Below, piece by piece: positions 1 to 64,000 of a stretch of DNA of 64,000 nucleotides. The position numbers and the translations under genes were made by a program. Positions within the stretch are counted from its first letter, which is position 1. Each line of letters starts with the position of its first letter. Source of the DNA: Rhizorhapis suberifaciens (lineage in GTDB: Bacteria; Pseudomonadota; Alphaproteobacteria; Sphingomonadales; Sphingomonadaceae); contig NZ_JACHOV010000009.1 of NCBI RefSeq assembly GCF_014200045.1, positions 62,001 through 126,000 of the forward strand, read 5' to 3'. Under the pieces are notes generated by a model. That model was given only the letters and a program-made list of their open reading frames with translations. It did not search any database and was not told the DNA's origin.

Positions 1-1058
1 CGGCTCTTGAGCGCGGGGACGTTGGAGTTGATGGAAAAATCCAGTTCCGACACCGTTGGCCGGACGCGCATCGATATGCGGCCGTCAGACAGGACGGTGG
101 GCGTGAAGGCAAGCTGCACGCCATATTGCTTGAATTCGATCGTATTGCCCTGAAGGCCGTTCGAAACCGAATAAGGATATTCACCGCCCGCCAGGAAGCT
201 GGCGGTTTCGCCCGAAAGCGAAGTCAGGTTGGGCTGCGCCAGTGTGGTGGCGAGACCAGTGGTTTCGGCAAGATCAAGCGCGCCCGCGATGTCCATGCCG
301 AGCAGGCGCGCGACGCCGCCAATGGAGGTGGTGCCATCGGTGGGGTTGGTGAATGTCCAAACATTGCTATCCGCGTCGAAACTTGCAAAATTGCGCGTGC
401 CCGAGCCAATATTGCCCAGCACCTTGCCGCCGCTGCTATCGGCGCTCATGAAGTTCGTGCCGATCTTATGCGCGAAGCTGCGGCTTACTTCGGAAATCTT
501 GACCTGGAGGTTGACCTGCAACGGTGTGGCCGTGCGAAGGCGGCTGACGACCTGCACATCCTTGCCGACGAAAGCCTGCACCAGACGTTCGGCTTCGGCT
601 GCGTCCTCGGGCGCCTTGACCGTGCCAGTCAGAAGAACGAGGCCGTTCATCGTGCTTACCTGGATGTTGGCTTCCGGCATGGCGAGGCCAAGCATCTGAT
701 CCACGCTGGACAGGTTGTTGCCAACCCGGACCGTACCCGAATAGAGGATCTTGCCGGTCTTGCTGGTGACGAACAGGTTGGTTTCACCCGGCGCTTTGGC
801 AATAAGGTAGAGCTGCTTTTCCGAGCGAACGTGAATGTCCAAGACTTCGGGATTGGCGATCACCACGTCCGACATCGGAGCGGATAGGTTCACCACCCGG
901 CTGCCGCCGACAGAGAGCACCAGAGCGTCCTGACCGATACTCGCCCGCGTCTGGGCGGAGGCGAGTTGCACCGGCGTTCCCTGCCCGGAGGCGAAGGCCA
1001 GAGTGGCGACCAGTGCGGTTCCGCTGACGCGGCCAATTTTGGTCTTCATGACATTCAT
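1..1058 (-). CDS. cpaC: CpaC/RcpA-type secretin of the Tad (Flp) pilus, C-terminus cut by window edge
   Basis: Outer-membrane secretin through which Flp/Tad pili pass. The reading frame runs from an ATG at 1058 (second in-frame ATG at 1049) to the left edge without a stop, giving 352 residues. After a basic start and hydrophobic signal peptide there is a pilus/secretin N-terminal domain (roughly residues 30-110), a BON-like stretch (roughly 110-180), and the beginning of the secretin domain with a PNLTSLSGETASFLAGGEYP motif typical of type II/III secretins. It begins 1 base after the cpaB stop, so the two are surely co-transcribed in the order cpaA-cpaB-cpaC. The remaining cpa/tad genes (cpaD, E, F, tadB, tadC) would be expected beyond the left edge. 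Family assignment is firm; only the extreme C-terminus is unseen. Confidence 0.93.
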   Translation of the reverse strand, partial: MNVMKTKIGRVSGTALVATLAFASGQGTPVQLASAQTRASIGQDALVLSVGGSRVVNLSAPMSDVVIANPEVLDIHVRSEKQLYLIAKAPGETNLFVTSKTGKILYSGTVRVGNNLSSVDQMLGLAMPEANIQVSTMNGLVLLTGTVKAPEDAAEAERLVQAFVGKDVQVVSRLRTATPLQVNLQVKISEVSRSFAHKIGTNFMSADSSGGKVLGNIGSGTRNFASFDADSNVWTFTNPTDGTTSIGGVARLLGMDIAGALDLAETTGLATTLAQPNLTSLSGETASFLAGGEYPYSVSNGLQGNTIEFKQYGVQLAFTPTVLSDGRISMRVRPTVSELDFSINSNVPALKS

Positions 1059-1059
1059 C

Positions 1060-2067
1060 TTATTTCCCTCCGACCGGAACCACAGTGACTGCGGTTCCGC
1101 GTGCGACGCGAACGACGGGACCGGCGACGGCCATCATGCCTGTGGCATCGCTTGTTGCAGTACCGCCGCTACCCTCGGCGGACTTGCCTGGGACCGAGCG
1201 GCGCTGGAAGCGTGACACGTCGGCGCCGGTTGCGAAGGTGGACCCCTTGTCGACGGGGCGGCTGGCGACTGCCAGCATCATACGCTTTTCAGCAGCGGGG
1301 TCGTCGCCTTCGGGGACATCTACATCGCCAGCGGCTATGGCCTGCTCCAGTTCAGCCGCATTGTCCGCGATCGAACGAAGCGACAGGGAAAGCGAACCAA
1401 TGGTTTGCGCGACTGCAATCTTTTCGGCGATTTTAGGGGTCACTTCCAGCGTCACGTTGGAGTAGGTGACGACCTGCTGCTTGCCATCCTCACCCACAGC
1501 GTTGGTACGCTGATCGGTAGCGAGCACACGCAGGTTGCGCATGATGGTTTCGGAGACCTTGAGAGGTTCGCCATCGCCGCCGCCTGCGACCGTCTGCGTC
1601 AGCACCAGGTCGACCCTGTCACCGGGAAAGACGAAACCCGCCACGGAGCTTTGGGCGGAGACTGGAACCGTAACGGCGCGCATGCCAGGGCCAAGCGCTG
1701 CCGCAAGGAAGCCGCGGTCGCCGGGCTTTACGAGCGATCCCTGCGTTACAGGCTGACCGGCCGTAATCGCATTGCGGACGACCGTTCCAGTAAGCGTCGC
1801 CGGATCGGCCTCGCCTTTCAAGAAATAGACCTGCTCGACCAACTCCTTCGGCCACGGCTGGAAGCGGAAGCTGTCCGGTTCAATGATCGTGCCTACAGGC
1901 AGCGCTCGGGTTGCGACCAATACTTGCGGGCCATCCAGAGCAGGCTGCATGTTAGCGGCGGTCGCCTGAGGCGCGCCGGAATTGCCCAGCAAGCTCCGAG
2001 CCATGAACGCGGTCGCGATCGCAATGATCAGCGCGCCGGCCAGCAAAATGATCTTCTTACCATCCAT
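1060..2067 (-). CDS. cpaB: Flp pilus assembly protein CpaB/RcpC
   Basis: Periplasmic Tad pilus assembly protein thought to work with the CpaC secretin. 335 residues. One N-terminal membrane anchor (about residues 5-25) is followed by a SAF domain (VATRALPVGTIIEPD, about 51-65) and the RcpC/CpaB C-terminal domain with the GDRVDLVLTQT signature near residue 150. The ATG at 2067 is preceded by a strong AGGAGG ribosome site, which fixes the start. The C-terminus is rich in Ala, Gly and Thr. It lies 50 bases downstream of cpaA and directly upstream of cpaC, the standard Caulobacter-type order. Confidence 0.95.
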   Translation of the reverse strand: MDGKKIILLAGALIIAIATAFMARSLLGNSGAPQATAANMQPALDGPQVLVATRALPVGTIIEPDSFRFQPWPKELVEQVYFLKGEADPATLTGTVVRNAITAGQPVTQGSLVKPGDRGFLAAALGPGMRAVTVPVSAQSSVAGFVFPGDRVDLVLTQTVAGGGDGEPLKVSETIMRNLRVLATDQRTNAVGEDGKQQVVTYSNVTLEVTPKIAEKIAVAQTIGSLSLSLRSIADNAAELEQAIAAGDVDVPEGDDPAAEKRMMLAVASRPVDKGSTFATGADVSRFQRRSVPGKSAEGSGGTATSDATGMMAVAGPVVRVARGTAVTVVPVGGK

Positions 2068-2117
2068 GACGAATTTCGCCTCCTAAAGACGGGTCGATAT
2101 GTCTTTGCCGACCGTTC

Positions 2118-2591
2118 TTACGCAAAATGGTTAAAATAACGTTCGCCAACGACCCACAGGCCGGCCAGTGCTATCGCAACCCCATAGGGTATCTCAGGGC
2201 GGCCAGTATGGCGGCCGATCTTGTGATGCAGCACGGTGACAGCGGTTACCGCCCCCCCCAGTATCGACATGACCAGCAACAGGGTCATCATTGGTTGGAG
2301 CGGGAGCCACAGCGCAAGCGCCCCCAACAGCTTGACGTCGCCGCCACCCATGAAGCCCAAAGCAAACATGAGCGCGAATGAAATGAAGATTATGGTGGCC
2401 AGCACAATCTGGATGAACATGCCTGGCCACAATGGAAGCCCGGTCGCGATCCAGAATAAGGGAGCGAGCGCGGCTACGGTTATATTCAGGCGATTGGAGA
2501 TGATACGGCTTTTAATGTCCGTAAAGGCGGCTATGACCAACAATGCGGAAAGCGCCGCTACGAGGGTCAGGATGAAAAACTGACGGTCCAT
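2118..2591 (-). CDS. cpaA: prepilin peptidase CpaA/TadV (A24 family)
   Basis: Small membrane aspartyl peptidase that processes Flp prepilin (and TadE/F-like pseudopilins) at the inner membrane. 157 residues with about five hydrophobic segments. Both family aspartates are visible: the first in TDIKSRIISN near residue 25 and the second in the GxGD-type motif GGGDVKLLGA near residue 75. The length suits the short CpaA/TadV form that lacks the N-methylation domain of PilD. It is the first gene of the minus-strand cpa operon and is divergent from the hydrolase at 2642. No pilin gene lies between cpaA and its divergent neighbour, where pilA sits in Caulobacter. The ribosome site before the ATG at 2591 is weak. 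Confidence 0.92.
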   Translation of the reverse strand: MDRQFFILTLVAALSALLVIAAFTDIKSRIISNRLNITVAALAPLFWIATGLPLWPGMFIQIVLATIIFISFALMFALGFMGGGDVKLLGALALWLPLQPMMTLLLVMSILGGAVTAVTVLHHKIGRHTGRPEIPYGVAIALAGLWVVGERYFNHFA

Positions 2592-2641
2592 GGCGAGAAT
2601 GGACTAGACGATTTGCCTTACCAAACCGTAACCATGATTTT

Positions 2642-3583
2642 ATGAATCCCTTTACGCCGGCTGGCCGGTTCTATCCCGAAGGCACCGTCATTGATTATTG
2701 GCAGGCGTCAGATGGATGGCCTCTGCGTCGTTTCACCTGGCCTGCTGCAGGGCGTGGTTCGTTACTGTTCCTCACGGGCCGGGGCGACATGTTCGAAAAA
2801 TATCTGGAGACCTTCGGGCACTTCCATACCGCGGGATGGGACATCAGCAGTTTCGATTGGCGCGGACAAGGGGGATCGGGCCGCTCCTCCTCCGGCAATC
2901 GCTCGAAGTGCGGATTTAATGTGCTGCTTGAAGATTTGGCTGCTTTCTTCCGCCAATGGATTTCTGAGCGCGCCGGCCCGCATGTCATGATCGGGCACAG
3001 CATGGGCGGACATTTGTTGATCCGGGGCCTGTCTGAAAATACGCGTGTGCAGCCAGATGCGTCCGTCGCTGTGGCGCCAATGCTCGGTATAAACAGCGGT
3101 CCCGTCCCTGTTTGGCTCGGCGCCTGCATTGCTAGACTGATGTGCGCCTTCGGTGATCCTGGCAGACGAGCCTGGAAGGATATGGAGAAGCCCGGGGTGG
3201 GAATATCCGGCCGGCAGGCATTGCTCACCCATTGCGATGAACGCTATGCGGACGAGATGTTCTGGCATCAGGAAAGGCCGGACCTCAAACTTGGTCCGCC
3301 CAGTTGGCATTGGTTGAATGAAGCCTATAGCTCCCTGTCGATACTGCAAGAGTCGGACGCATTGGAACGCATAACGACGCCGCTGCTGATATTGGCGGCG
3401 GAAAGGGATCGGCTGGTCGACATTCGCTCCATCCGTCGCGCCGCTGCCCGGATCGGGCAGAGCCGCCTTCATGTCTATGGGGCGATGGCGGCACATGAAA
3501 TATTGCGGGAGGCGGATCCGATACGGTCCGACGCGCTGGCTCGCATTGATGCCTTTTTTGACGAAGTGGCTCCGGCCCGATGA
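2642..3583 (+). CDS. alpha/beta hydrolase, lysophospholipase (PldB-like)
   Basis: Serine hydrolase of the monoglyceride lipase/lysophospholipase L2 group, probably cutting acyl esters of lipids; the substrate is not known. 313 residues. The nucleophile elbow GHSMGG places Ser120. The acid is probably the Asp in AAERDRLVD (about 260) and the histidine the one in MAAHEIL (about 285). The oxyanion region LTGRGDMFEKY (about 44-54) and SFDWRGQGGS (70-79) match the family. There is no signal peptide, so it is likely cytoplasmic. Its last 4 bases overlap the FAD oxidoreductase start, so the two are translationally coupled. No clear ribosome site precedes the ATG at 2642. Confidence 0.85.
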   Translation: MNPFTPAGRFYPEGTVIDYWQASDGWPLRRFTWPAAGRGSLLFLTGRGDMFEKYLETFGHFHTAGWDISSFDWRGQGGSGRSSSGNRSKCGFNVLLEDLAAFFRQWISERAGPHVMIGHSMGGHLLIRGLSENTRVQPDASVAVAPMLGINSGPVPVWLGACIARLMCAFGDPGRRAWKDMEKPGVGISGRQALLTHCDERYADEMFWHQERPDLKLGPPSWHWLNEAYSSLSILQESDALERITTPLLILAAERDRLVDIRSIRRAAARIGQSRLHVYGAMAAHEILREADPIRSDALARIDAFFDEVAPAR

Positions 3584-4695
3584 AATATTATGATGTGGTC
3601 ATAACAGGCGCGGGAATGGCCGGAGCGAGCCTTGCGGCGGAGGTGGCGCCTTATGTGTCGATGCTGCTGCTGGAGATGGAGGCGCTGCCGGGCTATCATG
3701 CGACCGGGCGATCTGTTGCTTTCTGGAGCGAGAGCTATGGAGGTCCCGGCGTTCAGCCCCTGACCACTGCTTCGGGTGCTTTTCTGCGTGCGCCCGAGCC
3801 TGCTTTTTCGGCGCAATCCTTCCTTGGTGCGCGTGGTGCCATTCACATCGGCCGGAAAGAAGATGCGGGTGCGATCTCAGCTTTTTTGCGGGAATATGGC
3901 AGTCTGGGCATAGATCTTGCTCCGTTGGACAGTGTGGCTGTCAAACAGCGCATTGAAGGCATTCGTCCCGATTGGATTCACGGGATTGACGAACCAAGTA
4001 CGAGCGACATCGATGTAGCGGGTCTACATGCGGCTTATCTGAGCGCCGCGAAAAAGGCGGGGGCGGAGCTTGCTTCGGGCACCCGTCTGCTGGCCGCCCA
4101 GCGAGCCGGCAATGAATGGGAATTGCAGACTTCGGCAGGTGTTGTCCGAGCAGGCATATTGGTCAACGCTGCTGGCGCTTGGGCCGACGAGGTGGCGCGC
4201 CTATGCGGGGTCGCTCCCATCGGAATACAGCCGCTTCGGCGGACGGTGGTTCAACTGCGCACCAACCCGTCGCCACCTGCAGACTTGCCGCTCATCGTCG
4301 ACATTTCCGGTCGCTTTTATTTCAAAGTCGAGGGCTCAGGCCGTCTGTGGCTGAGCCCCCATGATGAGTCTCCGACCGATCCATGCGACGCTGCCGCCGA
4401 GGAGATGGATGTTGCGGAGGCGATTGCTCGTTTTGAGGAGGTCGTCGACTGGAAAGTCGAAGCCGTCGAACGCAGATGGGCGGGCCTCCGCAGCTTCGCC
4501 CCTGATCGTCTGCCGGTCTACGGCTTCGATCCACTCGCGCGGGGATTTTTCTGGTTCGCTGGCCAAGGCGGGTTCGGGATCCAGACGGCTCCGGCCGGGG
4601 CGAAGCTCGGAGCATCGCTGCTGCTGGACATGCCTCGCCCTGCCGCGCTTGCACCAGTCGATTCGGATCTCTACGATCCCGGAAGGTTCGAGTGA
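3580..4695 (+). CDS. FAD-dependent oxidoreductase (DAO/glycine oxidase family)
   Basis: Flavoenzyme of the D-amino-acid oxidase-like superfamily that probably oxidises an amine or a 2-hydroxy acid; the substrate cannot be read from sequence. 371 residues. The N-terminal Rossmann dinucleotide site is ITGAGMAGASLA (about 8-19), with an acidic residue after beta-2 (LLLEMEA). The middle domain has the DAO-type VNAAGAWADEVA segment (about 197-208), and the C-terminal FAD-closing motif is FAGQGGFGIQTAPA (about 328-341). The start overlaps the stop of the upstream hydrolase (ATGA). A terminator-like hairpin follows. Confidence 0.85.
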   Translation: MKYYDVVITGAGMAGASLAAEVAPYVSMLLLEMEALPGYHATGRSVAFWSESYGGPGVQPLTTASGAFLRAPEPAFSAQSFLGARGAIHIGRKEDAGAISAFLREYGSLGIDLAPLDSVAVKQRIEGIRPDWIHGIDEPSTSDIDVAGLHAAYLSAAKKAGAELASGTRLLAAQRAGNEWELQTSAGVVRAGILVNAAGAWADEVARLCGVAPIGIQPLRRTVVQLRTNPSPPADLPLIVDISGRFYFKVEGSGRLWLSPHDESPTDPCDAAAEEMDVAEAIARFEEVVDWKVEAVERRWAGLRSFAPDRLPVYGFDPLARGFFWFAGQGGFGIQTAPAGAKLGASLLLDMPRPAALAPVDSDLYDPGRFE

Positions 4696-4778
4696 AGATG
4701 GCCAGGTGGCCTCGCCTTTCGTCTGAATAAATGGCCCTGTTTGGCCGGGTACTGAGACTTCGGCGCCTTCTCCCCCAA

Positions 4779-4825
4779 AGCACAACAGCCTTCCGCGGCG
4801 AAAAACCGAACGGCTTTTTTGTGCT
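4779..4825 (+). terminator. probable terminator after the hydrolase/oxidoreductase pair
   Basis: Outer arms AGCACAA (4779-4785) and TTGTGCT (4819-4825) are perfect complements. Inner arms AGCC (4787-4790) and GGCT (4812-4815) also pair, and a run of six T lies at 4815-4820. The form is imperfect for an intrinsic terminator because part of the T run is inside the outer stem, but the position between two transcription units fits. Confidence 0.45.
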
Positions 4826-4894
4826 CTCTCTAAAGCTTTCCCAGTTTGATCCGATCTTGTCGATGACGCCGGAATGCTGGGCGTCCGGTAGGGC

Positions 4895-4909
4895 TTAACG
4901 TCCTGTTAA
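4895..4909. promoter_or_regulatory. perfect CtrA-type binding site upstream of the chemotaxis operon
   Basis: TTAA (4895-4898), seven bases, then TTAA (4906-4909): an exact match to the alphaproteobacterial CtrA consensus TTAA-N7-TTAA. It lies 65 bases before the ATG of the first MCP, in the 278-base gap at 4696-4973, a position suited to an activator site. The same gap has a good ribosome site (GGAGGGGG, ending about 10 bases before the ATG at 4974). CtrA commonly activates motility and chemotaxis genes in this class; binding here is inferred. Confidence 0.7.
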
Positions 4910-4973
4910 CCATTGTCTTTGAGAACTGCTTTCCACGCCGCGGTGGGGAGGCGGTCGGAGGGGGTATGAATAA

Positions 4974-6467
4974 ATGATAACATGGTTCGCGACAAAGGCG
5001 CCCATTCGTCAAAAGCTGACGGTCGCCTTCGGGTTTTTCTGCTCGCTCATCTTCGTATCGGCGCTAATGGCCTATTTGGGTCATGGACAGCTTGGCGACG
5101 CGCTTGCCACAAAGGATTTGGGTGCGGTTCAGGCTATCTATGACGGGATGTCCGGATGGGCTTCGTTGTTCGGTGCGCTGAGTGTCCTTGGTGGCTTTGC
5201 CGCCGCCTGGTATATGCGTGCCGCAATTGCGAACCCCTATGTATCCACGGTCGAAGATCTGGAGGCGCTGGCAGCAGGCAATCTCCACATCCAGATTTCC
5301 CGTACCGATCATGAAGACTGTGTCGGGCGTCTTTCCCGGGCGATGGTGAAGTTTCGCGAATTGGCACAGGATCGGGAACGCACAGCCAGCACGGAAGGCG
5401 GGAAGCTCGATGGCGTCGTCCTGGCGCTGGGCGATGGCCTTCGTCGCCTTGCTCAAGGCCAGGTTGATCACAATATTGCTACCCCGTTCCCCAGCGAATT
5501 CGAACAGCTGCGCATCGATTATAACCAGGCGATCGCAGAGCTGGGCAAGATGCTTCACGCCGTCAGGGAAACCGCGGACAGCATCAACATCGGTTCCAAC
5601 GAGATCAGCTCTGCGGCCGAGGATCTGTCCCGCCGTACTGAGCAGCAAGCCGCGTCCCTCGAAGAAACCGCCGCTGCCACCAATGAGGTGACCTCCGGCG
5701 TTCGCGAAATCTCTCAGCGTGCGATCAGCGCGAACCAGGCAGTAGCAGAGGCGCACAAGGAAGCGGCAGACGGCGGGCAGACCGTCTCGCGAGCTGTGAC
5801 TGCAATGGACGGCATTGAAAAGTCCGCGCAGGAAATAGCGCAGATCATTAATGTCATCGACGGCATAGCCTTTCAGACCAATCTGCTGGCGTTGAACGCT
5901 GGCGTCGAAGCGGCGCGGGCAGGTGATGCAGGCAAGGGCTTTGCGGTGGTCGCCAACGAAGTGCGGGCGCTCGCTCAGCGCTCCGCCGATGCTGCCCGCG
6001 ACATCAAGGTGTTAATCACTACCAGTTCCGAGCAGGTCGAAAGCGGCGTGCACCTGGTAGGCCAGACCGGCCAGATGCTGGAGCGTATCGTTGCGAAGGT
6101 CGGAGAAGTCCGGAGTCTCATCAACGACATTTCCGCCTCTACCGAAAGCCAAGCCGCCAATCTGCAGCAGGTCAACAGCGCGGTGGGCGACATGGATCGT
6201 TCGACCCAGCAAAATGCCGCTATGGTTGAAGAAAGCACCGCCGCCGCTCGAAGCCTCGCTTCGGAAGCCAATGAACTGTTGAAGCTCATCAGCAGCTTCA
6301 ATGTCGGACGGCACGCAAGCACCGCCCGCCGCGCTCCGCCCAAAGCGGTTGTTTCCGGGCCCAAAGCCGTCCGCAAGGTTGCGGCTGCCCCAGTCGCGGT
6401 CGCCGCGTTCAACGGCAACGCTGCCCTCAAGGCTGCACCGGCCGACGAGGACTGGACAGAGTTCTGA
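4974..6467 (+). CDS. methyl-accepting chemotaxis protein, membrane-anchored, without a periplasmic sensor domain
   Basis: Chemoreceptor, 497 residues. Two transmembrane helices (about 15-35 and 62-84) enclose only about 27 residues, so there is no periplasmic ligand domain. A HAMP domain follows (about 83-135) and a second HAMP-like linker near 150-200 (LGDGLRRLAQGQVDHNI). The signalling domain holds the conserved hairpin tip with AFQTNLLALNAGVEAARAG near residue 305. The protein ends in DWTEF, matching the x-W-x-x-F pentapeptide that tethers CheR and CheB on enteric high-abundance receptors, after a flexible Ala/Pro-rich linker. It is the first gene of the che operon behind the CtrA-type site. 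The signal sensed is unknown; it could respond to membrane or cytoplasmic state. Confidence 0.93.
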   Translation: MITWFATKAPIRQKLTVAFGFFCSLIFVSALMAYLGHGQLGDALATKDLGAVQAIYDGMSGWASLFGALSVLGGFAAAWYMRAAIANPYVSTVEDLEALAAGNLHIQISRTDHEDCVGRLSRAMVKFRELAQDRERTASTEGGKLDGVVLALGDGLRRLAQGQVDHNIATPFPSEFEQLRIDYNQAIAELGKMLHAVRETADSINIGSNEISSAAEDLSRRTEQQAASLEETAAATNEVTSGVREISQRAISANQAVAEAHKEAADGGQTVSRAVTAMDGIEKSAQEIAQIINVIDGIAFQTNLLALNAGVEAARAGDAGKGFAVVANEVRALAQRSADAARDIKVLITTSSEQVESGVHLVGQTGQMLERIVAKVGEVRSLINDISASTESQAANLQQVNSAVGDMDRSTQQNAAMVEESTAAARSLASEANELLKLISSFNVGRHASTARRAPPKAVVSGPKAVRKVAAAPVAVAAFNGNAALKAAPADEDWTEF

Positions 6468-6577
6468 AAGTGAGGGGCGAGGTGCCCTGTGCACGTCGCC
6501 CCCCTTCGGCACTGGTTTTTCAAGAACTCACCCCTGCAGCCGTTATCCTGGCTGACTGAAAATTAGAGGGAATAAAT

Positions 6578-8050
6578 ATGACAAGCGAGGCAAGTGCCCG
6601 GGAGAAGCTGGATCGTCGGCTTGCTTTCTACGGCTTTGGCAGGAACGACTTTGATCAGTTCCCAGCCATCAGAAAGCTGATCGGGCGTCACGCACCTGCC
6701 GCGCTGGACCGGTTCTATGACCGGGTTTCCGCAACGCCGGAAGCCAGTCGCCATTTCCCCTCCCGCTCAGCAATGCAGCAGGCGAGCACGAAGCAGGCGG
6801 ATCATTGGGACGGGCTTTTTTCTGGCCCTCCATCTGTCCATTCTTATGAGGGCGCTGAAAGAATTGGAACGATCCATTCCAGCATCGGGTTGGAGCCGAG
6901 CTTGTACATCGGCGGCTATGCCCTGATGCTGGAACAGCTTATCGCCGCAGCCGCCGGCAGTGGTGTTGCAGGTCCCTTGGGACAGAAGGCCGTCGCCAGG
7001 CGCATCGCCGCCCTGGTGAAGACCGCGCTGCTCGACCTGGACATCGCTCTTACCGCCTATTTCGAGGCACAGCGGGCCGAACGCGAGCATGTCATGCAGC
7101 AGATGGCCGGCGCATTGAGGAAAATGGCGAATGGAGACTTGTCCGTCCGCTTGCACGATGTTCCCGCTGGCTATGCGCAGGTCGCCGCCGATTTCAATGC
7201 CATGGCCGAACAGATGTGTGGCGTCCTTGGCTCCGTCGCGAATAGCGCGGAAGGTGTCCATAGCGGCTCTGCGGAAATCTGCGACGCCAGTGAGGACCTT
7301 GCCCGCCGCACGGAACAGCAGGCCTCGGCGCTGGAACAGACGGCAGCGGCCATGGATCAGGTAACAAGCTCGGTTAAGGAGATCGCCCAGAGCACGGTGG
7401 AAGCCGGCACGGCGGTGACGGAAACCGAACGCGAAGCAACTCTTGGCGGCGAAATCGTTCAGGAAGCGATCGGCGCGATGGACGGCATCGAGAAATCGTC
7501 GGCCGAAATCGCCAATATCGTCAGCGTCATCGACGGCATTGCATTCCAGACCAACCTGCTGGCGCTCAACGCAGGCGTCGAGGCGGCGCGGGCCGGCGAT
7601 GCGGGCAAGGGCTTTGCGGTCGTGGCCAATGAGGTTCGGGCGCTTGCACAGCGTTCTGCCGATGCTGCCCGTGACATCAAGGGGCTGATCGCTTCCAGTT
7701 CGGGTCAGGTCGAAAATGGCGTGCGCCTCGTCGGCCGCACGGGAGAGATGCTTGACCATATTGTGGTGAAGATCGGTGAGGTCCGCTCATTGGTGTCCGA
7801 AATTTCGGCCACCACCGAAAGCCAGGCAACCAACCTTCAACAGGTGAACAAGTCCGTTCGAGAGATGGACAAGAACACTCAACAAAATGCCGCCATGGTG
7901 CAGCAAAGCACTGCGGCTGCGCGAAGCCTTGCGTCGGAGGCGGAACATCTGGCCCAGATCGTCAATGGCTTCCAAATTGGCGGCGGCGCGATGCCGGATA
8001 TCCGTATGCCGGGCCGGACAGCCACGGCGCGTATGCGCCGGGCGGGATAA
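6578..8050 (+). CDS. globin-coupled methyl-accepting chemotaxis protein (HemAT-like oxygen sensor)
   Basis: Soluble chemoreceptor, 490 residues, with no transmembrane segment. Residues about 10-165 form a protoglobin/globin-sensor domain. The family stretch ERIGTIHSSIGLEPSLYIGG (94-113) places the proximal haem ligand at His100, aligned with the proximal His of Bacillus HemAT. A HAMP-like segment follows (about 165-215, LRKMANGDLSVRLHD) and then the MCP signalling domain with the tip sequence AFQTNLLALNAGVEAARAG. The C-terminus ends in RMRRAG and has no CheR-tethering pentapeptide, unlike the neighbouring MCP. Known relatives bind O2 and drive aerotaxis. The 110-base gap before it contains no obvious terminator, so it is probably in the same operon. 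Confidence 0.92.
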   Translation: MTSEASAREKLDRRLAFYGFGRNDFDQFPAIRKLIGRHAPAALDRFYDRVSATPEASRHFPSRSAMQQASTKQADHWDGLFSGPPSVHSYEGAERIGTIHSSIGLEPSLYIGGYALMLEQLIAAAAGSGVAGPLGQKAVARRIAALVKTALLDLDIALTAYFEAQRAEREHVMQQMAGALRKMANGDLSVRLHDVPAGYAQVAADFNAMAEQMCGVLGSVANSAEGVHSGSAEICDASEDLARRTEQQASALEQTAAAMDQVTSSVKEIAQSTVEAGTAVTETEREATLGGEIVQEAIGAMDGIEKSSAEIANIVSVIDGIAFQTNLLALNAGVEAARAGDAGKGFAVVANEVRALAQRSADAARDIKGLIASSSGQVENGVRLVGRTGEMLDHIVVKIGEVRSLVSEISATTESQATNLQQVNKSVREMDKNTQQNAAMVQQSTAAARSLASEAEHLAQIVNGFQIGGGAMPDIRMPGRTATARMRRAG

Positions 8051-8072
8051 TCAAGAACAGGGGGGATAGACC

Positions 8073-8357
8073 ATGAAGACGATAAATCTGCCCGACGTAA
8101 TCGACCGGACTGTTGCGACCGGTCTCGCGCTGGAGCTGTCGGACGCACTGGGAGGCAATGACGGTCTCATCATCAACGCTGCCAAGGTGCGCCAGATCGG
8201 CCAGTGCGGCCTGCAACTTCTGGTGAGCGCGGCGCTGACCTCGGTTCGGCGGGAACAGTCATTCGCCATTGCGGAACCGAGCGACGCCTTTGCCGGCGCT
8301 GTGCGGATCGCGGGATTGCAGCGTCATCTTTCCGGTCACGCCGTTCAGGCGCTTTGA
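8073..8357 (+). CDS. STAS-domain protein of the chemotaxis operon
   Basis: 94 residues, a single STAS (anti-sigma-antagonist-like) domain. The pattern is a beta strand, then LALELSDAL, the central DGLIINAAKVRQIGQCGLQL segment, and a helix. In classical anti-anti-sigma factors the segment corresponding to VRQIGQCGL carries the phosphorylated Ser/Thr; here the position reads Q-C-G, so the phosphoacceptor appears to be missing. STAS proteins of this size often precede cheA in alphaproteobacterial che clusters, with no settled role. AGGGGGGAT lies before the ATG at 8073. The cheA start follows 14 bases after its stop. Confidence 0.8.
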   Translation: MKTINLPDVIDRTVATGLALELSDALGGNDGLIINAAKVRQIGQCGLQLLVSAALTSVRREQSFAIAEPSDAFAGAVRIAGLQRHLSGHAVQAL

Positions 8358-8371
8358 GGGGACCAAGGGAC

Positions 8372-10549
8372 ATGAACCAGGACGACATCCAGCTTATCTT
8401 CCTTCAGGAATGCGATGAAGGTTTGGCCAGCGCCGAAACCGGCCTGATCGCCTGCCAGTCAAACGCGCAGGATAGCGATGCGATCAACAGCATCTTCCGC
8501 GCAGTGCATTCCATCAAGGGCGGCGCCGGGGCCTTCGGTTTTACAGCGCTTCAGCATTATACGCACAAGTTCGAAACCGTACTGGCTCAGGTCCGTGACG
8601 GTGACCGGCCGCTGACGCCCGAACTCCTGACCGTATTGTTCAAGTCTTTCGATATTCTCACGGACCATGTGAACGCGATCAAGGGCGATTGCGAAACGCC
8701 TGACGATGCGGACATGAGCCGTCAGCTGGAAGAAATAGCGGAATCGGTGGGCGCACCGGCAGATATGGCGGAGGAAAGTGCCGAGGTTCCCGTCGAGCTC
8801 GCCTTGCCGGAAATCACAGGTCTGGATTTCGACCTCGACGGCCTGCTTAATTCGCTGGATCAGCCCGAAACCGCTGCGGAAGTGGAAGTCGCCGAAGCGG
8901 CGACGGACAAGGAGTGGCTGGTCATCGTTCGCCCGTTGCCCGCTGCCATGATGAACGGCAGCGAACCGCTGCTGCTACTGCGCGGGCTGGTGGATATTGG
9001 CGCGCGCTGCGTTCACGTGGATGTCGATGATATACCGGATCTGGATGCATTCGACGCGGAAGCAACCTATCTGGAATGGCACTATCGCGTTCCCTCTAGT
9101 GTCGCCCGCAGCGACGTCGCGGACATTTTCGATTTTATCGGCCCGGCTGTGGAACTTCGTATCGAAGAAGTCGATGCCGAGCCCATCGTTGAAGAGCCGG
9201 AATTCGTAACGATGGTCCTTTCGGATCCGGAACCGGTTGCCGCCGCGGTGGATACCTCGACAGCTTCCGCGCCTGCGATCGAGGCTTCCGCCGCAATAAG
9301 CGCGCCGAAGGAAGAGATGCCGATATCGGGATCCGCTTCCGCCGCGCCTCCGCCGCCTTCGAACAAGGCCGGTCAAACCATTCGCGTTGACCTCGAAAAG
9401 CTGGACCGGTTGGTGAACACCGTGGGCGAGCTTGTGATCACGCAGGCCATGCTGGCGCAGCAGCTCTCCATCCAGGGAATGACCCAGATCGCCGAAGTTG
9501 CCGATCTCGATCATTTGACGCGCGAGCTTCAGGATTGCGCCATGTCGATCCGTGCGCAGCCAATCCGGTCGGTATTCAGTCGGGTGCCTCGTATCGTGCG
9601 GGAACTGGAATCTGAAACTGGGAAACGGGTGCGGCTGGACGTGGACGGCGAGGGCACCGAGCTCGACAAGACTGTTGTCGAACGCATTGGAGAGCCACTG
9701 ACCCACCTTATCCGCAACGCTATCGACCATGGCCTTGAAACGCCCGAGGAACGCATTGCCGCAGGTAAGCCTGCCGAAGGTGTGGTGCGGTTAAGCGCGG
9801 AGCATCGCGGTGGACGCATCCTTATCTGCGTTTCGGACGATGGGCGCGGCATCAATCGCGAGCGCGTCTTTGCGAAAGCGGCTGAACGTGGGCTGATTGC
9901 ACCTGACGCCCAGCTATCCGACGAGGAAATCGACAACCTCATCTTTGCGCCCGGTTTTTCAACGGCGCAGGTCGTCTCCAACATCTCCGGGCGCGGCGTC
10001 GGGATGGATGTGGTTCGGCAGAATGTGCAGGCGCTCGGCGGCCGCATCAGCATCTCATCGCGCCCTGGTCATGGCAGCACCTTCACGCTTGCCCTGCCGC
10101 TGACTCTGGCCATTGCTGACGGCATGATCGTTGGCGTCGGCGACCAGACGCTCGTGGTGCCGCTTACGCACATCGTTGAAAGCTTGCGGCCCAGCCAGCA
10201 AGAGGTGCGGCGCTTGGGCGGTGGCAAGTTCATGCTGAACGTTCGTGGCCAGTTCCTACCAGTGCAACATGTCGGCAGCCGTCTGGGGATAGAAGGCGCT
10301 GCGACCGATCCCACAGAAGCGGTGCTGATAGTCGTCGAATCGGAAACGGCCGGTCACTCGGTACTGATGGTCGACGCCATCAAGGACCAGCGTCAGGTCG
10401 TCATCAAGAGCCTGGAAACCAACTTCCAGCAGATTGGCGGCGTCGCGGGCGCGACCATATTGGGGGATGGCCGGGTGGCGCTCATCCTGGACGTTGAAAG
10501 CGTCGTTGCGGCAGAACTTGGCCGTTCAAGGCTTGCCGAGGCGGCATGA
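8372..10549 (+). CDS. cheA: chemotaxis histidine kinase CheA
   Basis: Central kinase of the array, passing phosphate from its Hpt histidine to CheY and CheB. 725 residues from the ATG at 8372 (MNQDDIQL); the open frame extends upstream to 8204 but that part overlaps the STAS gene and is not coding. P1/Hpt is at 1-105 with the phospho-His in FRAVHSIKGG (His46). A P2-like domain lies around 170-275, then an Ala/Pro linker, the P3 dimerisation domain from about 333 (RVDLEKLDRLVNTVGEL), the P4 ATPase with the N box HLIRNAIDHG (about 445-455) and DDGRGI (about 489), and the P5 CheW-like domain from about 580. The stop overlaps the cheR start by 4 bases. Confidence 0.97.
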   Translation: MNQDDIQLIFLQECDEGLASAETGLIACQSNAQDSDAINSIFRAVHSIKGGAGAFGFTALQHYTHKFETVLAQVRDGDRPLTPELLTVLFKSFDILTDHVNAIKGDCETPDDADMSRQLEEIAESVGAPADMAEESAEVPVELALPEITGLDFDLDGLLNSLDQPETAAEVEVAEAATDKEWLVIVRPLPAAMMNGSEPLLLLRGLVDIGARCVHVDVDDIPDLDAFDAEATYLEWHYRVPSSVARSDVADIFDFIGPAVELRIEEVDAEPIVEEPEFVTMVLSDPEPVAAAVDTSTASAPAIEASAAISAPKEEMPISGSASAAPPPPSNKAGQTIRVDLEKLDRLVNTVGELVITQAMLAQQLSIQGMTQIAEVADLDHLTRELQDCAMSIRAQPIRSVFSRVPRIVRELESETGKRVRLDVDGEGTELDKTVVERIGEPLTHLIRNAIDHGLETPEERIAAGKPAEGVVRLSAEHRGGRILICVSDDGRGINRERVFAKAAERGLIAPDAQLSDEEIDNLIFAPGFSTAQVVSNISGRGVGMDVVRQNVQALGGRISISSRPGHGSTFTLALPLTLAIADGMIVGVGDQTLVVPLTHIVESLRPSQQEVRRLGGGKFMLNVRGQFLPVQHVGSRLGIEGAATDPTEAVLIVVESETAGHSVLMVDAIKDQRQVVIKSLETNFQQIGGVAGATILGDGRVALILDVESVVAAELGRSRLAEAA

Positions 10550-11412
10550 ACGCACTGTCCGCCAAGAGCGCGTTCGAGGGCGCAGTCGATTTCGATTATA
10601 GCCAGGAAGATTTCCGGGCTCTGTCGAAACTCGTCTATGCCGACGCCGGCATCGTCATGCCAGAGGGCAAGGCAATGCTCATCTATTCGCGCCTCACCAA
10701 GTTTCTGCGGGAGAGGGGTTGCAGGACCTTTGCCGAATATATCGGGATATTGAATTCGGATGCGGAAGAGCGGCGGCGCACGATCAATGCGCTGACCACT
10801 AATCACACGAAATTTTTCCGTGAGAACCATCATTTCGAACACTTCGCTCGACAGGTCCGGCCGGGGCTCATCAAACGCGCCTTGGCGGGGGGGCGGGTGC
10901 GGATGTGGTCGGCGGGCTGCTCAAGCGGGGAAGAAGTTTATTCCCTGATCATGACGCTGCTCGGAGAAGACAAGGCGTTGGCTCAGCGTATCGCCGCCAC
11001 CGACATTGCCATTTTGGCGAGTGACCTTGCCGATCATGTCATAGCGGCCGGAAAGGCGGCGACGTACCCGGCCCATGTAGCAGATGAGATGCCGCCGCGC
11101 CTCCGGCAGAACTGGGTAAATGCCGACGGTCCTAATATTGTCATGTCCGACATGGTCCGAAGCCTCGTGCGCTTCCGTCAGCTAAATTTCATGGGCGATT
11201 GGCCGTTAAAAGGGATGTTCGACATCATCTTCTGCCGGAACGTCATGATCTATTTCGATGAACCCACCAAGGCAAAGCTTCTGGACCGCCTGTGCGCGGC
11301 ACTGGAGCCAGGCGGCTATCTCTACATCGGTCATAGCGAACGACTGGTAGGACCAGCGGCCGAGCTTTGCGAGCCGGTCGGGCCGACCACATACAGAAAG
11401 ATTGAGAGATGA
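10546..11412 (+). CDS. cheR: chemoreceptor glutamate methyltransferase CheR
   Basis: SAM-dependent methyltransferase that methylates MCP glutamates during adaptation. 288 residues. The N-terminal all-alpha CheR domain (about 15-75) includes TNHTKFFRE, and the catalytic domain has the SAM-binding motif MWSAGCSSGEEVYSL (about 119-133) and the FDIIFCRNVMIYFD segment (about 225-238). These are diagnostic for CheR. It overlaps cheA upstream and cheB downstream by 4 bases each (ATGA), indicating tight translational coupling. It may dock on the DWTEF tail of the first MCP of the operon. Confidence 0.97.
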   Translation: MNALSAKSAFEGAVDFDYSQEDFRALSKLVYADAGIVMPEGKAMLIYSRLTKFLRERGCRTFAEYIGILNSDAEERRRTINALTTNHTKFFRENHHFEHFARQVRPGLIKRALAGGRVRMWSAGCSSGEEVYSLIMTLLGEDKALAQRIAATDIAILASDLADHVIAAGKAATYPAHVADEMPPRLRQNWVNADGPNIVMSDMVRSLVRFRQLNFMGDWPLKGMFDIIFCRNVMIYFDEPTKAKLLDRLCAALEPGGYLYIGHSERLVGPAAELCEPVGPTTYRKIER

Positions 11413-12413
11413 CTGTCAGAGCCCTCGTAGTCGACGACTCCCCAACGATGCGGGCGCTGCTGAGCGCAAGCCTGAACCGCGATCCCGATATCGAGGTCGT
11501 CGGCATGGCTTCGAACGCACTTGAGGGCAGACAGCTGATCAAGGATCTGGATCCCGATGTCGTCACTCTGGACATAGAGATGCCGGGCATGAGCGGTCTG
11601 GAATTTCTGGAAAAGATCATGACTCTTCGGCCTACGCCGGTGGTGGTGATATCGGGCCTTACTCATAAAGGCGCCGAAACGACCATGCGCGCCCTGGAGC
11701 TTGGAGCGGTCGATTGTTACGCCAAGCCGCAAGGGCCGTTCAACGACAATGAGCTTTCCTACATCGTCCGGCATGCTGCCCGCAGCAAGATCCGCCGGCT
11801 GGAGCCCCGGCAGCAAGTCGCGCGGGTGCAGACCGAATTCCGTCCCAACGGCAATATCGTGGCGATCGGATCCTCCACGGGCGGCGTCGAGGCGCTGATC
11901 CAGTTGCTTCAGGGGTGGCCGGTCAATTGCCCGCCAACCCTTATAGTCCAGCATATCGGCTCCAGCTTTTCAGGGGCTCTCGCCTCCCGCCTCGACGCTC
12001 ATTGTGCGGCAAGGGTCAGCCTGGCCCAAGCCGATCAATTTCTGGAGAACGGCCATGTCTATATCGCGCCTGGCAATAGTCACCTGACGGTGCATTCGGC
12101 TCAGCGGCCCTATTGCCGCCTGATCGATTCCGATCCGGTCAGCGGTCACCGGCCCAGCGTGGACATGCTGTTCACCTCGGTTGCAAAGGTGTTGGGCTCC
12201 CGTGCTGTTGGGGTCATCCTGACGGGGATGGGTAGCGATGGTGCTCGAGGCCTGTTGGAAATGCGTAACTCAGGTTGTGAAACCTTCGCGCAGGATAAGG
12301 ACAGCTGCGTTGTCTACGGCATGCCCCGCGCCGCTGTGGAGATGGGCGCGGCCAACCATGTCCTTCCTCTTGGGAACCTGGCGGGGAGGATCATTGAAAA
12401 ATGTCATTCATGA
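11409..12413 (+). CDS. cheB: chemotaxis response regulator protein-glutamate methylesterase CheB (catalytically intact copy)
   Basis: Removes methyl groups from MCPs when its receiver is phosphorylated by CheA. 334 residues. The receiver domain has the acidic pair DD (9-10) and phospho-acceptor Asp55 in TLDIEMPG. The esterase domain keeps all three catalytic residues: Ser156 in IGSSTGG, His182 in IVQHIG, and Asp278 in GMGSDGA. The substrate-site motif YIAPGNSH is also present. It is therefore expected to be active, in contrast to the second CheB at 13882. It overlaps cheR by 4 bases and cheD by 13 bases. Confidence 0.96.
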   Translation: MTVRALVVDDSPTMRALLSASLNRDPDIEVVGMASNALEGRQLIKDLDPDVVTLDIEMPGMSGLEFLEKIMTLRPTPVVVISGLTHKGAETTMRALELGAVDCYAKPQGPFNDNELSYIVRHAARSKIRRLEPRQQVARVQTEFRPNGNIVAIGSSTGGVEALIQLLQGWPVNCPPTLIVQHIGSSFSGALASRLDAHCAARVSLAQADQFLENGHVYIAPGNSHLTVHSAQRPYCRLIDSDPVSGHRPSVDMLFTSVAKVLGSRAVGVILTGMGSDGARGLLEMRNSGCETFAQDKDSCVVYGMPRAAVEMGAANHVLPLGNLAGRIIEKCHS

Positions 12414-12970
12414 CCACGGTTCGGCCAGCCAGCAGCGGCCATACGGAAAAACGGATCAACGTCATCCAGGGCACGACGCAGGTGACCAGCGATCCTGCCG
12501 TGGTCCTGACGACGGTGCTTGGCAGCTGCGTTGCCGCCTGTCTGTTCGACGGTTTGGCGGGAGTAGGTGGCATGAACCATTTTTTGCTATCCGAACCTCG
12601 CGGCGGGGACCTTGCCTTCGGGGAACAGTCGGAACGCTACGGGGCCTATGCCATGGAACTGCTGATCAACGAAATGTTGAAAGCAGGCGCCTCCCGCAGC
12701 CGCATCAAGGCGCACCTCTATGGCGGAGCCAATATGCGTGCGGGGATGCAGGAAATCGGCTCAGCCAATTCAAAATTTGCGATAAATTTCCTTGCTCGCG
12801 ACGGTATCCCGCTGACCTTCAGCAATTTGGGCGGCAATGCGGCCAGGCGGGTCGATTTCCGGGCGGTGAAAGGTCAGGCCAGGTGCCGTGTCCTTGCCGA
12901 GGAAGTACCGGTCGAAACCCGGCCTATCATCACTCAAGCTGCGTCCGTGGGCGACGTCGAGCTGTTCTGA
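12401..12970 (+). CDS. cheD: chemoreceptor glutamine deamidase CheD
   Basis: Deamidates specific MCP glutamines and in some species interacts with CheC-type phosphatases. 189 residues. The catalytic Cys43 lies in TVLGSCVAAC and His60 in GMNHFLLSEP, matching the CheD Cys-His pair. The ATG at 12401 is chosen because GGGGAGG sits about 11 bases upstream. An ATG at 12410 (overlapping the cheB TGA as ATGA) is an alternative that would shorten the protein by 3 residues. No cheC or cheX gene is in this operon. Confidence 0.95.
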   Translation: MSFMTTVRPASSGHTEKRINVIQGTTQVTSDPAVVLTTVLGSCVAACLFDGLAGVGGMNHFLLSEPRGGDLAFGEQSERYGAYAMELLINEMLKAGASRSRIKAHLYGGANMRAGMQEIGSANSKFAINFLARDGIPLTFSNLGGNAARRVDFRAVKGQARCRVLAEEVPVETRPIITQAASVGDVELF

Positions 12971-12985
12971 CAAATGGAGTAACCC

Positions 12986-13357
12986 ATGACTGCCGTAACG
13001 AAAATACTGACGGTCGATGACAGCCCCAGCATGCGGATGCTGCTGCGCATCGCCCTTACCGAACATGGTTATGAAGTGGCCGAGGCTGAGGATGGCGTTG
13101 CCGCGCTCGATTGGTTGAAGGCCAATACGCCCGACATGATCATCACCGATATCAACATGCCGCGGATGGACGGCTTTGGCCTGATAGACGCTGTCCGTTC
13201 CGACGGACGCCACCGCGACCGCCCGATACTGGTCCTGTCCACGGAAAGCTCTGAAGACAAGAAAGCACGGGCTCGCGCCGCCGGCGCTACCGGTTGGATC
13301 GTAAAGCCATTCGACCCGGTCAAGCTGGCTGCCGCCGTCCGCCGCGTCTGTCATTAA
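12986..13357 (+). CDS. cheY: chemotaxis response regulator CheY
   Basis: Single-domain receiver, 123 residues, the output of the CheA array, normally acting on the flagellar switch. Acidic pocket DD (11-12), phospho-acceptor Asp55 in ITDINMPRMDG, conserved Ser near 91 and Lys in WIVKPF (about 109). There is no output domain. A GGAG ribosome site precedes the ATG. It is the only CheY in the operon; no flagellar genes are in the window, so its target is encoded elsewhere. Confidence 0.95.
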   Translation: MTAVTKILTVDDSPSMRMLLRIALTEHGYEVAEAEDGVAALDWLKANTPDMIITDINMPRMDGFGLIDAVRSDGRHRDRPILVLSTESSEDKKARARAAGATGWIVKPFDPVKLAAAVRRVCH

Positions 13358-13387
13358 TGCAAAGTGCGAAAAGCTAGGGGATAATCA

Positions 13388-13837
13388 ATGTCCAACCAAC
13401 TCATCACCTTCCAGATTGGCGAACAGTTTTTGGGCGTCGACATCATGGCCATTCGCGAGATTCGGGCATGGTCGCCCAGCACGCTCCTACCGCACGTTCC
13501 GGACTATGTGCGCGGCGTCATCAACCTGCGCGGAAATGTCCTGCCGGTCATCGATCTTGCAGCGCGCCTTGGCTGGGGCCTGACAGAGCCCACCGGCCGC
13601 CACGTCATTATCGTGGTTCGCATCGCCGAGCAACTTCATGGCCTAATTGTCGACGCCGTTAACGACATCGTTACCGTCAACGAGGATGCAATGCAGGCAC
13701 CGCCCAGCCTCAGCACCGACAGCGCGTCGGCATTCCTGAAGGGGCTGGTGGCTGTGGAGGACCGGATGGTGATGGTGTTGTCGCTCGATAATCTCGCGGC
13801 GGAAACGCGGCACATGATCACCGCCGAAGCCGCCTGA
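13388..13837 (+). CDS. cheW: chemotaxis coupling protein CheW
   Basis: Adaptor joining MCP tips to CheA P5. 149 residues forming one CheW domain. Recognisable parts are TFQIGEQFLGVDIMAIREIR at the N-terminus, the VPDYVRGVINLRGNVLPVID core (about 37-56) and a C-terminal beta subdomain. AGGGGA sits upstream of the ATG at 13388. It follows cheY by 30 bases within the operon. It is the only CheW in the window and serves both MCPs. Confidence 0.96.
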   Translation: MSNQLITFQIGEQFLGVDIMAIREIRAWSPSTLLPHVPDYVRGVINLRGNVLPVIDLAARLGWGLTEPTGRHVIIVVRIAEQLHGLIVDAVNDIVTVNEDAMQAPPSLSTDSASAFLKGLVAVEDRMVMVLSLDNLAAETRHMITAEAA

Positions 13838-13881
13838 TCGAAAATTGAATTGTTCGCGCCGAACGATAGGGGAAAGCTGAA

Positions 13882-14931
13882 ATGAGTACACGGGTTCTGG
13901 TCGTCGATGATTCTATCACCATGCGCGCGCTTTTCACCGATGTGCTTGAGCGGACGAGCGGGATCAATGTTGTCGGCGCCGCAGCGAATGCTGATGAGGC
14001 CAGAGACATGATTTCAGAGCTAAAGCCCGATGTGCTGACGCTGGATGTCGAAATGCCCGGTAAGAGCGGCCTTGAGTTCCTGGAAGAGCTGATGGAAAGC
14101 AACCCCATGCCGGTGGTGATGCTTTCGACCTTGACTCAGAAGGGGGCGCAGACCTCTTTCAAGGCGCTGGAGCTTGGCGCCGTTGATTGCTTCCCCAAGC
14201 CCCAGCAGGCGACACCTGCAGAATTCGACAAGATTGTCGACAAGCTCGGAAAGCTGGTCATCGCGGCGGCCAGTGGCAAGGTGAAGGCCAAGGCGGTGAA
14301 GGAAGCCGCTCCCGTCGCCTCGATTTCCGAGCGTGCCTATAAATGGAACGGCGCGCTGGTAGCGATGAGCGCATCAACCGGCGGCGTAGAGGCCATAGCG
14401 GAATTACTGGCGTCTTTCCCACCCAACTGCCCGCCAACCATTGTGCTGCAGCAGATGGAAGCTGGCTTTGCTGAGCCATTCACCGCCAAGCTGAATGAAA
14501 AGATCAAACCCAATGTAGTGGTGGCAAGCGATGGGCTTAAGCTTGAACAAGGCACAGTCTACATCGTTGCCGATCCCGCGAAACATGCTGTAATCGACCG
14601 CTGGCCCGATGCCTCGATCCGTTTGCTTGGAAATGATCCGGTACAGGGGTTCCGGCCTTCTGCTGACCTCCTGTTTGCTACGATCGCAAAGACCGCAGGA
14701 ACAAACGCGGTCGGCATGATACTGACCGGCATGGGTCGAGATGGGGCCAACGGTCTGAAGGCCTTGCGTGGCGCTGGAGGCAAGACCTTTGCCCAGGACA
14801 AGGACAGCTGCATGGTCTACGAAGCGCCTGCCGCCGCTGTAGCCCAGGGTGCAGTAGGGCAGCAGCTTCCGCTCGACGGGCTTGCGGCCGCCGCGCTGAG
14901 CGCCGCCGGGACGCTGGCCAAGGCCGCCTGA
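13882..14931 (+). CDS. second CheB homologue with the catalytic histidine replaced
   Basis: 349 residues with the CheB layout: a receiver domain (DD 9-10, phospho-acceptor Asp55 in TLDVEMPG) and a CheB methylesterase domain. Of the catalytic triad, Ser165 (MSASTGG) and Asp287 (GMGRDGA) remain, but the QHM position reads LQQME with Gln191 where His is required (codon CAG). The substrate-pocket motif APGxxH is also altered to VADPAKH. It is therefore probably not an active methylesterase, though receiver phosphorylation should be intact. It may act as a phosphate sink, a competitor for CheB binding, or a scaffold; this is inference. A short dyad (GTTCG/CGAAC, 13852-13864) lies in the 44-base gap before it. 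Confidence 0.88.
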   Translation: MSTRVLVVDDSITMRALFTDVLERTSGINVVGAAANADEARDMISELKPDVLTLDVEMPGKSGLEFLEELMESNPMPVVMLSTLTQKGAQTSFKALELGAVDCFPKPQQATPAEFDKIVDKLGKLVIAAASGKVKAKAVKEAAPVASISERAYKWNGALVAMSASTGGVEAIAELLASFPPNCPPTIVLQQMEAGFAEPFTAKLNEKIKPNVVVASDGLKLEQGTVYIVADPAKHAVIDRWPDASIRLLGNDPVQGFRPSADLLFATIAKTAGTNAVGMILTGMGRDGANGLKALRGAGGKTFAQDKDSCMVYEAPAAAVAQGAVGQQLPLDGLAAAALSAAGTLAKAA

Positions 14932-14933
14932 CC

Positions 14934-15248
14934 ATGAAACATGACGGCGACATATCCGCCGCTGCCGACGCAGCGGCCGACCATCTTGCAGTAATGAACG
15001 CCATCGCGGCGGAGCTTGAAGCAGCGCGGCACAGCATGGAACAGCTGGGGCTTGCCCTGTGCCTGGACCCCCACTTGGCACAGGCCCATCTGCCTGCACT
15101 TCAAAGCCTTGATGAGTTGGGCCAACGCCAAACCTGCCTCGCGCAAATTCTAAGATCGTCCGATATGGCGGGCGCGGTAAAGCAGATCCCGCTCGATGCA
15201 TTGCGTGACCGCATGATGGGGCATTTGGCGAAATACGGTCTCGGCTGA
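14934..15248 (+). CDS. small helical protein at the end of the che operon, possible CheZ-like phosphatase
   Basis: 104 residues, starting 2 bases after the cheB-like stop and so co-transcribed. It is not recognised as a named family. The sequence is predicted almost entirely helical, with a long N-terminal helix (about 12-42) and a second around 50-75. The segment LQSLDELGQRQTCL contains Asp60 and Gln64 in the spacing D-x-x-G-Q. CheZ uses an Asp and a Gln at the same i/i+4 spacing, in a D-L-T-G-Q context, to dephosphorylate CheY. The operon has no cheC, cheX or cheZ, so a phosphatase role would fill a gap. This is a hypothesis from a short motif; LQ-x-LD-x-x-x-Q patterns also occur in other helical proteins. 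Confidence 0.65.
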   Translation: MKHDGDISAAADAAADHLAVMNAIAAELEAARHSMEQLGLALCLDPHLAQAHLPALQSLDELGQRQTCLAQILRSSDMAGAVKQIPLDALRDRMMGHLAKYGLG

Positions 15249-15448
15249 TCAAACGAAGGCAGGCCGTGCCCACCGCGTTAGCGCGATACGAAGCCCAGCT
15301 TGACAATACTAATGGCTTTAGGCCGGTAAAACATACTCGATTAGCCTAAGCTGATCGAATGATCTGTTACTTCACATAGCGACTCATGGATTAAGCTTCG
15401 TTACGCCTTTGATCCTATCCTTTTGTTAAGCAGATCCATTAATATGCA

Positions 15449-15466
15449 CTATAACTAACGTTATAG
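15449..15466. promoter_or_regulatory. perfect inverted repeat, possible operator upstream of the adhesin
   Basis: CTATAAC (15449-15455), TAAC spacer, GTTATAG (15460-15466). Seven-base arms with no mismatch in an AT-rich promoter region suggest a binding site for a dimeric regulator. The 11-base centre-to-centre spacing is about one helical turn. Which protein binds is unknown; the NarL-type regulator at 33622 is one candidate. Confidence 0.4.
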
Positions 15467-15571
15467 CTAAAATCCTTTCCATCTATACCATGAGATATAG
15501 CATTTTTAACTTTGTGAAGAAAAATCCACGAAATCCGCTCGTTAACCCTAATTAGAGATGACTCTCTCCAG

Positions 15572-15586
15572 TTAATGGAATATTAG
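15572..15586. promoter_or_regulatory. near-consensus CtrA-type site upstream of the adhesin
   Basis: TTAA (15572-15575), seven bases, TTAG (15583-15586): seven of eight consensus bases with correct spacing. It lies about 225 bases before the adhesin start. Weaker support than the perfect site before the che operon. Confidence 0.35.
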
Positions 15587-15769
15587 GGAAATGTAATTGG
15601 TTGCATGGGGCGCTGACCAATTTCGCTTTTTATGCGAAGCGTCGGGGGGGCCTGGCACTTCTCACAAGCTGGATTGAGTGGAGGGATCGAAGAGGTCGTA
15701 GACTGTCTTCGGCCGACCATTACTGACAGGCTGTGTGCCGTGTTCAGGGATAGTCGCCCGTTCCTACCG

Positions 15770-15797
15770 CAGTTCGAGCTTGTCGCTTCGCGAACTG
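15770..15797 (+). promoter_or_regulatory. hairpin next to the adhesin ribosome-binding site
   Basis: CAGTTCG (15770-15776) pairs perfectly with CGAACTG (15791-15797), with further AGC/GCT pairing inside. The right arm ends directly before the ribosome site AGGGGTGGG and the ATG at 15810. It could influence translation of the adhesin; no riboswitch family is recognised. Confidence 0.35.
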
Positions 15798-15809
15798 AGG
15801 GGTGGGAAA

Positions 15810-18800
15810 ATGGACATTGATCGCGATAATGGCCGTACGGCTGATGATCGGTTGTCGCCGCAATATGCTGCGACCGCTGAAGTGCAAGCGCTAGCGGCCG
15901 CCCAGGCTGGCCAGTTGCCGCCGCCGGCAAACGCGCAGGCCGTGTCCGCTCTTGCGGGGCCTGTAGCACTGCCGGAGGGGGTGAGCCTTGACCAGATCAG
16001 GGTTTCCGGACGCGATCTTATTGTCACTTTGCCCGATGGCACGCAGATGGTGATACTCGATGGTGCGATATTCGTGCCTCAGCTCGTCATCGACGGCGTT
16101 CAAATCCCTCCCGCCAACATCGCTGCACTGCTGATCGGGAACGAACCGCAGCCGGCGGCAGGATCCCCCCAAAGTTCGGGTGGCAACTTCGTGGCTGCCG
16201 AGGGCGACATCGGCGATCCCTTCAATCTTGGCGACTTGCTTCCCCCAACCGAACTTTCATTTCCGCCCTTCGAGCAGCAGGAGATTTTTCCTGCGGCGCC
16301 CGAGGATGAGGACGACGATCAGCCAGTCGACATCATAACCATTCCTGGGCCTGGTGAGCCTGGCACCGTAGTGGACGAAGCTGGTCTTGGCATTGACGAT
16401 CGCGACGGCGAAACGCCTGGGTCCAATGAGCCTGCGAATGTGGAAACAACACAAGGCGTCATGACCTACACGGCCCCTGACGGCCCAGCGACGGTCAGCA
16501 TCAATAACGTCGTTGTTACCCAGGTTGGGCAGACCATCCAGGGCCAGCACGGCATCTTGACCATCACCTCCATCGCGGACGGGCAGATCGGTTACAGCTA
16601 TGCGGTGACCGATAACGGCTCGGGCGACAATGTCACCGACAGCTTTGCCGTGACCGTGACCGATGTCGACGGTGACACGGATAGCGGGACGCTGACCATC
16701 ACGATCGTTGATGACGTGCCGCAAGCGCTGAACGACATCGACAGCGTGACCGAAGATGGTCCGCTGGTTGCAGACGGGAATGTCTTCACCGGCTCTGGAG
16801 GCGAAGACGCTAACGGAAGTGACGGGGTCGCTGATACCCCCGGCGCAGACGGCGCAACGGTCACTGCCATATCCTTCGGGCAAACCGGCGGCACGATCGG
16901 TTCGCCTGTTCCAGGCGCTTATGGCACTCTGACGCTCAACACTGACGGTAGCTATGTTTACACGCTGAATGCGGAAAATGGGGTAGTCCAGGGTCTGGAC
17001 TCGACTGAAAGCCTGACGGAGCAGTTCAGCTATACGATTACCGACGGCGATGGTGATATGTCCAGCGCGACGCTGACGATCACGATTGCAGGATCGGACG
17101 ACGGCGTCAGGATCGGTGGTCTTGACGGCCAAGGTGCAGAGGAAATTCTGTTCGAAGCCAATCTTGGCGATGGTTCGTCGCCTGATGCGGCGGCGTTGAC
17201 GCAAACCGGCACTTTTACGCTGAATGCTGTTGATGGCGTTTCGACCATAAGCATTAATGGTCAGACAATCTTTACCGGGGACACTTTTACTGCTGGCGCG
17301 CCCATCAGCAACGCCTATGGATCGCTCACCATTACCGGCTTCACGCCCGTGATGGGCTCCGACGGCGATGTGATCGGCGGCACTGTCAGCTACAGCTATG
17401 TGCTGAACGACAATATGTTGCTCCACACTGGCGGCAATGGCGGAAGCCTGACCCAAAGCTATACGGTCGTTGTGACCGACACCGACGGGTCGTCCGATAC
17501 GGCCAGCCTGGACGTGCAGGTGGTCGATGACGTGCCGACCGCCGCCGCAAATTCAAACACTGTGGACGAAGGCGCGACGCTTGAGGTGGACGCTGCCTCC
17601 GGCGTCCTGTCGAACGATACGGATGGCGCAGATGGTTTCGCCGGTGGGGACGGCGTCGTCGGCGTGCGCGCAGCGGGAGACGACACTACCAGCGAGATCG
17701 CTGGCAATGTTGGCTCGGCCATTGAGGGGCTTTATGGCACGCTGACGCTGCACGCCGACGGAAGCTACATCTATGTGTCGAACCCCAATGTCGTGCCGCC
17801 TGCCGGTGCGTCGGACGTGTTCGTCTATACCATTGAGGATGGCGACGGGGATCATTCTACTGCGACCTTGACCATCGACATTGCCGATGCAGGGCTTGCC
17901 GCCCGCACGGACAGCATCACTGTGGACGAAGCTGCGCTCGATAGCGTTGGCAGCAATTCCGGCAGCGATGGCGAGACTGCAACCGGCACCCTGACTGATA
18001 ATGTCAGCGGCGGCGCCGGGCCGTTTACCTTTGCCTTGACTGGGAATGGCGCGGGCAGCTTTGGAACCCTGACGCTCAATCCAAATGGCAGCTACAGCTA
18101 TACGCTGACCAGCCCTGTTGACGGGATCACCGCCGATGATGGCGCTTTGCCGCTCAACGGTGCCGAGAGCTTCGAATATGAAGTGACGGACGCCAACGGT
18201 AACACCACGACCAGCACGATCACGATCAATATCGTTGATGACGTACCCACAGCTTTTGCCGAACAGAGCCAAAGCGTTGCCGAAGACGCCGATGCAGCGA
18301 TCGGCGGCAATGTGCTCGACAATGACGTGAGGGGCGCGGATGGGGCCAGCCTGACGTCGGTGACGATCGATGGCACCACCACCAATGTGGCGGCCATCGG
18401 GACGACTCCGGTCACCACTTCCCTAGGAACCTACACCTTCACGGCCAACGGGAACTGGACCTTCGCTCCTGTTTCCAACCAGGCCAATGCAGCCGGGATC
18501 GACGCTTCCTTCAGCTACACCATCACCGATGGGGACGGGGATACGTCCTCGGCGCAGCAGCCGATCACGGTGCTCGACGGCGCTGAGCCGCAAGTGGGCA
18601 AGCCGGTCACCTTGACGCTTGACGATCAGAATCTCAGCGACGGTTCGACGCCCGCAGGAGCGGACAGCGCGACGGGAACGGTGACGTTCCTGCCAGGTTC
18701 GGACGCTATTGCGTCAATTGCTTTTGCGGCTGATGTAAGCAGCCTTGGCGGGAACCTGGATTGGACGCGAGTCTCCGACACGCAGATCGTCGGCAAGGAT

Positions 18801-21800
18801 GGCGGAACGATCGTCGTCACGCTCGATCTGGTCCGCGTCGGCGACACCGGCCAGGTGACCGCGACGCTGAACAATAATTACGATTCCCACCCGGGCATCA
18901 ATGCCGACGACCTGCAAACGCTCGGTTCGGTTGGTGTTGTAGCGACCGACACCGACGGCGATACCGCAACGGGTGCCGTCAATGTCGAAGTGTCGGATGA
19001 TCTGCCTGTCGTTACGGCGTCCCAACCGGGTGAGGACGCGATGACCGTTGATGAAACGGACCTCGGCAGCAACGACACGGCCGATTTCGGATCACTGTTT
19101 GCCATCGACTATAATGCCGATGGCCCAGCTGCGGCGAACCCGGTGGTTTATACCCTTGGCGTTGTGTCTGCGGGAGTGAATTCCGGTCTGGTCGATAGCG
19201 CTACGGGTTCAGATGTTCTGCTGCGTCTCACCGCGGGAGGTGTCGTCGAAGGCTATGTAGCGACCCAGCCAAGCCTCGTGGTGTTCACGGTTTCCGTCGA
19301 TGGCGCAGGCATTGTGACCCTGGATCAGCAGCGCGCCATCTTCCATTCGCCCGATAGCGGCGCGGATCAGCCCGCGTTTTTGACGGCGGACAACATCCTT
19401 ACATTGACAGCGACGGTCGAAGACGCTGACGGGGATACGGACAGCGCGACGATTTCCATCGGCAACGCACTGCGTTTCGAAGATGATGGTCCTTCCATCG
19501 ATGCTTCGGTCGTGGATGCTGACACGGTGCTGCTGACAACGCAGGACGTTCAGACCATTGGTGGTTTGAGCGACACGGCTGTATCCACCGCGAACTTTAG
19601 CGGCGCTTTCGGCCTCGTAGCTTCCGACCATGGCGCGGACGGCGCTGGGTCGACGGCATGGAACTACTCGCTGAACCTGACCGGCGTGCTTGCAGCGGGC
19701 CTTTCCAGCAATGGCGCGGCGATCAATCTGTTTGTGAATGGCGGCGTCGTGTTTGGTTCCACGGCGGCAACGCTCGGTGATGTAGATCCTGCAAACACGA
19801 TCTTCACCCTTGGTGTGGATAGCGGCACCGGCGTCGTTACCCTGACGCAGTTCGCCGAAATCGATCACTTGCCCAATGGCGATACCGCCGCGCCCTATGA
19901 CGATCAGTTCGCAACGCTGGCATCGGGCCTGGTGCAGCTCGTCGGCATCGCGACGATCACCGACAAGGACGGCGATACGGCGTCGGAGACCGTGGCCCTC
20001 GATCTGGGCGGTAACGTCCAGTTCGCGGACGATGGTCCTTCCATCAGCGCCGCAGGCGCGATCCCGACCCTAACCGTCGATGAAAGCGCGCTCTCAGTCG
20101 ATGCGAACGCCAGCTTCGTCAATGTCTTCGAATCTGACTTCGGGGCCGATGGTGCAGGCAAGATCGTCTACACCCTTGGCATCAATGCCGGTGCGACCGG
20201 ATTGGTAGATAGCCTTACCGGCCAGGCAGTCGTGCTGAGCCTGGAAGGCGAGCAGGTCATTGGCCGCGCAGGAGTGAATGGAGAAATCGTGTTCGCCCTG
20301 ACCGAGGATGGGGCCGGCGGTGTCTATCTGGATCAGAAGCGTGCCGTTGCGCATGACATCGATGGCTCTGCGTCCGCAGCGCATGATGATCCCAAGTCGC
20401 TTCTGGCGGCGAACCTCATCACGTTGACGGCAACCATCACGGACGGCGATGGCGACCAGGCATCGGCAACGATCGACCTGGGCGACAAGTTGACGTTCAA
20501 GGATGACGGTCCTTCGGCATCATCCAATGCAGTCGTTCAACTCGATGACGATGTATTGGCGAACGGCAATGACGGCGGCACGGGCGATGACCCGGATGCT
20601 GCGAACACCAGCGGTACGCTAGGCCATGGGTTTGGCGCGGATGGCGGATCGATAGCTTTCCTGACGTCGGGAGCGCCTTCGGGCTTCAGCTACGAATTGT
20701 CGGGCTCCAACCTGTTGGTGAAGCAGGGCGGGACGACGGTGTTGACCGTGACTCTCAATGCCGCGACCGGCGACTATGTCGTCACGCAAAATGCCCCGAT
20801 TCTGCATGATTCAGCGCAGAACGAGAATAACCAGACATTCGTCCTTAACTATCAGGTCACCGATGGCGATGGCGACACGGCCGCCGGAACGCTGAGCATC
20901 AATGTTGATGACGATATCCCTATCGCAACGAACGATCTGGCGTTCGTTGTCGAAGGCGGGCCGCTTTCGACCGGCAATGTCCTCGACAATGACCAGCCCG
21001 GAGCGGACGGGCCGCTGGTCGTGTCGAGCGTGAGCGGGGGAAGCCTTGGTGCGCCGATCGTCGGCAGTTACGGAACGCTGACGCTCAACGCTGATGGCAG
21101 CTACAAATACACGCCAAACGCCTCGGTGCCTACCAACTCGGTCGACAACTTCACCTATCTGGTGGTCGACAAGGACGGCGACACCAAGCCTGCATTGCTG
21201 AGTTTCGTCTTCAAGGGTGACGCAAATACCCCCAATGGGGGCAACGTGTCCGTGACGGTCGACGACGAAGGCCTCAGCGGCGGCAACAGCGGCGGCACGG
21301 GGGATTATACCGGCGTTCCCAATGAAGCAGTCGTCTCGGGCAATCTCGGCTTTTCCTACGGCGGGGACGGCGCGGCGGGCAGCGGGGCATTCGCTTTCGC
21401 CAATGGCAGCGTGACAGTCGGCACAGAAACGGTCAATTATGTCTGGAACGCGGGCACGAACACGCTGACCGCAACAGGTCCGCGCGGCATATTGTTCACC
21501 GTCACCGTGAACCCTGCCAATGGTGACTACACCGTGACGCTGGTCGACAATGTCCTGCACACGGTGGGCGGCAATGAAAACGACGCGGGGCCAATCGCAC
21601 TGAATTATGCGCTGTTGGACAGCGATGGTTCGCCGGCCAATGGCGTGCTCAACATCAGCTTCGATGACGATACGCCTAACGCTTACAATATTGCTCCAGA
21701 GGTGGCGAGCGGCGTCAACACCGGCACCGATTACACCGACGCCGGCAATCTCCTCCATTTGCCCAGCATTGGCGCGGATGGTCTCGGTACCTTGACCTTC

Positions 21801-23954
21801 AATGTCACGAACGGCACTCAGGCGATGGGCTTGGATGGGAAGGCTCTGACCTTTGAGGGGCAGAACATCTATTATACGGTGAATTCCGACGATCCGAGCA
21901 TTTTGGAAGCGCGTACCAGCGCGACGCCAGGGGCAGGGACGCTCATTTTCAAGATTGATCTTGATCAGCCCAGCGGCACCTATGCCTTTTCGCAATATGA
22001 ACAGATATCGATCCTCTCGACGCAGAACATTACCAGCCTGTCCTCCGTTGGGGGCGGCAATGTCACAGCCAAGGCGATCGACGTTCCCAGCTCCCCCTAT
22101 GACCTGGTTCTAAGCACCCAAGCAGGAAACACTGTAAACACCAACTCTACTCAAATCGGTGTCGGCAGCGGCCAGAGCATGGACTCTGGCGAACATATTC
22201 GCATCGATTTTGTCAAAGACTCATTCGTGACGGGCAGCGGTGGCAATGCCGAATTGCATTTCGGCGAATATTACACCGCGAACAGCTATCGGCAGGACGT
22301 GAGTGGCCTTTCGGGTCCGCAGCGTGCCGATTTCGTAGTGCGGGCGGTAACCGTTAGTGAGGCTTCACCCAGCACGACTACGGAAGCCGATGGCGACAAG
22401 GTCTTTTATGGTGACGGCAACGACTCTTTCCTGAGTTCCGCTGTCACCAGTATTGAGATCTACAATGCGGCAGGAACGCTGGTTGCTCCAGCAAATTACA
22501 GCGGGCTGGGAATTTCCGTGACCGCTGTGGCGAATGGCTGGCAGATACTGAACCTTCCTAATAACTATGATTTCAAGATCATATCCTCGACGCCCTTCAA
22601 CGCCGTTCAGGTCGAAGCGCTGGCAGGAACAGACACGTTCAAGCTGGGCTTCATCAGCATCGAGGCTTTTGTGGTCGGCGGCACGAGTTTCAGCGTTCCC
22701 ATCAGCTTGACCGACGCTGACGGCGATACTGTGTCCAATAGCATCGCAGTCAATTTGAGCGCTCCCGTCGCTCCCGTTGCTATCGATCTTGACCATGACG
22801 GCGTGGAATATCTCGCTCTCTCGGCCGGGGTTACTCACGACTATGGCTCGGGCGAGGTCAACACCGCCTGGGTTGCACCTGACGACGGGTTGTTGGCTCA
22901 CGCAATCGGTGAGGCCTATGACGTGGTCTTCACCGATGACGCGGCGGGGGCCACCACTGACCTCGATGGCATCCGCCTTGCTTATGACAGCAATAATGAC
23001 GGTTTCCTGACCGCGGATGACGCTGAATTCTCCAGCTTTGGAGTCTGGCAGGACGCCAACAGCAACGGTGTAGTCGATGCGGGCGAATTTCATTCGCTGA
23101 CAGACCTTGGCATCACCAGCGTGGGTCTTGTCTCTGATGGCCAGAGCAATATGGCGGCCAATGGCGATGTCCTGGTGCACGGTGAGGCGACATACACAAT
23201 CAATGGTGAGACCGGCGCTGTCGCCGACGTGGCGTTTGCCACGACCAGCACGCCGACCGCCACTCAACTCGACGAAAGGACGCTCCTTAACACCGGACTA
23301 AATCAGGCCCTGGTCGCGGCCAGCCTGATCGCAACCGTCGAACAAGCCGCAGCCGACAGTTCCGACACGACCCCGAGCGATGCGGTCGAGCAGGACTCGA
23401 CGGTGGCGGCGCCTGTGGTCGAGACGAGCGCGCCGACGGTCACATCCGACGAATCAGTGCCGGAGAGCAGCCTTTTGGACGATCCCGCCAGTGATCATTC
23501 CGTCAGCACGCCGGCCGCCGAAACACATCAGGCCCAGTCTGAAGGGGACGAGAGCAGCCTCAGCTCGCTGCAAGACACGTCGAGCGTTGAGGACAGTTCC
23601 GCGCCGGTTCAGGACGATCATGCGGTGACGGCCGATGCTCCGCCGCCGCCAATGCCGGTGGATCTGACGCCTATGATGATGGCTGCAATGCAAGTGGCCG
23701 AGGGCGAGCAGCCAGTGGATTTGCCAAAGGCTCTTCCCGCTATCCTTGCGGACGCTCTGGCGGGCGGAACGGCCGATGGTCCGGATATTGATGCTCTGCT
23801 GAACGCACTGCCGCAGGCAGAGCCGGTAGGCGGCGCCACTCCCGCTGCGCCCGCGACGGAAGCAATTCACGACTTCGCGTTGGCGGCTCCCGCCTTCCAC
23901 TTTGACCTTGCGATGATGAGCCATGACGCCGTCGCCGCCACCACGCATGCATGA
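15810..23954 (+). CDS. giant LapA-like VCBS-repeat adhesin secreted by a type I system
   Basis: 2714 residues from the ATG at 15810, which follows a GAGGGGTGGG ribosome site; the frame is open upstream to 15735 but that part lacks support. Residues 1-150 resemble a LapA-type N-terminal retention module (VSGRDLIVTLPDGTQMVILD, 65-84). It is followed by PAAG at 115-118, close to the T-A-A-G LapG target at 107-110 in Pseudomonas LapA. From about residue 280 to 2300 there are some 13-14 VCBS/cadherin-like repeats, each marked by a D-x-D-G-D...DD-x-P signature and expected to bind Ca2+. Around 2390-2425 are two EF-hand-like loops (DSNNDGFLTADD, DANSNGVVDAGE). The tail is a Ser/Asp/Pro-rich low-complexity stretch. 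No tandem RTX nonapeptides were seen, only one GDGND-like copy. Predicted to be surface-held through an outer-membrane TolC-like pore and to mediate attachment. Confidence 0.9.
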   Translation: MDIDRDNGRTADDRLSPQYAATAEVQALAAAQAGQLPPPANAQAVSALAGPVALPEGVSLDQIRVSGRDLIVTLPDGTQMVILDGAIFVPQLVIDGVQIPPANIAALLIGNEPQPAAGSPQSSGGNFVAAEGDIGDPFNLGDLLPPTELSFPPFEQQEIFPAAPEDEDDDQPVDIITIPGPGEPGTVVDEAGLGIDDRDGETPGSNEPANVETTQGVMTYTAPDGPATVSINNVVVTQVGQTIQGQHGILTITSIADGQIGYSYAVTDNGSGDNVTDSFAVTVTDVDGDTDSGTLTITIVDDVPQALNDIDSVTEDGPLVADGNVFTGSGGEDANGSDGVADTPGADGATVTAISFGQTGGTIGSPVPGAYGTLTLNTDGSYVYTLNAENGVVQGLDSTESLTEQFSYTITDGDGDMSSATLTITIAGSDDGVRIGGLDGQGAEEILFEANLGDGSSPDAAALTQTGTFTLNAVDGVSTISINGQTIFTGDTFTAGAPISNAYGSLTITGFTPVMGSDGDVIGGTVSYSYVLNDNMLLHTGGNGGSLTQSYTVVVTDTDGSSDTASLDVQVVDDVPTAAANSNTVDEGATLEVDAASGVLSNDTDGADGFAGGDGVVGVRAAGDDTTSEIAGNVGSAIEGLYGTLTLHADGSYIYVSNPNVVPPAGASDVFVYTIEDGDGDHSTATLTIDIADAGLAARTDSITVDEAALDSVGSNSGSDGETATGTLTDNVSGGAGPFTFALTGNGAGSFGTLTLNPNGSYSYTLTSPVDGITADDGALPLNGAESFEYEVTDANGNTTTSTITINIVDDVPTAFAEQSQSVAEDADAAIGGNVLDNDVRGADGASLTSVTIDGTTTNVAAIGTTPVTTSLGTYTFTANGNWTFAPVSNQANAAGIDASFSYTITDGDGDTSSAQQPITVLDGAEPQVGKPVTLTLDDQNLSDGSTPAGADSATGTVTFLPGSDAIASIAFAADVSSLGGNLDWTRVSDTQIVGKDGGTIVVTLDLVRVGDTGQVTATLNNNYDSHPGINADDLQTLGSVGVVATDTDGDTATGAVNVEVSDDLPVVTASQPGEDAMTVDETDLGSNDTADFGSLFAIDYNADGPAAANPVVYTLGVVSAGVNSGLVDSATGSDVLLRLTAGGVVEGYVATQPSLVVFTVSVDGAGIVTLDQQRAIFHSPDSGADQPAFLTADNILTLTATVEDADGDTDSATISIGNALRFEDDGPSIDASVVDADTVLLTTQDVQTIGGLSDTAVSTANFSGAFGLVASDHGADGAGSTAWNYSLNLTGVLAAGLSSNGAAINLFVNGGVVFGSTAATLGDVDPANTIFTLGVDSGTGVVTLTQFAEIDHLPNGDTAAPYDDQFATLASGLVQLVGIATITDKDGDTASETVALDLGGNVQFADDGPSISAAGAIPTLTVDESALSVDANASFVNVFESDFGADGAGKIVYTLGINAGATGLVDSLTGQAVVLSLEGEQVIGRAGVNGEIVFALTEDGAGGVYLDQKRAVAHDIDGSASAAHDDPKSLLAANLITLTATITDGDGDQASATIDLGDKLTFKDDGPSASSNAVVQLDDDVLANGNDGGTGDDPDAANTSGTLGHGFGADGGSIAFLTSGAPSGFSYELSGSNLLVKQGGTTVLTVTLNAATGDYVVTQNAPILHDSAQNENNQTFVLNYQVTDGDGDTAAGTLSINVDDDIPIATNDLAFVVEGGPLSTGNVLDNDQPGADGPLVVSSVSGGSLGAPIVGSYGTLTLNADGSYKYTPNASVPTNSVDNFTYLVVDKDGDTKPALLSFVFKGDANTPNGGNVSVTVDDEGLSGGNSGGTGDYTGVPNEAVVSGNLGFSYGGDGAAGSGAFAFANGSVTVGTETVNYVWNAGTNTLTATGPRGILFTVTVNPANGDYTVTLVDNVLHTVGGNENDAGPIALNYALLDSDGSPANGVLNISFDDDTPNAYNIAPEVASGVNTGTDYTDAGNLLHLPSIGADGLGTLTFNVTNGTQAMGLDGKALTFEGQNIYYTVNSDDPSILEARTSATPGAGTLIFKIDLDQPSGTYAFSQYEQISILSTQNITSLSSVGGGNVTAKAIDVPSSPYDLVLSTQAGNTVNTNSTQIGVGSGQSMDSGEHIRIDFVKDSFVTGSGGNAELHFGEYYTANSYRQDVSGLSGPQRADFVVRAVTVSEASPSTTTEADGDKVFYGDGNDSFLSSAVTSIEIYNAAGTLVAPANYSGLGISVTAVANGWQILNLPNNYDFKIISSTPFNAVQVEALAGTDTFKLGFISIEAFVVGGTSFSVPISLTDADGDTVSNSIAVNLSAPVAPVAIDLDHDGVEYLALSAGVTHDYGSGEVNTAWVAPDDGLLAHAIGEAYDVVFTDDAAGATTDLDGIRLAYDSNNDGFLTADDAEFSSFGVWQDANSNGVVDAGEFHSLTDLGITSVGLVSDGQSNMAANGDVLVHGEATYTINGETGAVADVAFATTSTPTATQLDERTLLNTGLNQALVAASLIATVEQAAADSSDTTPSDAVEQDSTVAAPVVETSAPTVTSDESVPESSLLDDPASDHSVSTPAAETHQAQSEGDESSLSSLQDTSSVEDSSAPVQDDHAVTADAPPPPMPVDLTPMMMAAMQVAEGEQPVDLPKALPAILADALAGGTADGPDIDALLNALPQAEPVGGATPAAPATEAIHDFALAAPAFHFDLAMMSHDAVAATTHA

Positions 23955-23993
23955 CGATTAGCATTTTGAACTGACGATGATTGGGGGAAAATA

Positions 23994-24725
23994 ATGAGGA
24001 TGAAGCTGCTAAGCATAGCAGCCATGACAGTGACGCCACTGTTCATGGCTGCACCCGCCGCTCATGCGGTTACACGGTCGCCGCTCCTTGACCTGGGCAA
24101 GGCCGAACTTAAGGGCGAGGTGCAGACTCGTTATGACGCGGCGGTAACGGCTAGCAAGACTGACGACGTGCGTCGTTCGGACGATGCCAGATTCACTTGG
24201 GCGTCGGAGGCAAAGGCACAGTGCGGCATCGCGCTGGGGTTCCTCAAATCGGGCACAGTGGATGAAGACAGCGTCAATCGCTGCGATGCTTCCTCTGCGC
24301 GCCTTACCGCTCCGCCGGCTGCTCCTTCCATGCCTGCCGCGCCTACGGCGTCGGCCGATTGCCCGCCGGATATGAAGGCCCTGGTCTTCTTTGACTGGAA
24401 CCTCGACACCCCGCTTCCCGAAGCCGGAGCTACGATCAGCCAGCTCGCGGGCCTGCGGACATCATGTGGATGGACCAGTTTCAAGGTCATCGGCCACACC
24501 GATAAGTCGGGCGCCGACATTTACAACAACGGCCTTTCGATGCGTCGCGCAGCCAATGTGGCGGCCATCATGGGTCAGGCGGGCATTGCCTCTGGCGATG
24601 TTACCACTGAAGCGCTCGGCGAAAGCCAGTCCTTGGTGGAAACCGCTGACGGGGTACGCGAAGCCCAAAACCGCCGCGTGGAAATCGTCGCCGTCACAGG
24701 CGGTCAGGTAATGGGAGGGCAATAA
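23994..24725 (+). CDS. OmpA-family peptidoglycan-associated protein of the adhesin operon
   Basis: 243 residues. A signal peptide (about 1-25, ending AAHA) is followed by a short region of unknown fold and an OmpA C-terminal domain from about 125 to 240. Visible are VFFDWNLDTPLPEA, the FKVIGHTDKSGAD peptidoglycan-binding core and the RRVEIVAV end. It has no obvious beta-barrel, so it is probably periplasmic or loosely anchored, gripping the cell wall near the secretion machine. GGGGGAAAATA precedes the ATG. It sits 39 bases after the adhesin and 1 base before the outer-membrane channel gene, so it is part of the operon. Confidence 0.88.
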   Translation: MRMKLLSIAAMTVTPLFMAAPAAHAVTRSPLLDLGKAELKGEVQTRYDAAVTASKTDDVRRSDDARFTWASEAKAQCGIALGFLKSGTVDEDSVNRCDASSARLTAPPAAPSMPAAPTASADCPPDMKALVFFDWNLDTPLPEAGATISQLAGLRTSCGWTSFKVIGHTDKSGADIYNNGLSMRRAANVAAIMGQAGIASGDVTTEALGESQSLVETADGVREAQNRRVEIVAVTGGQVMGGQ

Positions 24726-24726
24726 G

Positions 24727-26124
24727 ATGACTGTCAGCAAAAAGCACAAATGGCTCATGGCGGTCCCTGGCGCTCTGATTTTGAGCGCCACGGTCGCCCA
24801 TGCCGAGCCGGTGGATCTGAAGACCGCCGTACAGGCCGCCGTCGATTCCCATCCGGAGATCAGCCAGGCCATCCAGAACAAGGAAGCCATTGAGTTCGAG
24901 CGCGATCAGGCGCAGGGGCTATTCCTGCCTCGCATCTCGGTCGAAGGTTCGGCCGGTGTCCGTCGACTGGAAAACCGCACCCGCCGCGCGCTTAACCTTG
25001 AGGACGAGTCGCTCTATCCGTTGGAAGCCAGCGTTTTTGGCGAACAGCTGCTCTTCGACTCCGGTTCACGCAGCGCAGAACTCAAGCGCCAGGCAGCGCG
25101 CACCGATGGAGCCGCGCTGAGGGTCGAGGAACGGTCGGAGTTCATCGCGCTCAATGTCACCCGTCAGTATCTCGACTATATGCTTCAACAGCGGATCGTT
25201 GCGGCGGCAGAAGATAATGTCACCTTCCACCAGTTGCTGACCAATGATCTGAGCGAAGGCGTCAAGTCTGGGTCGATCAGCATTGCAGATCAGCAGCAGG
25301 CTGAGGAACGGCTCCAGGCCGCCAAGATTCGCCGCACGGAAGCGCAGGAAGACCTGAACAACGCTGCGATTTCATTCATGACGTTGACGGGTATTTCGAT
25401 CAGCGAAGTCGCGGTGCCCGAATCGCCGCGCGCTGCGCTGCCGCCGACGGTTGCCGATGCAGTCGCTGCCGCACGTGATCGCAATCCCAAGGTGCGCGAG
25501 GCTCAGGCGGACGTGGATGCCGCCTATCAGGTGGTGAACAAGGCAGAGGCCGAACTTGGTCCCCGTGTCTCGCTTGAAGGACGAGGCCGCGTCGGTGAGG
25601 ATCTGGACGGTTTTCGCGGCACCACCAATGACCTGCAGGCTCGTGTTGTCCTTACCTGGGACCTCTATAATGGCGGAATCAACCGTGCCAAGGTCCAGGA
25701 AATGACACGTCGCGCCAGTGAGGCCCGGTTCCGCCTGCACCAATTGACTCGTGAAGCCGAAGAAGAAGTAAGACAGGCCTGGAACCGCTGGCAGATCGAG
25801 GGCGTACGCCTGACGGATCTTGAACAGCAGAGCAAGGTGTCGGACGACCTGCTGCTTTCCTATCGGGAGCAGTTCAACGTTGGCCGCCGCTCGCTGCTCG
25901 ATGTTCTGGACTCCCAGAATACGCGCTTCAATGCACAGGTGCGGACAGAAACGTCGCGTCTCGCGCAACTTTTTGCCGAATATCAGATACTCGCCGCAAC
26001 GGATAATTTGATGGCAACATTGGGCGTCACGCCGCCAACGGGCGTCAAGACCTATGCTCGCGAACGGTTCGACGTTCCTGATACGGAACCTGCTGAACTG
26101 CATCGTCGGCGTTATCCGCGCTAA
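24727..26124 (+). CDS. TolC-family outer-membrane channel (LapE-like)
   Basis: Outer-membrane factor of the type I secretion system. 465 residues with a signal peptide (about 1-27, ending AHA) and two TolC/OEP repeats. Typical segments are the VDLKTAVQAAVDSHPEISQA start, the coiled-coil helices with Ala/Gln/Glu heptads, and the second repeat ending in LTWDLYNGGINRAKVQEM and SLLDVLDSQNTRFNAQVR. In Lap systems this pore also holds the adhesin N-terminus at the surface. It follows the OmpA gene with 1 base between and precedes the ABC exporter by 24 bases. Confidence 0.93.
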   Translation: MTVSKKHKWLMAVPGALILSATVAHAEPVDLKTAVQAAVDSHPEISQAIQNKEAIEFERDQAQGLFLPRISVEGSAGVRRLENRTRRALNLEDESLYPLEASVFGEQLLFDSGSRSAELKRQAARTDGAALRVEERSEFIALNVTRQYLDYMLQQRIVAAAEDNVTFHQLLTNDLSEGVKSGSISIADQQQAEERLQAAKIRRTEAQEDLNNAAISFMTLTGISISEVAVPESPRAALPPTVADAVAAARDRNPKVREAQADVDAAYQVVNKAEAELGPRVSLEGRGRVGEDLDGFRGTTNDLQARVVLTWDLYNGGINRAKVQEMTRRASEARFRLHQLTREAEEEVRQAWNRWQIEGVRLTDLEQQSKVSDDLLLSYREQFNVGRRSLLDVLDSQNTRFNAQVRTETSRLAQLFAEYQILAATDNLMATLGVTPPTGVKTYARERFDVPDTEPAELHRRRYPR

Positions 26125-26148
26125 CGGCAGGCAAATCGGAGAAGCAAG

Positions 26149-28293
26149 ATGAAGTTGGGGGAGTGGGCCGATCAGGAACATCGCGGCAATGACGATGTTC
26201 TGGACTGCCTTGCGCATATCGCGACGCTGTATGATCGGCCTTCTTCGCCCACCATCATCCAGGCGGGATTGTCTCTGACGGAAGACGGAAGACTGCCCTT
26301 CCACCAGGCAGAGGCGGCGCTGGATCAGCTTGGGCTAGGCTGCGATCCTGTCGTTCGTCCTCTTGCCAAGTGGCGCAAAAAGCATGTTCCTGCCGTCCTG
26401 AAGTTGACGAATGGGCGGGCTGCGGTGTTGCTCGATATCGAGGGCGAGGACGTCAAGCTCTTCGTCCCCGGCCGCGATGAAACGCTGTGGGCGAGCCGGG
26501 AATCCCTGACCGGGATATTCGACGGTCACGCAGTGGCGGTTTGGCCCGACCATCGAAAGGAACGCGCTACCGAGCTTGCCTGGGACCAGCAGGTAAAGAA
26601 GCACTGGTTCTGGCAGGAGGTATGGCGCGTCCGCAAATCATTTGGGTTCGTCGTCGCGGCTGCCACAATCATCAACCTGCTGGCCTTTGCTTTGCCGCTG
26701 TTCACGATGAATGTCTATGACCGGATTATTCCCAACAAGGCGGTCTCCAGCCTTTGGGTATTGGCCATCGGCGTCATGCTCGCTTTTTCGATGGATTTCG
26801 CGCTCCGCATTGCGCGGGCAAGACTGATCGACGAGACGGGCCGCAAGCTTGATGCGCGCTTGTCGCAAAAGCTATTCGAAAAGCTGCTGAACATCCCGCT
26901 GGCCTCGCGCAAGGGGAGCACCGGCGCGTTTGTGCGGCGCGTGTCCGAATTTGAGCAGGTGCGGGATTTCTTTGCTTCAACGACGGTGGTGCTGGTCGTC
27001 GACCTTGCCTTCCTGTTCGTCTTCCTGGCGCTGATCACGCTGATAGCCGGCTGGCTCGCCGTGGTCCCGCTTCTGGCCATGGCTATCATGGCGACGGCGG
27101 GCTTTTCCCTTCAAAAAGCCATGGGCAAAGCGGCTCTGGAGGCGCAAGCCGACGCCGGGCTTCAGCACACCGCGCTGGTAGAGGCAGTCAGCGGCCTTGA
27201 AACCCTGAAAGCCTGTCGCGCCGAAGGACGGATGTTGGGACGCTGGCAGCGCTATTCCGAAATGAGCGCGCAAACGCAGGAAAAGCTGCGTCGCCTGACG
27301 GCTATCAGCGTCAACCTTGCCTCGCTCTGCCAGCAGACGACAAGCATCAGCCTGATTATCGGCGGCTTTTACCTCTTCAATGCCGGCATCATTTCCATGG
27401 GCGCCATCATTGCAGTCGTCATGCTCGCTGGTCGCTCGCTAGCTCCCGTGGGTCAATTCGCCTTCCTTTTCACGCGCGCGCGTCAGGCCTTTACGACGCT
27501 TGAAGGCCTGCAGGGCATGATGGAAATGGATGATGAGCGTCAGGCTGGCGCCCGCAGCATTCTTCCCGAAATACGCAATGGCGACATTGCCATGGAGCAT
27601 GCCTGCTTCAGCTATCCCGAAAGCTCTCTGCCGGCGCTGAACGACGTTTCGCTTCATATCAATCATGGGGAGCGGATCGGTATCATCGGTCGCGTGGCCT
27701 CGGGCAAGTCGACCTTGGGCCGAATGCTCTGCGGCCTTTATCAGCCGACCGAGGGCGCGATCCGCATTGATGGGCTCGACAGCCGTCAATATCATGCCCA
27801 TGAAGTCCGCTCGGCCTTTCGCTTCGTGGGCCAGGATGCGGTGCTGTTTAGCGGCACGATCCGCGAAAACCTGATGCTGGGCGCTCAGGAAGCCGACGAG
27901 CGTCGGTTGGTGGAGGCGCTCACCAAATCGGGCGCGAACTACTTCTTCGCTGGGGACGCGGGCGGCTTTGACATGCAGGTCGGCGAGCGTGGCTCCAGGC
28001 TGTCTGGCGGTCAGCGCAGCTTTCTCGTCCTCGCTCGCGCATTGGTCGAACCCTCTCGCCTGCTATTCCTGGACGAGCCGACCGGCGCGATGGACAGCGG
28101 CACGGAGCAGATGTTTATCGATCACCTCAAAAAAGCACTGACGCCACAACAGACCCTTGTCGTCTCGACCCATCGCAATGCGATGCTCTCGCTGGTCGAC
28201 CGCCTGATCGTGATCGACAAGGGCCGCATCGTAGCCGATGGCCCCAAGGACAAGATCCTGTCGTCCTTGGCCGGCAAGGCACTGGGAGGCTGA
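26149..28293 (+). CDS. type I secretion ABC exporter, LapB-like
   Basis: Inner-membrane ATPase/permease that exports the adhesin. 714 residues. Residues 1-140 form a C39-peptidase-like domain with no catalytic Cys, as in RTX/LapA exporters that recognise but do not cleave their cargo. The transmembrane domain spans about 155-430. The nucleotide-binding domain has Walker A GRVASGKST (about 513-521), the signature LSGGQRS (about 618-624), Walker B LLFLDEPTGAMD and an H-loop STHRN. It is followed 2 bases later by a cell-wall hydrolase gene rather than directly by hlyD. Confidence 0.95.
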   Translation: MKLGEWADQEHRGNDDVLDCLAHIATLYDRPSSPTIIQAGLSLTEDGRLPFHQAEAALDQLGLGCDPVVRPLAKWRKKHVPAVLKLTNGRAAVLLDIEGEDVKLFVPGRDETLWASRESLTGIFDGHAVAVWPDHRKERATELAWDQQVKKHWFWQEVWRVRKSFGFVVAAATIINLLAFALPLFTMNVYDRIIPNKAVSSLWVLAIGVMLAFSMDFALRIARARLIDETGRKLDARLSQKLFEKLLNIPLASRKGSTGAFVRRVSEFEQVRDFFASTTVVLVVDLAFLFVFLALITLIAGWLAVVPLLAMAIMATAGFSLQKAMGKAALEAQADAGLQHTALVEAVSGLETLKACRAEGRMLGRWQRYSEMSAQTQEKLRRLTAISVNLASLCQQTTSISLIIGGFYLFNAGIISMGAIIAVVMLAGRSLAPVGQFAFLFTRARQAFTTLEGLQGMMEMDDERQAGARSILPEIRNGDIAMEHACFSYPESSLPALNDVSLHINHGERIGIIGRVASGKSTLGRMLCGLYQPTEGAIRIDGLDSRQYHAHEVRSAFRFVGQDAVLFSGTIRENLMLGAQEADERRLVEALTKSGANYFFAGDAGGFDMQVGERGSRLSGGQRSFLVLARALVEPSRLLFLDEPTGAMDSGTEQMFIDHLKKALTPQQTLVVSTHRNAMLSLVDRLIVIDKGRIVADGPKDKILSSLAGKALGG

Positions 28294-28295
28294 CA

Positions 28296-29276
28296 ATGGT
28301 GGTCATCCGTGACAAACTGGCCAGTGCACCCATAGCACTATTGGGACTATTGTTGGTTGCAGCTCTGTTTCTGGCCGTTTTACGGGTCGGCGGCATCGGA
28401 TCAATCGCAAAACCCCACGCGGTCGCAGCGGATGCCGAAGCAACCATGCCCGACATCGGCGAACGCAAGGCCCTCATCGCATTGACGCATGAACCCTCAA
28501 CCGAGGTTGTGAGCAAGGGCGAAGCTGCGGTTGAGGGCAATGAGAAGCTTCCTTTTTCCGAAGCAAAGATTTTGGCCGCCGCGCCCTTTTCAGTGGCTCG
28601 CGCTTCGGAAGCGGAGCGGCAGAAGGCTGAACTTTGTATGACCCAGGCGGTCTATTATGAAGCCGGTTTTGAACCGCTTGCTGGTAAGCGGGCGGTTGCG
28701 CAAACCGTCTTGAATCGCCTCCGTCATCCCGCCTTCCCGCATAGCGTCTGTGGCGTCGTTTATGAGGGCGCCCTTCGACCTGTTTGTCAGTTCAGCTTCA
28801 CCTGCGATGGCGCGTTGGGGCGCAGGCCCGCACCGGCCGCATGGGCTGAAGCGCGCCGTGTCGCTCATGATGCGCTAAATGGCTATGTCGAGAAATCGGT
28901 GGGCCTCGCGACCCATTATCACGCCAATTATGTGCTGCCCCGCTGGGCCCCTGAACTTGCGAAGATCGCCAAGATCGGCGCCCATATATTCTACCGCTGG
29001 CCAGGTGGGTGGGGAATGCCTCGCGCTTTTGGACAATCCTATAGCGGGATCGAGACCGTGCCATTGTTCAATGCCGCGGTACAGGCGGAACCGGTAATCG
29101 ACTATCCGGCCGTCGCGGCCCTGCCGGAGCGCCGGGCACAGGACGACGTTGGCGGCCGCATCGATATAAGCAAGGGGTGGAAACCCAATATTCCTGCGCC
29201 GTCGCACACGTCCAGTGCGCTTACGAAGGTGTATGCGGCACAATCGGTCACATCCGCAGAGGTAATTGCGCCATGA
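28296..29276 (+). CDS. SleB-type cell-wall hydrolase inside the type I secretion operon
   Basis: 326 residues. One N-terminal membrane anchor (about 12-32) leads to a periplasmic linker and a SleB/Hydrolase_2 domain (about 108-225) with the family motif AVYYEAGFEP, placing the likely catalytic Glu at 122. RPVCQFSFTCDG is also typical of this fold. Relatives are lytic transglycosylase-like enzymes that cut peptidoglycan. It lies between the ABC exporter (2-base gap) and the HlyD gene (4-base ATGA overlap), so it is translationally linked to the export machine. A role in opening the wall for the trans-envelope channel is inferred. Confidence 0.88.
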   Translation: MVVIRDKLASAPIALLGLLLVAALFLAVLRVGGIGSIAKPHAVAADAEATMPDIGERKALIALTHEPSTEVVSKGEAAVEGNEKLPFSEAKILAAAPFSVARASEAERQKAELCMTQAVYYEAGFEPLAGKRAVAQTVLNRLRHPAFPHSVCGVVYEGALRPVCQFSFTCDGALGRRPAPAAWAEARRVAHDALNGYVEKSVGLATHYHANYVLPRWAPELAKIAKIGAHIFYRWPGGWGMPRAFGQSYSGIETVPLFNAAVQAEPVIDYPAVAALPERRAQDDVGGRIDISKGWKPNIPAPSHTSSALTKVYAAQSVTSAEVIAP

Positions 29277-30571
29277 TGCTCACCCCGGCCCTGTCTCTCA
29301 ATCGTCTGCGGTCTCTGGACGGAGCGCAAAGCGTCATTGTTGCCTCTTTTGCCGCTGTCATTCTCTTCATATTGTGGGCGTCGCTGGCCCGGGTCGACGA
29401 AGTGACGCGGGGGCAGGGGCGGGTGATACCGTCCAGCAAGATGCAGATGGTGCAGAGCGCCGAGCCCGCCACGATCAAGGAAATTCTGGTCCGGTCAGGC
29501 CAGAATGTACGCAAGGGCCAATTGTTGGTGCGCCTCGATGATACTCAGTCCGCATCCGAACTGGGGCAGATCGCCGCCGAGAACAATTTGCTTTCCGCCC
29601 GCGCTGATCGGCTGTCCCGTGAAGGCTCCGGGAAGAGCACCGGCTGTTCGCCTTCTTCAAACGGTGCGCGGTCGGAAGCTTGCGCCGAGGAGGCCCAGCT
29701 TCAGGCTGTTCGGCAGTCCGCGCTGCAAAGCCGCCTCACCGGATTGCAGGCGGGCGTAGAGCAACGGCGACGCGAGCTAGGCGAAGCGCAGGCAACGGTC
29801 AGCAGCTTGGTCAGCAGCGTTGCTCTTGCCCAGCGTCAGGTCGACATGATCGAGCCGCTTGCCCGCAAGAATATCGTGCCCCAGACCGAACTGCTCTCTG
29901 CGCGTCGAGAATTGGTCGACCTGCAAGGACGCCTCGCCGCCGCGCGGGAGGGGGTCTCCCGTACCAGCGCCGGTGTTCGCGAAGCTATGGCCCAAGCTGC
30001 CGAGGCAAATTTCCAATTCCGCCAGGACGCATTGAACGAACGCAGCCAGCTTCAGACGAAGATCGCCGTCAACAGCCAATCTCTGCGGGGGGCGGCGGGG
30101 CGGGTGCAGCGTGCCGAGCTGAGGTCTCCCGTCGATGGGGTGGTCAATGATGTTCAGGTAACGACGGTGGGCGGCTTCGTGCAGGCGGGACAGAAGATCA
30201 TGCAGGTCGTGCCGCTTGGCGACAAGCTGCTGGTCGAAGCACGGGTGAAGCCGAGCGACATCGCCTTCATAAAGGTGAACGATCGCGCAAATGTAAAAGT
30301 CACCGCATATGATTTCTCGACCTATGGTGGGCTTACGGGCCGCGTGGTGCAGATTTCAGCAGACAGCATTTATGATGAGGTCGCCAAGGAAGCTTATTTT
30401 TCTGTGGTCGTGGAAACCGATCGGGCGTATCTGCTTGCGGGAGAACGGCGTCTCCCGATCACACCCGGCATGATCTGTGATGTCGAGATCATCACCGGAC
30501 GCAAATCCATCTTGTCCTATCTGCTGAAACCCGTGATGAAAGCGCGAGCCGAGGCCTTGGTGGAGCGGTGA
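29273..30571 (+). CDS. HlyD-family periplasmic adaptor of the type I system (LapC-like)
   Basis: 432 residues from the ATG at 29273, which overlaps the stop of the hydrolase (ATGA); the longer open frame from 29177 overlaps that gene and is unlikely to be coding. One transmembrane helix (about 20-40), a lipoyl-type half-motif, long coiled coils (about 90-290, rich in Gln, Arg, Ala) and a beta-barrel end containing LRSPVDGVVNDVQVTTVGG (about 283-301). It joins the ABC exporter to the TolC-like pore. It is the last gene of the operon; lapG is convergent, 19 bases away, with no visible terminator between. Confidence 0.93.
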   Translation: MMLTPALSLNRLRSLDGAQSVIVASFAAVILFILWASLARVDEVTRGQGRVIPSSKMQMVQSAEPATIKEILVRSGQNVRKGQLLVRLDDTQSASELGQIAAENNLLSARADRLSREGSGKSTGCSPSSNGARSEACAEEAQLQAVRQSALQSRLTGLQAGVEQRRRELGEAQATVSSLVSSVALAQRQVDMIEPLARKNIVPQTELLSARRELVDLQGRLAAAREGVSRTSAGVREAMAQAAEANFQFRQDALNERSQLQTKIAVNSQSLRGAAGRVQRAELRSPVDGVVNDVQVTTVGGFVQAGQKIMQVVPLGDKLLVEARVKPSDIAFIKVNDRANVKVTAYDFSTYGGLTGRVVQISADSIYDEVAKEAYFSVVVETDRAYLLAGERRLPITPGMICDVEIITGRKSILSYLLKPVMKARAEALVER

Positions 30572-30590
30572 TAACTGACGAATCCTGAGT

Positions 30591-31565
30591 TTACTGGCCG
30601 AGGGAAGCGTAGCGCAAGGTGGCGGCCGACGGTGCGGTCCGGTATCCGTGCGTCCAGCTGCCCGAAGCATTGAAGGTCAGCACGGGCCGATAATCCTTCA
30701 CATCATCCGATGACAGGACCTTATCGGTCTCATTGTCGAGCACCAGCAGGTCGCCATCCACGGCAACCGCAAGGACCGCATGATCCGCACGCCTCACCAG
30801 GTCGCGGGCAATGACCAGGAACATGGCGCTCGCTGGTATGCCCAGGGCGCGGAGCATCTGCATCTTCGCTATGGCAAAGTCTTCACAGTCGCCACGCCCG
30901 CGCGCCAATGATTGCGCGGCGGGCGCCCAGTGATCGGCTACGCCATATTGACGCGTGTCTTCCACATAGGAAATCCGCGCGTTGACCCAGTTGTTGATCG
31001 CCTGGATCTGAACACCGCGCGATAGATGACGGCTTTGCGCTATCACTTGGGACCAAGGTCCAGCGCTGCCCGACAGCGTTCCGCCGGAGGCCTGCCGCCA
31101 CCTTTGGTCCAGCGCGGTGCGCGATACCGGCAGCGCTACGGTTCCGAAGACATCCGGTTGTCCCGGGCGTATCTGGCTTTTAGCCGCAGGACCGCCTTCT
31201 TTCATGAAAATGGCAGGCCTCGGTTCCCTGTCGGCGCAGTCCGAACCTAGCTCGACCATAGGCGTTTTTCCGCCCATGGTGACGGTTGCAAAGCTTGCTG
31301 GCTGAAGCGCTGTTTCTGGTCTGCCCTGCTGAGCCCGAATTTGCTCGAGCCGGCTGACGCCACCCTGTAAAACGGCCTCGCTTTTGCTGGTGACTTTGGG
31401 AGCGGAGCTTTGTCCTCCGGCAGGCTGGATAGCGGCAAAAGGCGTGTCGCAGGATGCGGCGACCGCAGGGGAGGCGCCTGAACTGGCCAAGGCCACCAGC
31501 AGGAAGCCTGTTCGACGGGCTCCATGTAGCTGGCTGAAAAGCTGGAAGAACCTTTTTTGCTCCAT
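30591..31565 (-). CDS. lapG: LapG-like periplasmic cysteine protease (bacterial transglutaminase-like, BTLCP)
   Basis: Predicted to cut the N-terminus of the adjacent adhesin and so release it from the surface. 324 residues from the ATG at 31565; a TTG at 31595 would add ten residues but lacks a ribosome site. A signal peptide (about 1-37, ending AVAA) is followed by a Pro/Gln-rich region and the BTLCP domain (about 140-300). The catalytic triad is visible: Cys227 in GRGDCEDFAIAK, His262 in RADHAVLAV and Asp277 in LLVLDNETD. Asp226 and Glu228, flanking the Cys, correspond to Ca2+ ligands in studied LapG proteins. It is convergent with the secretion operon and divergent from the kinase at 31908. 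Confidence 0.87.
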   Translation of the reverse strand: MEQKRFFQLFSQLHGARRTGFLLVALASSGASPAVAASCDTPFAAIQPAGGQSSAPKVTSKSEAVLQGGVSRLEQIRAQQGRPETALQPASFATVTMGGKTPMVELGSDCADREPRPAIFMKEGGPAAKSQIRPGQPDVFGTVALPVSRTALDQRWRQASGGTLSGSAGPWSQVIAQSRHLSRGVQIQAINNWVNARISYVEDTRQYGVADHWAPAAQSLARGRGDCEDFAIAKMQMLRALGIPASAMFLVIARDLVRRADHAVLAVAVDGDLLVLDNETDKVLSSDDVKDYRPVLTFNASGSWTHGYRTAPSAATLRYASLGQ

Positions 31566-31907
31566 CAGCAAAGAATGTTCCTCAATTTCTAACAAAATGT
31601 GAAGCGCGAAATAGCTTTAATCGGTTCGTCTCTGAAATGGAACGGTATATCGATATTAGTAGATAAAAATAACATGGGTTATGGTTATCACAATATTACT
31701 TTATCTCGTCTTTTATATTTAACACAGATTAACCATAATATTTCATTTCATACATTGAAATCGAACATTTACTTAAAGTTTACAAAAATGGTTAAATCAA
31801 CTTGACGTTAACTGTATATTTTTCTTGAAAAAGCATAGGTTTGAGCGGCAGTTTTTGGTAAAGTCTCTATTCTCGAAGGAGCTGTATTCGAGTCGGGGGG
31901 AACGGAT
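31566..31907. promoter_or_regulatory. AT-rich divergent promoter region between lapG and the two-component genes
   Basis: 342 bases with a striking AT-rich core (about 31610-31860) against a GC-rich background. It must hold the promoters of lapG (minus) and the histidine kinase (plus). Several TTAA words occur, but none pair with 7-base spacing. A 68-codon frame inside looks non-coding. The composition would suit a nucleoid-protein silencer target; that is inference. Confidence 0.5.
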
Positions 31908-33620
31908 TTGCGGGAAGTTGCCAAGGTACCCTTCCTGTTTGCGGAAAAATGTACCGTTCAACTCGGCCGGTCTCCTATTGTCAGTGTGACCCTTGCCCGG
32001 ATCGCACTCCTCATCGCCCTCGCCAACGAAATGGCTCGTCTGGCGGAACTCGACCTTGCTATGCGCGGTATCGCTCAAGCTGCCGTTGCCGGCTATGCCA
32101 TATGGACCTTGATCTGCGTGGCCGGGCTTTTGGTGTTCACCCGCTATGAACTGCTGGTCCGCCCCCTGATCCTGCTCGGCGATTTTCTAGTTTGCGTGAC
32201 CTTTGTTATTGTATTCCGTCTATTGGAATTGCCCGCGATCCTAGGTTGTCTGTTATTATTATGGGCATGTCATGAACGCATGGGGAAGACGGTGTCATCT
32301 ATTGGCGCGCTGATCTTCATTTTAGCATTTCTGTTTCGAAACCGTTACGAGCCGTTGGCGCATTCTTATTCGCCACAACTTGCTACTGATTATACCGACA
32401 GCGCCGCGATTTTCATCGGCAGCCTTATTTCTCTCTCAGTTATCGGCTCTCACTTATATCAGGCTCGCGTGAAAAGCTGGAGCGACCAGCTTCAGGCGGC
32501 AGGCGGGAATTTGAGCGATCCGCCGATGGAATTTCTTTTGGAGCAGGTGGCGACGTTCTTCCATGCACGCAGCGTATGCTTCCTGTGGGAGGATGTGGAT
32601 AGCAGAGCCATGCACTGCGCTGATCTGATCGTCGGGCAAGCGCCAACTTTTCCCGCCGCTGAGGAGGAAATGCGGTTTTTGTTGCAGCCCAGCGTCAGGG
32701 CGGCACCCTTTCTTTTTGCCTCTTATACGGACAGGCTCTTCTTCCGGAACAGCTTCGGGAGCCTGAAATTCGCAAATGCTCCTGATTATGTCGACAACTT
32801 GAACCAGCTATTGAAGTATCGCCGAGGCGTCAGTTTCGCTGTCAATGCCGGCACTTTGTGCGGACGTTTTTTCGTTGCCTGCAATCATGGCTGGTCGCCT
32901 AATCTGCTGGCGCATTGCGAAGTCGCGTCTGACAGTGTGGATAGCTTTTTTGAACGGTCCTTCTTTCTTCAGGCCTGGCGGGACCGGGCCTTTGCCGAAG
33001 CCCGTCTGGCGTTGAGCGGCGACTTGCACGATAGCGTCCTCCAGACTTTGGCGGCGATGCGGCTGCGCCTTTCCACGCTGGTGCCCAAGGCTCAAAACTA
33101 TCTTCCTTCGGCCGAACTTCAGAACCTGACGCGGTTGCAGGATATGATCATTGCGGAACAGGGACGCCTCCGGCAGCTTTTGAATGAAAGCAAACGGACG
33201 AACGGCGTTTCGCAGAATCTGGCGGACAGTTTGTCCAGTTGCGCTGAAATGCTGTCGGCTCAATGGAATATCGACTGTCGCGCATGCGTCGATCATCCCG
33301 ATGTGGATATCGACCGGTCCACGGCGATAGAGGTGGAATTCCTGATACGGGAAGCTGTGGCCAATGCGGTCCAACATGCCGCTGCCCGGCAGGTCACAAT
33401 CGCGGCTGCACTGCAGGATGACGCCTTGCTGATGGCTTTCAGAAACGATAGCAAGGCCGACCATCCGGTAAATGGCCATGCGCAAACCGACGGAATTCAG
33501 TCAAATTCCCTGTCTCGCAGATTGAAATTGCTTGGGGGAACCGCCTATTTCGACAATATTAACGATAAGGCGCTATTATCCATAAGAATACCATTAAAAC
33601 ATGCGGAAAAGCGGGTCTGA
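31908..33620 (+). CDS. NarL-type sensor histidine kinase beside the adhesin locus
   Basis: 570 residues from a TTG at 31908, chosen because a GGGGGG ribosome site lies just upstream and the frame has no nearer ATG. The N-terminal third is a membrane domain with about five hydrophobic segments (25-180). A GAF-like region of no clear identity follows (about 205-350), then a HisKA_3 dimerisation domain with His374 in SGDLHDSVLQTL. The ATPase part has an N box (REAVANAVQHAA, about 487-498), but the usual D-x-G-x-G is replaced by FRNDSK and the end is short, so ATP binding may be weakened. The response regulator follows at once. Its place beside lapG suggests control of adhesion; the signal is unknown. 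Confidence 0.85.
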   Translation: MREVAKVPFLFAEKCTVQLGRSPIVSVTLARIALLIALANEMARLAELDLAMRGIAQAAVAGYAIWTLICVAGLLVFTRYELLVRPLILLGDFLVCVTFVIVFRLLELPAILGCLLLLWACHERMGKTVSSIGALIFILAFLFRNRYEPLAHSYSPQLATDYTDSAAIFIGSLISLSVIGSHLYQARVKSWSDQLQAAGGNLSDPPMEFLLEQVATFFHARSVCFLWEDVDSRAMHCADLIVGQAPTFPAAEEEMRFLLQPSVRAAPFLFASYTDRLFFRNSFGSLKFANAPDYVDNLNQLLKYRRGVSFAVNAGTLCGRFFVACNHGWSPNLLAHCEVASDSVDSFFERSFFLQAWRDRAFAEARLALSGDLHDSVLQTLAAMRLRLSTLVPKAQNYLPSAELQNLTRLQDMIIAEQGRLRQLLNESKRTNGVSQNLADSLSSCAEMLSAQWNIDCRACVDHPDVDIDRSTAIEVEFLIREAVANAVQHAAARQVTIAAALQDDALLMAFRNDSKADHPVNGHAQTDGIQSNSLSRRLKLLGGTAYFDNINDKALLSIRIPLKHAEKRV

Positions 33621-33621
33621 A

Positions 33622-34248
33622 ATGGCGAATCTTCTTATCGTTGATGATCATCCCCTGTTTTTGGACGGGTTGCAGCAGTTCCTGGAGACCAGCGGTCATC
33701 AGATCATGTGCTGCGCCCGATCCGTGCGCGACGCCTTGTACAGGCTGCAGACTGAAGCGCCCGACGTCCTGATCCTTGATCTTAGCATGAAGGACGGGGG
33801 CGGTTTGGCGATCCTGGCGGCCATTCGCGAGCAGGGGAATGACGTGCCCGTGATTTTCCTGACCGTCAGTATCAAGCCGGAACAAACGATCGAAGCGCTG
33901 CGTCTCGGCGTCAACGGCATCGTTTTGAAGGAAAGCGATCCGGATGAGTTGCTGACCTGCATCCGCTCGGTGCTCATGGGGGACAATCGTATCGATCCTG
34001 GCATCATGGAACAGGCCCTTCTGCATTCGGTGGTGGCCAAGAGCAAGGTTTCCTCTGAGTCAGTGTTGACTGAGCGCGAAAAGCAGATTGCCGCTCTTAT
34101 CCGCTCGGGCTTGCGCAACAAAATGATCGCTGAAAAATGCGGCTTGACCGAAGGGACGGTGAAGGTTCACCTGCACAGCATCTTTCAGAAGTTGGGCGTA
34201 AAGTCGCGGGCGGAGCTCATTGTCAGCACCATGGGTGAAGGCGCCTGA
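33622..34248 (+). CDS. NarL/FixJ-family response regulator
   Basis: 208 residues from the ATG at 33622, 1 base after the kinase stop; an in-frame ATG at 33601 overlapping the kinase is possible. The receiver domain has DDH (8-10) and phospho-acceptor Asp53 in LILDLSMKDGG. The C-terminal LuxR-type helix-turn-helix starts at LTEREKQIAALIRSG (about 150) with the recognition segment CGLTEGTVKVHLHSIFQKLG. It is a DNA-binding transcription factor, most simply paired with the adjacent kinase. Likely targets are the adhesin operon and lapG (inference). Confidence 0.92.
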   Translation: MANLLIVDDHPLFLDGLQQFLETSGHQIMCCARSVRDALYRLQTEAPDVLILDLSMKDGGGLAILAAIREQGNDVPVIFLTVSIKPEQTIEALRLGVNGIVLKESDPDELLTCIRSVLMGDNRIDPGIMEQALLHSVVAKSKVSSESVLTEREKQIAALIRSGLRNKMIAEKCGLTEGTVKVHLHSIFQKLGVKSRAELIVSTMGEGA

Positions 34249-34486
34249 ATGGGCATGGGGTGCAGAGGCATTCCTATCCCTGCTGAACGGATTGGGAGCT
34301 GAGGCTCTCACCATTCGAAGGGCCGCATTTGCCTGAAATCCATGCTATCATCCGACGATCGTAATGGCGTCTCGTCAATTGACTATTCATCCCCCCCAAC
34401 TTACATCGCACCCCATATTTGTGCGGGGGTTAGGTCAGGTCAGGCGGCCGGATAACCGCGCCCCCTTTTAGGCTTAGGAACCAGGC

Positions 34487-37219
34487 ATGCTCGGCGCGAT
34501 CGCCAAATCGATTTTCGGTTCGTCCAACGAACGTTACGTCAAATCCGTTATGAAGATCGTCGAGCGGATCAACGCCTTTGAACCCACGATTTCCGCACTG
34601 TCCGATGAGGAACTGCGGCAGCAAACCGAAATTTTCCGGGAAAGGCTGGCCAACGGTGTTCCGCTGGACGACTTGCTGCCAGAAGCTTTTGCCACCGTTC
34701 GGGAAGCGGCCAAGCGTACTTTGGGCCAGCGCCATTATGATGTGCAGATGGTGGGCGGGATTGTCCTCCATCGGGGCGAAATCGCCGAGATGCGGACCGG
34801 CGAGGGTAAAACCTTGGTGGCCACTCTGGCGACCTATCTCAACGCCCTGGAAGGTAAGGGCGTTCATGTCGTCACCGTAAACGACTATCTCGCCCGCCGC
34901 GATTGCGATTGGATGGGACAGGTTTATCGTTTTCTTGGTTTGACGACGGGGGTCATCGTTCCCAATCTTCGGGAGGATGAGCGTCGCATCGCTTATAGCG
35001 CCGACATTACCTATGCGACGAACAATGAACTCGGCTTCGATTATCTGCGTGATAATATGAAGTTTGAACGCGACCAGATGGTCCAGCGTCCGTTCAATTT
35101 CGCCATTGTCGACGAAGTGGATTCAATCCTGATCGATGAAGCGCGGACCCCGCTAATCATTTCTGGCCCCACCGACGATAAGTCAGAGCTTTATATCTCG
35201 GTCGATGAGGTGGTGAAGCTCCTTTCCCCCGACAATTACGAGAAGGACGAGAAGCAGCGTACCGTTACCCTTACGGAGGAAGGCACCGAAAGGGTCGAAC
35301 GCATGCTGGAAGAGGCGGGGCTTCTGGTCGGCTCTAATCTCTACGATTTTGAAAATACTCAGGTTGTCCACCATGTGAACCAGGCTCTTCGTGCCAATGT
35401 CATGTTCAAGCGGGACACTGACTACATCGTAAAGGATGACAAGGTCATCATTATCGATGAGTTCACGGGCCGCATGATGGACGGTCGACGGTGGTCGGAT
35501 GGCCTCCATCAAGCGGTTGAGGCCAAGGAAGGTGTTCAAATCGAGCCCGAGAATCAGACGCTCGCCTCCATCACCTTCCAGAATTATTTCCGCATGTATC
35601 CCAAGCTGTCCGGCATGACCGGAACGGCCGCTACGGAAGCGCCGGAATTCTTCGATATCTATAAGATGAACGTCGTTACGATTCCTACCAATTTGCCGGT
35701 GCAGCGGATCGACGAGGAAGATGAATTCTATAAGAACACGAACGATAAGTTTCAGGCGATCGCCAGAGCGATAAAGGAAAAGGCTGAAGGCGGGCAGCCG
35801 GTGCTGGTCGGCACGGTGTCCATCGAAAAGTCGGAGATGCTTTCCGAGTTCCTGAAGGCTGAAAAGGTGCCGCATGCGGTTCTGAACGCTCGATTGCATG
35901 AGAAGGAAGCCCATATCGTCGCGCAGGCGGGCCGGAAAGGGGCGGTCACCATCGCCACCAACATGGCCGGCCGCGGCACCGACATTCAACTCGGCGGCAA
36001 TCTGGAATTCCGGGTGAATGATGAACTGAACGACATACCCGAAGGGGCAGAGCGCGACGCCGCCATCGAACGCGTCAGGGCGGAGATTGAGGCGGAGCGG
36101 CAGGAAGTGCTTGCAGCCGGCGGACTTTTCGTACTCGGTACTGAGCGGCACGAAAGCCGCCGTATTGATAACCAGCTTCGCGGCCGATCCGGGCGTCAGG
36201 GCGACCCCGGTCTTTCCCGCTTCTATCTAAGCCTGGACGACGACCTGCTCCGCATCTTCGGACCTGACACTCTGTTCGCCAGAATGATGAACAAAAATAT
36301 GGCCGATGGAGAGGCGATTGGTTCCAAATGGCTCTCGAAAGCCATTGAAACAGCTCAGAAGAAGGTTGAGGCGCGGAACTACGATATCCGTAAGCAAGTG
36401 GTGGAATATGATGACGTTATGAATGACCAGCGCAAGGTCATTTATGAACAGCGCAGCGACATTATGGATGCCGAGACCGTGGACGACGTGGTGACCGATA
36501 TGCGTACGGAAACCGTCAATGCCATCGTTGCCGACCATTGCCCGGCCGGCACATATCCTGAGCAGTGGAATGTTACCGGTCTGAAGGATGCAGTCGGCGA
36601 GATATTGGACTTGGAGCCTGATATCGATAGCTGGATGGACGAGGACGCGCTGGAACCGGACATCATCGAGGAACGGCTCGCGCAACTCGCCAATGAGGCC
36701 GTAGCCGAGAAGGCCGCCTCGATTGATGAAGCAAGTTGGAGGATGGTAGAAAAAAACATCCTTCTTCAGGCGCTGGATCATCATTGGAAAGAGCATCTGG
36801 CGACGCTCGACGCCTTGCGGCAGGTCGTGCATCTGCGGGCCTATGCGCAAAAGACGCCGATCAATGAGTATAAGCAGGAGGCCTTCGCCCTGTTTGAGCG
36901 AATGTTGGGCAACATCCGTGAAGATGTGACCCGCACCATGGCTCGTGCGCAGTTCCGGGTGGCTGAACCCGAGCTGCCCGAACTACCTGTCCTGCCGGAT
37001 TTCATCACCTCCCATATCGATCCTTTTACCGGTGAAGACGATACGGCGGACGCGGACGGTTTGGGCAGCTATGTAACGACGATGCTATCCCCTTCCTCAG
37101 TCCTGCACGCTCAGGGCAAGACGGATGAAAATCCCTATGCCGGCCTCGACATCAGCCGCAATGCGCCTTGTCCTTGTGGTTCGGGACGGAAGTACAAGCA
37201 TTGTCACGGCGCGCTCTGA
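34487..37219 (+). CDS. secA: preprotein translocase ATPase SecA
   Basis: Motor that drives unfolded proteins through SecYEG. 910 residues, normal for the family. NBD1 Walker A is [13 protein letters not shown] (about 102-114), the DEAD-like box is [20 protein letters not shown] (about 209-228), and the preprotein cross-linking and helical scaffold domains follow. The C-terminus ends in the zinc/SecB-binding motif [14 protein letters not shown]. The ATG at 34487 begins [19 protein letters not shown], the usual start. The 238-base gap upstream (34249-34486) shows no further gene. Confidence 0.98.
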
Positions 37220-37343
37220 CATCCTGCTGCTAAGGAGGAGGGCAAGTCGTCCTGATCGCCTGAAGGCCGCCTGACCACTAAGCTTCGGAAATTGTTGGGG
37301 GCATTGCTGTACAGCCTGATACTCATCGGCTAGCTTCCGGCTG

Positions 37344-39251
37344 ATGAAGAGGGGCAGGCTGATTTCCCGACCGTCGGCTGGCGCGCAACAGGAAAGCGGG
37401 CTTTGGACAGTTTATGGTTATGGCTTTGCTGCTATGGCCGTACTTCTGGCCATCGGTTTTCGGTCGCTTCTGGACCCGTGGCTCGGCGCCAGGGCGCCGT
37501 TCATCATCTTCACCCTTCCGGTTCTTCTTTGCGCGGTGCATGTTGGTGTGAAGCCGGCAATAGCGGCTGTTTTCCTGGCGCTTGTCTACGGGTATTTCCA
37601 TTTCGATGGGGAAGGGGGACTTGGTACCGCCGATGTCGTCCATCTTGGAACCTTTGGGTTTGTATGTGCAGGGATTGTCCTCCTGGCTAGCCGGGCGGGA
37701 CGAGCCGATTTGCTCGCCCTGGTTCATCGGACTGCAGCCGATGCCGAAGCCAACCGAGCCGGGCAATATGCCGAGGAACTTGCACTGCTGATGGAAGGGG
37801 CGACGGATTATGCCATCTTCATGATCGATCCCAAGGGCCACGTCACCATTTGGAACAAGGGTGCGGAACGTGTATTCGGATGGTCAGCCGAGGACATCAT
37901 AGGCAAGCCAGCAGAAATTTTGTCATCGGAAGAAACGTCGGTCAGGGCGGAAAATGACGGTGTCCAAACCCTGGCACGGGAAGGATGGACGGGTCAGCGT
38001 TGGCATGTCCGCAAAGACGGCACCGAATTTTTGGCCGACGTGACGCTGACGCCGTTGAAGGACAATAGCGGGGATCTTCGCGGCTATGCGAAGGTGGTGC
38101 GGGATGTCACTGATCGCTATGCCTCGGAACGAGCGGTGGAGCGCCGAGAACGTCACTTGCGGTCAATCCTGGACACGGTGCCTGACGCCATGATCGTGAT
38201 AGATGAGCGTGGCCATATCATTTCCTTCAGCGCGGCCGCGCAGAAGACTTTTGGTTATGATGAGGAGGAGTTGGTCGGCCGAAACGTGAACATATTGATG
38301 CCCTCTCCGGATTCGGATCGGCACAATTCCTATATTCGGCGATATCTCGACACCAGCGAGCGGCGTATCATTGGCATAGGCCGCATAGTTACCGGCCTTC
38401 GGAAGGACGGAAGTAGTTTCCCCATGGAACTGTCCGTGGGAGAGGCCATCAGCGGGGATCAGCGGCTCTTTACCGGATTTGTGCGCGACCTTACCGACAA
38501 GCATCGCACCGAAGCTCGGGTGCAGGAACTTCAATCCGAATTGATTCAGGTATCGCGCCTCAGCGCCATGGGCACGATGGCGTCGACATTGGCGCATGAA
38601 CTCAATCAACCGCTCACTGCAATTGCGAACTATGCCGAGGCGGCCGTTCCGATCCTCGCCAGCGATGAGGCGGAAGACAGAGCGATTCTCAACGAGCTGT
38701 TCCAGGAAATCGCGGCGCAGTCGCTTAGAGCGGGCGGCATTGTACGCCGGCTGCGGGAATTTATTGCCAGGGGCGAAGTGGAAAAGCGGTTGGAGAATTT
38801 GCCCACCTTGATTGATGAGGCAGCATCGCTGGCTTTGGTCGGCGCTCGCGAAAAGGGCGTGTCAGCTCGGTTCAATCTTGATCCTTTAGCCAAGACTGTC
38901 CTCGCAGATCGGGTGCAGATTCAGCAGGTCCTGATTAATCTTATCCGCAATGCCGTCGAAGCGATGGAAGATTGCGAGTCGCGGAATTTGCTGATCTCGT
39001 CGGAAGTGCTTGGTCCCGAAACCGTGGGGATCTCGGTCGCTGACACAGGACCGGGCATTGCGCCCGAAATCACGGATCAGCTCTTCCAAGCTTTCATCAG
39101 TACCAAAAGCAGCGGCATGGGCCTGGGCCTATCCATCTGCCAGACCATTGTCGAAGCTCATGGCGGACGCATCCGCGCCAGGCCTTCCATTGCAGGAGGC
39201 ATGGAATTTCAATTTACCCTGCCGCTCGCCAATGGTGACGGCGAAGATTAA
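37344..39251 (+). CDS. FixL-like sensor histidine kinase with a haem-binding PAS domain
   Basis: 635 residues. Four hydrophobic segments at about 25-117 resemble the DUF4118-type membrane module. PAS1 is at about 145-260. PAS2 (about 272-388) closely matches the FixL oxygen-sensing PAS. The proximal haem ligand is conserved as His327 in DRHNSYIRRY, Arg333 aligns with the propionate-binding Arg206 and Arg347 in IIGIGRIV with distal Arg220 of Bradyrhizobium FixL. The HisKA domain has His418 in LAHELNQPLTAI and the ATPase has ADTGPGIAPE. No response regulator gene is adjacent. Predicted to be an oxygen or redox-gas sensor; haem binding is inferred from residues, not shown. Confidence 0.88.
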   Translation: MKRGRLISRPSAGAQQESGLWTVYGYGFAAMAVLLAIGFRSLLDPWLGARAPFIIFTLPVLLCAVHVGVKPAIAAVFLALVYGYFHFDGEGGLGTADVVHLGTFGFVCAGIVLLASRAGRADLLALVHRTAADAEANRAGQYAEELALLMEGATDYAIFMIDPKGHVTIWNKGAERVFGWSAEDIIGKPAEILSSEETSVRAENDGVQTLAREGWTGQRWHVRKDGTEFLADVTLTPLKDNSGDLRGYAKVVRDVTDRYASERAVERRERHLRSILDTVPDAMIVIDERGHIISFSAAAQKTFGYDEEELVGRNVNILMPSPDSDRHNSYIRRYLDTSERRIIGIGRIVTGLRKDGSSFPMELSVGEAISGDQRLFTGFVRDLTDKHRTEARVQELQSELIQVSRLSAMGTMASTLAHELNQPLTAIANYAEAAVPILASDEAEDRAILNELFQEIAAQSLRAGGIVRRLREFIARGEVEKRLENLPTLIDEAASLALVGAREKGVSARFNLDPLAKTVLADRVQIQQVLINLIRNAVEAMEDCESRNLLISSEVLGPETVGISVADTGPGIAPEITDQLFQAFISTKSSGMGLGLSICQTIVEAHGGRIRARPSIAGGMEFQFTLPLANGDGED

Positions 39252-39313
39252 ACGGGCAGCGCTACCGACGCTCATTTTTCGCTAAGAATGCGACAGCGCG
39301 TCGCCTCTACCAG

Positions 39314-40036
39314 TCAGATAAGTCCTAGGGCCCGCATGCTGCTATGGCCTTCGCGGCCGATGATGATGTGGTCGTGTACCGCAATCCCCAGTCTTTTGCC
39401 GGCTTCGATGATGTTGCGGGTAACCTGGATGTCCTGCGGGCTGGGTGAGGGGTCGCCGCTTGGATGATTGTGCACCAGGATCAGAGATGCCGAGCCAAGG
39501 TCGATGGCGCGGCGGATCACTTCCCGCACGTAAATAGCAGCTTGGTCTACCGAGCCGTCTCCCATATTTTCGTCGCGGATCAGCATGTTGCGGCTGTTTA
39601 GGTGGAGCACGCGTACCCGCTCCACCGTCATATGCGCCATGTCTGCACGCAGATAGTCGAGCAGCGCCTGCCAACTGGCGAGGACTGGCAGCTTGGTAAT
39701 GTCCGCCTTTAACAACCGCAGCGCCGCTGCCTGCGCAATTTTCAGAGCGGCTATGCTGGTTTCGCCCATGCCGTTTACGCGCGCCAAGGCTTCACCATCC
39801 GCCGTCAGCAGCCCGCCAATCCCACCAAATTCAGCCAGAAGTTGCTTGGCAAGGGGCTTGGTGTCGCGCCGTGGAATAGCCAAGGCGAGCAGATATTCGA
39901 TCAGTTCATGGTCAAGCAGGGCATCCGGCCCACCGTCCAGCAGCCGCCGGCGCAGCCGCTCGCGATGGCCGACGCCATGATGTTCCTGCTTGCCGCTCGG
40001 TTCGATATCCCCCATGAGTTCAGGCGCTAAGCGCAA
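39314..40036 (-). CDS. radC: RadC-family JAB/MPN metalloprotein
   Basis: 240 residues. An N-terminal helix-hairpin-helix-like UPF0758 domain (about 25-105) with RERLRRRLLDGGPDALLDHE is followed by the JAB domain with the metal motif VHNHPSGDPSPSPQD (H-x-H...D). The family is named RadC, but a DNA-repair role is disputed and its biochemical function is unclear. It is convergent with the FixL-like kinase (62 bases apart) and divergent from ydbH. A downstream in-frame ATG at residue 8 could be the true start. Confidence 0.93.
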   Translation of the reverse strand: MRLAPELMGDIEPSGKQEHHGVGHRERLRRRLLDGGPDALLDHELIEYLLALAIPRRDTKPLAKQLLAEFGGIGGLLTADGEALARVNGMGETSIAALKIAQAAALRLLKADITKLPVLASWQALLDYLRADMAHMTVERVRVLHLNSRNMLIRDENMGDGSVDQAAIYVREVIRRAIDLGSASLILVHNHPSGDPSPSPQDIQVTRNIIEAGKRLGIAVHDHIIIGREGHSSMRALGLI

Positions 40037-40155
40037 TATGATCGAAGCTCAATGGGATATCGTCATGCCAAATGTGCGTTCATCTTGTGGCAAGGTCATT
40101 CTCGTGAAATCTTACGCTGTGGAAACGAGGGGCGGTAACCGGGCGTTATGACGGG

Positions 40156-43100
40156 ATGACCCAGGACAATCCTGAAGCTGAAGCGGACGAGCCCCAAAGG
40201 CGCTGGATCTTCTGGTGGGCGGTGGTGCTTGGCGTCCTGCTGCTGGCCCTGCTGGCTGTCTGGACGCAACGGACGCCCATTGCCGATAATTTGATCAGCC
40301 GGGAGCTTCTACGGCGCAATGTTTCCGCCCGCTATGACCTCGTTCAAATCGGGCTGAGGACTCAGAGGCTAGAAAATCTGGTTCTTGGGCCCAGTGAAAG
40401 GCCCGATCTCAAGGCCGATTGGGTCGAAGTGGATCTAGCGGTTGGCGCTTTCAGTCCCCGAGTCACGGCGGTTCGGGCAGGTGGCGTCAGGCTGCGGGGC
40501 CGGATCGCCAACGGAAAGCTTATTCTTGGCGAACTGGACAAATTTCGGGATCCGGAATCCACGGCGCCGCTTGGCCTGCCGGACCTGAAGCTGAGCCTGT
40601 ACGACGCGCGCATGCGATTGGACACGCCCCTAGGGCCCATTGGCATGAAGTTGGACGGATTGGGTCATCTTCGTGGCGGCTTCAAAGGGAAGCTGGCGGC
40701 GGTCATGAGGGAGGCCGATGTACAAGGCTGTCGCGGCGACAGCCTGACCTTCTACGCCGATCTTTCTGTGACGGCGCGGCAACCGCGTATGAAAGGGCCG
40801 TTGCGGGCGAAAACCATTGATTGTCCAGAAACGGCATTGTCGGCCGTCAAGCCTGCTGCCGACCTTGATATACGGCTCAACGAAGCATTGGACCATTGGC
40901 GGGGGAGGGTGGACCTTTCCTCCCAGTTCCTGGATGGCGGGAGTGCGCGGCTGGCTGGCGCAGGCGGAGCCATCTCCTTTGATGGAAACATCAAATCGAT
41001 GAAGGGCCGACTGGATATTGCAGCGAACGTCCTCAACTACCCGTCAGTGCATTCAGGCCCCATTGGTTTTAAAGGCAGCTACTCCGTGGGATCCGACAAG
41101 AAAGGCAGTTTTGCACGGATGCAAGGTGTCGCCAAAGTTGAGGGATTGCATCTGCCGAGCAATAATCCAACAGCGGGTTTGCGGCGATCGGCAGCCGGAA
41201 CGCCCTTGGCGCCACTAGCCGCCAAATTCGCGTCGGCCATTGAAGCGGCTGGCAAGAATAATGAAACCAAGGCGACGTTCGCGCTCCTACAGCGCAATGG
41301 CATTGGTCGACTGCAAGTGACTGATCTTGCTTTTGAAAGCGGAAGTGGTGCGCATATCGATTTGACTGGCGGTAGCGGCTTGGCCTGGTTTTGGCCCCAG
41401 GGGCAACTCGCCTTGGATGGCAGCGTCCGAGTGGAGGGCGGCGGCTTTCCACAAGCCGCCATTCGGTTGAAGCGTGATCGACAGGGTGCGCTCAATGGGC
41501 AAATCTTCATGCGAGATTATGCCGCTGAGAATGCGCGGCTTGGGCTGGCGCCGGTGCGCTTTGTGGCTGGCCGGGGCGGGAGCCGGTTCACGACGACATT
41601 GCGGCTCGATGGTCCGTTGCCGGGAGGTGGGGTGAAGGGGTTGACCCTGCCCGTCGATGGCAGGCTGGCCGGAGGCGCCATGCGGATCAACGTGGAATGC
41701 CAACCGGCCTCCTTCACCGCGTTTAAATATCAAAGCCTGTCACTACAACGGACGCAGCTTCGGCTTTGTCCACCGAAGGGCGGGGCAATGGTACGATCGA
41801 GTCCGGAAGGGTTCGTGTTTGCGGCTTTATCGCCAGCGCCCCGGTTGCGAGGCCGGTTGGGACAGAATCCGTTGCTATTGGCGGCGGACAATGTTCGCTT
41901 CGGCATGCCCGATGGCGGATTTTCAGCGAGCGATTTAAAGGTGGCGCTGGGGACCGATGCGCCGACAATCCTGGATCTTGCGCATCTTACCGGGCGCTTC
42001 ACACCTGCGGGTTTGTCAGGCGAAATGGAAGGCGGAGCCGGACATATTGGCAATGTACCGCTTGCAATGTCCGAAGCAACGGGCCGCTGGGCCTTTGCCG
42101 GTGGCGCCCTGAGGATTGATGGTCGCCTCAACATCGCTGACCGTGCGGAACTGGATCGGTTCAACCCTCTGCTGTCGAAGAACTTTACGCTCACGCTGAA
42201 GGACAGCCGGCTTTTAGCGAATGGCACGCTGCTCGAACTTCGAACGAGCGCGGAGGTGACCAAGGTAAGTATCGCCCATGATCTGGGCACTGGCGCCGGC
42301 CATGCAGACCTGCTGGTCGATGGGCTGTCCTTCGGCAATCAGCTACAGCCAGAGGATATTACCCGGATCGCACTGGGCGTGGTAGCAAATGTCAAAGGTG
42401 TGGTGAATGGACGCGGCCACATTCGCTGGGACGCCAATGGCGTGTCGAGCGATGGCCGGTTCCGGACTGATGATATCAGCCTGGCGGCGGCTTTTGGACC
42501 CGTCACGGGCCTGTCGGGAGAAGTCTATTTTTCCGACCTGCTCGGTTTGCAGACGCCGCCAGGGCAAATTTTCCGAATTGCGAACGTCAACCCCGGCATA
42601 GAGGCCAATGACGGTATCATTCGGTATCAGCTTCTTCCTGGACAGCAGGTGCGGATAGAAGCTGGGGCTTGGCCATTTTCAGGCGGGCAGCTGACTTTGG
42701 AGCCGACGGTCCTGGACTTTAGCGCCGAAAAGCCGCGCTACCTCACTTTTCGTATCATCGGCCTTCAGGCGGCAGAGTTCATCAACAAGCTTGAACTGGA
42801 GAATATATCAGCCACGGGAACATTCGACGGGCTGTTGCCAATGGTTTTCGATGCCAGCGGCGGTCGCATTGTCGGCGGGGTACTGGTGGCGCGGCAGGAA
42901 GGTCTCCCGCCGCTCTATGTCGACGATGTGAAGCAGCTTCGAGTGGCATGCGATACAATGCGGCAGGGCGGTACACTTGCTTATGTGGGCGAAGTCTCCA
43001 ATGCGGACCTGGGCATGTTTGGGAAGCTGGCTTTCGATGCGCTGAAGTCGCTACGTTATAAGTGCCTCACTATATTGATGGATGGCTATATTGACGGGGA

Positions 43101-43374
43101 AGTGGTGACCCAGGTCGCCTTCAACGGGGTAAACCAGGCCCCAGTTGAAACGGACCAGATGGGCTTGGGACGGCAGTTCACCGGGCTCCCGTTCATCTTC
43201 AATATCCGCATTGAGGCGCCCTTCCGAGGGCTGCTCAATACCGCAAAGTCGTTCGTTGACCCAAGCTTGCTCATCAAGAATTACATGGCGGACCAGGGTC
43301 GTCAGCCGACGGTCGAAAACACTCTTGCCGTTCAGCCTGCCGAAAGCGACACTATGCGAACAGGGGACAAATGA
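40156..43374 (+). CDS. ydbH: YdbH-family AsmA-like intermembrane lipid-transport protein
   Basis: 1072 residues. One N-terminal transmembrane helix (about 18-40) anchors a very long periplasmic beta-rich region. The C-terminal YdbH/DctA-like domain contains ENISATGTFDGLLPMVFD (about 881-898) and the GGRIVGG and YVGEVSNADLG segments of the family. In E. coli, YdbH with TamB and YhdP carries phospholipids to the outer membrane, and its partner is the lipoprotein YnbE. Here the same order ydbH-ynbE-ydbL is kept, with the ynbE ATG immediately after the stop. Assignment rests on the C-terminus and the operon. Confidence 0.9.
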   Translation: MTQDNPEAEADEPQRRWIFWWAVVLGVLLLALLAVWTQRTPIADNLISRELLRRNVSARYDLVQIGLRTQRLENLVLGPSERPDLKADWVEVDLAVGAFSPRVTAVRAGGVRLRGRIANGKLILGELDKFRDPESTAPLGLPDLKLSLYDARMRLDTPLGPIGMKLDGLGHLRGGFKGKLAAVMREADVQGCRGDSLTFYADLSVTARQPRMKGPLRAKTIDCPETALSAVKPAADLDIRLNEALDHWRGRVDLSSQFLDGGSARLAGAGGAISFDGNIKSMKGRLDIAANVLNYPSVHSGPIGFKGSYSVGSDKKGSFARMQGVAKVEGLHLPSNNPTAGLRRSAAGTPLAPLAAKFASAIEAAGKNNETKATFALLQRNGIGRLQVTDLAFESGSGAHIDLTGGSGLAWFWPQGQLALDGSVRVEGGGFPQAAIRLKRDRQGALNGQIFMRDYAAENARLGLAPVRFVAGRGGSRFTTTLRLDGPLPGGGVKGLTLPVDGRLAGGAMRINVECQPASFTAFKYQSLSLQRTQLRLCPPKGGAMVRSSPEGFVFAALSPAPRLRGRLGQNPLLLAADNVRFGMPDGGFSASDLKVALGTDAPTILDLAHLTGRFTPAGLSGEMEGGAGHIGNVPLAMSEATGRWAFAGGALRIDGRLNIADRAELDRFNPLLSKNFTLTLKDSRLLANGTLLELRTSAEVTKVSIAHDLGTGAGHADLLVDGLSFGNQLQPEDITRIALGVVANVKGVVNGRGHIRWDANGVSSDGRFRTDDISLAAAFGPVTGLSGEVYFSDLLGLQTPPGQIFRIANVNPGIEANDGIIRYQLLPGQQVRIEAGAWPFSGGQLTLEPTVLDFSAEKPRYLTFRIIGLQAAEFINKLELENISATGTFDGLLPMVFDASGGRIVGGVLVARQEGLPPLYVDDVKQLRVACDTMRQGGTLAYVGEVSNADLGMFGKLAFDALKSLRYKCLTILMDGYIDGEVVTQVAFNGVNQAPVETDQMGLGRQFTGLPFIFNIRIEAPFRGLLNTAKSFVDPSLLIKNYMADQGRQPTVENTLAVQPAESDTMRTGDK

Positions 43375-43587
43375 ATGAACAATATGATTTTTAGGATTAA
43401 AGGCTATGGCCGGGGAGTAAGTTCTGTCTTGGGTTTGGTGCTGGTGGCGGGATGCATACAGGTTAAGGCTCCCGATAAACCGATAGAGATAAATCTGAAC
43501 GTTCGCGTGCAGCAGGAAGTGATCGTAAAGCTGCAGAAGGACGCTGAAGAGCTAATTGAAAACAATCCGGAGTTGTTTCCGCAATGA
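43375..43587 (+). CDS. ynbE: YnbE-family outer-membrane lipoprotein
   Basis: 70 residues. The lipobox LVAGC gives lipidated Cys27. The mature part contains the YnbE signature PDKPIEINLNVRVQQEVIVK followed by an acidic helix. In E. coli the small lipoprotein binds the C-terminal end of YdbH and completes the bridge to the outer membrane. It begins immediately after the ydbH stop and overlaps ydbL by 4 bases (ATGA), so all three are translationally coupled. Confidence 0.9.
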   Translation: MNNMIFRIKGYGRGVSSVLGLVLVAGCIQVKAPDKPIEINLNVRVQQEVIVKLQKDAEELIENNPELFPQ

Positions 43588-43994
43588 AGACCGACAAGAA
43601 ACATTTGCTCATGCTGGCCGGCGCTGTGGTGCTGGTGAGTGGCCTTGCGCTTGCCTGGACTGGATCCGCCAGCGCGCAATCTTCCATAGTTGCGCAGGCA
43701 ATGGCGAACGGTACCGTGGGCGAGCAAGCTGACGGTTATCTTGGTATCAAGGGTTCTGTGCCTGCCAACGTCAAGGCTGAGGTCGACTCGATCAACATCA
43801 AACGCCGCGCAGCTTATACGGATCTCGCCGCAAAACGGGGCGTCACCGTTGCCGATGTGGCCGCAGCGACAGGTTGCAAGACCTTGTCCAGCCGTGTGCA
43901 ATCCGGACAGGCCTACCGTCTGAACGACGGCAGTTGGCAAGTGAAGGGCTCTGCGCCCATCGCTTTGCCAAATTATTGCGCGACGGCGGGATGA
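43584..43994 (+). CDS. ydbL: YdbL-family (DUF1318) periplasmic protein
   Basis: 136 residues with a signal peptide (about 1-32, ending ASA) and a DUF1318 domain. It has the conserved GEQADGYLGI segment (about 49-58), IKGSVPANVKAEVDSINIKR (about 57-76) and two cysteines (one in TGCKTL, one near the C-terminus) that could form a disulphide. In E. coli YdbL modulates assembly of the YdbH-YnbE bridge. It is the last gene of the three-gene operon. Confidence 0.9.
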   Translation: MKTDKKHLLMLAGAVVLVSGLALAWTGSASAQSSIVAQAMANGTVGEQADGYLGIKGSVPANVKAEVDSINIKRRAAYTDLAAKRGVTVADVAAATGCKTLSSRVQSGQAYRLNDGSWQVKGSAPIALPNYCATAG

Positions 43995-44057
43995 GCTCGG
44001 CCCTTGGTCGGACATAGTTCAAATTGCTCATTACGGTCGCTTTTTCCCTTGGTCCTG

Positions 44058-44103
44058 CAACCGCCACCTAGCGGTTGACTTACTTCCTTCCCCTTTCTAA
44101 ACG
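44058..44103 (+). promoter_or_regulatory. hairpin and candidate sigma-70 promoter upstream of the F0 operon
   Basis: CAACCGC (44058-44064) pairs with GCGGTTG (44071-44077), a 7-base stem that may end the ydbL transcript. Overlapping it is TTGACT (44075-44080), 17 bases, then TAAACG (44098-44103), a reasonable -35/-10 pair placed 80 bases before the atpI ATG. No poly-T follows the hairpin. Confidence 0.4.
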
Positions 44104-44183
44104 GGCCGCGCCTTGGCGGGTGATCCAACGCCGTCTTGCATGCTAGAACCGCTGTTAAACGCAGCGGGAAACGGAGTGCAGCG

Positions 44184-44504
44184 ATGGAAAAGGGTGAATC
44201 CGGGCAAGACCCGATCGAAGAGGACAAGCGGCTGGATTCGCTCAAAGAGCGGCTTAAGCAGGCTGGCCAGGACGAACAGGTCAGGACGGGCAGGGACAAG
44301 CAGGGGGTGGACGAAGGATACCGCCTCGGCAATCGTGTTCTTGCTGAACTGATCGGGGGAATTGTCGGTGGCCTTTTGATCGGTTGGGTTCTTGACCGGC
44401 TGATTGGAACGGCTCCTTGGCTCCTGTTGGCCTTCCTCTTCCTGGGGATCGTCGTGGCTTTCAGGAACATCATAAGGATTTCCACAAAACGCCCGAAGGA
44501 ATGA
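44184..44504 (+). CDS. atpI: ATP synthase assembly protein AtpI
   Basis: 106 residues from the ATG at 44184, which has GGAG about 8 bases upstream; the frame extends to 44136 without support. A charged N-terminal half is followed by two transmembrane helices (about 53-75 and 80-100) with the GGIVGGLLIGWVLDRLIGT segment typical of alphaproteobacterial AtpI. It assists assembly of the c-ring of F0. It heads the atpI-B-E-F'-F operon. Confidence 0.88.
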   Translation: MEKGESGQDPIEEDKRLDSLKERLKQAGQDEQVRTGRDKQGVDEGYRLGNRVLAELIGGIVGGLLIGWVLDRLIGTAPWLLLAFLFLGIVVAFRNIIRISTKRPKE

Positions 44505-44549
44505 GGGCGCTTTTGTTGTACGGGCAAATGTCGTCAGGGGTTTTCACGC

Positions 44550-45332
44550 GTGGCAGCTGAATCAGGCAAGATCGATCCGATGCACCAGTTTGAGGTGCAA
44601 ACGATTTTTGACGGTTTCAATCTGGGAGGGCATCAGATTGCCTTCACCAACAGCGCTTTGTGGATGATCATCACGGCGTTTTTGCTGTGGCTGTTCATGT
44701 TGGGCGGCATGAGGCGGCAACTGGTCCCGGGCCGCTGGCAAGCCGCAGTGGAAAGCATGACCGGCTTTATCAGTTCGATGATGCGGGCAAATGTCGGGGA
44801 GGAAGGCAAGCGCTACACGCCCTATGTCTTTTCGCTGTTCATGTTCATCCTGTTCGCCAATGTGCTCGGCATGCTTCCGCTGGGTGTTGTCGGCCTCCAC
44901 GCCTTTACCTTCACCAGCCACTTCACGGTCACGGGCGTGCTGGCGATCATGAGCTTCTCGATCGTGCTCATCGTGGGTTTCTGGCGTCACAAATTCCATT
45001 TCTTTTCGCTTTTCGTGCCGCATGGCACCCCGTTGCCCATGATTCCCTTCATCTTCGTGATTGAATTGGTGTCTTTCATGGTGCGGCCGTTCAGTCTTGG
45101 TCTGCGACTGTTCGTTGCGATGACCGCCGGCCACGTCCTGTTGAAGGTGCTTGGCGGCTTCGTGATCAACAGCACCAACGCCGGAATCGGATATGGCTTG
45201 ACCGTGGGCGTATCGAGCTTCGCACTGATGATCGGCATCAGCGCACTGGAAGTGCTGGTTGCCGTGATCCAGGCCTATGTTTTTGCCCTTCTGACCTCGT
45301 TGTATATCAACGATGCGGTCAACCTTCACTAA
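44550..45332 (+). CDS. atpB: ATP synthase F0 subunit a
   Basis: 260 residues from a GTG at 44550 (MAAESGKIDPMHQF). Five to six transmembrane helices. The proton-channel helix contains RPFSLGLRLFVAMTAGHVLL with the essential Arg in LRLF (about residue 190) facing the c-ring. AGGGG lies upstream of the GTG. An ATG at 44580 is in frame but the longer start matches sphingomonad relatives. It works with AtpE to translocate protons at the inner membrane. Confidence 0.96.
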   Translation: MAAESGKIDPMHQFEVQTIFDGFNLGGHQIAFTNSALWMIITAFLLWLFMLGGMRRQLVPGRWQAAVESMTGFISSMMRANVGEEGKRYTPYVFSLFMFILFANVLGMLPLGVVGLHAFTFTSHFTVTGVLAIMSFSIVLIVGFWRHKFHFFSLFVPHGTPLPMIPFIFVIELVSFMVRPFSLGLRLFVAMTAGHVLLKVLGGFVINSTNAGIGYGLTVGVSSFALMIGISALEVLVAVIQAYVFALLTSLYINDAVNLH

Positions 45333-45376
45333 ATTTCTTCAACATTTCAACAAGTTCAGAAAAGGAGTTAATAATC

Positions 45377-45604
45377 ATGGACGCAGAAGCAGCAAAGCTG
45401 ATCGGTGCAGGTCTGGCCGCTATCGGTGCTGGCATGGCCGCACTGGGCGTGGGTAATGTATTCGGATCCTTCCTTGAATCCGCGCTGCGTAACCCGGCTG
45501 CCGCCGACGGTCAGCAGGGCCGCCTGTTTATCGGTTTCGCCGCGGCCGAACTTCTGGGTCTGCTGGCGTTCGTCGTCGCCATGATCCTGATCTTCGTTGC
45601 CTAA
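45377..45604 (+). CDS. atpE: ATP synthase F0 subunit c
   Basis: 75 residues, two transmembrane helices joined by the polar loop RNPAAADGQQGR. The proton-binding carboxylate is Glu58 in GFAAAELLGL. Gly-rich first helix (GAGLAAIGAGMAALGVGNVFG) packs the c-ring. AAAAGGAG precedes the ATG. It is 44 bases after atpB. Confidence 0.97.
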   Translation: MDAEAAKLIGAGLAAIGAGMAALGVGNVFGSFLESALRNPAAADGQQGRLFIGFAAAELLGLLAFVVAMILIFVA

Positions 45605-45673
45605 GACAGCGAAAGCGAATTGATTTTCCGCCGGGCGGCTCGCCGTCCGGCAGACATTATACGGACCAGTCCG

Positions 45674-46168
45674 ATGCCACAAATTTCCCAGATCGCCGCT
45701 ACTTACGCTTCGCAAATTTTTTGGTTGCTCGTGACCTTTGGCTTTGTTTTCGTGGTCATTGGCCTTGGGATGATGCCAAAGATCGAATCGACCGTGGAAG
45801 CGCGCGACAAGCGGATTTCCGATGATCTTGATGCAGCCAAGGCAGCACATGCCCGCGCCGATCAAATCGAGGAAGAATATCGGGCGAAAACGAACGAAAA
45901 CCGAGCGGCTGCGCAGAAAATTACCTTGGCGGCCAAGGGGAAGGCTGTAAAGGACGCTGAGAAGCGGTTGGCCAAGGCGGACGGCGAGATCGCGGACAGG
46001 CTAGCGGTGGCTGAGGCGCGCATTGCCGAAGCGACTGGCCAAGCCATGACGGAGATTGAAGTCATGGCGGCTGAAGCGGCGCTTGAAATGGTTTCAAAGG
46101 TTTCCGGGGCAAAGGCAAATTCAGCCGCGGCCACCAAGGCAGTAAAGGCAGCACTGGCCAATGGCTGA
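45674..46168 (+). CDS. ATP synthase F0 subunit b'
   Basis: 164 residues from the ATG at 45674 (MPQISQIAATYASQ); an upstream TTG at 45620 would add 18 residues but gives an atypical basic start. One membrane helix (about 13-33) then a long charged coiled coil rich in Ala, Glu and Lys, forming half of the peripheral stalk. Alphaproteobacteria carry b and b' as separate genes, and here the order b' then b is standard. It overlaps atpF by 8 bases. Confidence 0.92.
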   Translation: MPQISQIAATYASQIFWLLVTFGFVFVVIGLGMMPKIESTVEARDKRISDDLDAAKAAHARADQIEEEYRAKTNENRAAAQKITLAAKGKAVKDAEKRLAKADGEIADRLAVAEARIAEATGQAMTEIEVMAAEAALEMVSKVSGAKANSAAATKAVKAALANG

Positions 46169-46796
46169 AGCAGCAGAACAACTCGACGCCGGTTTGCAGC
46201 AGGTCGAACAGCATCTGGAGCACGCCGTAACGGCGGAAGATATGCCTCATGCGGGCCACGCCGCTTCGACTGAGGCCTCCGGAGCTCCGGAGGGGCATGC
46301 CGATCCCAAGGCGCTAGGCCTGGACGCCACCGCCTGGGTCAGCCTGGCGATGCTCATTTTCATTGCGGTCCTGCTTTGGAAGAAAGTGCCTTCTGCCATT
46401 GGCGGTGCGCTAGACAAGCGGATTGCCGGCATTCGTGAGCAGTTGGACGAAGCTGCAAAGCTGCGTGCCGAAGCCGAAGCGTTGCGGGCGGAATATGAGG
46501 CCAAGTTGACGGCAGCGGCCAAGGAAGCCGAAGATATGCGGGCTCGGGCCGAAGAAGAGGCAGATCACATTCTGGCTCAGGCGAAGCAGGACGCGACCGA
46601 TCTGATCGGCCGCCGCCAAAAAATGGCGGAAGACAAGATTGCAGCGGCGGAACGCACGGCTATCGCCCAGGTTCGTGCCAGGGCGGCCCAAGCAGCGACA
46701 GCCGCTGCTGAGACGCTGATTGCCGAGCATCATGATGCAGCCTCCGACAAGGCGCTTGTCGATAGCGCCATCAAGGGGCTCGGGTCGTTGAACTGA
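46161..46796 (+). CDS. atpF: ATP synthase F0 subunit b
   Basis: 211 residues. A long acidic, His-containing N-terminal extension (about 1-55) precedes the membrane helix (WVSLAMLIFIAVLLWKKVP, about 58-76). The rest is coiled coil (DKRIAGIREQLDEAAKLRAE and onwards). It pairs with b' in the peripheral stalk. The longer N-terminus compared with E. coli b is usual in this group. It ends the F0 operon; a 7-base hairpin follows. Confidence 0.94.
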   Translation: MAEAAEQLDAGLQQVEQHLEHAVTAEDMPHAGHAASTEASGAPEGHADPKALGLDATAWVSLAMLIFIAVLLWKKVPSAIGGALDKRIAGIREQLDEAAKLRAEAEALRAEYEAKLTAAAKEAEDMRARAEEEADHILAQAKQDATDLIGRRQKMAEDKIAAAERTAIAQVRARAAQAATAAAETLIAEHHDAASDKALVDSAIKGLGSLN

Positions 46797-47146
46797 ATCG
46801 AGACAGCTAGGATCTAGCTGCTTTAGTAGAAAGCTGGCTGGACCCTTCACACGGGGGCCCACCCTTTTCTGCCGATTTGGTCCCCGACCCTGGACTGCAG
46901 GAGATCGGTCCGCACAACCTATCCGGTGCGACCATTTCTAGTTCTCTGCAGCGACGTGCCATCAATCTGCATCAATGCCCGTCGTGTCGAGGCAAGTCGA
47001 GAGACACGCTCGCCCTTGGCCAGTGTGCCTCGATTTATCGCTCGGGGCAAACGGAGGAGATTTTGCGCAAGCCGATCCAACCGGGCTCATCGCAATCCGG
47101 ACGACGCATACTAGTCGCGTCGGTCAACCGAGCCTAAATAGGCGTT
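46797..47146. other. 350-base gap between atpF and uvrC with no recognised gene
   Basis: Apart from the hairpin at 46804-46820, neither strand shows a frame with convincing coding character. A plus-strand frame at 46877-47137 has no ribosome site and a composition unlike the neighbouring proteins. The stretch probably carries the uvrC promoter; a decayed gene remnant cannot be excluded. Confidence 0.5.
46804..46820 (+). terminator. perfect hairpin just after atpF
   Basis: CAGCTAG (46804-46810), GAT loop, CTAGCTG (46814-46820), 7 bases after the atpF stop. The following CTTTAGT is only weakly T-rich, so termination efficiency is uncertain. Confidence 0.45.
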
Positions 47147-49063
47147 ATGACCTCCCCGCAATCTCCTGACCGTTTCAACGAGGAAAAGGCTACCTACACT
47201 ATGCGTGGGTCGGGCCAACCCGACCTTGACGCCGGCGTCGCCGCCATTCGGGAAACGCTGAAAACCCTTCCTGTTCGACCAGGCGTCTATCGGATGCAGG
47301 ACGCGCGGGGCGACGTGCTCTATGTGGGGAAAGCGCGCGCGCTGAAAAATCGCGTGACCAACTATGTTCAGGTAGAGCGCCTTTCAAAACGCCTGCAGCG
47401 CATGGTCGCTCAAACCAGGTCGATGACGATTGTCACGACGAACAGCGAGGCAGAGGCGCTCCTTTTGGAGGCGCAGCTCATCAAGCGGTTCAGGCCGCCA
47501 TACAATGTCCTGCTTCGAGATGACAAAAGCTTCCCTTTCATATTGTTACGCCAGGATCATGCCTTTCCCCGGATTCAGAAACATCGCGGCGCGCGGAATA
47601 TCAAAGGGCTTTATTATGGACCATTCGCAAGCGCCGGGTCTGTAGGCAGGACGCTCAATGCGCTTCAAAAATTGTTCCTGCTGCGCAGTTGCACCGACAG
47701 CTTCTTTAACAACCGCTCTCGACCTTGCCTGCTATACCAGATCAAGCGGTGTTCCGCGCCCTGCGTGGGCCGCATTGGTCAAGACGAATATGCCGAGTTG
47801 GTGGCTGATGCGCAGGATTTTCTTGCTGGCAAATCCACCAAAGTGCAGCGCAAGCTGGGCAGTGCCATGCAGGCTGCATCCGATGCCATGGATTATGAAC
47901 TGGCGACGGTTTATCGTGACCGGCTGAAGGCCCTGACGTTCATCCAGGGCAGCCAGGCGATTAATGCGGAGGGTTTGGGCGACGCGGACATTTTCGCTAT
48001 GGCGGGCAAGGCGGGTTCGATCTGTATCCAGGCCTTTTTCATTCGGGGTGGCCAAAATTGGGGGCACCGTAGCTTTTTCCCGGTTCATACGGCCGACGTG
48101 TCCGATGAAGAAGTTTTGGAAAGCTTCATGGCGCAATTTTACGAAGAAGTGCCGCCGCCCAAGCTCATCCTTGCCGATCGCGCGCCGGCGGAATGCGATC
48201 TGCTAGCGGAGGCGTTGTGCGAACGTGTCGGGTCCAAGGTTCGTATTGAGGTTCCTCAACGCGGCGACCGGATGAAACTCATTCGTCAGGCTCAGCGTAA
48301 TGCGGTGGAGGCGCTCGACCGCCGCCTGGCCGAAGCGACGACCCAGGGTAAGATATTGCAGGAGTTGGCCGATCTTTTTGCATTGGAAGGGCCGCCCGAT
48401 CGCATTGAGATCTACGACAATAGTCACATCCAGGGCACCAATGCGCTGGGAGCGATGGTCGTGGCCGGACCGGAAGGCTTTCGCAAAAATGCCTATCGCA
48501 AGTTTAACATCAAACGGGCTGAAACCGTTCCAGGCGACGACTTTGCGATGATGCGGGAGGTGTTGGAACGCCGCTTCGCCAGGGCTCAAAAGGAGGATCC
48601 TGAGCGGGAAAAGGGCGATTGGCCTGACCTGGTGCTGATCGATGGCGGGCGGGGCCAGTTGAACGCCGTTCGCGGCGTATTGGAAGAACTGGGAATTGAG
48701 GATGTCGTGCTGGTCGGCGTGGCGAAGGGACCGGATCGCAATGCCGGGCGGGAGGTGTTTCACTTGCCGGACGGGCGGGAATTGACGCTGCCGATGAACA
48801 GCGCCGTATTATTCTATCTGCAACGCCTGCGCGATGAGGCCCACCGTTTTGCCATTGGCGCCCATCGTGCCAAGCGTAGCAAGGCGATCGGAACCAGCTC
48901 GCTGGACGAGGTGCCGGGCATTGGGCCAGCGCGGAAAAAGGCGTTGCTCATGCATTTCGGCACCGCACGAGCCGTAAGGGACGCGGCGCTTGAAGATTTG
49001 CAACGCGCACCCGGAGTCTCAAAAGCGGTCGCCCAAACCGTGTATGACTATTTTCATGGTTAA
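47147..49063 (+). CDS. uvrC: excinuclease ABC subunit C
   Basis: Dual-incision nuclease of nucleotide excision repair, 638 residues. The N-terminal GIY-YIG domain (about 40-120) has GVYRMQDARGDVLYVGKARA. The cysteine-containing middle follows, a UVR motif near 230-265 binds UvrB, the RNase H-like C-terminal nuclease contains IEIYDNSHIQGTNALGAMVV (about 420-439), and the helix-hairpin-helix end is EVPGIGPARKKALLMHFG. The start at 47147 lacks a clear ribosome site; a GTG or ATG slightly downstream (47198) is possible. Confidence 0.97.
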   Translation: MTSPQSPDRFNEEKATYTMRGSGQPDLDAGVAAIRETLKTLPVRPGVYRMQDARGDVLYVGKARALKNRVTNYVQVERLSKRLQRMVAQTRSMTIVTTNSEAEALLLEAQLIKRFRPPYNVLLRDDKSFPFILLRQDHAFPRIQKHRGARNIKGLYYGPFASAGSVGRTLNALQKLFLLRSCTDSFFNNRSRPCLLYQIKRCSAPCVGRIGQDEYAELVADAQDFLAGKSTKVQRKLGSAMQAASDAMDYELATVYRDRLKALTFIQGSQAINAEGLGDADIFAMAGKAGSICIQAFFIRGGQNWGHRSFFPVHTADVSDEEVLESFMAQFYEEVPPPKLILADRAPAECDLLAEALCERVGSKVRIEVPQRGDRMKLIRQAQRNAVEALDRRLAEATTQGKILQELADLFALEGPPDRIEIYDNSHIQGTNALGAMVVAGPEGFRKNAYRKFNIKRAETVPGDDFAMMREVLERRFARAQKEDPEREKGDWPDLVLIDGGRGQLNAVRGVLEELGIEDVVLVGVAKGPDRNAGREVFHLPDGRELTLPMNSAVLFYLQRLRDEAHRFAIGAHRAKRSKAIGTSSLDEVPGIGPARKKALLMHFGTARAVRDAALEDLQRAPGVSKAVAQTVYDYFHG

Positions 49064-49114
49064 ACGGCGGTTCCACATGATGGTTTCCGTTGTCCTACAA
49101 CCCTGGATACGTCG

Positions 49115-49846
49115 GTGACTCATATAAGGACGGCCGCAATTGTCTGCGCCATTCGCCACCATGGCGAACATGGAATAATTGCGCGGCTGTTGACGCACGA
49201 ACATGGGTTGGTCGCGGGCTATGTCCGTGGCGGCCGGTCGACTCGGCTGCGCCCCGTGCTGATGCCCGCCAATCTGGTGCAGGCGGAATTTCGCGCCAGG
49301 ACCGGCGAACAGCTTGCAAGCCTGACCATCGAGTTGGAACATAGTCGAGGCCCTTTGCTTGCCGAACCACTGCCTGCAGCCGCCATCGAATGGAGCTGCG
49401 CGCTCACTTCCGCCGCCTTGCCCGAGGAGCAGCCTTATCCTTCGCTGTACCAGGCGCTGGGGGCGGTGCTGGATGCGATTGAGGCCGCTCCCGCCGCGCG
49501 CGGTTGGGCGGTGGCTTTGGTGCGTTACGAATTGCTCATTCTTGTTGAGCTGGGCTTTGGGCTGAATCTCACTCGCTGCGCCATCACGGGAGAGGGTGTG
49601 CCTCTTTATGTCAGCGCAAAGACTGGTGCTGCTGTGAACGCCGATGCTGCAAAAGGCTATGAGCGGCAACTGCTTCGGCTGCCCCCCTTTCTTACTGGAG
49701 GAGGCATGGCCGACTGGCCTGATATATTTGACGGACTGTGTCTGACGGGCCATTTCCTTGAACGTTGGGTTATGACCGAACGGCGCCATGAAGTGCTGGC
49801 ATCGCGGGACAGGCTGGTGGAAAGGCTAAAAAGAGCGGTTGCGTGA
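49115..49846 (+). CDS. recO: DNA repair protein RecO
   Basis: 243 residues from a GTG at 49115 (MTHIRTAAIVCAIR). The N-terminal OB-fold includes HGEHGIIARLLTHEHGLVAG and the YVRGGRSTRLRPVL segment, followed by a helical domain; the usual zinc-finger cysteines are reduced (LTRCAITG present, partner not evident). RecO loads RecA on SSB-coated DNA with RecR. It lies 51 bases downstream of uvrC, a DNA-repair pair. Confidence 0.93.
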   Translation: MTHIRTAAIVCAIRHHGEHGIIARLLTHEHGLVAGYVRGGRSTRLRPVLMPANLVQAEFRARTGEQLASLTIELEHSRGPLLAEPLPAAAIEWSCALTSAALPEEQPYPSLYQALGAVLDAIEAAPAARGWAVALVRYELLILVELGFGLNLTRCAITGEGVPLYVSAKTGAAVNADAAKGYERQLLRLPPFLTGGGMADWPDIFDGLCLTGHFLERWVMTERRHEVLASRDRLVERLKRAVA

Positions 49847-49930
49847 TGTCGCTCGCTGCGGCATTGGCCTGTTCACCTGACCCCAGCCCCGAAGTTGAGG
49901 GGCAGTCCGAACGAATGTGGAGTTGACGGA

Positions 49931-50977
49931 ATGCTTATAGCGTTGCTGCCTGGAGACGGGATCGGACCGGAAGTCGTCGCCGAGGCGCGCAGAGTGCTGG
50001 ATGCGATGGGTTCGTGGGGCCTGACCTATGAGGAAGCGCCGGTGGGCGGCTCTGCCTATAAGGCCCAGGGTCATCCGCTTCCACCCCAGACGCTGGAGCT
50101 TGCGAAGCGTGCCGACGCCATTCTTTTTGGCGCGGTAGGCGATCCGGACTGCGACAATTTGGAACGGTCGCTGCGTCCCGAGCAAGCTATCCTGGGATTG
50201 CGAAAGGAACTTGGGCTTTTCTCCAACCTGCGCCCCGCCAAGCTGTTTCCGGAACTGGCTGATGCCTCCACCCTGCGTCCGGAGATCGCCAGCGCCATTG
50301 ACCTGATGATCGTCCGCGAATTGAACGGCGATGTCTATTTCGGCGAAAAAGGGATGCGCAAAACCGCCGACGGCCTGCGCGAAGGCTATGATCTGATGTC
50401 CTATAATGAGGCTGAGGTGCGGCGTATCGCGCATAGCGCCTTTCGCACTGCTCGCGCGCGGCGGCGAAAGCTTTGTTCAGTGGACAAGGCGAATGTCCTC
50501 GAAACCTCGCAATTGTGGCGCGACGTGGTGATAGAGGTCGCGACGGAATATCCGGACGTCGAACTGAAGCATATGTATGTGGATAATGCCGCGATGCAGT
50601 TGGTCCGCAATCCAGGACAATTCGACGTGATCGTCACCGGCAACCTGTTCGGGGATATATTGTCCGATCAGGCAAGCATGTGTGTCGGTTCCATCGGTCT
50701 GCTCGCCTCGGCCTCCCTCGATGTTAATGGGAAAGGACTTTATGAACCGATCCATGGCAGTGCGCCGGACATTGCGGGCAAGGGTATGGCCAATCCGCTG
50801 GCGACTATCCTTTCCGCCGCAATGATGCTTCGCTATTCCCTGGGGCTTGCCGAGGCGGCCGACCGGATCGACGCGGCAGTAGCCAAGGCATTGGCAAATG
50901 GTGCGCGGAGTGCCGATCTTGGTGGCTCGATGAGCACAAAGGGCATGGGAGACGCTGTTCTGGCAGCGCTGCGATAA
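49931..50977 (+). CDS. leuB: 3-isopropylmalate dehydrogenase
   Basis: Oxidative decarboxylation of 3-isopropylmalate with NAD+ in leucine biosynthesis. 348 residues from the ATG at 49931 ([15 protein letters not shown]), with GGAG upstream; the open frame from 49895 is an unlikely extension. Family signatures are [20 protein letters not shown], the substrate arginines, the catalytic Tyr in VYFGEKG, Lys in [11 protein letters not shown], and [20 protein letters not shown]. The C-terminal NAD-binding loop is [20 protein letters not shown]. Confidence 0.97.
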
Positions 50978-50996
50978 TCTCGTATAAGGCTGAGAC

Positions 50997-52205
50997 ATGA
51001 AAAGAAAATCTGGTCAGGACCGGAGTATCACTGCCAAATGGCGGCCGGCTACACAGGCGATCCGTGGCGGGACCGCGCGGTCGGAATATGGCGAAACGTC
51101 CGAGGCGCTTTTCCTGACCTCCGGCTATGCCTATGACTGTGCCGAGGATGCGGCGGCGCGCTTTGCGGGCGAACAGTCCGGAATGACATACAGCCGACTG
51201 CAAAATCCGACCGTTGAAATGCTGGAACAGCGGATTGCGCTGATGGAGGGCGCTGAAGCTGCGCGCTGTACGGCCAGCGGTATGGCGGCGATGACCGCGG
51301 CTCTACTGTGCCAGCTGCAGGCGGGGGATCATGTCGTTGCAGGGCGAGCCCTTTTTGGCTCTTGCCGTTGGCTGACCGATACCCTCCTGCCCAAATTCGG
51401 CATCGAGACTACCGTGGTTGACGGCCGCGATATCGATGCCTGGCGGGCAGCCATTCGGCCCACTACGAAGGTGTTTTTCTTTGAAACCCCGGCCAATCCC
51501 ACGATGGACGTGGTCGATTTAAAAGCGGTATGTGGCCTTGCGAAGGAGCAGGGGATTGTGTCGGTGGTCGACAACGCCTTTGCTACCCCGGTGATGCAGC
51601 GCCCGCTCGATTTCGGGGCGGACGTCGTTGCATATAGCGCCACAAAGATGATGGATGGGCAGGGAAGGGTACTTGCCGGCGCCATTTGCGGTACGCAAGA
51701 TTTCATCATCAACACCCTCCTTCCGTTCACGCGCAACACCGGCCCGACCCTTAGCGCTTTTAACGCCTGGGTCGTGCTGAAAGGCCTGGAGACGCTGGAC
51801 CTCCGTATTCGCAAACAAAGCGAGAACGCGTTGTTGGTCGGTAGATTTCTTGAGGGGCGCGTTGCAAAGATTCTGCACCCGGGATTGCGTAGTCATCCTC
51901 AGCATGATCTTGCGATGAGCCAGATGAGCGCCTGCGGTCCGATCTTCTCGCTTTACGTCGGGGGCGGGCGGAAGGAAGCGCATGGCCTGTTGAATGGGCT
52001 ACAGCTTATCGACATCAGCAATAATATTGGCGATAGCCGTTCGCTCATGACCCATCCCGCCTCCACGACCCATTATGGAATGGCGGAAGCCGCGCGGCTT
52101 GAGATCGGCATTACCGAAGACATGTTGCGTATCAACGTGGGACTTGAAGATCCTCAGGACCTGATCGAGGATTTGGATCAGGCATTGACGGCCATCGGAA
52201 GATAG
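50997..52205 (+). CDS. metZ: O-succinylhomoserine sulfhydrylase
   Basis: PLP enzyme making homocysteine from O-succinylhomoserine and sulfide. 402 residues of the Cys/Met-metabolism PP family. The PLP lysine is Lys217 in VAYSATKMMDGQGR, a form typical of MetZ. Other marks are TYSRLQNPTVEMLEQRIALM, FFETPANPTMDVVDL and the C-terminal SLMTHPASTTH. It starts 19 bases after leuB, so leucine and methionine genes share a transcript and no riboswitch fits between. The start ATG has only a weak upstream purine run. Confidence 0.93.
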   Translation: MKRKSGQDRSITAKWRPATQAIRGGTARSEYGETSEALFLTSGYAYDCAEDAAARFAGEQSGMTYSRLQNPTVEMLEQRIALMEGAEAARCTASGMAAMTAALLCQLQAGDHVVAGRALFGSCRWLTDTLLPKFGIETTVVDGRDIDAWRAAIRPTTKVFFFETPANPTMDVVDLKAVCGLAKEQGIVSVVDNAFATPVMQRPLDFGADVVAYSATKMMDGQGRVLAGAICGTQDFIINTLLPFTRNTGPTLSAFNAWVVLKGLETLDLRIRKQSENALLVGRFLEGRVAKILHPGLRSHPQHDLAMSQMSACGPIFSLYVGGGRKEAHGLLNGLQLIDISNNIGDSRSLMTHPASTTHYGMAEAARLEIGITEDMLRINVGLEDPQDLIEDLDQALTAIGR

Positions 52206-52219
52206 GCGAATCTTAGCTG

Positions 52220-52618
52220 GTGTTGAGCCTTTTTCCCTTCAGTCAGACTACGGGCGACATTGTAGTCAGGGTCTCCGTGAGCTTTTTGCCGGAGCAATCG
52301 GAACCGGAAAGGGGGCGGTGGTTTTGGGCCTATCATATCCGGATTGAAAATAAGGGTGAAGAGCCGGTTCAGCTTCTCACCCGCCGATGGATTATCACTG
52401 ATGGGCGGGGTGTCCAGCATTGTGTCGAAGGCGAGGGCGTCGTCGGCGAGCAACCAGTGATTCAGCCGGCCGCCGCCTATGATTATGTCTCGGGTTGTCC
52501 GCTTTCCACGCCGACGGGAGCAATGCAGGGCAGCTATCAAATGCTTGTAGCCAATGGGCAGATCTTTGAGGTGGCAATTCCTCGATTTGCGTTGATCGCA
52601 TCAGCGGTGGCCGAATGA
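52220..52618 (+). CDS. apaG: ApaG-domain protein
   Basis: 132 residues from a GTG at 52220. A single ApaG/DUF525 immunoglobulin-like fold: VRVSVSFLPEQSEPERGRWF, then AYHIRIENKGEEPVQLLTRRW and YDYVSGCPLSTPTGAMQGSY, the most conserved stretch. The role is unclear; in enterobacteria it is linked to cobalt sensitivity and the apaH operon. Here it follows metZ by 14 bases and overlaps the LysR gene by 4. Confidence 0.92.
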   Translation: MLSLFPFSQTTGDIVVRVSVSFLPEQSEPERGRWFWAYHIRIENKGEEPVQLLTRRWIITDGRGVQHCVEGEGVVGEQPVIQPAAAYDYVSGCPLSTPTGAMQGSYQMLVANGQIFEVAIPRFALIASAVAE

Positions 52619-53409
52619 AGCGCACCCATTTGCCGCTAAATGGCTTGCGGGTGCTGGACGCCGCCGCGCGCCATTTAAGCTTCACTCGCGCTGCCGATGA
52701 ACTTGCGGTAACTCCAGCAGCGGTTGGTCAACAAATCCGGGCTCTAGAGGACATGCTGGGGGTTGTGCTCTTCCGTCGCACTCCCAAGGGATTGGAAATG
52801 ACGCCGGAAACCGAGGGCGGACTAGAGGCGCTTCGGCAGGGCTTCCTTCAATTTGAGGAAGCGGTGCGGGCCATGCAAGCGGGCCAGACCTCCAAATCTT
52901 TGACCATCGCGGCTCCGCGTGATTTTACGGCGAAATGGCTGAATGCTCGCCTGGCAACATATGCCGCAAGTGACGGTGAATTGCGTTTCTCCATGGTGGC
53001 GGCGGACGAGCCGCTGGATTTTACCGAGGCCAATCTGGACTTGGCGATATATCTGACTGAGAGTCCCGGTGAGCATGAAGGAGTTCGTCTTGGGGACGGG
53101 CTGTTCGTCACCGTGGAAGCGGCCGGTGGAGGGCCTGATTACAAGATAGACTGGCCTGGATGTCCCGCAGGGGATGGCACTGCAATCATGCGGGTGGCCG
53201 ATGCGGGACTTGCTATTGAGGCGGCTGCGAATGGTTTTGGCCATGCCAGCGTGCCCTTGCTGCTGGCGGAAAAAGACCTGAAGGATGGTCGAGTTCGGCA
53301 GGTTGGTGAGGCGCAGCCCTCTTCGCGGGCTTATTGGCTCATCGCGCCTTTGCCTCAATGGCGGCAGAAGAAGGTTAAGGTGCTCGTGGAAGCGCTGGCG
53401 GCGTACTGA
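52615..53409 (+). CDS. LysR-family transcriptional regulator (GcvA-like)
   Basis: 264 residues, short for the family (about 300). The N-terminal winged helix (about 7-65) is GLRVLDAAARHLSFTRAADE with the recognition helix TPAAVGQQIRALEDMLG. The effector domain (about 90-260) is abbreviated, with the GcvA-type LTIAAPRDFTAKWL start. It overlaps apaG by 4 bases. GcvA-like regulators control glycine cleavage or other targets; no target is evident here. Confidence 0.88.
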   Translation: MKRTHLPLNGLRVLDAAARHLSFTRAADELAVTPAAVGQQIRALEDMLGVVLFRRTPKGLEMTPETEGGLEALRQGFLQFEEAVRAMQAGQTSKSLTIAAPRDFTAKWLNARLATYAASDGELRFSMVAADEPLDFTEANLDLAIYLTESPGEHEGVRLGDGLFVTVEAAGGGPDYKIDWPGCPAGDGTAIMRVADAGLAIEAAANGFGHASVPLLLAEKDLKDGRVRQVGEAQPSSRAYWLIAPLPQWRQKKVKVLVEALAAY

Positions 53410-53469
53410 CGAAGCTGGATTGCGGCGCGAGTACGCCGGGAATTGCAGAGTTCAACGCCTACAGCATCC

Positions 53470-53841
53470 TTATTTCTGAACCTTCAGCCAGTCGATGATC
53501 GCCTTGCGCTTCGCGGGATCCTTCAATCCGGCAAAGGCCATTTTAGTGCCCGGGACGCTCTTGCGTGGATTTTCGAGGAAGGCGTTCAGCGCAGCATCAT
53601 CAAGCTTTTTACCCCAGCTCTTCATCGCCGGAGAGAAGTTGAAGCCAGCCTTGGTTCCAGCCTTCTCACCATAAACACCCGACAAATTGGGACCGATGCC
53701 GTGCTTGCCGCTGTCGTCGACCTTGTGGCAGACGGCGCATTGCGTAAAGGCTGACGGCTTGGACGGTGCCGCATGGGCCGGCGTCGCGATCACGCCCGCC
53801 AGGACGAAGGATAGGGCGCTCGGAAGGAAGAAACGCGTCAT
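53470..53841 (-). CDS. periplasmic class I cytochrome c
   Basis: Small electron carrier, 123 residues from the ATG at 53841, preceded by AAGAGG. A signal peptide (about 1-24, ending AHA) is followed by the haem site C35-A-V-C38-H39 and the sixth ligand Met101 in PGTKMAF. Conserved GIGPNLSGVYG and PRKSVPGTKM are typical of cytochrome c2/c550. It probably passes electrons between the bc1 complex and an oxidase. It is convergent with the LysR gene. The TTG start at 53859 is less likely. Confidence 0.94.
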   Translation of the reverse strand: MTRFFLPSALSFVLAGVIATPAHAAPSKPSAFTQCAVCHKVDDSGKHGIGPNLSGVYGEKAGTKAGFNFSPAMKSWGKKLDDAALNAFLENPRKSVPGTKMAFAGLKDPAKRKAIIDWLKVQK

Positions 53842-53919
53842 ATGACCTCTTTGTAACAATAGTTATGATTAGCCATGGAATAGCTGATTAAACATGAGGA
53901 CGCAAACCTCCAATCTCCA

Positions 53920-55896
53920 TCAGGCGTCGATCACTTCGTCATCCACATTGGCGGCATTCTCCTGAATGAATGCGAAACGATGTTCGGGATTTTTTCCCAT
54001 GAGACGATCGACCAGATCACGCACTCCGGCACGTTCCTCATATTCCTGAGGTAGGGTGATGCGGATCATGCTGCGGGTTTTGGGATCCATCGTTGTTTCG
54101 CGAAGCTGCTGCGGATTCATCTCTCCCAGCCCCTTGAATCGATTGATTTCGACCTTTTTGCCCTTGAATTCGCTGGCCTCCAATTGGGCACGATGGGCGT
54201 CGTCGCGGGCGTATATGCTTTTGGCTCCCGACACGAGCCGGTAGAGCGGCGGCTGCGCCAGGTAGAGATGGCCCCGGCGGACAATTTCCGGCATTTCCTG
54301 AAAGAAGAAGGTCATCAATAACGTGGCAATATGCGCCCCATCGACGTCGGCGTCCGTCATGATGACAATGCGGTCGTAGCGAAGATTGTCCGGGTTACAG
54401 TCCTTGCGGATGCCACAGCCTAGAGCCTGCACAAGATCTGCAATTTCCTGGTTAGCGAAAATCTTGGCGCTATTGGCGGAAGCGACGTTCAAGATTTTGC
54501 CTCGGATCGGCAATATCGCTTGCGTCTTGCGGTCCCGTGCCTGTTTGGCCGAGCCGCCGGCGCTGTCGCCCTCGACTATGAAAATTTCTGTGCCGTCCGG
54601 ATCGTCCGAGGAACAATCGGTTAGCTTACCCGGCAGGCGAAGCTTGCGGGCGCTCGTCGCATTTTTACGTTTGACCTCCCGTTCCGCCTTCCGTTTCAGC
54701 CGCTCGTCCATTCGGTCCAGAACGAAAGCGAGCAACGCCTTACCACGCTCCATATTATCGGACAGGAAATGATCAAAATGATCTCGCACGGCATTTTCCA
54801 CCAGGCGGGCGGCTTCTGGTGATGTCAGTCGATCCTTGGTCTGGCTCTGGAACTGGGGATCGCGGATGAAGAGAGACAGCATTATCTCGCATGCCGACAT
54901 GATGTCTTCGGCCTGGATTTGAGCCGCCCGCTTTTGTCCCGCCAGCTCGCCAAATGCGCGGATGCCCTTGGTAAGAGCTGCGCGAAGGCCTGCTTCATGC
55001 GTCCCGCCGTCAGGCGTGGGGATGGTGTTGCAGTACCAACTATAGCTGCCGTCCGACCAGAGCGGCCAGGCCACCGCCCATTCCACGCGCCCGGCGCCGT
55101 CGGGCAGATCCTGTCGGCCATCAAAAAACTGGGCGGTGGCGCATTCACGGGCGCCGATCTGTTCTCTCAGGTGATCGGACAGACCGCCTGGGAACTGGAA
55201 TACCGCTTCAGCCGGCGTATCGTCAGTGACCAGTTCCGGAACGCATTTCCATCGGATTTCAACGCCCGCGAAAAGATAAGCTTTCGATCGGGCGAGGCGG
55301 TGTAGACGGGCGGGTTTGAACTTTAGCTCGCCAAAAATCTCGGTATCTGGAGTGAAGGCGACGGACGTTCCTCGCCGGTTGGGCGCTGCGCCCGCCTTTT
55401 CCAACCTGCCCTGCGGATGACCCTTTGAAAAGCGCTGGCGGAATAGTTCCTTATTCCGTGCAACCTCGACAACCGTGTCGCTGGACAGCGCGTTCACGAC
55501 GCTGACGCCTACGCCGTGAAGTCCGCCAGAGGTAGCATAGGCCTTGTCGGAAAATTTACCGCCAGAATGCAAGGTGGTAAGGATGACTTCCAGCGCCGAC
55601 TTCCCGGGGAATTTCGGGTGCGGATCGACAGGAATACCGCGCCCATTGTCCGTAATGGTCAGTCGATTCCCCGGCTCCAGGCTCACTTCGATCCGACTGG
55701 CATGACCTGCCACCGCCTCATCCATGCTGTTATCCAGCACTTCGGATGCCAAATGGTGCAGCGCCCGCTCGTCTGTCCCGCCGATATACATGCCTGGGCG
55801 GCGGCGAACAGGCTCCAGACCCTCCAATACCTCAATATGGGAAGCGTCATAATCGGTCGATGTGGTGGGAACGGATCCGAAGAGGTCGTCTGACAT
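53920..55896 (-). CDS. parE: DNA topoisomerase IV subunit B
   Basis: ATPase subunit of the enzyme that decatenates replicated chromosomes. 658 residues. The GHKL ATPase has VLDNSMDEAVAGHA (about 52-65), DNGRGIPVD (about 82-90) and the GGLHGVGVSVVNALS lid. The transducer domain follows, then the TOPRIM domain with FIVEGDSAGGSAKQARDRK (about 438-456) and DADVDGAHIATLL. The length and the PVDPHPKFPGKSALEVILTT segment fit ParE rather than GyrB. The ATG at 55896 has a weak ribosome site. Confidence 0.95.
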   Translation of the reverse strand: MSDDLFGSVPTTSTDYDASHIEVLEGLEPVRRRPGMYIGGTDERALHHLASEVLDNSMDEAVAGHASRIEVSLEPGNRLTITDNGRGIPVDPHPKFPGKSALEVILTTLHSGGKFSDKAYATSGGLHGVGVSVVNALSSDTVVEVARNKELFRQRFSKGHPQGRLEKAGAAPNRRGTSVAFTPDTEIFGELKFKPARLHRLARSKAYLFAGVEIRWKCVPELVTDDTPAEAVFQFPGGLSDHLREQIGARECATAQFFDGRQDLPDGAGRVEWAVAWPLWSDGSYSWYCNTIPTPDGGTHEAGLRAALTKGIRAFGELAGQKRAAQIQAEDIMSACEIMLSLFIRDPQFQSQTKDRLTSPEAARLVENAVRDHFDHFLSDNMERGKALLAFVLDRMDERLKRKAEREVKRKNATSARKLRLPGKLTDCSSDDPDGTEIFIVEGDSAGGSAKQARDRKTQAILPIRGKILNVASANSAKIFANQEIADLVQALGCGIRKDCNPDNLRYDRIVIMTDADVDGAHIATLLMTFFFQEMPEIVRRGHLYLAQPPLYRLVSGAKSIYARDDAHRAQLEASEFKGKKVEINRFKGLGEMNPQQLRETTMDPKTRSMIRITLPQEYEERAGVRDLVDRLMGKNPEHRFAFIQENAANVDDEVIDA

Positions 55897-56044
55897 GGGT
55901 CAGCTATAGGGCCTGCTGGCCAAGCCTGGCAAGGCGGATCGTGCGCCAAAGGCCGTGGGGCGTGGAGTTCACCTAGGGTTCATGCAACCAGCGCGGAAAA
56001 GAGCCGTTAGAAACTTGCCTATCAACGAAAAGGGATCCAACCTC

Positions 56045-56890
56045 ATGAAATACATCATAAAAGCGCCTCTTGGCGCTATGGTCGCGCTCGCTCTCAGCAC
56101 GCCCGTTCTGGCACAAGACGGCGCCGGCGCAGGAGAACGCAATTGGACAGGACCTTATGTCGGTGGCTCCATCGGACTTGGCAGAGTCGACAATAAGAAA
56201 AACGAGCAACTCACCTTCGACACAGATGGAGATGGAAATTCTGACGATGCGGTCACTACTGGCGGCACCGATACTTTCACCAGCTATTGTGGAGGCCGTT
56301 CGCGTAGCGGATCGGCTGCTGATGGCTGTATCAAAGATCGTACCGGCACGGACTGGGCAGGACATGTTGGTTATGACATGCAGTTCGGCAATATCGTGGC
56401 TGGCGTGGTCGCGGAAGGCGGTGTGGCCGATGTTACCGACAGTGTGACGGGCTTCACCAGCGAGCCCGGGGATTATACGCTCTCCCGGCGTCTGAAGGAA
56501 AATGCAGCCTTACGAGCCCGACTCGGCTATACCGCGGGCAACACGCTGTTTTATCTGACGGGCGGCGGCGCTTACGGTAAGATCAACAATCGCTTTGCCA
56601 CATCCAACGCCGCGAACGCCTTTTCGGACAATGGCGATGGGGATGCCTGGGGTTGGACAGCCGGTGCCGGCGTCGAACAAAAGATCAGCGACAATTTCTC
56701 CGTTGGCTTGCTCTATAAATATACATCGCTCAATCCGGATGATTATGAGGTGACCGTGGCGCAGGGTACTGCCCCAGCGACCGGTCCTTTCACCAATCCA
56801 GCGACGACCAATGGACAAACATTGATCAGCCGTAGCAACGACGACTTCAACTATCATGCTGCGAAGATTTCGGCGAGCTACCGCTTCTAA
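56045..56890 (+). CDS. outer-membrane beta-barrel protein (OmpA/Omp25-like porin family)
   Basis: 281 residues from the ATG at 56045, with AAGGGA upstream; the frame is open to 55955 but the signal peptide starts at MKYIIKAPLG. The signal (about 1-24, ending LAQ) leads to an 8-strand barrel-type domain beginning NWTGPYVGGSIGLG, with alternating strands and a terminal AAKISASYRF ending in Phe, as outer-membrane proteins do. An early loop contains DTDGDGNSDD, a Ca2+-binding-like stretch, and two cysteines near 80-90 that could bridge. Function is unknown; no partner gene is adjacent. A strong terminator follows. Confidence 0.88.
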   Translation: MKYIIKAPLGAMVALALSTPVLAQDGAGAGERNWTGPYVGGSIGLGRVDNKKNEQLTFDTDGDGNSDDAVTTGGTDTFTSYCGGRSRSGSAADGCIKDRTGTDWAGHVGYDMQFGNIVAGVVAEGGVADVTDSVTGFTSEPGDYTLSRRLKENAALRARLGYTAGNTLFYLTGGGAYGKINNRFATSNAANAFSDNGDGDAWGWTAGAGVEQKISDNFSVGLLYKYTSLNPDDYEVTVAQGTAPATGPFTNPATTNGQTLISRSNDDFNYHAAKISASYRF

Positions 56891-56905
56891 GCTAGTCGGC
56901 CTCCG

Positions 56906-56935
56906 AAAAGGCCGCCGGAATTTCGGCGGCCTTTT
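56906..56935. terminator. bidirectional intrinsic terminator between the barrel gene and gcrA
   Basis: Perfect 12-base stem AAAAGGCCGCCG (56906-56917) and CGGCGGCCTTTT (56924-56935) around a 6-base loop. A/T tails on both sides let it stop transcripts from the plus-strand barrel gene and minus-strand gcrA. Confidence 0.9.
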
Positions 56936-56941
56936 CCTTAT

Positions 56942-57607
56942 TCAGCGTACCCTGGGACCGCCAAACGGCAGCGGCGGCGGAGGCCGGCGTGTCCCGCGCG
57001 GCAGCTGTGCCTGATAGGCACGGCCGCAATGTTCAACACAATAGGGGAAGCCCGGGTTGACCTTTTCTCCACAGAAGTGGAAATCCGGCTCACCAGGGTG
57101 GCCCATGGGCCATTTGCAAATCCTCTCGGTCAGATCCAGCAGGCTGGTCTTTCCGGCGATCTCTGAACTGGGCTTCGCCGGAACCAGCCGGCGGGGCGGG
57201 GCAGGGGGAATGGGCGCCTGCTGGTCGCCTGGTCCCTGACGCAGAAACCCGCCCGGACCGACAGATACGATACGCGGCTGCGGGGCAACATCGGCGGGAG
57301 CCGCAGGTTGGGCGACCGCCGCCGTGCGCGGCGCTGGGGGGGCGGGTGCAGGTCTGGAACTCTCTACGGGCGCTGCTTCAACCTGTGTCTCAGCTTTTTT
57401 CGGCACTGGCCGCTTGGGCGGAGCAGCCTTGCGAGGCGCGTCGCCAGCTTTCACCGGGGACGGTCGCGACTGCAAGCCCAGGCGGTGCGCCTTTCCGATC
57501 ACGGCATTGCGGCTGACCCCACCGAGTTCGTCGGCGATCTGGCTTGCTGTCATGCCCTTTTCCCACATCGATTTCAGTTGATCGATGCGTTCATCAGTCC
57601 AGGCCAT
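56942..57607 (-). CDS. gcrA: GcrA cell-cycle regulator
   Basis: Alphaproteobacterial transcription co-activator that binds sigma-70 RNA polymerase and methylated GANTC sites set by CcrM. 221 residues. The N-terminal helix-turn-helix (about 1-48) reads MAWTDERIDQLKSMWEKGMT then GGVSRNAVIGKAHRLGL. A Pro/Ala-rich linker (about 50-150) leads to the C-terminal sigma-binding domain with Cys/His residues in CKWPMGHPGEPDFHFCGEK and PYCVEHC. AAGGAG lies just before the ATG. This is a strong marker of the class and, with the CtrA-type site, points to a CtrA/GcrA-type cell cycle. Confidence 0.97.
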   Translation of the reverse strand: MAWTDERIDQLKSMWEKGMTASQIADELGGVSRNAVIGKAHRLGLQSRPSPVKAGDAPRKAAPPKRPVPKKAETQVEAAPVESSRPAPAPPAPRTAAVAQPAAPADVAPQPRIVSVGPGGFLRQGPGDQQAPIPPAPPRRLVPAKPSSEIAGKTSLLDLTERICKWPMGHPGEPDFHFCGEKVNPGFPYCVEHCGRAYQAQLPRGTRRPPPPLPFGGPRVR

Positions 57608-57716
57608 TCAAACTCCTTCGACATTCATCCGTCACGCAGCCTCCCCACAAATGCCGGGGCCGCAGCCAAAAAAACGCCCTTGCGGGCCATGCCGCTACCC
57701 GATAGGCGATCTCACC

Positions 57717-58562
57717 ATGAACGAACAGCATAAAATCGGCAGCGACGTCATGGCAGTTCGCGCAGAACCGGGAGTTCCCCTGATCCGCAATGTTAATTGG
57801 GCAGGAACGCGAGCTCTTTATATTAAGGAGGTTCGGCGTTTCTTCAAGGTCCAGCTGCAAACGGTCTGGGCGCCCGCGATTACAACACTGCTGTTCCTGA
57901 TCATCTTCACCGTCGCGCTCGGTCGTCGGGGCGGATATGAAGTGCTGGGCGTGCCGTTCGCCGATTTTCTCGCCCCCGGCCTGATCATAATGGGGATGAT
58001 GCAGAACAGCTTTGCAAATAGCAGCTTCACGCTGCTGGTCGGAAAGATCCAGGGTACGTTGGTGGATTACCTGACGCCCCCTATTTCCGTCGGCGAGTTG
58101 CTGGCCGCTCTTATCGCAGCTTCCGTCACTCGCGGGCTTTTGGTTGGGCTGGCCGTGTGGATAGCAATGCTATTCTGGCCAGGCGTTCATGTGGTGCCAG
58201 TACATGGCTGGGCCATTGCCTGCTTTGGTATCCTGGGTTCAGCCTTCCTTGCATTTCTTGGCATGATGACCTCGATCTGGGCCGAAAAATTCGATCATGC
58301 AGCCGCGGTTACCAATTTCGTGATCGCGCCGCTGTCGCTGCTTTCAGGGACTTTTTACTCCGTCGACCGCCTCACACCGATGTTTCAGGCGATCAGCCAC
58401 GCCAATCCCTTTTTCTATATCATTTCGGGCTTTCGCTATGGCTTCCTGTCGGCCGCGGATTCGAACATATTGGCCGGGGGAGTGGTGCTGTGCCTGCTGA
58501 ACATATTTGCGGGCCTCGCCTGCTATGTCCTGCTGAAAAAAGGTTGGAAGCTTAAGGCTTGA
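57717..58562 (+). CDS. ABC-2 type transporter permease
   Basis: 281 residues from the ATG at 57717; upstream codons to 57585 overlap the gcrA promoter. Six transmembrane helices and the ABC-2 signature APLSLLSGTFYSVDRLTPMF (about 208-227), close to NodJ-type permeases. Such permeases move polysaccharides, lipids or drugs with a separate ATPase. No ATPase gene is next to it (gcrA and hspQ flank it), so its partner lies elsewhere. The substrate is unknown. Confidence 0.9.
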   Translation: MNEQHKIGSDVMAVRAEPGVPLIRNVNWAGTRALYIKEVRRFFKVQLQTVWAPAITTLLFLIIFTVALGRRGGYEVLGVPFADFLAPGLIIMGMMQNSFANSSFTLLVGKIQGTLVDYLTPPISVGELLAALIAASVTRGLLVGLAVWIAMLFWPGVHVVPVHGWAIACFGILGSAFLAFLGMMTSIWAEKFDHAAAVTNFVIAPLSLLSGTFYSVDRLTPMFQAISHANPFFYIISGFRYGFLSAADSNILAGGVVLCLLNIFAGLACYVLLKKGWKLKA

Positions 58563-58574
58563 ACTTGTCCTTGC

Positions 58575-58949
58575 TCAGTGGCGATGCCGGCTGCGCAACT
58601 TGTAGCGGCCATCAACATAGGCACTGAACAGGCCGTCTATAGCGGGATGATCGACCGGCTCCTCGCTATTGTCGACTTGCAGGTTCTGCTGGCTGACATA
58701 AGCGATGTAGCTGCTTTCGCCATTTTCCGCGAGCAGATGGTAAAAGGGCTGATCGCGGTCGGGCCGGATCTCCTCGGGAATTGCGTTATACCACTCTTCG
58801 CTGTTGGCGAAGATCGGGTCTATGTCAAAGACCACGCCGCGAAAATTGAAAAGCCGATGTCTGACAACATCTCCGATGCAGAAGCGTGCATGAGCGACAA
58901 TCGGGGCGTGAAGTTTGGGGCTATTCGGGGGCGTAACGTTCGAGTCCAT
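58575..58949 (-). CDS. hspQ: HspQ / YccV-family heat-shock protein
   Basis: 124 residues. A single YccV-like (hemimethylated-DNA-binding) fold with ARFCIGDVVRHRLFNFRGVV (about 21-40), PDRDQPFYHLLAENGESSYI and YVSQQNLQ. In E. coli HspQ binds hemimethylated oriC and acts as a Lon specificity factor. It is convergent with the permease (12 bases). A His/Arg-rich C-terminal tail is unusual. It is followed upstream by tRNA-Ser on the other strand. Confidence 0.93.
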   Translation of the reverse strand: MDSNVTPPNSPKLHAPIVAHARFCIGDVVRHRLFNFRGVVFDIDPIFANSEEWYNAIPEEIRPDRDQPFYHLLAENGESSYIAYVSQQNLQVDNSEEPVDHPAIDGLFSAYVDGRYKLRSRHRH

Positions 58950-59090
58950 CGTCCCAATTTAGAAAGATTGTGCATTGATACAAGGAGGGCGCTTGGCAAG
59001 GGTGAAATCATCCGCTAATGGCCGCCCCTCGACAGGCGCTCGTCCCGGTCCATCGGCATTATATTCCATGGTTCTGGAAAAGGTCCTCGC

Positions 59091-59180
<90 letters not shown>

Positions 59181-59182
59181 CG

Positions 59183-59204
59183 CACTCAGAAAGCTGAGTG
59201 TTTT
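59183..59204 (+). terminator. terminator of tRNA-Ser
   Basis: CACTCAG (59183-59189), loop AAAG, CTGAGTG (59194-59200), then TTTT (59201-59204): a perfect 7-base stem with a T tail 2 bases after the CCA. Confidence 0.85.
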
Positions 59205-59264
59205 CAATTAGCTGCTGATTTCCTCGAGATATTTCTGCCGCCCAGGTACAAAAGGTTGGTACAA

Positions 59265-59529
59265 ATGGCGGTTAGAATGGCGAAGCTCTCGCGCTCCCTC
59301 AGGGCTCTGGACGGCCCGCAAAGTGATCCCGACGGACATCCGGGAAATCTATGGCAAGCGTGAAGAGATACCGACGTGGCCCGCGACACTGACGCAGACG
59401 CAGGCCAAGGCCGAGTTCGCGGCATGGCTACAGGGGGTTGAGGACCGAATAGGGACATTGCGCGCCTCCAACGACGGTGTCGCGATTGACTTGACGGAGC
59501 GCCAGGCACCGGCACTCGCGGGCCGCTGA
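59265..59529 (+). pseudogene. tyrosine-integrase N-terminal remnant, frameshifted and truncated
   Basis: Directly downstream of tRNA-Ser(CGA) a frame starts at 59265 (MAVRMAKLSRS). It breaks by a one-base shift near 59298 and continues in the next frame as GLWTARKVIPTDIREIYGK, then TWPATLTQTQAKAEFAAWLQ, ending at a stop at 59529. Together this resembles only the N-terminal arm/core-binding part of phage-type integrases that use tRNA genes as attachment sites; the catalytic domain is gone. A GGTACAAA direct repeat (59245-59252 and 59258-59265) lies just before the start. It is most likely the scar of a lost genomic island. Identification is from memory of the family. Confidence 0.65.
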
Positions 59530-59564
59530 GGGAAGCTGTTTTGTCGCGCGATGGGACTTTCGCC

Positions 59565-60389
59565 TCAATAAGGTGGCCGATCCAACCCGGCCGGGCTCTT
59601 CGTGAAAATCTCGCAGCCGGTTTCGGTAATGCCGATGCTGTGCTCGAATTGCGCTGACAATGAGCGGTCGCGGGTTACGGCCGTCCATCCGTCTTCCAGC
59701 ATCTTTACGCCTGGCTTGCCAATGTTGATCATGGGTTCGATGGTGAAGAACATGCCGGGCTTCAGTTCCGGTCCCACACCGGGCCGGCCGACGTGGACGA
59801 CCTCGGGGGAATCGTGAAAGACACGGCCCAGGCCGTGGCCGCAAAAGTCGCGAACGACGCCGTAGCGGTGTTTTTCGGCAAACTGCTGGATGGCGTATCC
59901 GATGTCACCCATGGTATTGCCAGGTTTGGCCTGCTCAATGCCTAGCATCATGCATTCATAGGTGACGTCGACCAACCGCCGCGCCTTGATCGGTGCGTCG
60001 CCGACGATGAACATCCGGCTGGTGTCGCCGTGCCAACCATCGACGATCACCGTCACGTCGATGTTCGCGATATCGCCGTCTTTCAACGGCTTGGGTCCTG
60101 GAATGCCATGGCAGATGACATTGTTGATCGAAATGCAACAGCTATGCGTATAGCCCCGGTAGCCGAGCGTCGCCGGTACACCGCCCCCCCGCAGCATATG
60201 GTCCCGAACTATGTCGTCCAGTTCTTCTGTGGTGACGCCCGGAACGACATGGGGTATTAATGCGTCAAGTGCTTCAGCGGCCAACCTTCCGGCCTTGCGC
60301 ATGCCTTCAAAGCCAGAGGCATCGTGAAGCTTGATGGCGCCGGACCGGGCGGCGGGGCGGTCTTGCGTGACGGTTATATATTCAGTCAT
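59565..60389 (-). CDS. map: type I methionine aminopeptidase
   Basis: Removes the initiator methionine from nascent proteins. 274 residues from the ATG at 60389 (MTEYITVTQDRPA); the frame extends to 60509 but overlaps the region upstream of the divergent gene. Pita-bread fold with metal ligands: Asp in DGDIANIDVTV, Asp in WHGDTSRMF, His in CGHGLGRVFHD, Glu in FFTIEPMINIG and Glu in SAQFEHSIGIT. The substrate His is in YRGYTHSCC. It is divergent from the CinA-like gene with 79 bases between. Confidence 0.96.
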   Translation of the reverse strand: MTEYITVTQDRPAARSGAIKLHDASGFEGMRKAGRLAAEALDALIPHVVPGVTTEELDDIVRDHMLRGGGVPATLGYRGYTHSCCISINNVICHGIPGPKPLKDGDIANIDVTVIVDGWHGDTSRMFIVGDAPIKARRLVDVTYECMMLGIEQAKPGNTMGDIGYAIQQFAEKHRYGVVRDFCGHGLGRVFHDSPEVVHVGRPGVGPELKPGMFFTIEPMINIGKPGVKMLEDGWTAVTRDRSLSAQFEHSIGITETGCEIFTKSPAGLDRPPY

Positions 60390-60468
60390 CCGGTTGTTAT
60401 AGGCATCCTGTTGCAATTTTGCGAGAGGGCACTTTGCCTCTTGAGCCGACCGCGTTAAGAGGTTGTGC

Positions 60469-61227
60469 ATGACCGAGCCCCGCATTTGGACTGCTGCGTT
60501 GATCATCATCGGCGATGAAATCCTTTCCGGTCGAACTCAGGACAGGAATATCGCGCAGATCGCGCTTTGGCTGAACGTGCAGGGTATCCGGTTGAAGGAA
60601 GTGCGTGTTGTCCCCGACGAGCAGGACGCGATTGTCGAGGCTGTGAACGCGCTGCGGGTGCGCCATAATTATCTCTTCACAACCGGCGGTATTGGCCCCA
60701 CCCACGACGATATTACGGTCGATGCCATGGCGGCGGCGCTGGGCCTTCAGGTCGTGGTTCATCCCCGCGCCAAGGCGGCGCTGGAACATTATTATGCCAG
60801 CCGTGGCGGCATGAATGAGCAGCGGCTGCGCATGGCCCGCGTGCCGGAAGGGGCCGACCTCATCGAAAATCGCCAGTCCGGAGCGCCCGGCATTCGGGTC
60901 GGCAACATCTTCATGATGGCCGGTGTGCCGCATATTATGGCGGAGATGCTGGACGCATTGACCGGCGAATTGGACGGGGGGCGGCCTCTATTGTCTGAAA
61001 CAGTGGGATGTTGGGTCCCGGAAAGCGAAATAGCCGACATCCTGGCTGAAACCGAAAGGGCGCACGAAGGATGCCAGATCGGCAGCTATCCTTTCTTCCG
61101 GGAAGGAAGGGTAGGGGCCAATTTCGTGGTGCGTTCGACCGATCCCTCCGTCCTCAATGCCTGCATCACCGATCTGACCGGGCGGCTGAAGGCCAAGGGC
61201 CTGGAAGTAGCGATGGGAGAGATTTGA
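60469..61227 (+). CDS. CinA-type MoaB/Mog-domain protein
   Basis: 252 residues from the ATG at 60469, with AAGAGG about 8 bases upstream (a TTG at 60463 is less likely). The MoCF/MoaB-like domain has IIGDEILSGRTQDRNIAQIA (about 14-33) and the ligand loop TTGGIGPTHDDITVDAMAAA. It matches the N-terminal COG1058 half of CinA; the C-terminal PncC deamidase domain is absent. Such stand-alone proteins are annotated as competence/damage-inducible or molybdopterin-binding; the true substrate may be a nucleotide pyrophosphate such as ADP-ribose. It is convergent with the acyltransferase. Confidence 0.9.
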   Translation: MTEPRIWTAALIIIGDEILSGRTQDRNIAQIALWLNVQGIRLKEVRVVPDEQDAIVEAVNALRVRHNYLFTTGGIGPTHDDITVDAMAAALGLQVVVHPRAKAALEHYYASRGGMNEQRLRMARVPEGADLIENRQSGAPGIRVGNIFMMAGVPHIMAEMLDALTGELDGGRPLLSETVGCWVPESEIADILAETERAHEGCQIGSYPFFREGRVGANFVVRSTDPSVLNACITDLTGRLKAKGLEVAMGEI

Positions 61228-61241
61228 GAACCAAGTCTTTG

Positions 61242-63224
61242 CTAACGAAAGGCCAATCCGGATAGCAGTGGCCTCATGGCGCTGGTCGTGAACTCGGAGC
61301 CTTCGTTGGTCAAATGATCATCGTCCCGGAACAGGATCTTGCCATCGGCAATGGTCCGGCACAGAGCGCCCTCACAGAAAGAAGCCCTCGGCAGCATCAA
61401 TGCAACGCCGTTATTCCTCGCAACCTGCGTAAGCGTCTTGTCGGCGGTCGTGCCCCAGGCGGTGTCACGCGCGATTTGTGTCGCGCATAGATTGGGATCT
61501 CCGTCCAGCTTATAAGCGCGAGCGAAACAGGTGGCTGGCCATATGCCGAATTCGGGTGTCGAACCCACCAATATGATGCGGGTGCCCGCCGGAACGCTCT
61601 GTCTGATGGTGGCGATCAGCTTATCCAAAGCTCCGGTCAGGCCGACCGCGCCGGTTGCTTCCTGCTGGGCCAAGTCGGTAGCCGTTTTATCCGATAATTC
61701 CTGGATGGCGGTGGACCATCTTATGCTTAGTACGATAGCGCCCAGATCGGGCTGACGCGTCGCCTCTGCCAGTGCGGCGCGGTGAAATTCGGCGCATGGA
61801 CGATCAAGCGCGGGAATGTTTTTATAGGTGAGGATTAGCGGGCTGCACCCTGACACCGTGGCTTGACGGACGACGAAACCCTGCTTGCGTCCTTGATGAT
61901 CCAAACCTGGCATGAGGTGATCGCCATGAGAATCTCCCCATAGGAGCACATTATAGCCTTTGCGGCCCACAATGCCGCCGGAGCATTTTTCGACTGGCCC
62001 CAAATCCGCCGTGCCCAGATTATTGTGGCAGCGGCCCCGGAAGGGATTGATGCTTGCCATAGCCGCTTGCGCGACCTTTACCTTCGGGGATGCGAGGTCG
62101 GCAAAGCCCTTTGTGGCGTAGGCGGCGGCACCGGCGCTCGCGAATAATCCCATGGTTATGCCGCTGGCCGCAAGCACGGCGCGGCGGCTGATCCGCACCT
62201 GTCCCGACTGGCGGAACGGTCGTTCGACAAAACGCAGCGAAAAGGATGCCAATGCGAAAGCCGCGCTGACCGCCAGCACGGCTTCAAGCGGATGCAGGGG
62301 GCGATTTAGCGCGATCTGCGTCAAGACCAGCGCGGGCCAGTGCCACAGGTAAAAGCCATAGGAGATGAGGCCGGTGAACAATATCGGCCGCCAAGACAGC
62401 ATCCTGCCCACCCGGGTGAGGCCTTCACGGCCGGAATGGATCAATATCATGGTGCCAAGGCACGGCGGTACGGCGCTCAAGCCGGGGAAGGGCGTGTTCG
62501 GCGAATAGAACAGCATCGGCGCAACTATAAGTGCCAGGCCGACCCATGCCGCAATCTCCCGTTGCCGCACCGACCGCAGCGACGGCACCGCGCTCACGGC
62601 AAGAAGCGCACCAAAGCCCAATTCCCAGGCCCGATAAGGGAGAAGGAAGAAGGCCTGCGTCGGCGCGAAACGGACAACGGCTTCGGCCGCCAGCAGCGAA
62701 CCGATGACCGCCACCCACACAAATGCACGCAAAGTGCGCTCCCGTCCCAGAACCACCAGGACGGCGATGATGAGCGGCCAGACAATATAGAACTGCTCCT
62801 CGACCGCCAGCGACCAGGTATGGAGCAGAGGCTTGTCATGGGCAGGCTGGTCGAAATAGCCGCCCTCCCGCCAGAACAATATATTCGAGCCGAACAGGGC
62901 GACCGCGATCAGGCTTTGACCATATTGTTCAAGCTCGGTCGGCGGCAGGATCAGGAGAGTGGCTGCGGTCGTCAGGACAAGCATGAACAGCAGGGCGGGC
63001 AAAATCCGCCTGAACCGGCGCTCATAAAATCCTGCGATGGAGAATTTTCCCGCCAGCGCGTCCGAAGCAATGATCGACGTGATCAGGAAGCCCGAGATCA
63101 CGAAGAACACGTCCACGCCTACAAATCCGCCGGGCAGCAGCGTTGGAAAGGCGTGATAGATGACGACTCCGCCAACGGCTATCGCGCGCAACCCGTCAAT
63201 GTCTGAACGATATTTCGGCGCCAT
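61242..63224 (-). CDS. OafA-type membrane acyltransferase with a C-terminal SGNH domain
   Basis: 660 residues from the ATG at 63224 (MAPKYRSDIDGLRAIAVGG), which has AGGGA upstream; a TTG at 63254 would add ten residues. The Acyl_transf_3 domain (about 1-345) has ten or so membrane helices, the catalytic His region GGVVIYHAFPTLLPGGFVGV, VDVFFVISGFLI and HTWSLAVEEQFYIVWPL. A periplasmic SGNH domain (about 400-655) follows, with the nucleophile in LLWGDSHGDHL and the D-x-x-H pair in FRDDDHLTNEGSEF. Such proteins O-acetylate surface polysaccharides such as LPS, capsule or exopolysaccharide. No glycan genes are adjacent, so the acceptor is unknown. Confidence 0.92.
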   Translation of the reverse strand: MAPKYRSDIDGLRAIAVGGVVIYHAFPTLLPGGFVGVDVFFVISGFLITSIIASDALAGKFSIAGFYERRFRRILPALLFMLVLTTAATLLILPPTELEQYGQSLIAVALFGSNILFWREGGYFDQPAHDKPLLHTWSLAVEEQFYIVWPLIIAVLVVLGRERTLRAFVWVAVIGSLLAAEAVVRFAPTQAFFLLPYRAWELGFGALLAVSAVPSLRSVRQREIAAWVGLALIVAPMLFYSPNTPFPGLSAVPPCLGTMILIHSGREGLTRVGRMLSWRPILFTGLISYGFYLWHWPALVLTQIALNRPLHPLEAVLAVSAAFALASFSLRFVERPFRQSGQVRISRRAVLAASGITMGLFASAGAAAYATKGFADLASPKVKVAQAAMASINPFRGRCHNNLGTADLGPVEKCSGGIVGRKGYNVLLWGDSHGDHLMPGLDHQGRKQGFVVRQATVSGCSPLILTYKNIPALDRPCAEFHRAALAEATRQPDLGAIVLSIRWSTAIQELSDKTATDLAQQEATGAVGLTGALDKLIATIRQSVPAGTRIILVGSTPEFGIWPATCFARAYKLDGDPNLCATQIARDTAWGTTADKTLTQVARNNGVALMLPRASFCEGALCRTIADGKILFRDDDHLTNEGSEFTTSAMRPLLSGLAFR

Positions 63225-63488
63225 CGTCCCTGCCGGTAAGATATTGTTTCCCAATGAAAGGGAGGGAACGGGCCATTTCTAAACCCGCGCCGCCAAACGG
63301 CAAAGTCCCTTCACCTCACTATTAAGGCTATTGATCCGGAACTTTACGGTGGGGTGGCGGGAGCAAATTCTTAGCGCTAATTCGAAACGAGCTTCTGCAT
63401 GCCGATCCGGGCAATTGCCCTTTTCTGAGCACCGCAGCGAAGAACCGGCTGCGTCGACACACCCAAAGAGCAAAATGATCAGGAGAGT
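63225..63488. other. 264-base gap upstream of the acyltransferase with no recognised gene
   Basis: This stretch holds the promoter of the minus-strand acyltransferase. A minus-strand frame at 63279-63512 (77 codons) has no ribosome site and no recognisable features. No repeats or hairpins stand out. Confidence 0.4.
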
Positions 63489-63608
63489 ATGATGCCTATT
63501 CAAGCAAGGCACCGCCGTATCCGCTGGCTGGCCAGCGTCGGCGCTGGGCCTGCTCTCTCCTATTTCATCCTGCCGGAGGGCATGTCAGAGCCTATCGCCC
63601 CCTCGTAG
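63489..63608 (+). CDS. possible 39-residue small protein
   Basis: ATG at 63489 preceded by AGGAGAG, then MMPIQARHRRIRWLASVGAG..., ending at TAG 63606-63608. The N-terminus is basic with a short hydrophobic middle, which could be a small secreted or membrane peptide, or the start of a decayed signal-peptide protein. No family is recognised. The ribosome site is the main support. Confidence 0.3.
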   Translation: MMPIQARHRRIRWLASVGAGPALSYFILPEGMSEPIAPS

Positions 63609-63659
63609 AGGCGCTCTCTAATGCTGGATAGATATACGGCCTGCAGCCCAAATGGGGAA

Positions 63660-64000
63660 TTACATCTTATCCAATGGCCCAGGGTCGTCGTCGAGCAGCA
63701 CCGTCTTGCTTTCAAGGTAAGGCAGCAATCCATCGACGCCGCCCTCGCGGCCAATTCCCGACTGCTTGAATCCACCAAAGCCGATAGAGGGATCTGCGCG
63801 GAAGCCATTATGCCCCACGCCGCCGGAGAGCAGTTTTCGGCTAATTGCATAAGCCCGTGCGCTGTCGTTGGTGAAGACCGAAGCGTTGAGGCCGAAGACG
63901 CTGTCGTTCGCGATCCTGATCATCTCCTCCTCGCCGCGTGCTGGTATGACACAGATAACGGGGCCGAAAATCTCTTCCCGTGCGATGGTGGAGCGGTTAT
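63660..64000 (-). CDS. aldehyde dehydrogenase, C-terminal part (cut by window edge)
   Basis: About 112 residues from the right edge to the stop at 63660-63662. The visible end has the ALDH motifs AREEIFGPVICVIP, IANDSVFGLNASVFTND, and the C-terminal GGFKQSGIGREGGVDGLLPY. These place it in the NAD(P)-dependent aldehyde dehydrogenase superfamily. The catalytic Cys and cofactor site lie outside the window, so the substrate class cannot be set. The final residues LLDDDPGPLDKM are not diagnostic. Confidence 0.92.
   Translation of the reverse strand, partial: NRSTIAREEIFGPVICVIPARGEEEMIRIANDSVFGLNASVFTNDSARAYAISRKLLSGGVGHNGFRADPSIGFGGFKQSGIGREGGVDGLLPYLESKTVLLDDDPGPLDKM

Follow-up and report, generated by a model that had tools for sequence, protein, structure and literature searches.

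Members of the Sphingomonadaceae that carry one particular clade of type I secretion system (T1SS) exporter encode a predicted cell wall hydrolase within the secretion operon itself. The gene is of the SleB type. It lies between the genes for the ABC exporter and the HlyD-family periplasmic adaptor, and directly follows the ABC gene in 82 of the 83 exporter-bearing genomes found in the family. The operon copies belong to a single exporter clade, retain an intact putative catalytic residue, possess a private C-terminal tail and co-occur with a gene for a LapG-like protease. We give roughly an even chance to the reading that the product is a lytic transglycosylase dedicated to this one clade of retention-type T1SS and probably docked to the complex, where it would open the wall locally. 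T1SSs are usually described as three-part machines; if the reading is true, the operon SleB would be a fourth part in this subtype.

The operon was analysed in a window of Rhizorhapis suberifaciens DNA, that is, the whole stretch of 64,000 nucleotides (contig NZ_JACHOV010000009.1, positions 62,001 to 126,000); its components are listed in table 1. The ABC exporter scores 779.2 bits against TIGR03375 (cut-off 693.1), the HlyD adaptor 358.8 bits against TIGR01843 (cut-off 208.65) and the LapG-like protease 74.8 bits against PF06035 (cut-off 27). The TolC-family channel reaches 148.1 bits with PF02321 (OEP; cut-off 22) and falls just below the cut-off of the type_I_sec_TolC model TIGR01844 (215.7 versus 225.15 bits; E 1.1e-63). 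The adhesin matches NF045619 (189.1 bits, cut-off 180) and contains T1SS-143 repeats in the profile search; an alternative in-frame ATG lies near position 15810. At residue 141 of this open reading frame (ORF) is the sequence motif P-AAG, a candidate for the N-terminal dialanine cleavage site of a LapA-type retained adhesin. The initial annotation had placed a SleB-family enzyme between exporter and adaptor with a 2-base gap and a 4-base overlap. This arrangement is borne out: 2 bases separate the ABC and SleB genes, and the SleB stop overlaps the HlyD start by 4 bases (ATGA).

Table 1. Features of the T1SS operon and the adjoining protease gene (coordinates in the window).
Feature	Position	Strand	Basis or remark
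Giant adhesin, presumed exporter cargo; T1SS-143/VCBS repeats	15735..23954	+	longest ORF, start GTG
OmpA-family protein, peptidoglycan-binding family by Pfam	23994..24725	+	PF00691
TolC-family outer-membrane channel	24727..26124	+	PF02321
LssB-type T1SS ABC exporter	26149..28293	+	TIGR03375
SleB-type cell wall hydrolase, 326 aa	28296..29276	+	PF07486; helix ~13-31, catalytic domain ~70-250, tail ~279-302
Codon of putative catalytic Glu122	28659..28661	+	alignment
Operon-specific C-terminal motif, residues 279-302, R.A..D.GGR.D....W...IP.P	29130..29201	+	alignment + tail HMM
HlyD-family periplasmic adaptor	29273..30571	+	TIGR01843
LapG-like BTLCP protease, convergent with operon	30591..31595	-	PF06035

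The hydrolase assignment rests on a PF07486 (Hydrolase_2) match over residues 126-233 (E 7e-25; score 88 bits, cut-off 27). Two PDB entries match the protein in sequence, both of them Bacillus SleB (4f55 and 4fet), and its AlphaFold model aligns with these structures at E values of 3e-6 to 6e-6 and a TM by target of 0.79-0.83. Bacillus SleB is a spore cortex lytic transglycosylase that has its catalytic fold and a conserved Glu in common with the operon protein; in the alignment, E122 of the window SleB pairs with this Glu. The operon protein differs in that it has no spore context, possesses its own C-terminal tail and stays under the cut-off of the spore_SleB equivalog TIGR02869 (61.7 versus 236.5 bits). 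By its sequence, the window hydrolase is SleB-like without being an orthologue of spore SleB. E122 had been proposed as the key residue; it is invariant in all 45 operon rows that cover it, of 47 operon rows in all. The residues of the core, including E122 and four cysteines, are likewise invariant in operon and stand-alone SleBs alike, in the rows covering them.

The two ends of the protein bear on its location. A hydrophobic helix occupies residues 13-31 of the window SleB, and a TM-like N-terminal stretch is present in all 43 full-length operon SleBs tested. The initial annotation had read this helix as a membrane anchor. The helix stands; the segment may instead be a cleaved signal, since AxA, a possible signal-peptidase motif, follows the hydrophobic stretch in 19 of the 43 proteins. 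At the other end, residues ~279-302 are conserved in operon copies only. When half of the operon SleBs were used to train a tail HMM, it found 22 of 23 held-out operon copies at 1e-5, the single miss being cut by its contig, and none of the 34 stand-alone SleBs at this threshold; the best stand-alone value was 0.0023 (L080). With a stricter regular expression the tail was recovered in 40 of 47 operon SleBs and 0 of 34 stand-alone proteins. The AlphaFold model gives the tail a pLDDT of ~55-63, which is low confidence. Such a segment might fit a docking peptide; because of this low confidence, docking is a guess.

Stand-alone SleB genes are common in the family (117 of 119 genomes searched contain some SleB match), so position rather than presence is the question. 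A TIGR03375 search of the same 119 genomes at 1e-130 gave 69 exporter places, 19 of which have SleB directly downstream of the ABC gene. A wider ABC search recovered the exporter in 83 of 397 Sphingomonadaceae genomes and in 28 of 96 genera, with ABC identities of at least 48%. The 82 positive genomes comprise 63 of 64 newly scanned genomes together with 19 others (18 earlier loci and the window). Because the position recurs to this extent among genomes with the exporter, it is not due to chance, and a fortuitous or idiosyncratic insertion is ruled out. The suggestion that SleB might recur in the operons of other sphingomonads is thus upheld, and the possibility that its position is not conserved falls away. 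The sole exception is one genome (G535; locus L234, contig G535:C191), in which HlyD comes straight after ABC and no SleB match was found genome-wide at 1e-70. The locus retains TolC, segments of the adhesin, a fragment of OmpA and the end portion of a LapG-like gene, and offers a natural deletion for comparison.

A second collection of genomes was examined through its best 80 SleB loci, which divide into 46 operon loci and 34 in which SleB has neither ABC nor HlyD as a neighbour. The ABC gene is included on the contig in 43 of the 46; L080, one of the 34, stops at a contig edge. Genera with the operon include Sphingobium, Sphingopyxis, Sphingomonas, Novosphingobium, Croceicoccus, Erythrobacter, Altererythrobacter, Qipengyuania, Tsuneonella and Sphingomicrobium. 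Four loci of this collection (L054, L066, L076 and L080) are on the same contigs as G075, G042, G087 and G010 of the other; the two collections therefore overlap and their counts are not to be added. A 4-base overlap joins the ABC stop to the SleB start in 40 of 43 operons, and an overlap of the same length links the SleB stop with the HlyD start in 31 of 45; both counts are favoured by the choice of the start nearest to the preceding stop. These overlaps point to translational coupling. The hydrolase, earlier described as built into a T1SS operon, is indeed a conserved and apparently translationally coupled part of it. Larger ABC-HlyD gaps at L208, L212 and L213 reflect longer HlyD N-termini or intergenic sequence, and no hydrolase was seen in them.

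Other exporters of the same general type do not have this arrangement. Fifty exporter places among the matches listed have no adjacent SleB, and 40 of these served as controls, 30 of them over the TIGR03375 cut-off. In none of these 40 LssB-like systems, all from the same family, does SleB lie between ABC and HlyD. Their ABC proteins are 28-40% identical to that of the window, and HlyD follows ABC on the same strand in 38 and is divergent in two (L174, L191). Two controls have a more distant SleB, at L189 on the opposite strand just past HlyD and at L195 4 kb downstream. The window's own genome contains two other LssB-like systems, both below the family cut-off and both with HlyD straight after ABC. 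With the ABC as query, a class-wide search at 1e-130 found matches in 55 of 385 genomes, among them that of the window; outside the family, the top-scoring ABC shares 41% identity with the window's, and no identity is above 44%. In the 29 class-wide loci inspected, no SleB was found in the ABC-HlyD gap. Searched class-wide at 1e-40, the SleB alignment matched 45 of 385 genomes, and the best matches outside the family (G180 and G393; L238, L239) were set aside, as no T1SS gene surrounds SleB in the stretches examined.

The initial annotation had connected the hydrolase with a very large cargo and with an OmpA partner able to bind the wall. The first connection is not supported. The largest ORFs measure 1,008-3,185 aa in 17 SleB-bearing loci, where several are truncated because the locus stops, against 544-2,621 aa in the 40 SleB-free loci; the former set is larger on the whole and the size ranges overlap. 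Cargo size finds no support as the driver, since SleB-free systems adjoin ORFs, the presumed cargos, of up to 2,621 aa. In the window's genome itself, the presumed cargo ORFs next to the two SleB-free systems measure at least 1,608 and at least 1,727 aa. The two sets differ in the LapG-like gene. With HMMs built from the operon loci themselves, it was found in 42 of 46 SleB-bearing loci, the four misses lying on contigs that end shortly downstream, versus 0 of 40 SleB-free loci. The presence of SleB tracks the LapG-like protease gene and not cargo size. The OmpA gene, detected by the same approach, occurs in 31 of 46 SleB-bearing and 0 of 40 SleB-free loci. It is present in the window operon, as had been noted, and it is no fixed partner: no OmpA was found in nine operons in which the adhesin-TolC interval is present (L055, L064, L065, L066, L068, L069, L074, L086 and L089), and the idea of an obligate partner was dropped. 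Four of six operon adhesins with the N-terminus present, the window's included, have P-AAG at residues 107-141, versus one of 14 control ORFs with a similar dialanine motif (those passing a length filter among the 18 loci L164-L181).

The main rival explanation draws on these same associations. In this account SleB would serve the retained state of the adhesin, either by binding or trimming the wall around a parked TolC-adhesin complex or by aiding the LapG-like protease in adhesin turnover or release, and its loss would change retention or dispersal rather than export. The near-perfect co-occurrence with the protease gene, the motif in the adhesins and the frequency of OmpA all speak for it. 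The gene arrangement speaks against it: the coupling of SleB is with ABC and HlyD, whereas the protease is encoded on the other strand and is displaced in Sphingopyxis-type loci. Nor do LapG-linked exporters of other families have SleB nearby, as 7 of 20 class-wide LssB loci contain a LapG-like gene and SleB is found in 0 of these 20. Adhesin retention is accordingly rejected as a sufficient cause, and SleB is a family-specific addition rather than a requirement of the retention-type exporter. On balance a role in the retained or released state is unlikely.

Phylogenetic analysis bears on another explanation, that SleB is a passenger. A general wall enzyme would have been trapped in the operon once and kept there by vertical inheritance and co-transcription, acting in ordinary wall turnover with no role in secretion. 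In a quick ABC tree of 119 rows (117 differing), in which some long branches were flagged, a branch with 99% support parts 59 SleB-bearing rows from 60 SleB-free rows. Operon and stand-alone SleBs likewise cluster apart, with two label changes and none of 500 shuffles giving as low a number; the changes are L080, which ends with its contig, has no tail motif and falls inside the operon clade, and L090, which falls outside it. Over 40 loci, the distances between SleBs rise with those between the ABC proteins (r 0.91; Mantel test, 0 of 1000 permutations), as expected when genes are inherited together. This single-clade history is what a passenger would leave, and the catalytic core is common to stand-alone SleB genes. 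A passenger is also possible because the window's genome has two more SleB genes and G535 lives without one in the operon; in a further genome (G567), an operon-type copy is found away from T1SS genes. Yet SleB has been kept beside ABC across the 28 genera and down to an ABC identity of 48%, with one observed loss, and the tail motif sets the operon copies apart. Ordinary wall turnover alone hardly explains this retention, since each of the 19 SleB-bearing genomes of the 119-genome search contains one or more additional SleB matches. The passenger explanation is therefore rather improbable. Lastly, an exported antibacterial, wall-degrading T1SS effector can be dismissed as scarcely credible, given that a hydrophobic N-terminal segment, found in every operon SleB tested, is the wrong signal for a T1SS substrate, that the largest SleB-HlyD gap (54 bases, n=45) has no space for an immunity gene and that stand-alone genes have the same core; the one point in its favour is a published SleB-fold T6SS effector whose Glu is needed for toxicity (PMC11148199).

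The preferred reading, a hydrolase dedicated to secretion, suggests the following sequence of events. (i) Translational coupling of ABC, SleB and HlyD would cause SleB to be made in step with the exporter. (ii) The N-terminal segment would insert the protein, and the catalytic domain would then face the periplasm. (iii) The operon-specific tail would keep SleB near the complex. (iv) Local cutting of glycan strands would allow the HlyD-TolC conduit to span the wall. (v) In this subtype the conduit probably stays occupied by an adhesin that LapG can release. In this scheme enzymatic activity, a periplasmic topology, docking and a need for SleB in export are inferred. A fuller version is more tentative and falls somewhat short of an even chance: the operons would represent a distinct T1SS subtype in which a dedicated enzyme that opens peptidoglycan joins ABC, HlyD and TolC as a fourth envelope component; docked via its private tail, this enzyme would be required for assembling or maintaining an exporter that spans the wall while the adhesin is parked in its channel. 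The G535 locus argues against a dedicated role, as it keeps ABC, HlyD, TolC and adhesin segments without SleB. The two other SleB genes of the window's genome could act in trans. With an operon-locked hydrolase in so many genera, the question of how the conduit passes the wall becomes testable by a single gene deletion, and the tail motif is a concrete candidate docking site.

Dedicated lytic transglycosylases are familiar from other machines, namely IpgF/EtgA, VirB1 and FlgJ of T3SSs, T4SSs and flagella. These resemble the proposed function of the operon SleB in opening the wall for an envelope-spanning machine, but belong to other enzyme families and other machines. By analogy, the nearest working parallel is EssH of the Staphylococcus aureus T7SSb, which the work on it describes as a dedicated hydrolase with a Sec signal that is required for secretion and whose non-catalytic domain is needed for function (PMC13059805). 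The likeness is that of a works-like model, in which the genes of a secretion system include a wall hydrolase of its own. EssH differs in being a CHAP amidase/peptidase of a Gram-positive bacterium and an unrelated machine, with a role shown experimentally, whereas that of the operon SleB is predicted from sequence. A second comparison comes from FtsEX, a relative of MacB that activates wall hydrolases, according to the wall-related passages of a T1SS and efflux review (PMC8277102). FtsEX is like the proposed arrangement in that it belongs to the ABC family and brings in wall hydrolases or activates them; it differs in being of the MacB type and not thought to transport, whereas here the ABC protein is a T1SS exporter that would do the recruiting. 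The same passages report an interaction of outer-membrane channels with the peptidoglycan layer, and describe no wall hydrolase for T1SSs; passage of the conduit through peptidoglycan seems rarely discussed for these systems. Among the matches listed in open-licence literature, judged by title and the start of the abstract, none concerned a hydrolase gene inside a T1SS operon or a T1SS-linked SleB. The LapA/LapEBC/LapG system of Pseudomonas fluorescens resembles the window operon in its giant adhesin, T1SS and LapG-type protease, and the excerpted description of it names lapA, lapEBC, lapG and lapD and no hydrolase (PMC3032545). LapD is part of that system; a search of the window's genome with PF16448 (LapD N-domain) gave no match, and control genomes gave none either.

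Several loci depart from these patterns. The L090 locus (8737-14931), from a Caulobacteraceae MAG, has SleB, HlyD, an RHH-domain gene, a LapG-like gene and an adhesin, with ABC absent from the contig sequence examined. Its HlyD is 63% identical to the window's and its SleB is on a long branch; transfer, rearrangement or mis-binning are possible origins of the arrangement. In an alphaproteobacterial MAG (L129:7758-9903), a LapG-like transglutaminase-fold gene lies directly upstream of a stand-alone SleB. The isolated copy in G567 (L235:6419-7462, contig G567:C1) is a second operon-type SleB, 42% identical, with no T1SS gene in a stretch of 16 kb; it is flanked by an FAA-hydrolase gene and a DUF1499 gene, and an EipA envelope-integrity gene lies ~2 kb away. 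In the window, genes for a histidine kinase and a LuxR-type regulator (31908-34248) adjoin the LapG-like gene. The kinase was rejected as a member of the unit, with 0 kinase matches at 1e-10 in the 46 operon loci. A regulator weakly similar to the window's (26-29%) lies between HlyD and the LapG-like gene in five loci (L055, L060, L064, L065 and L066).
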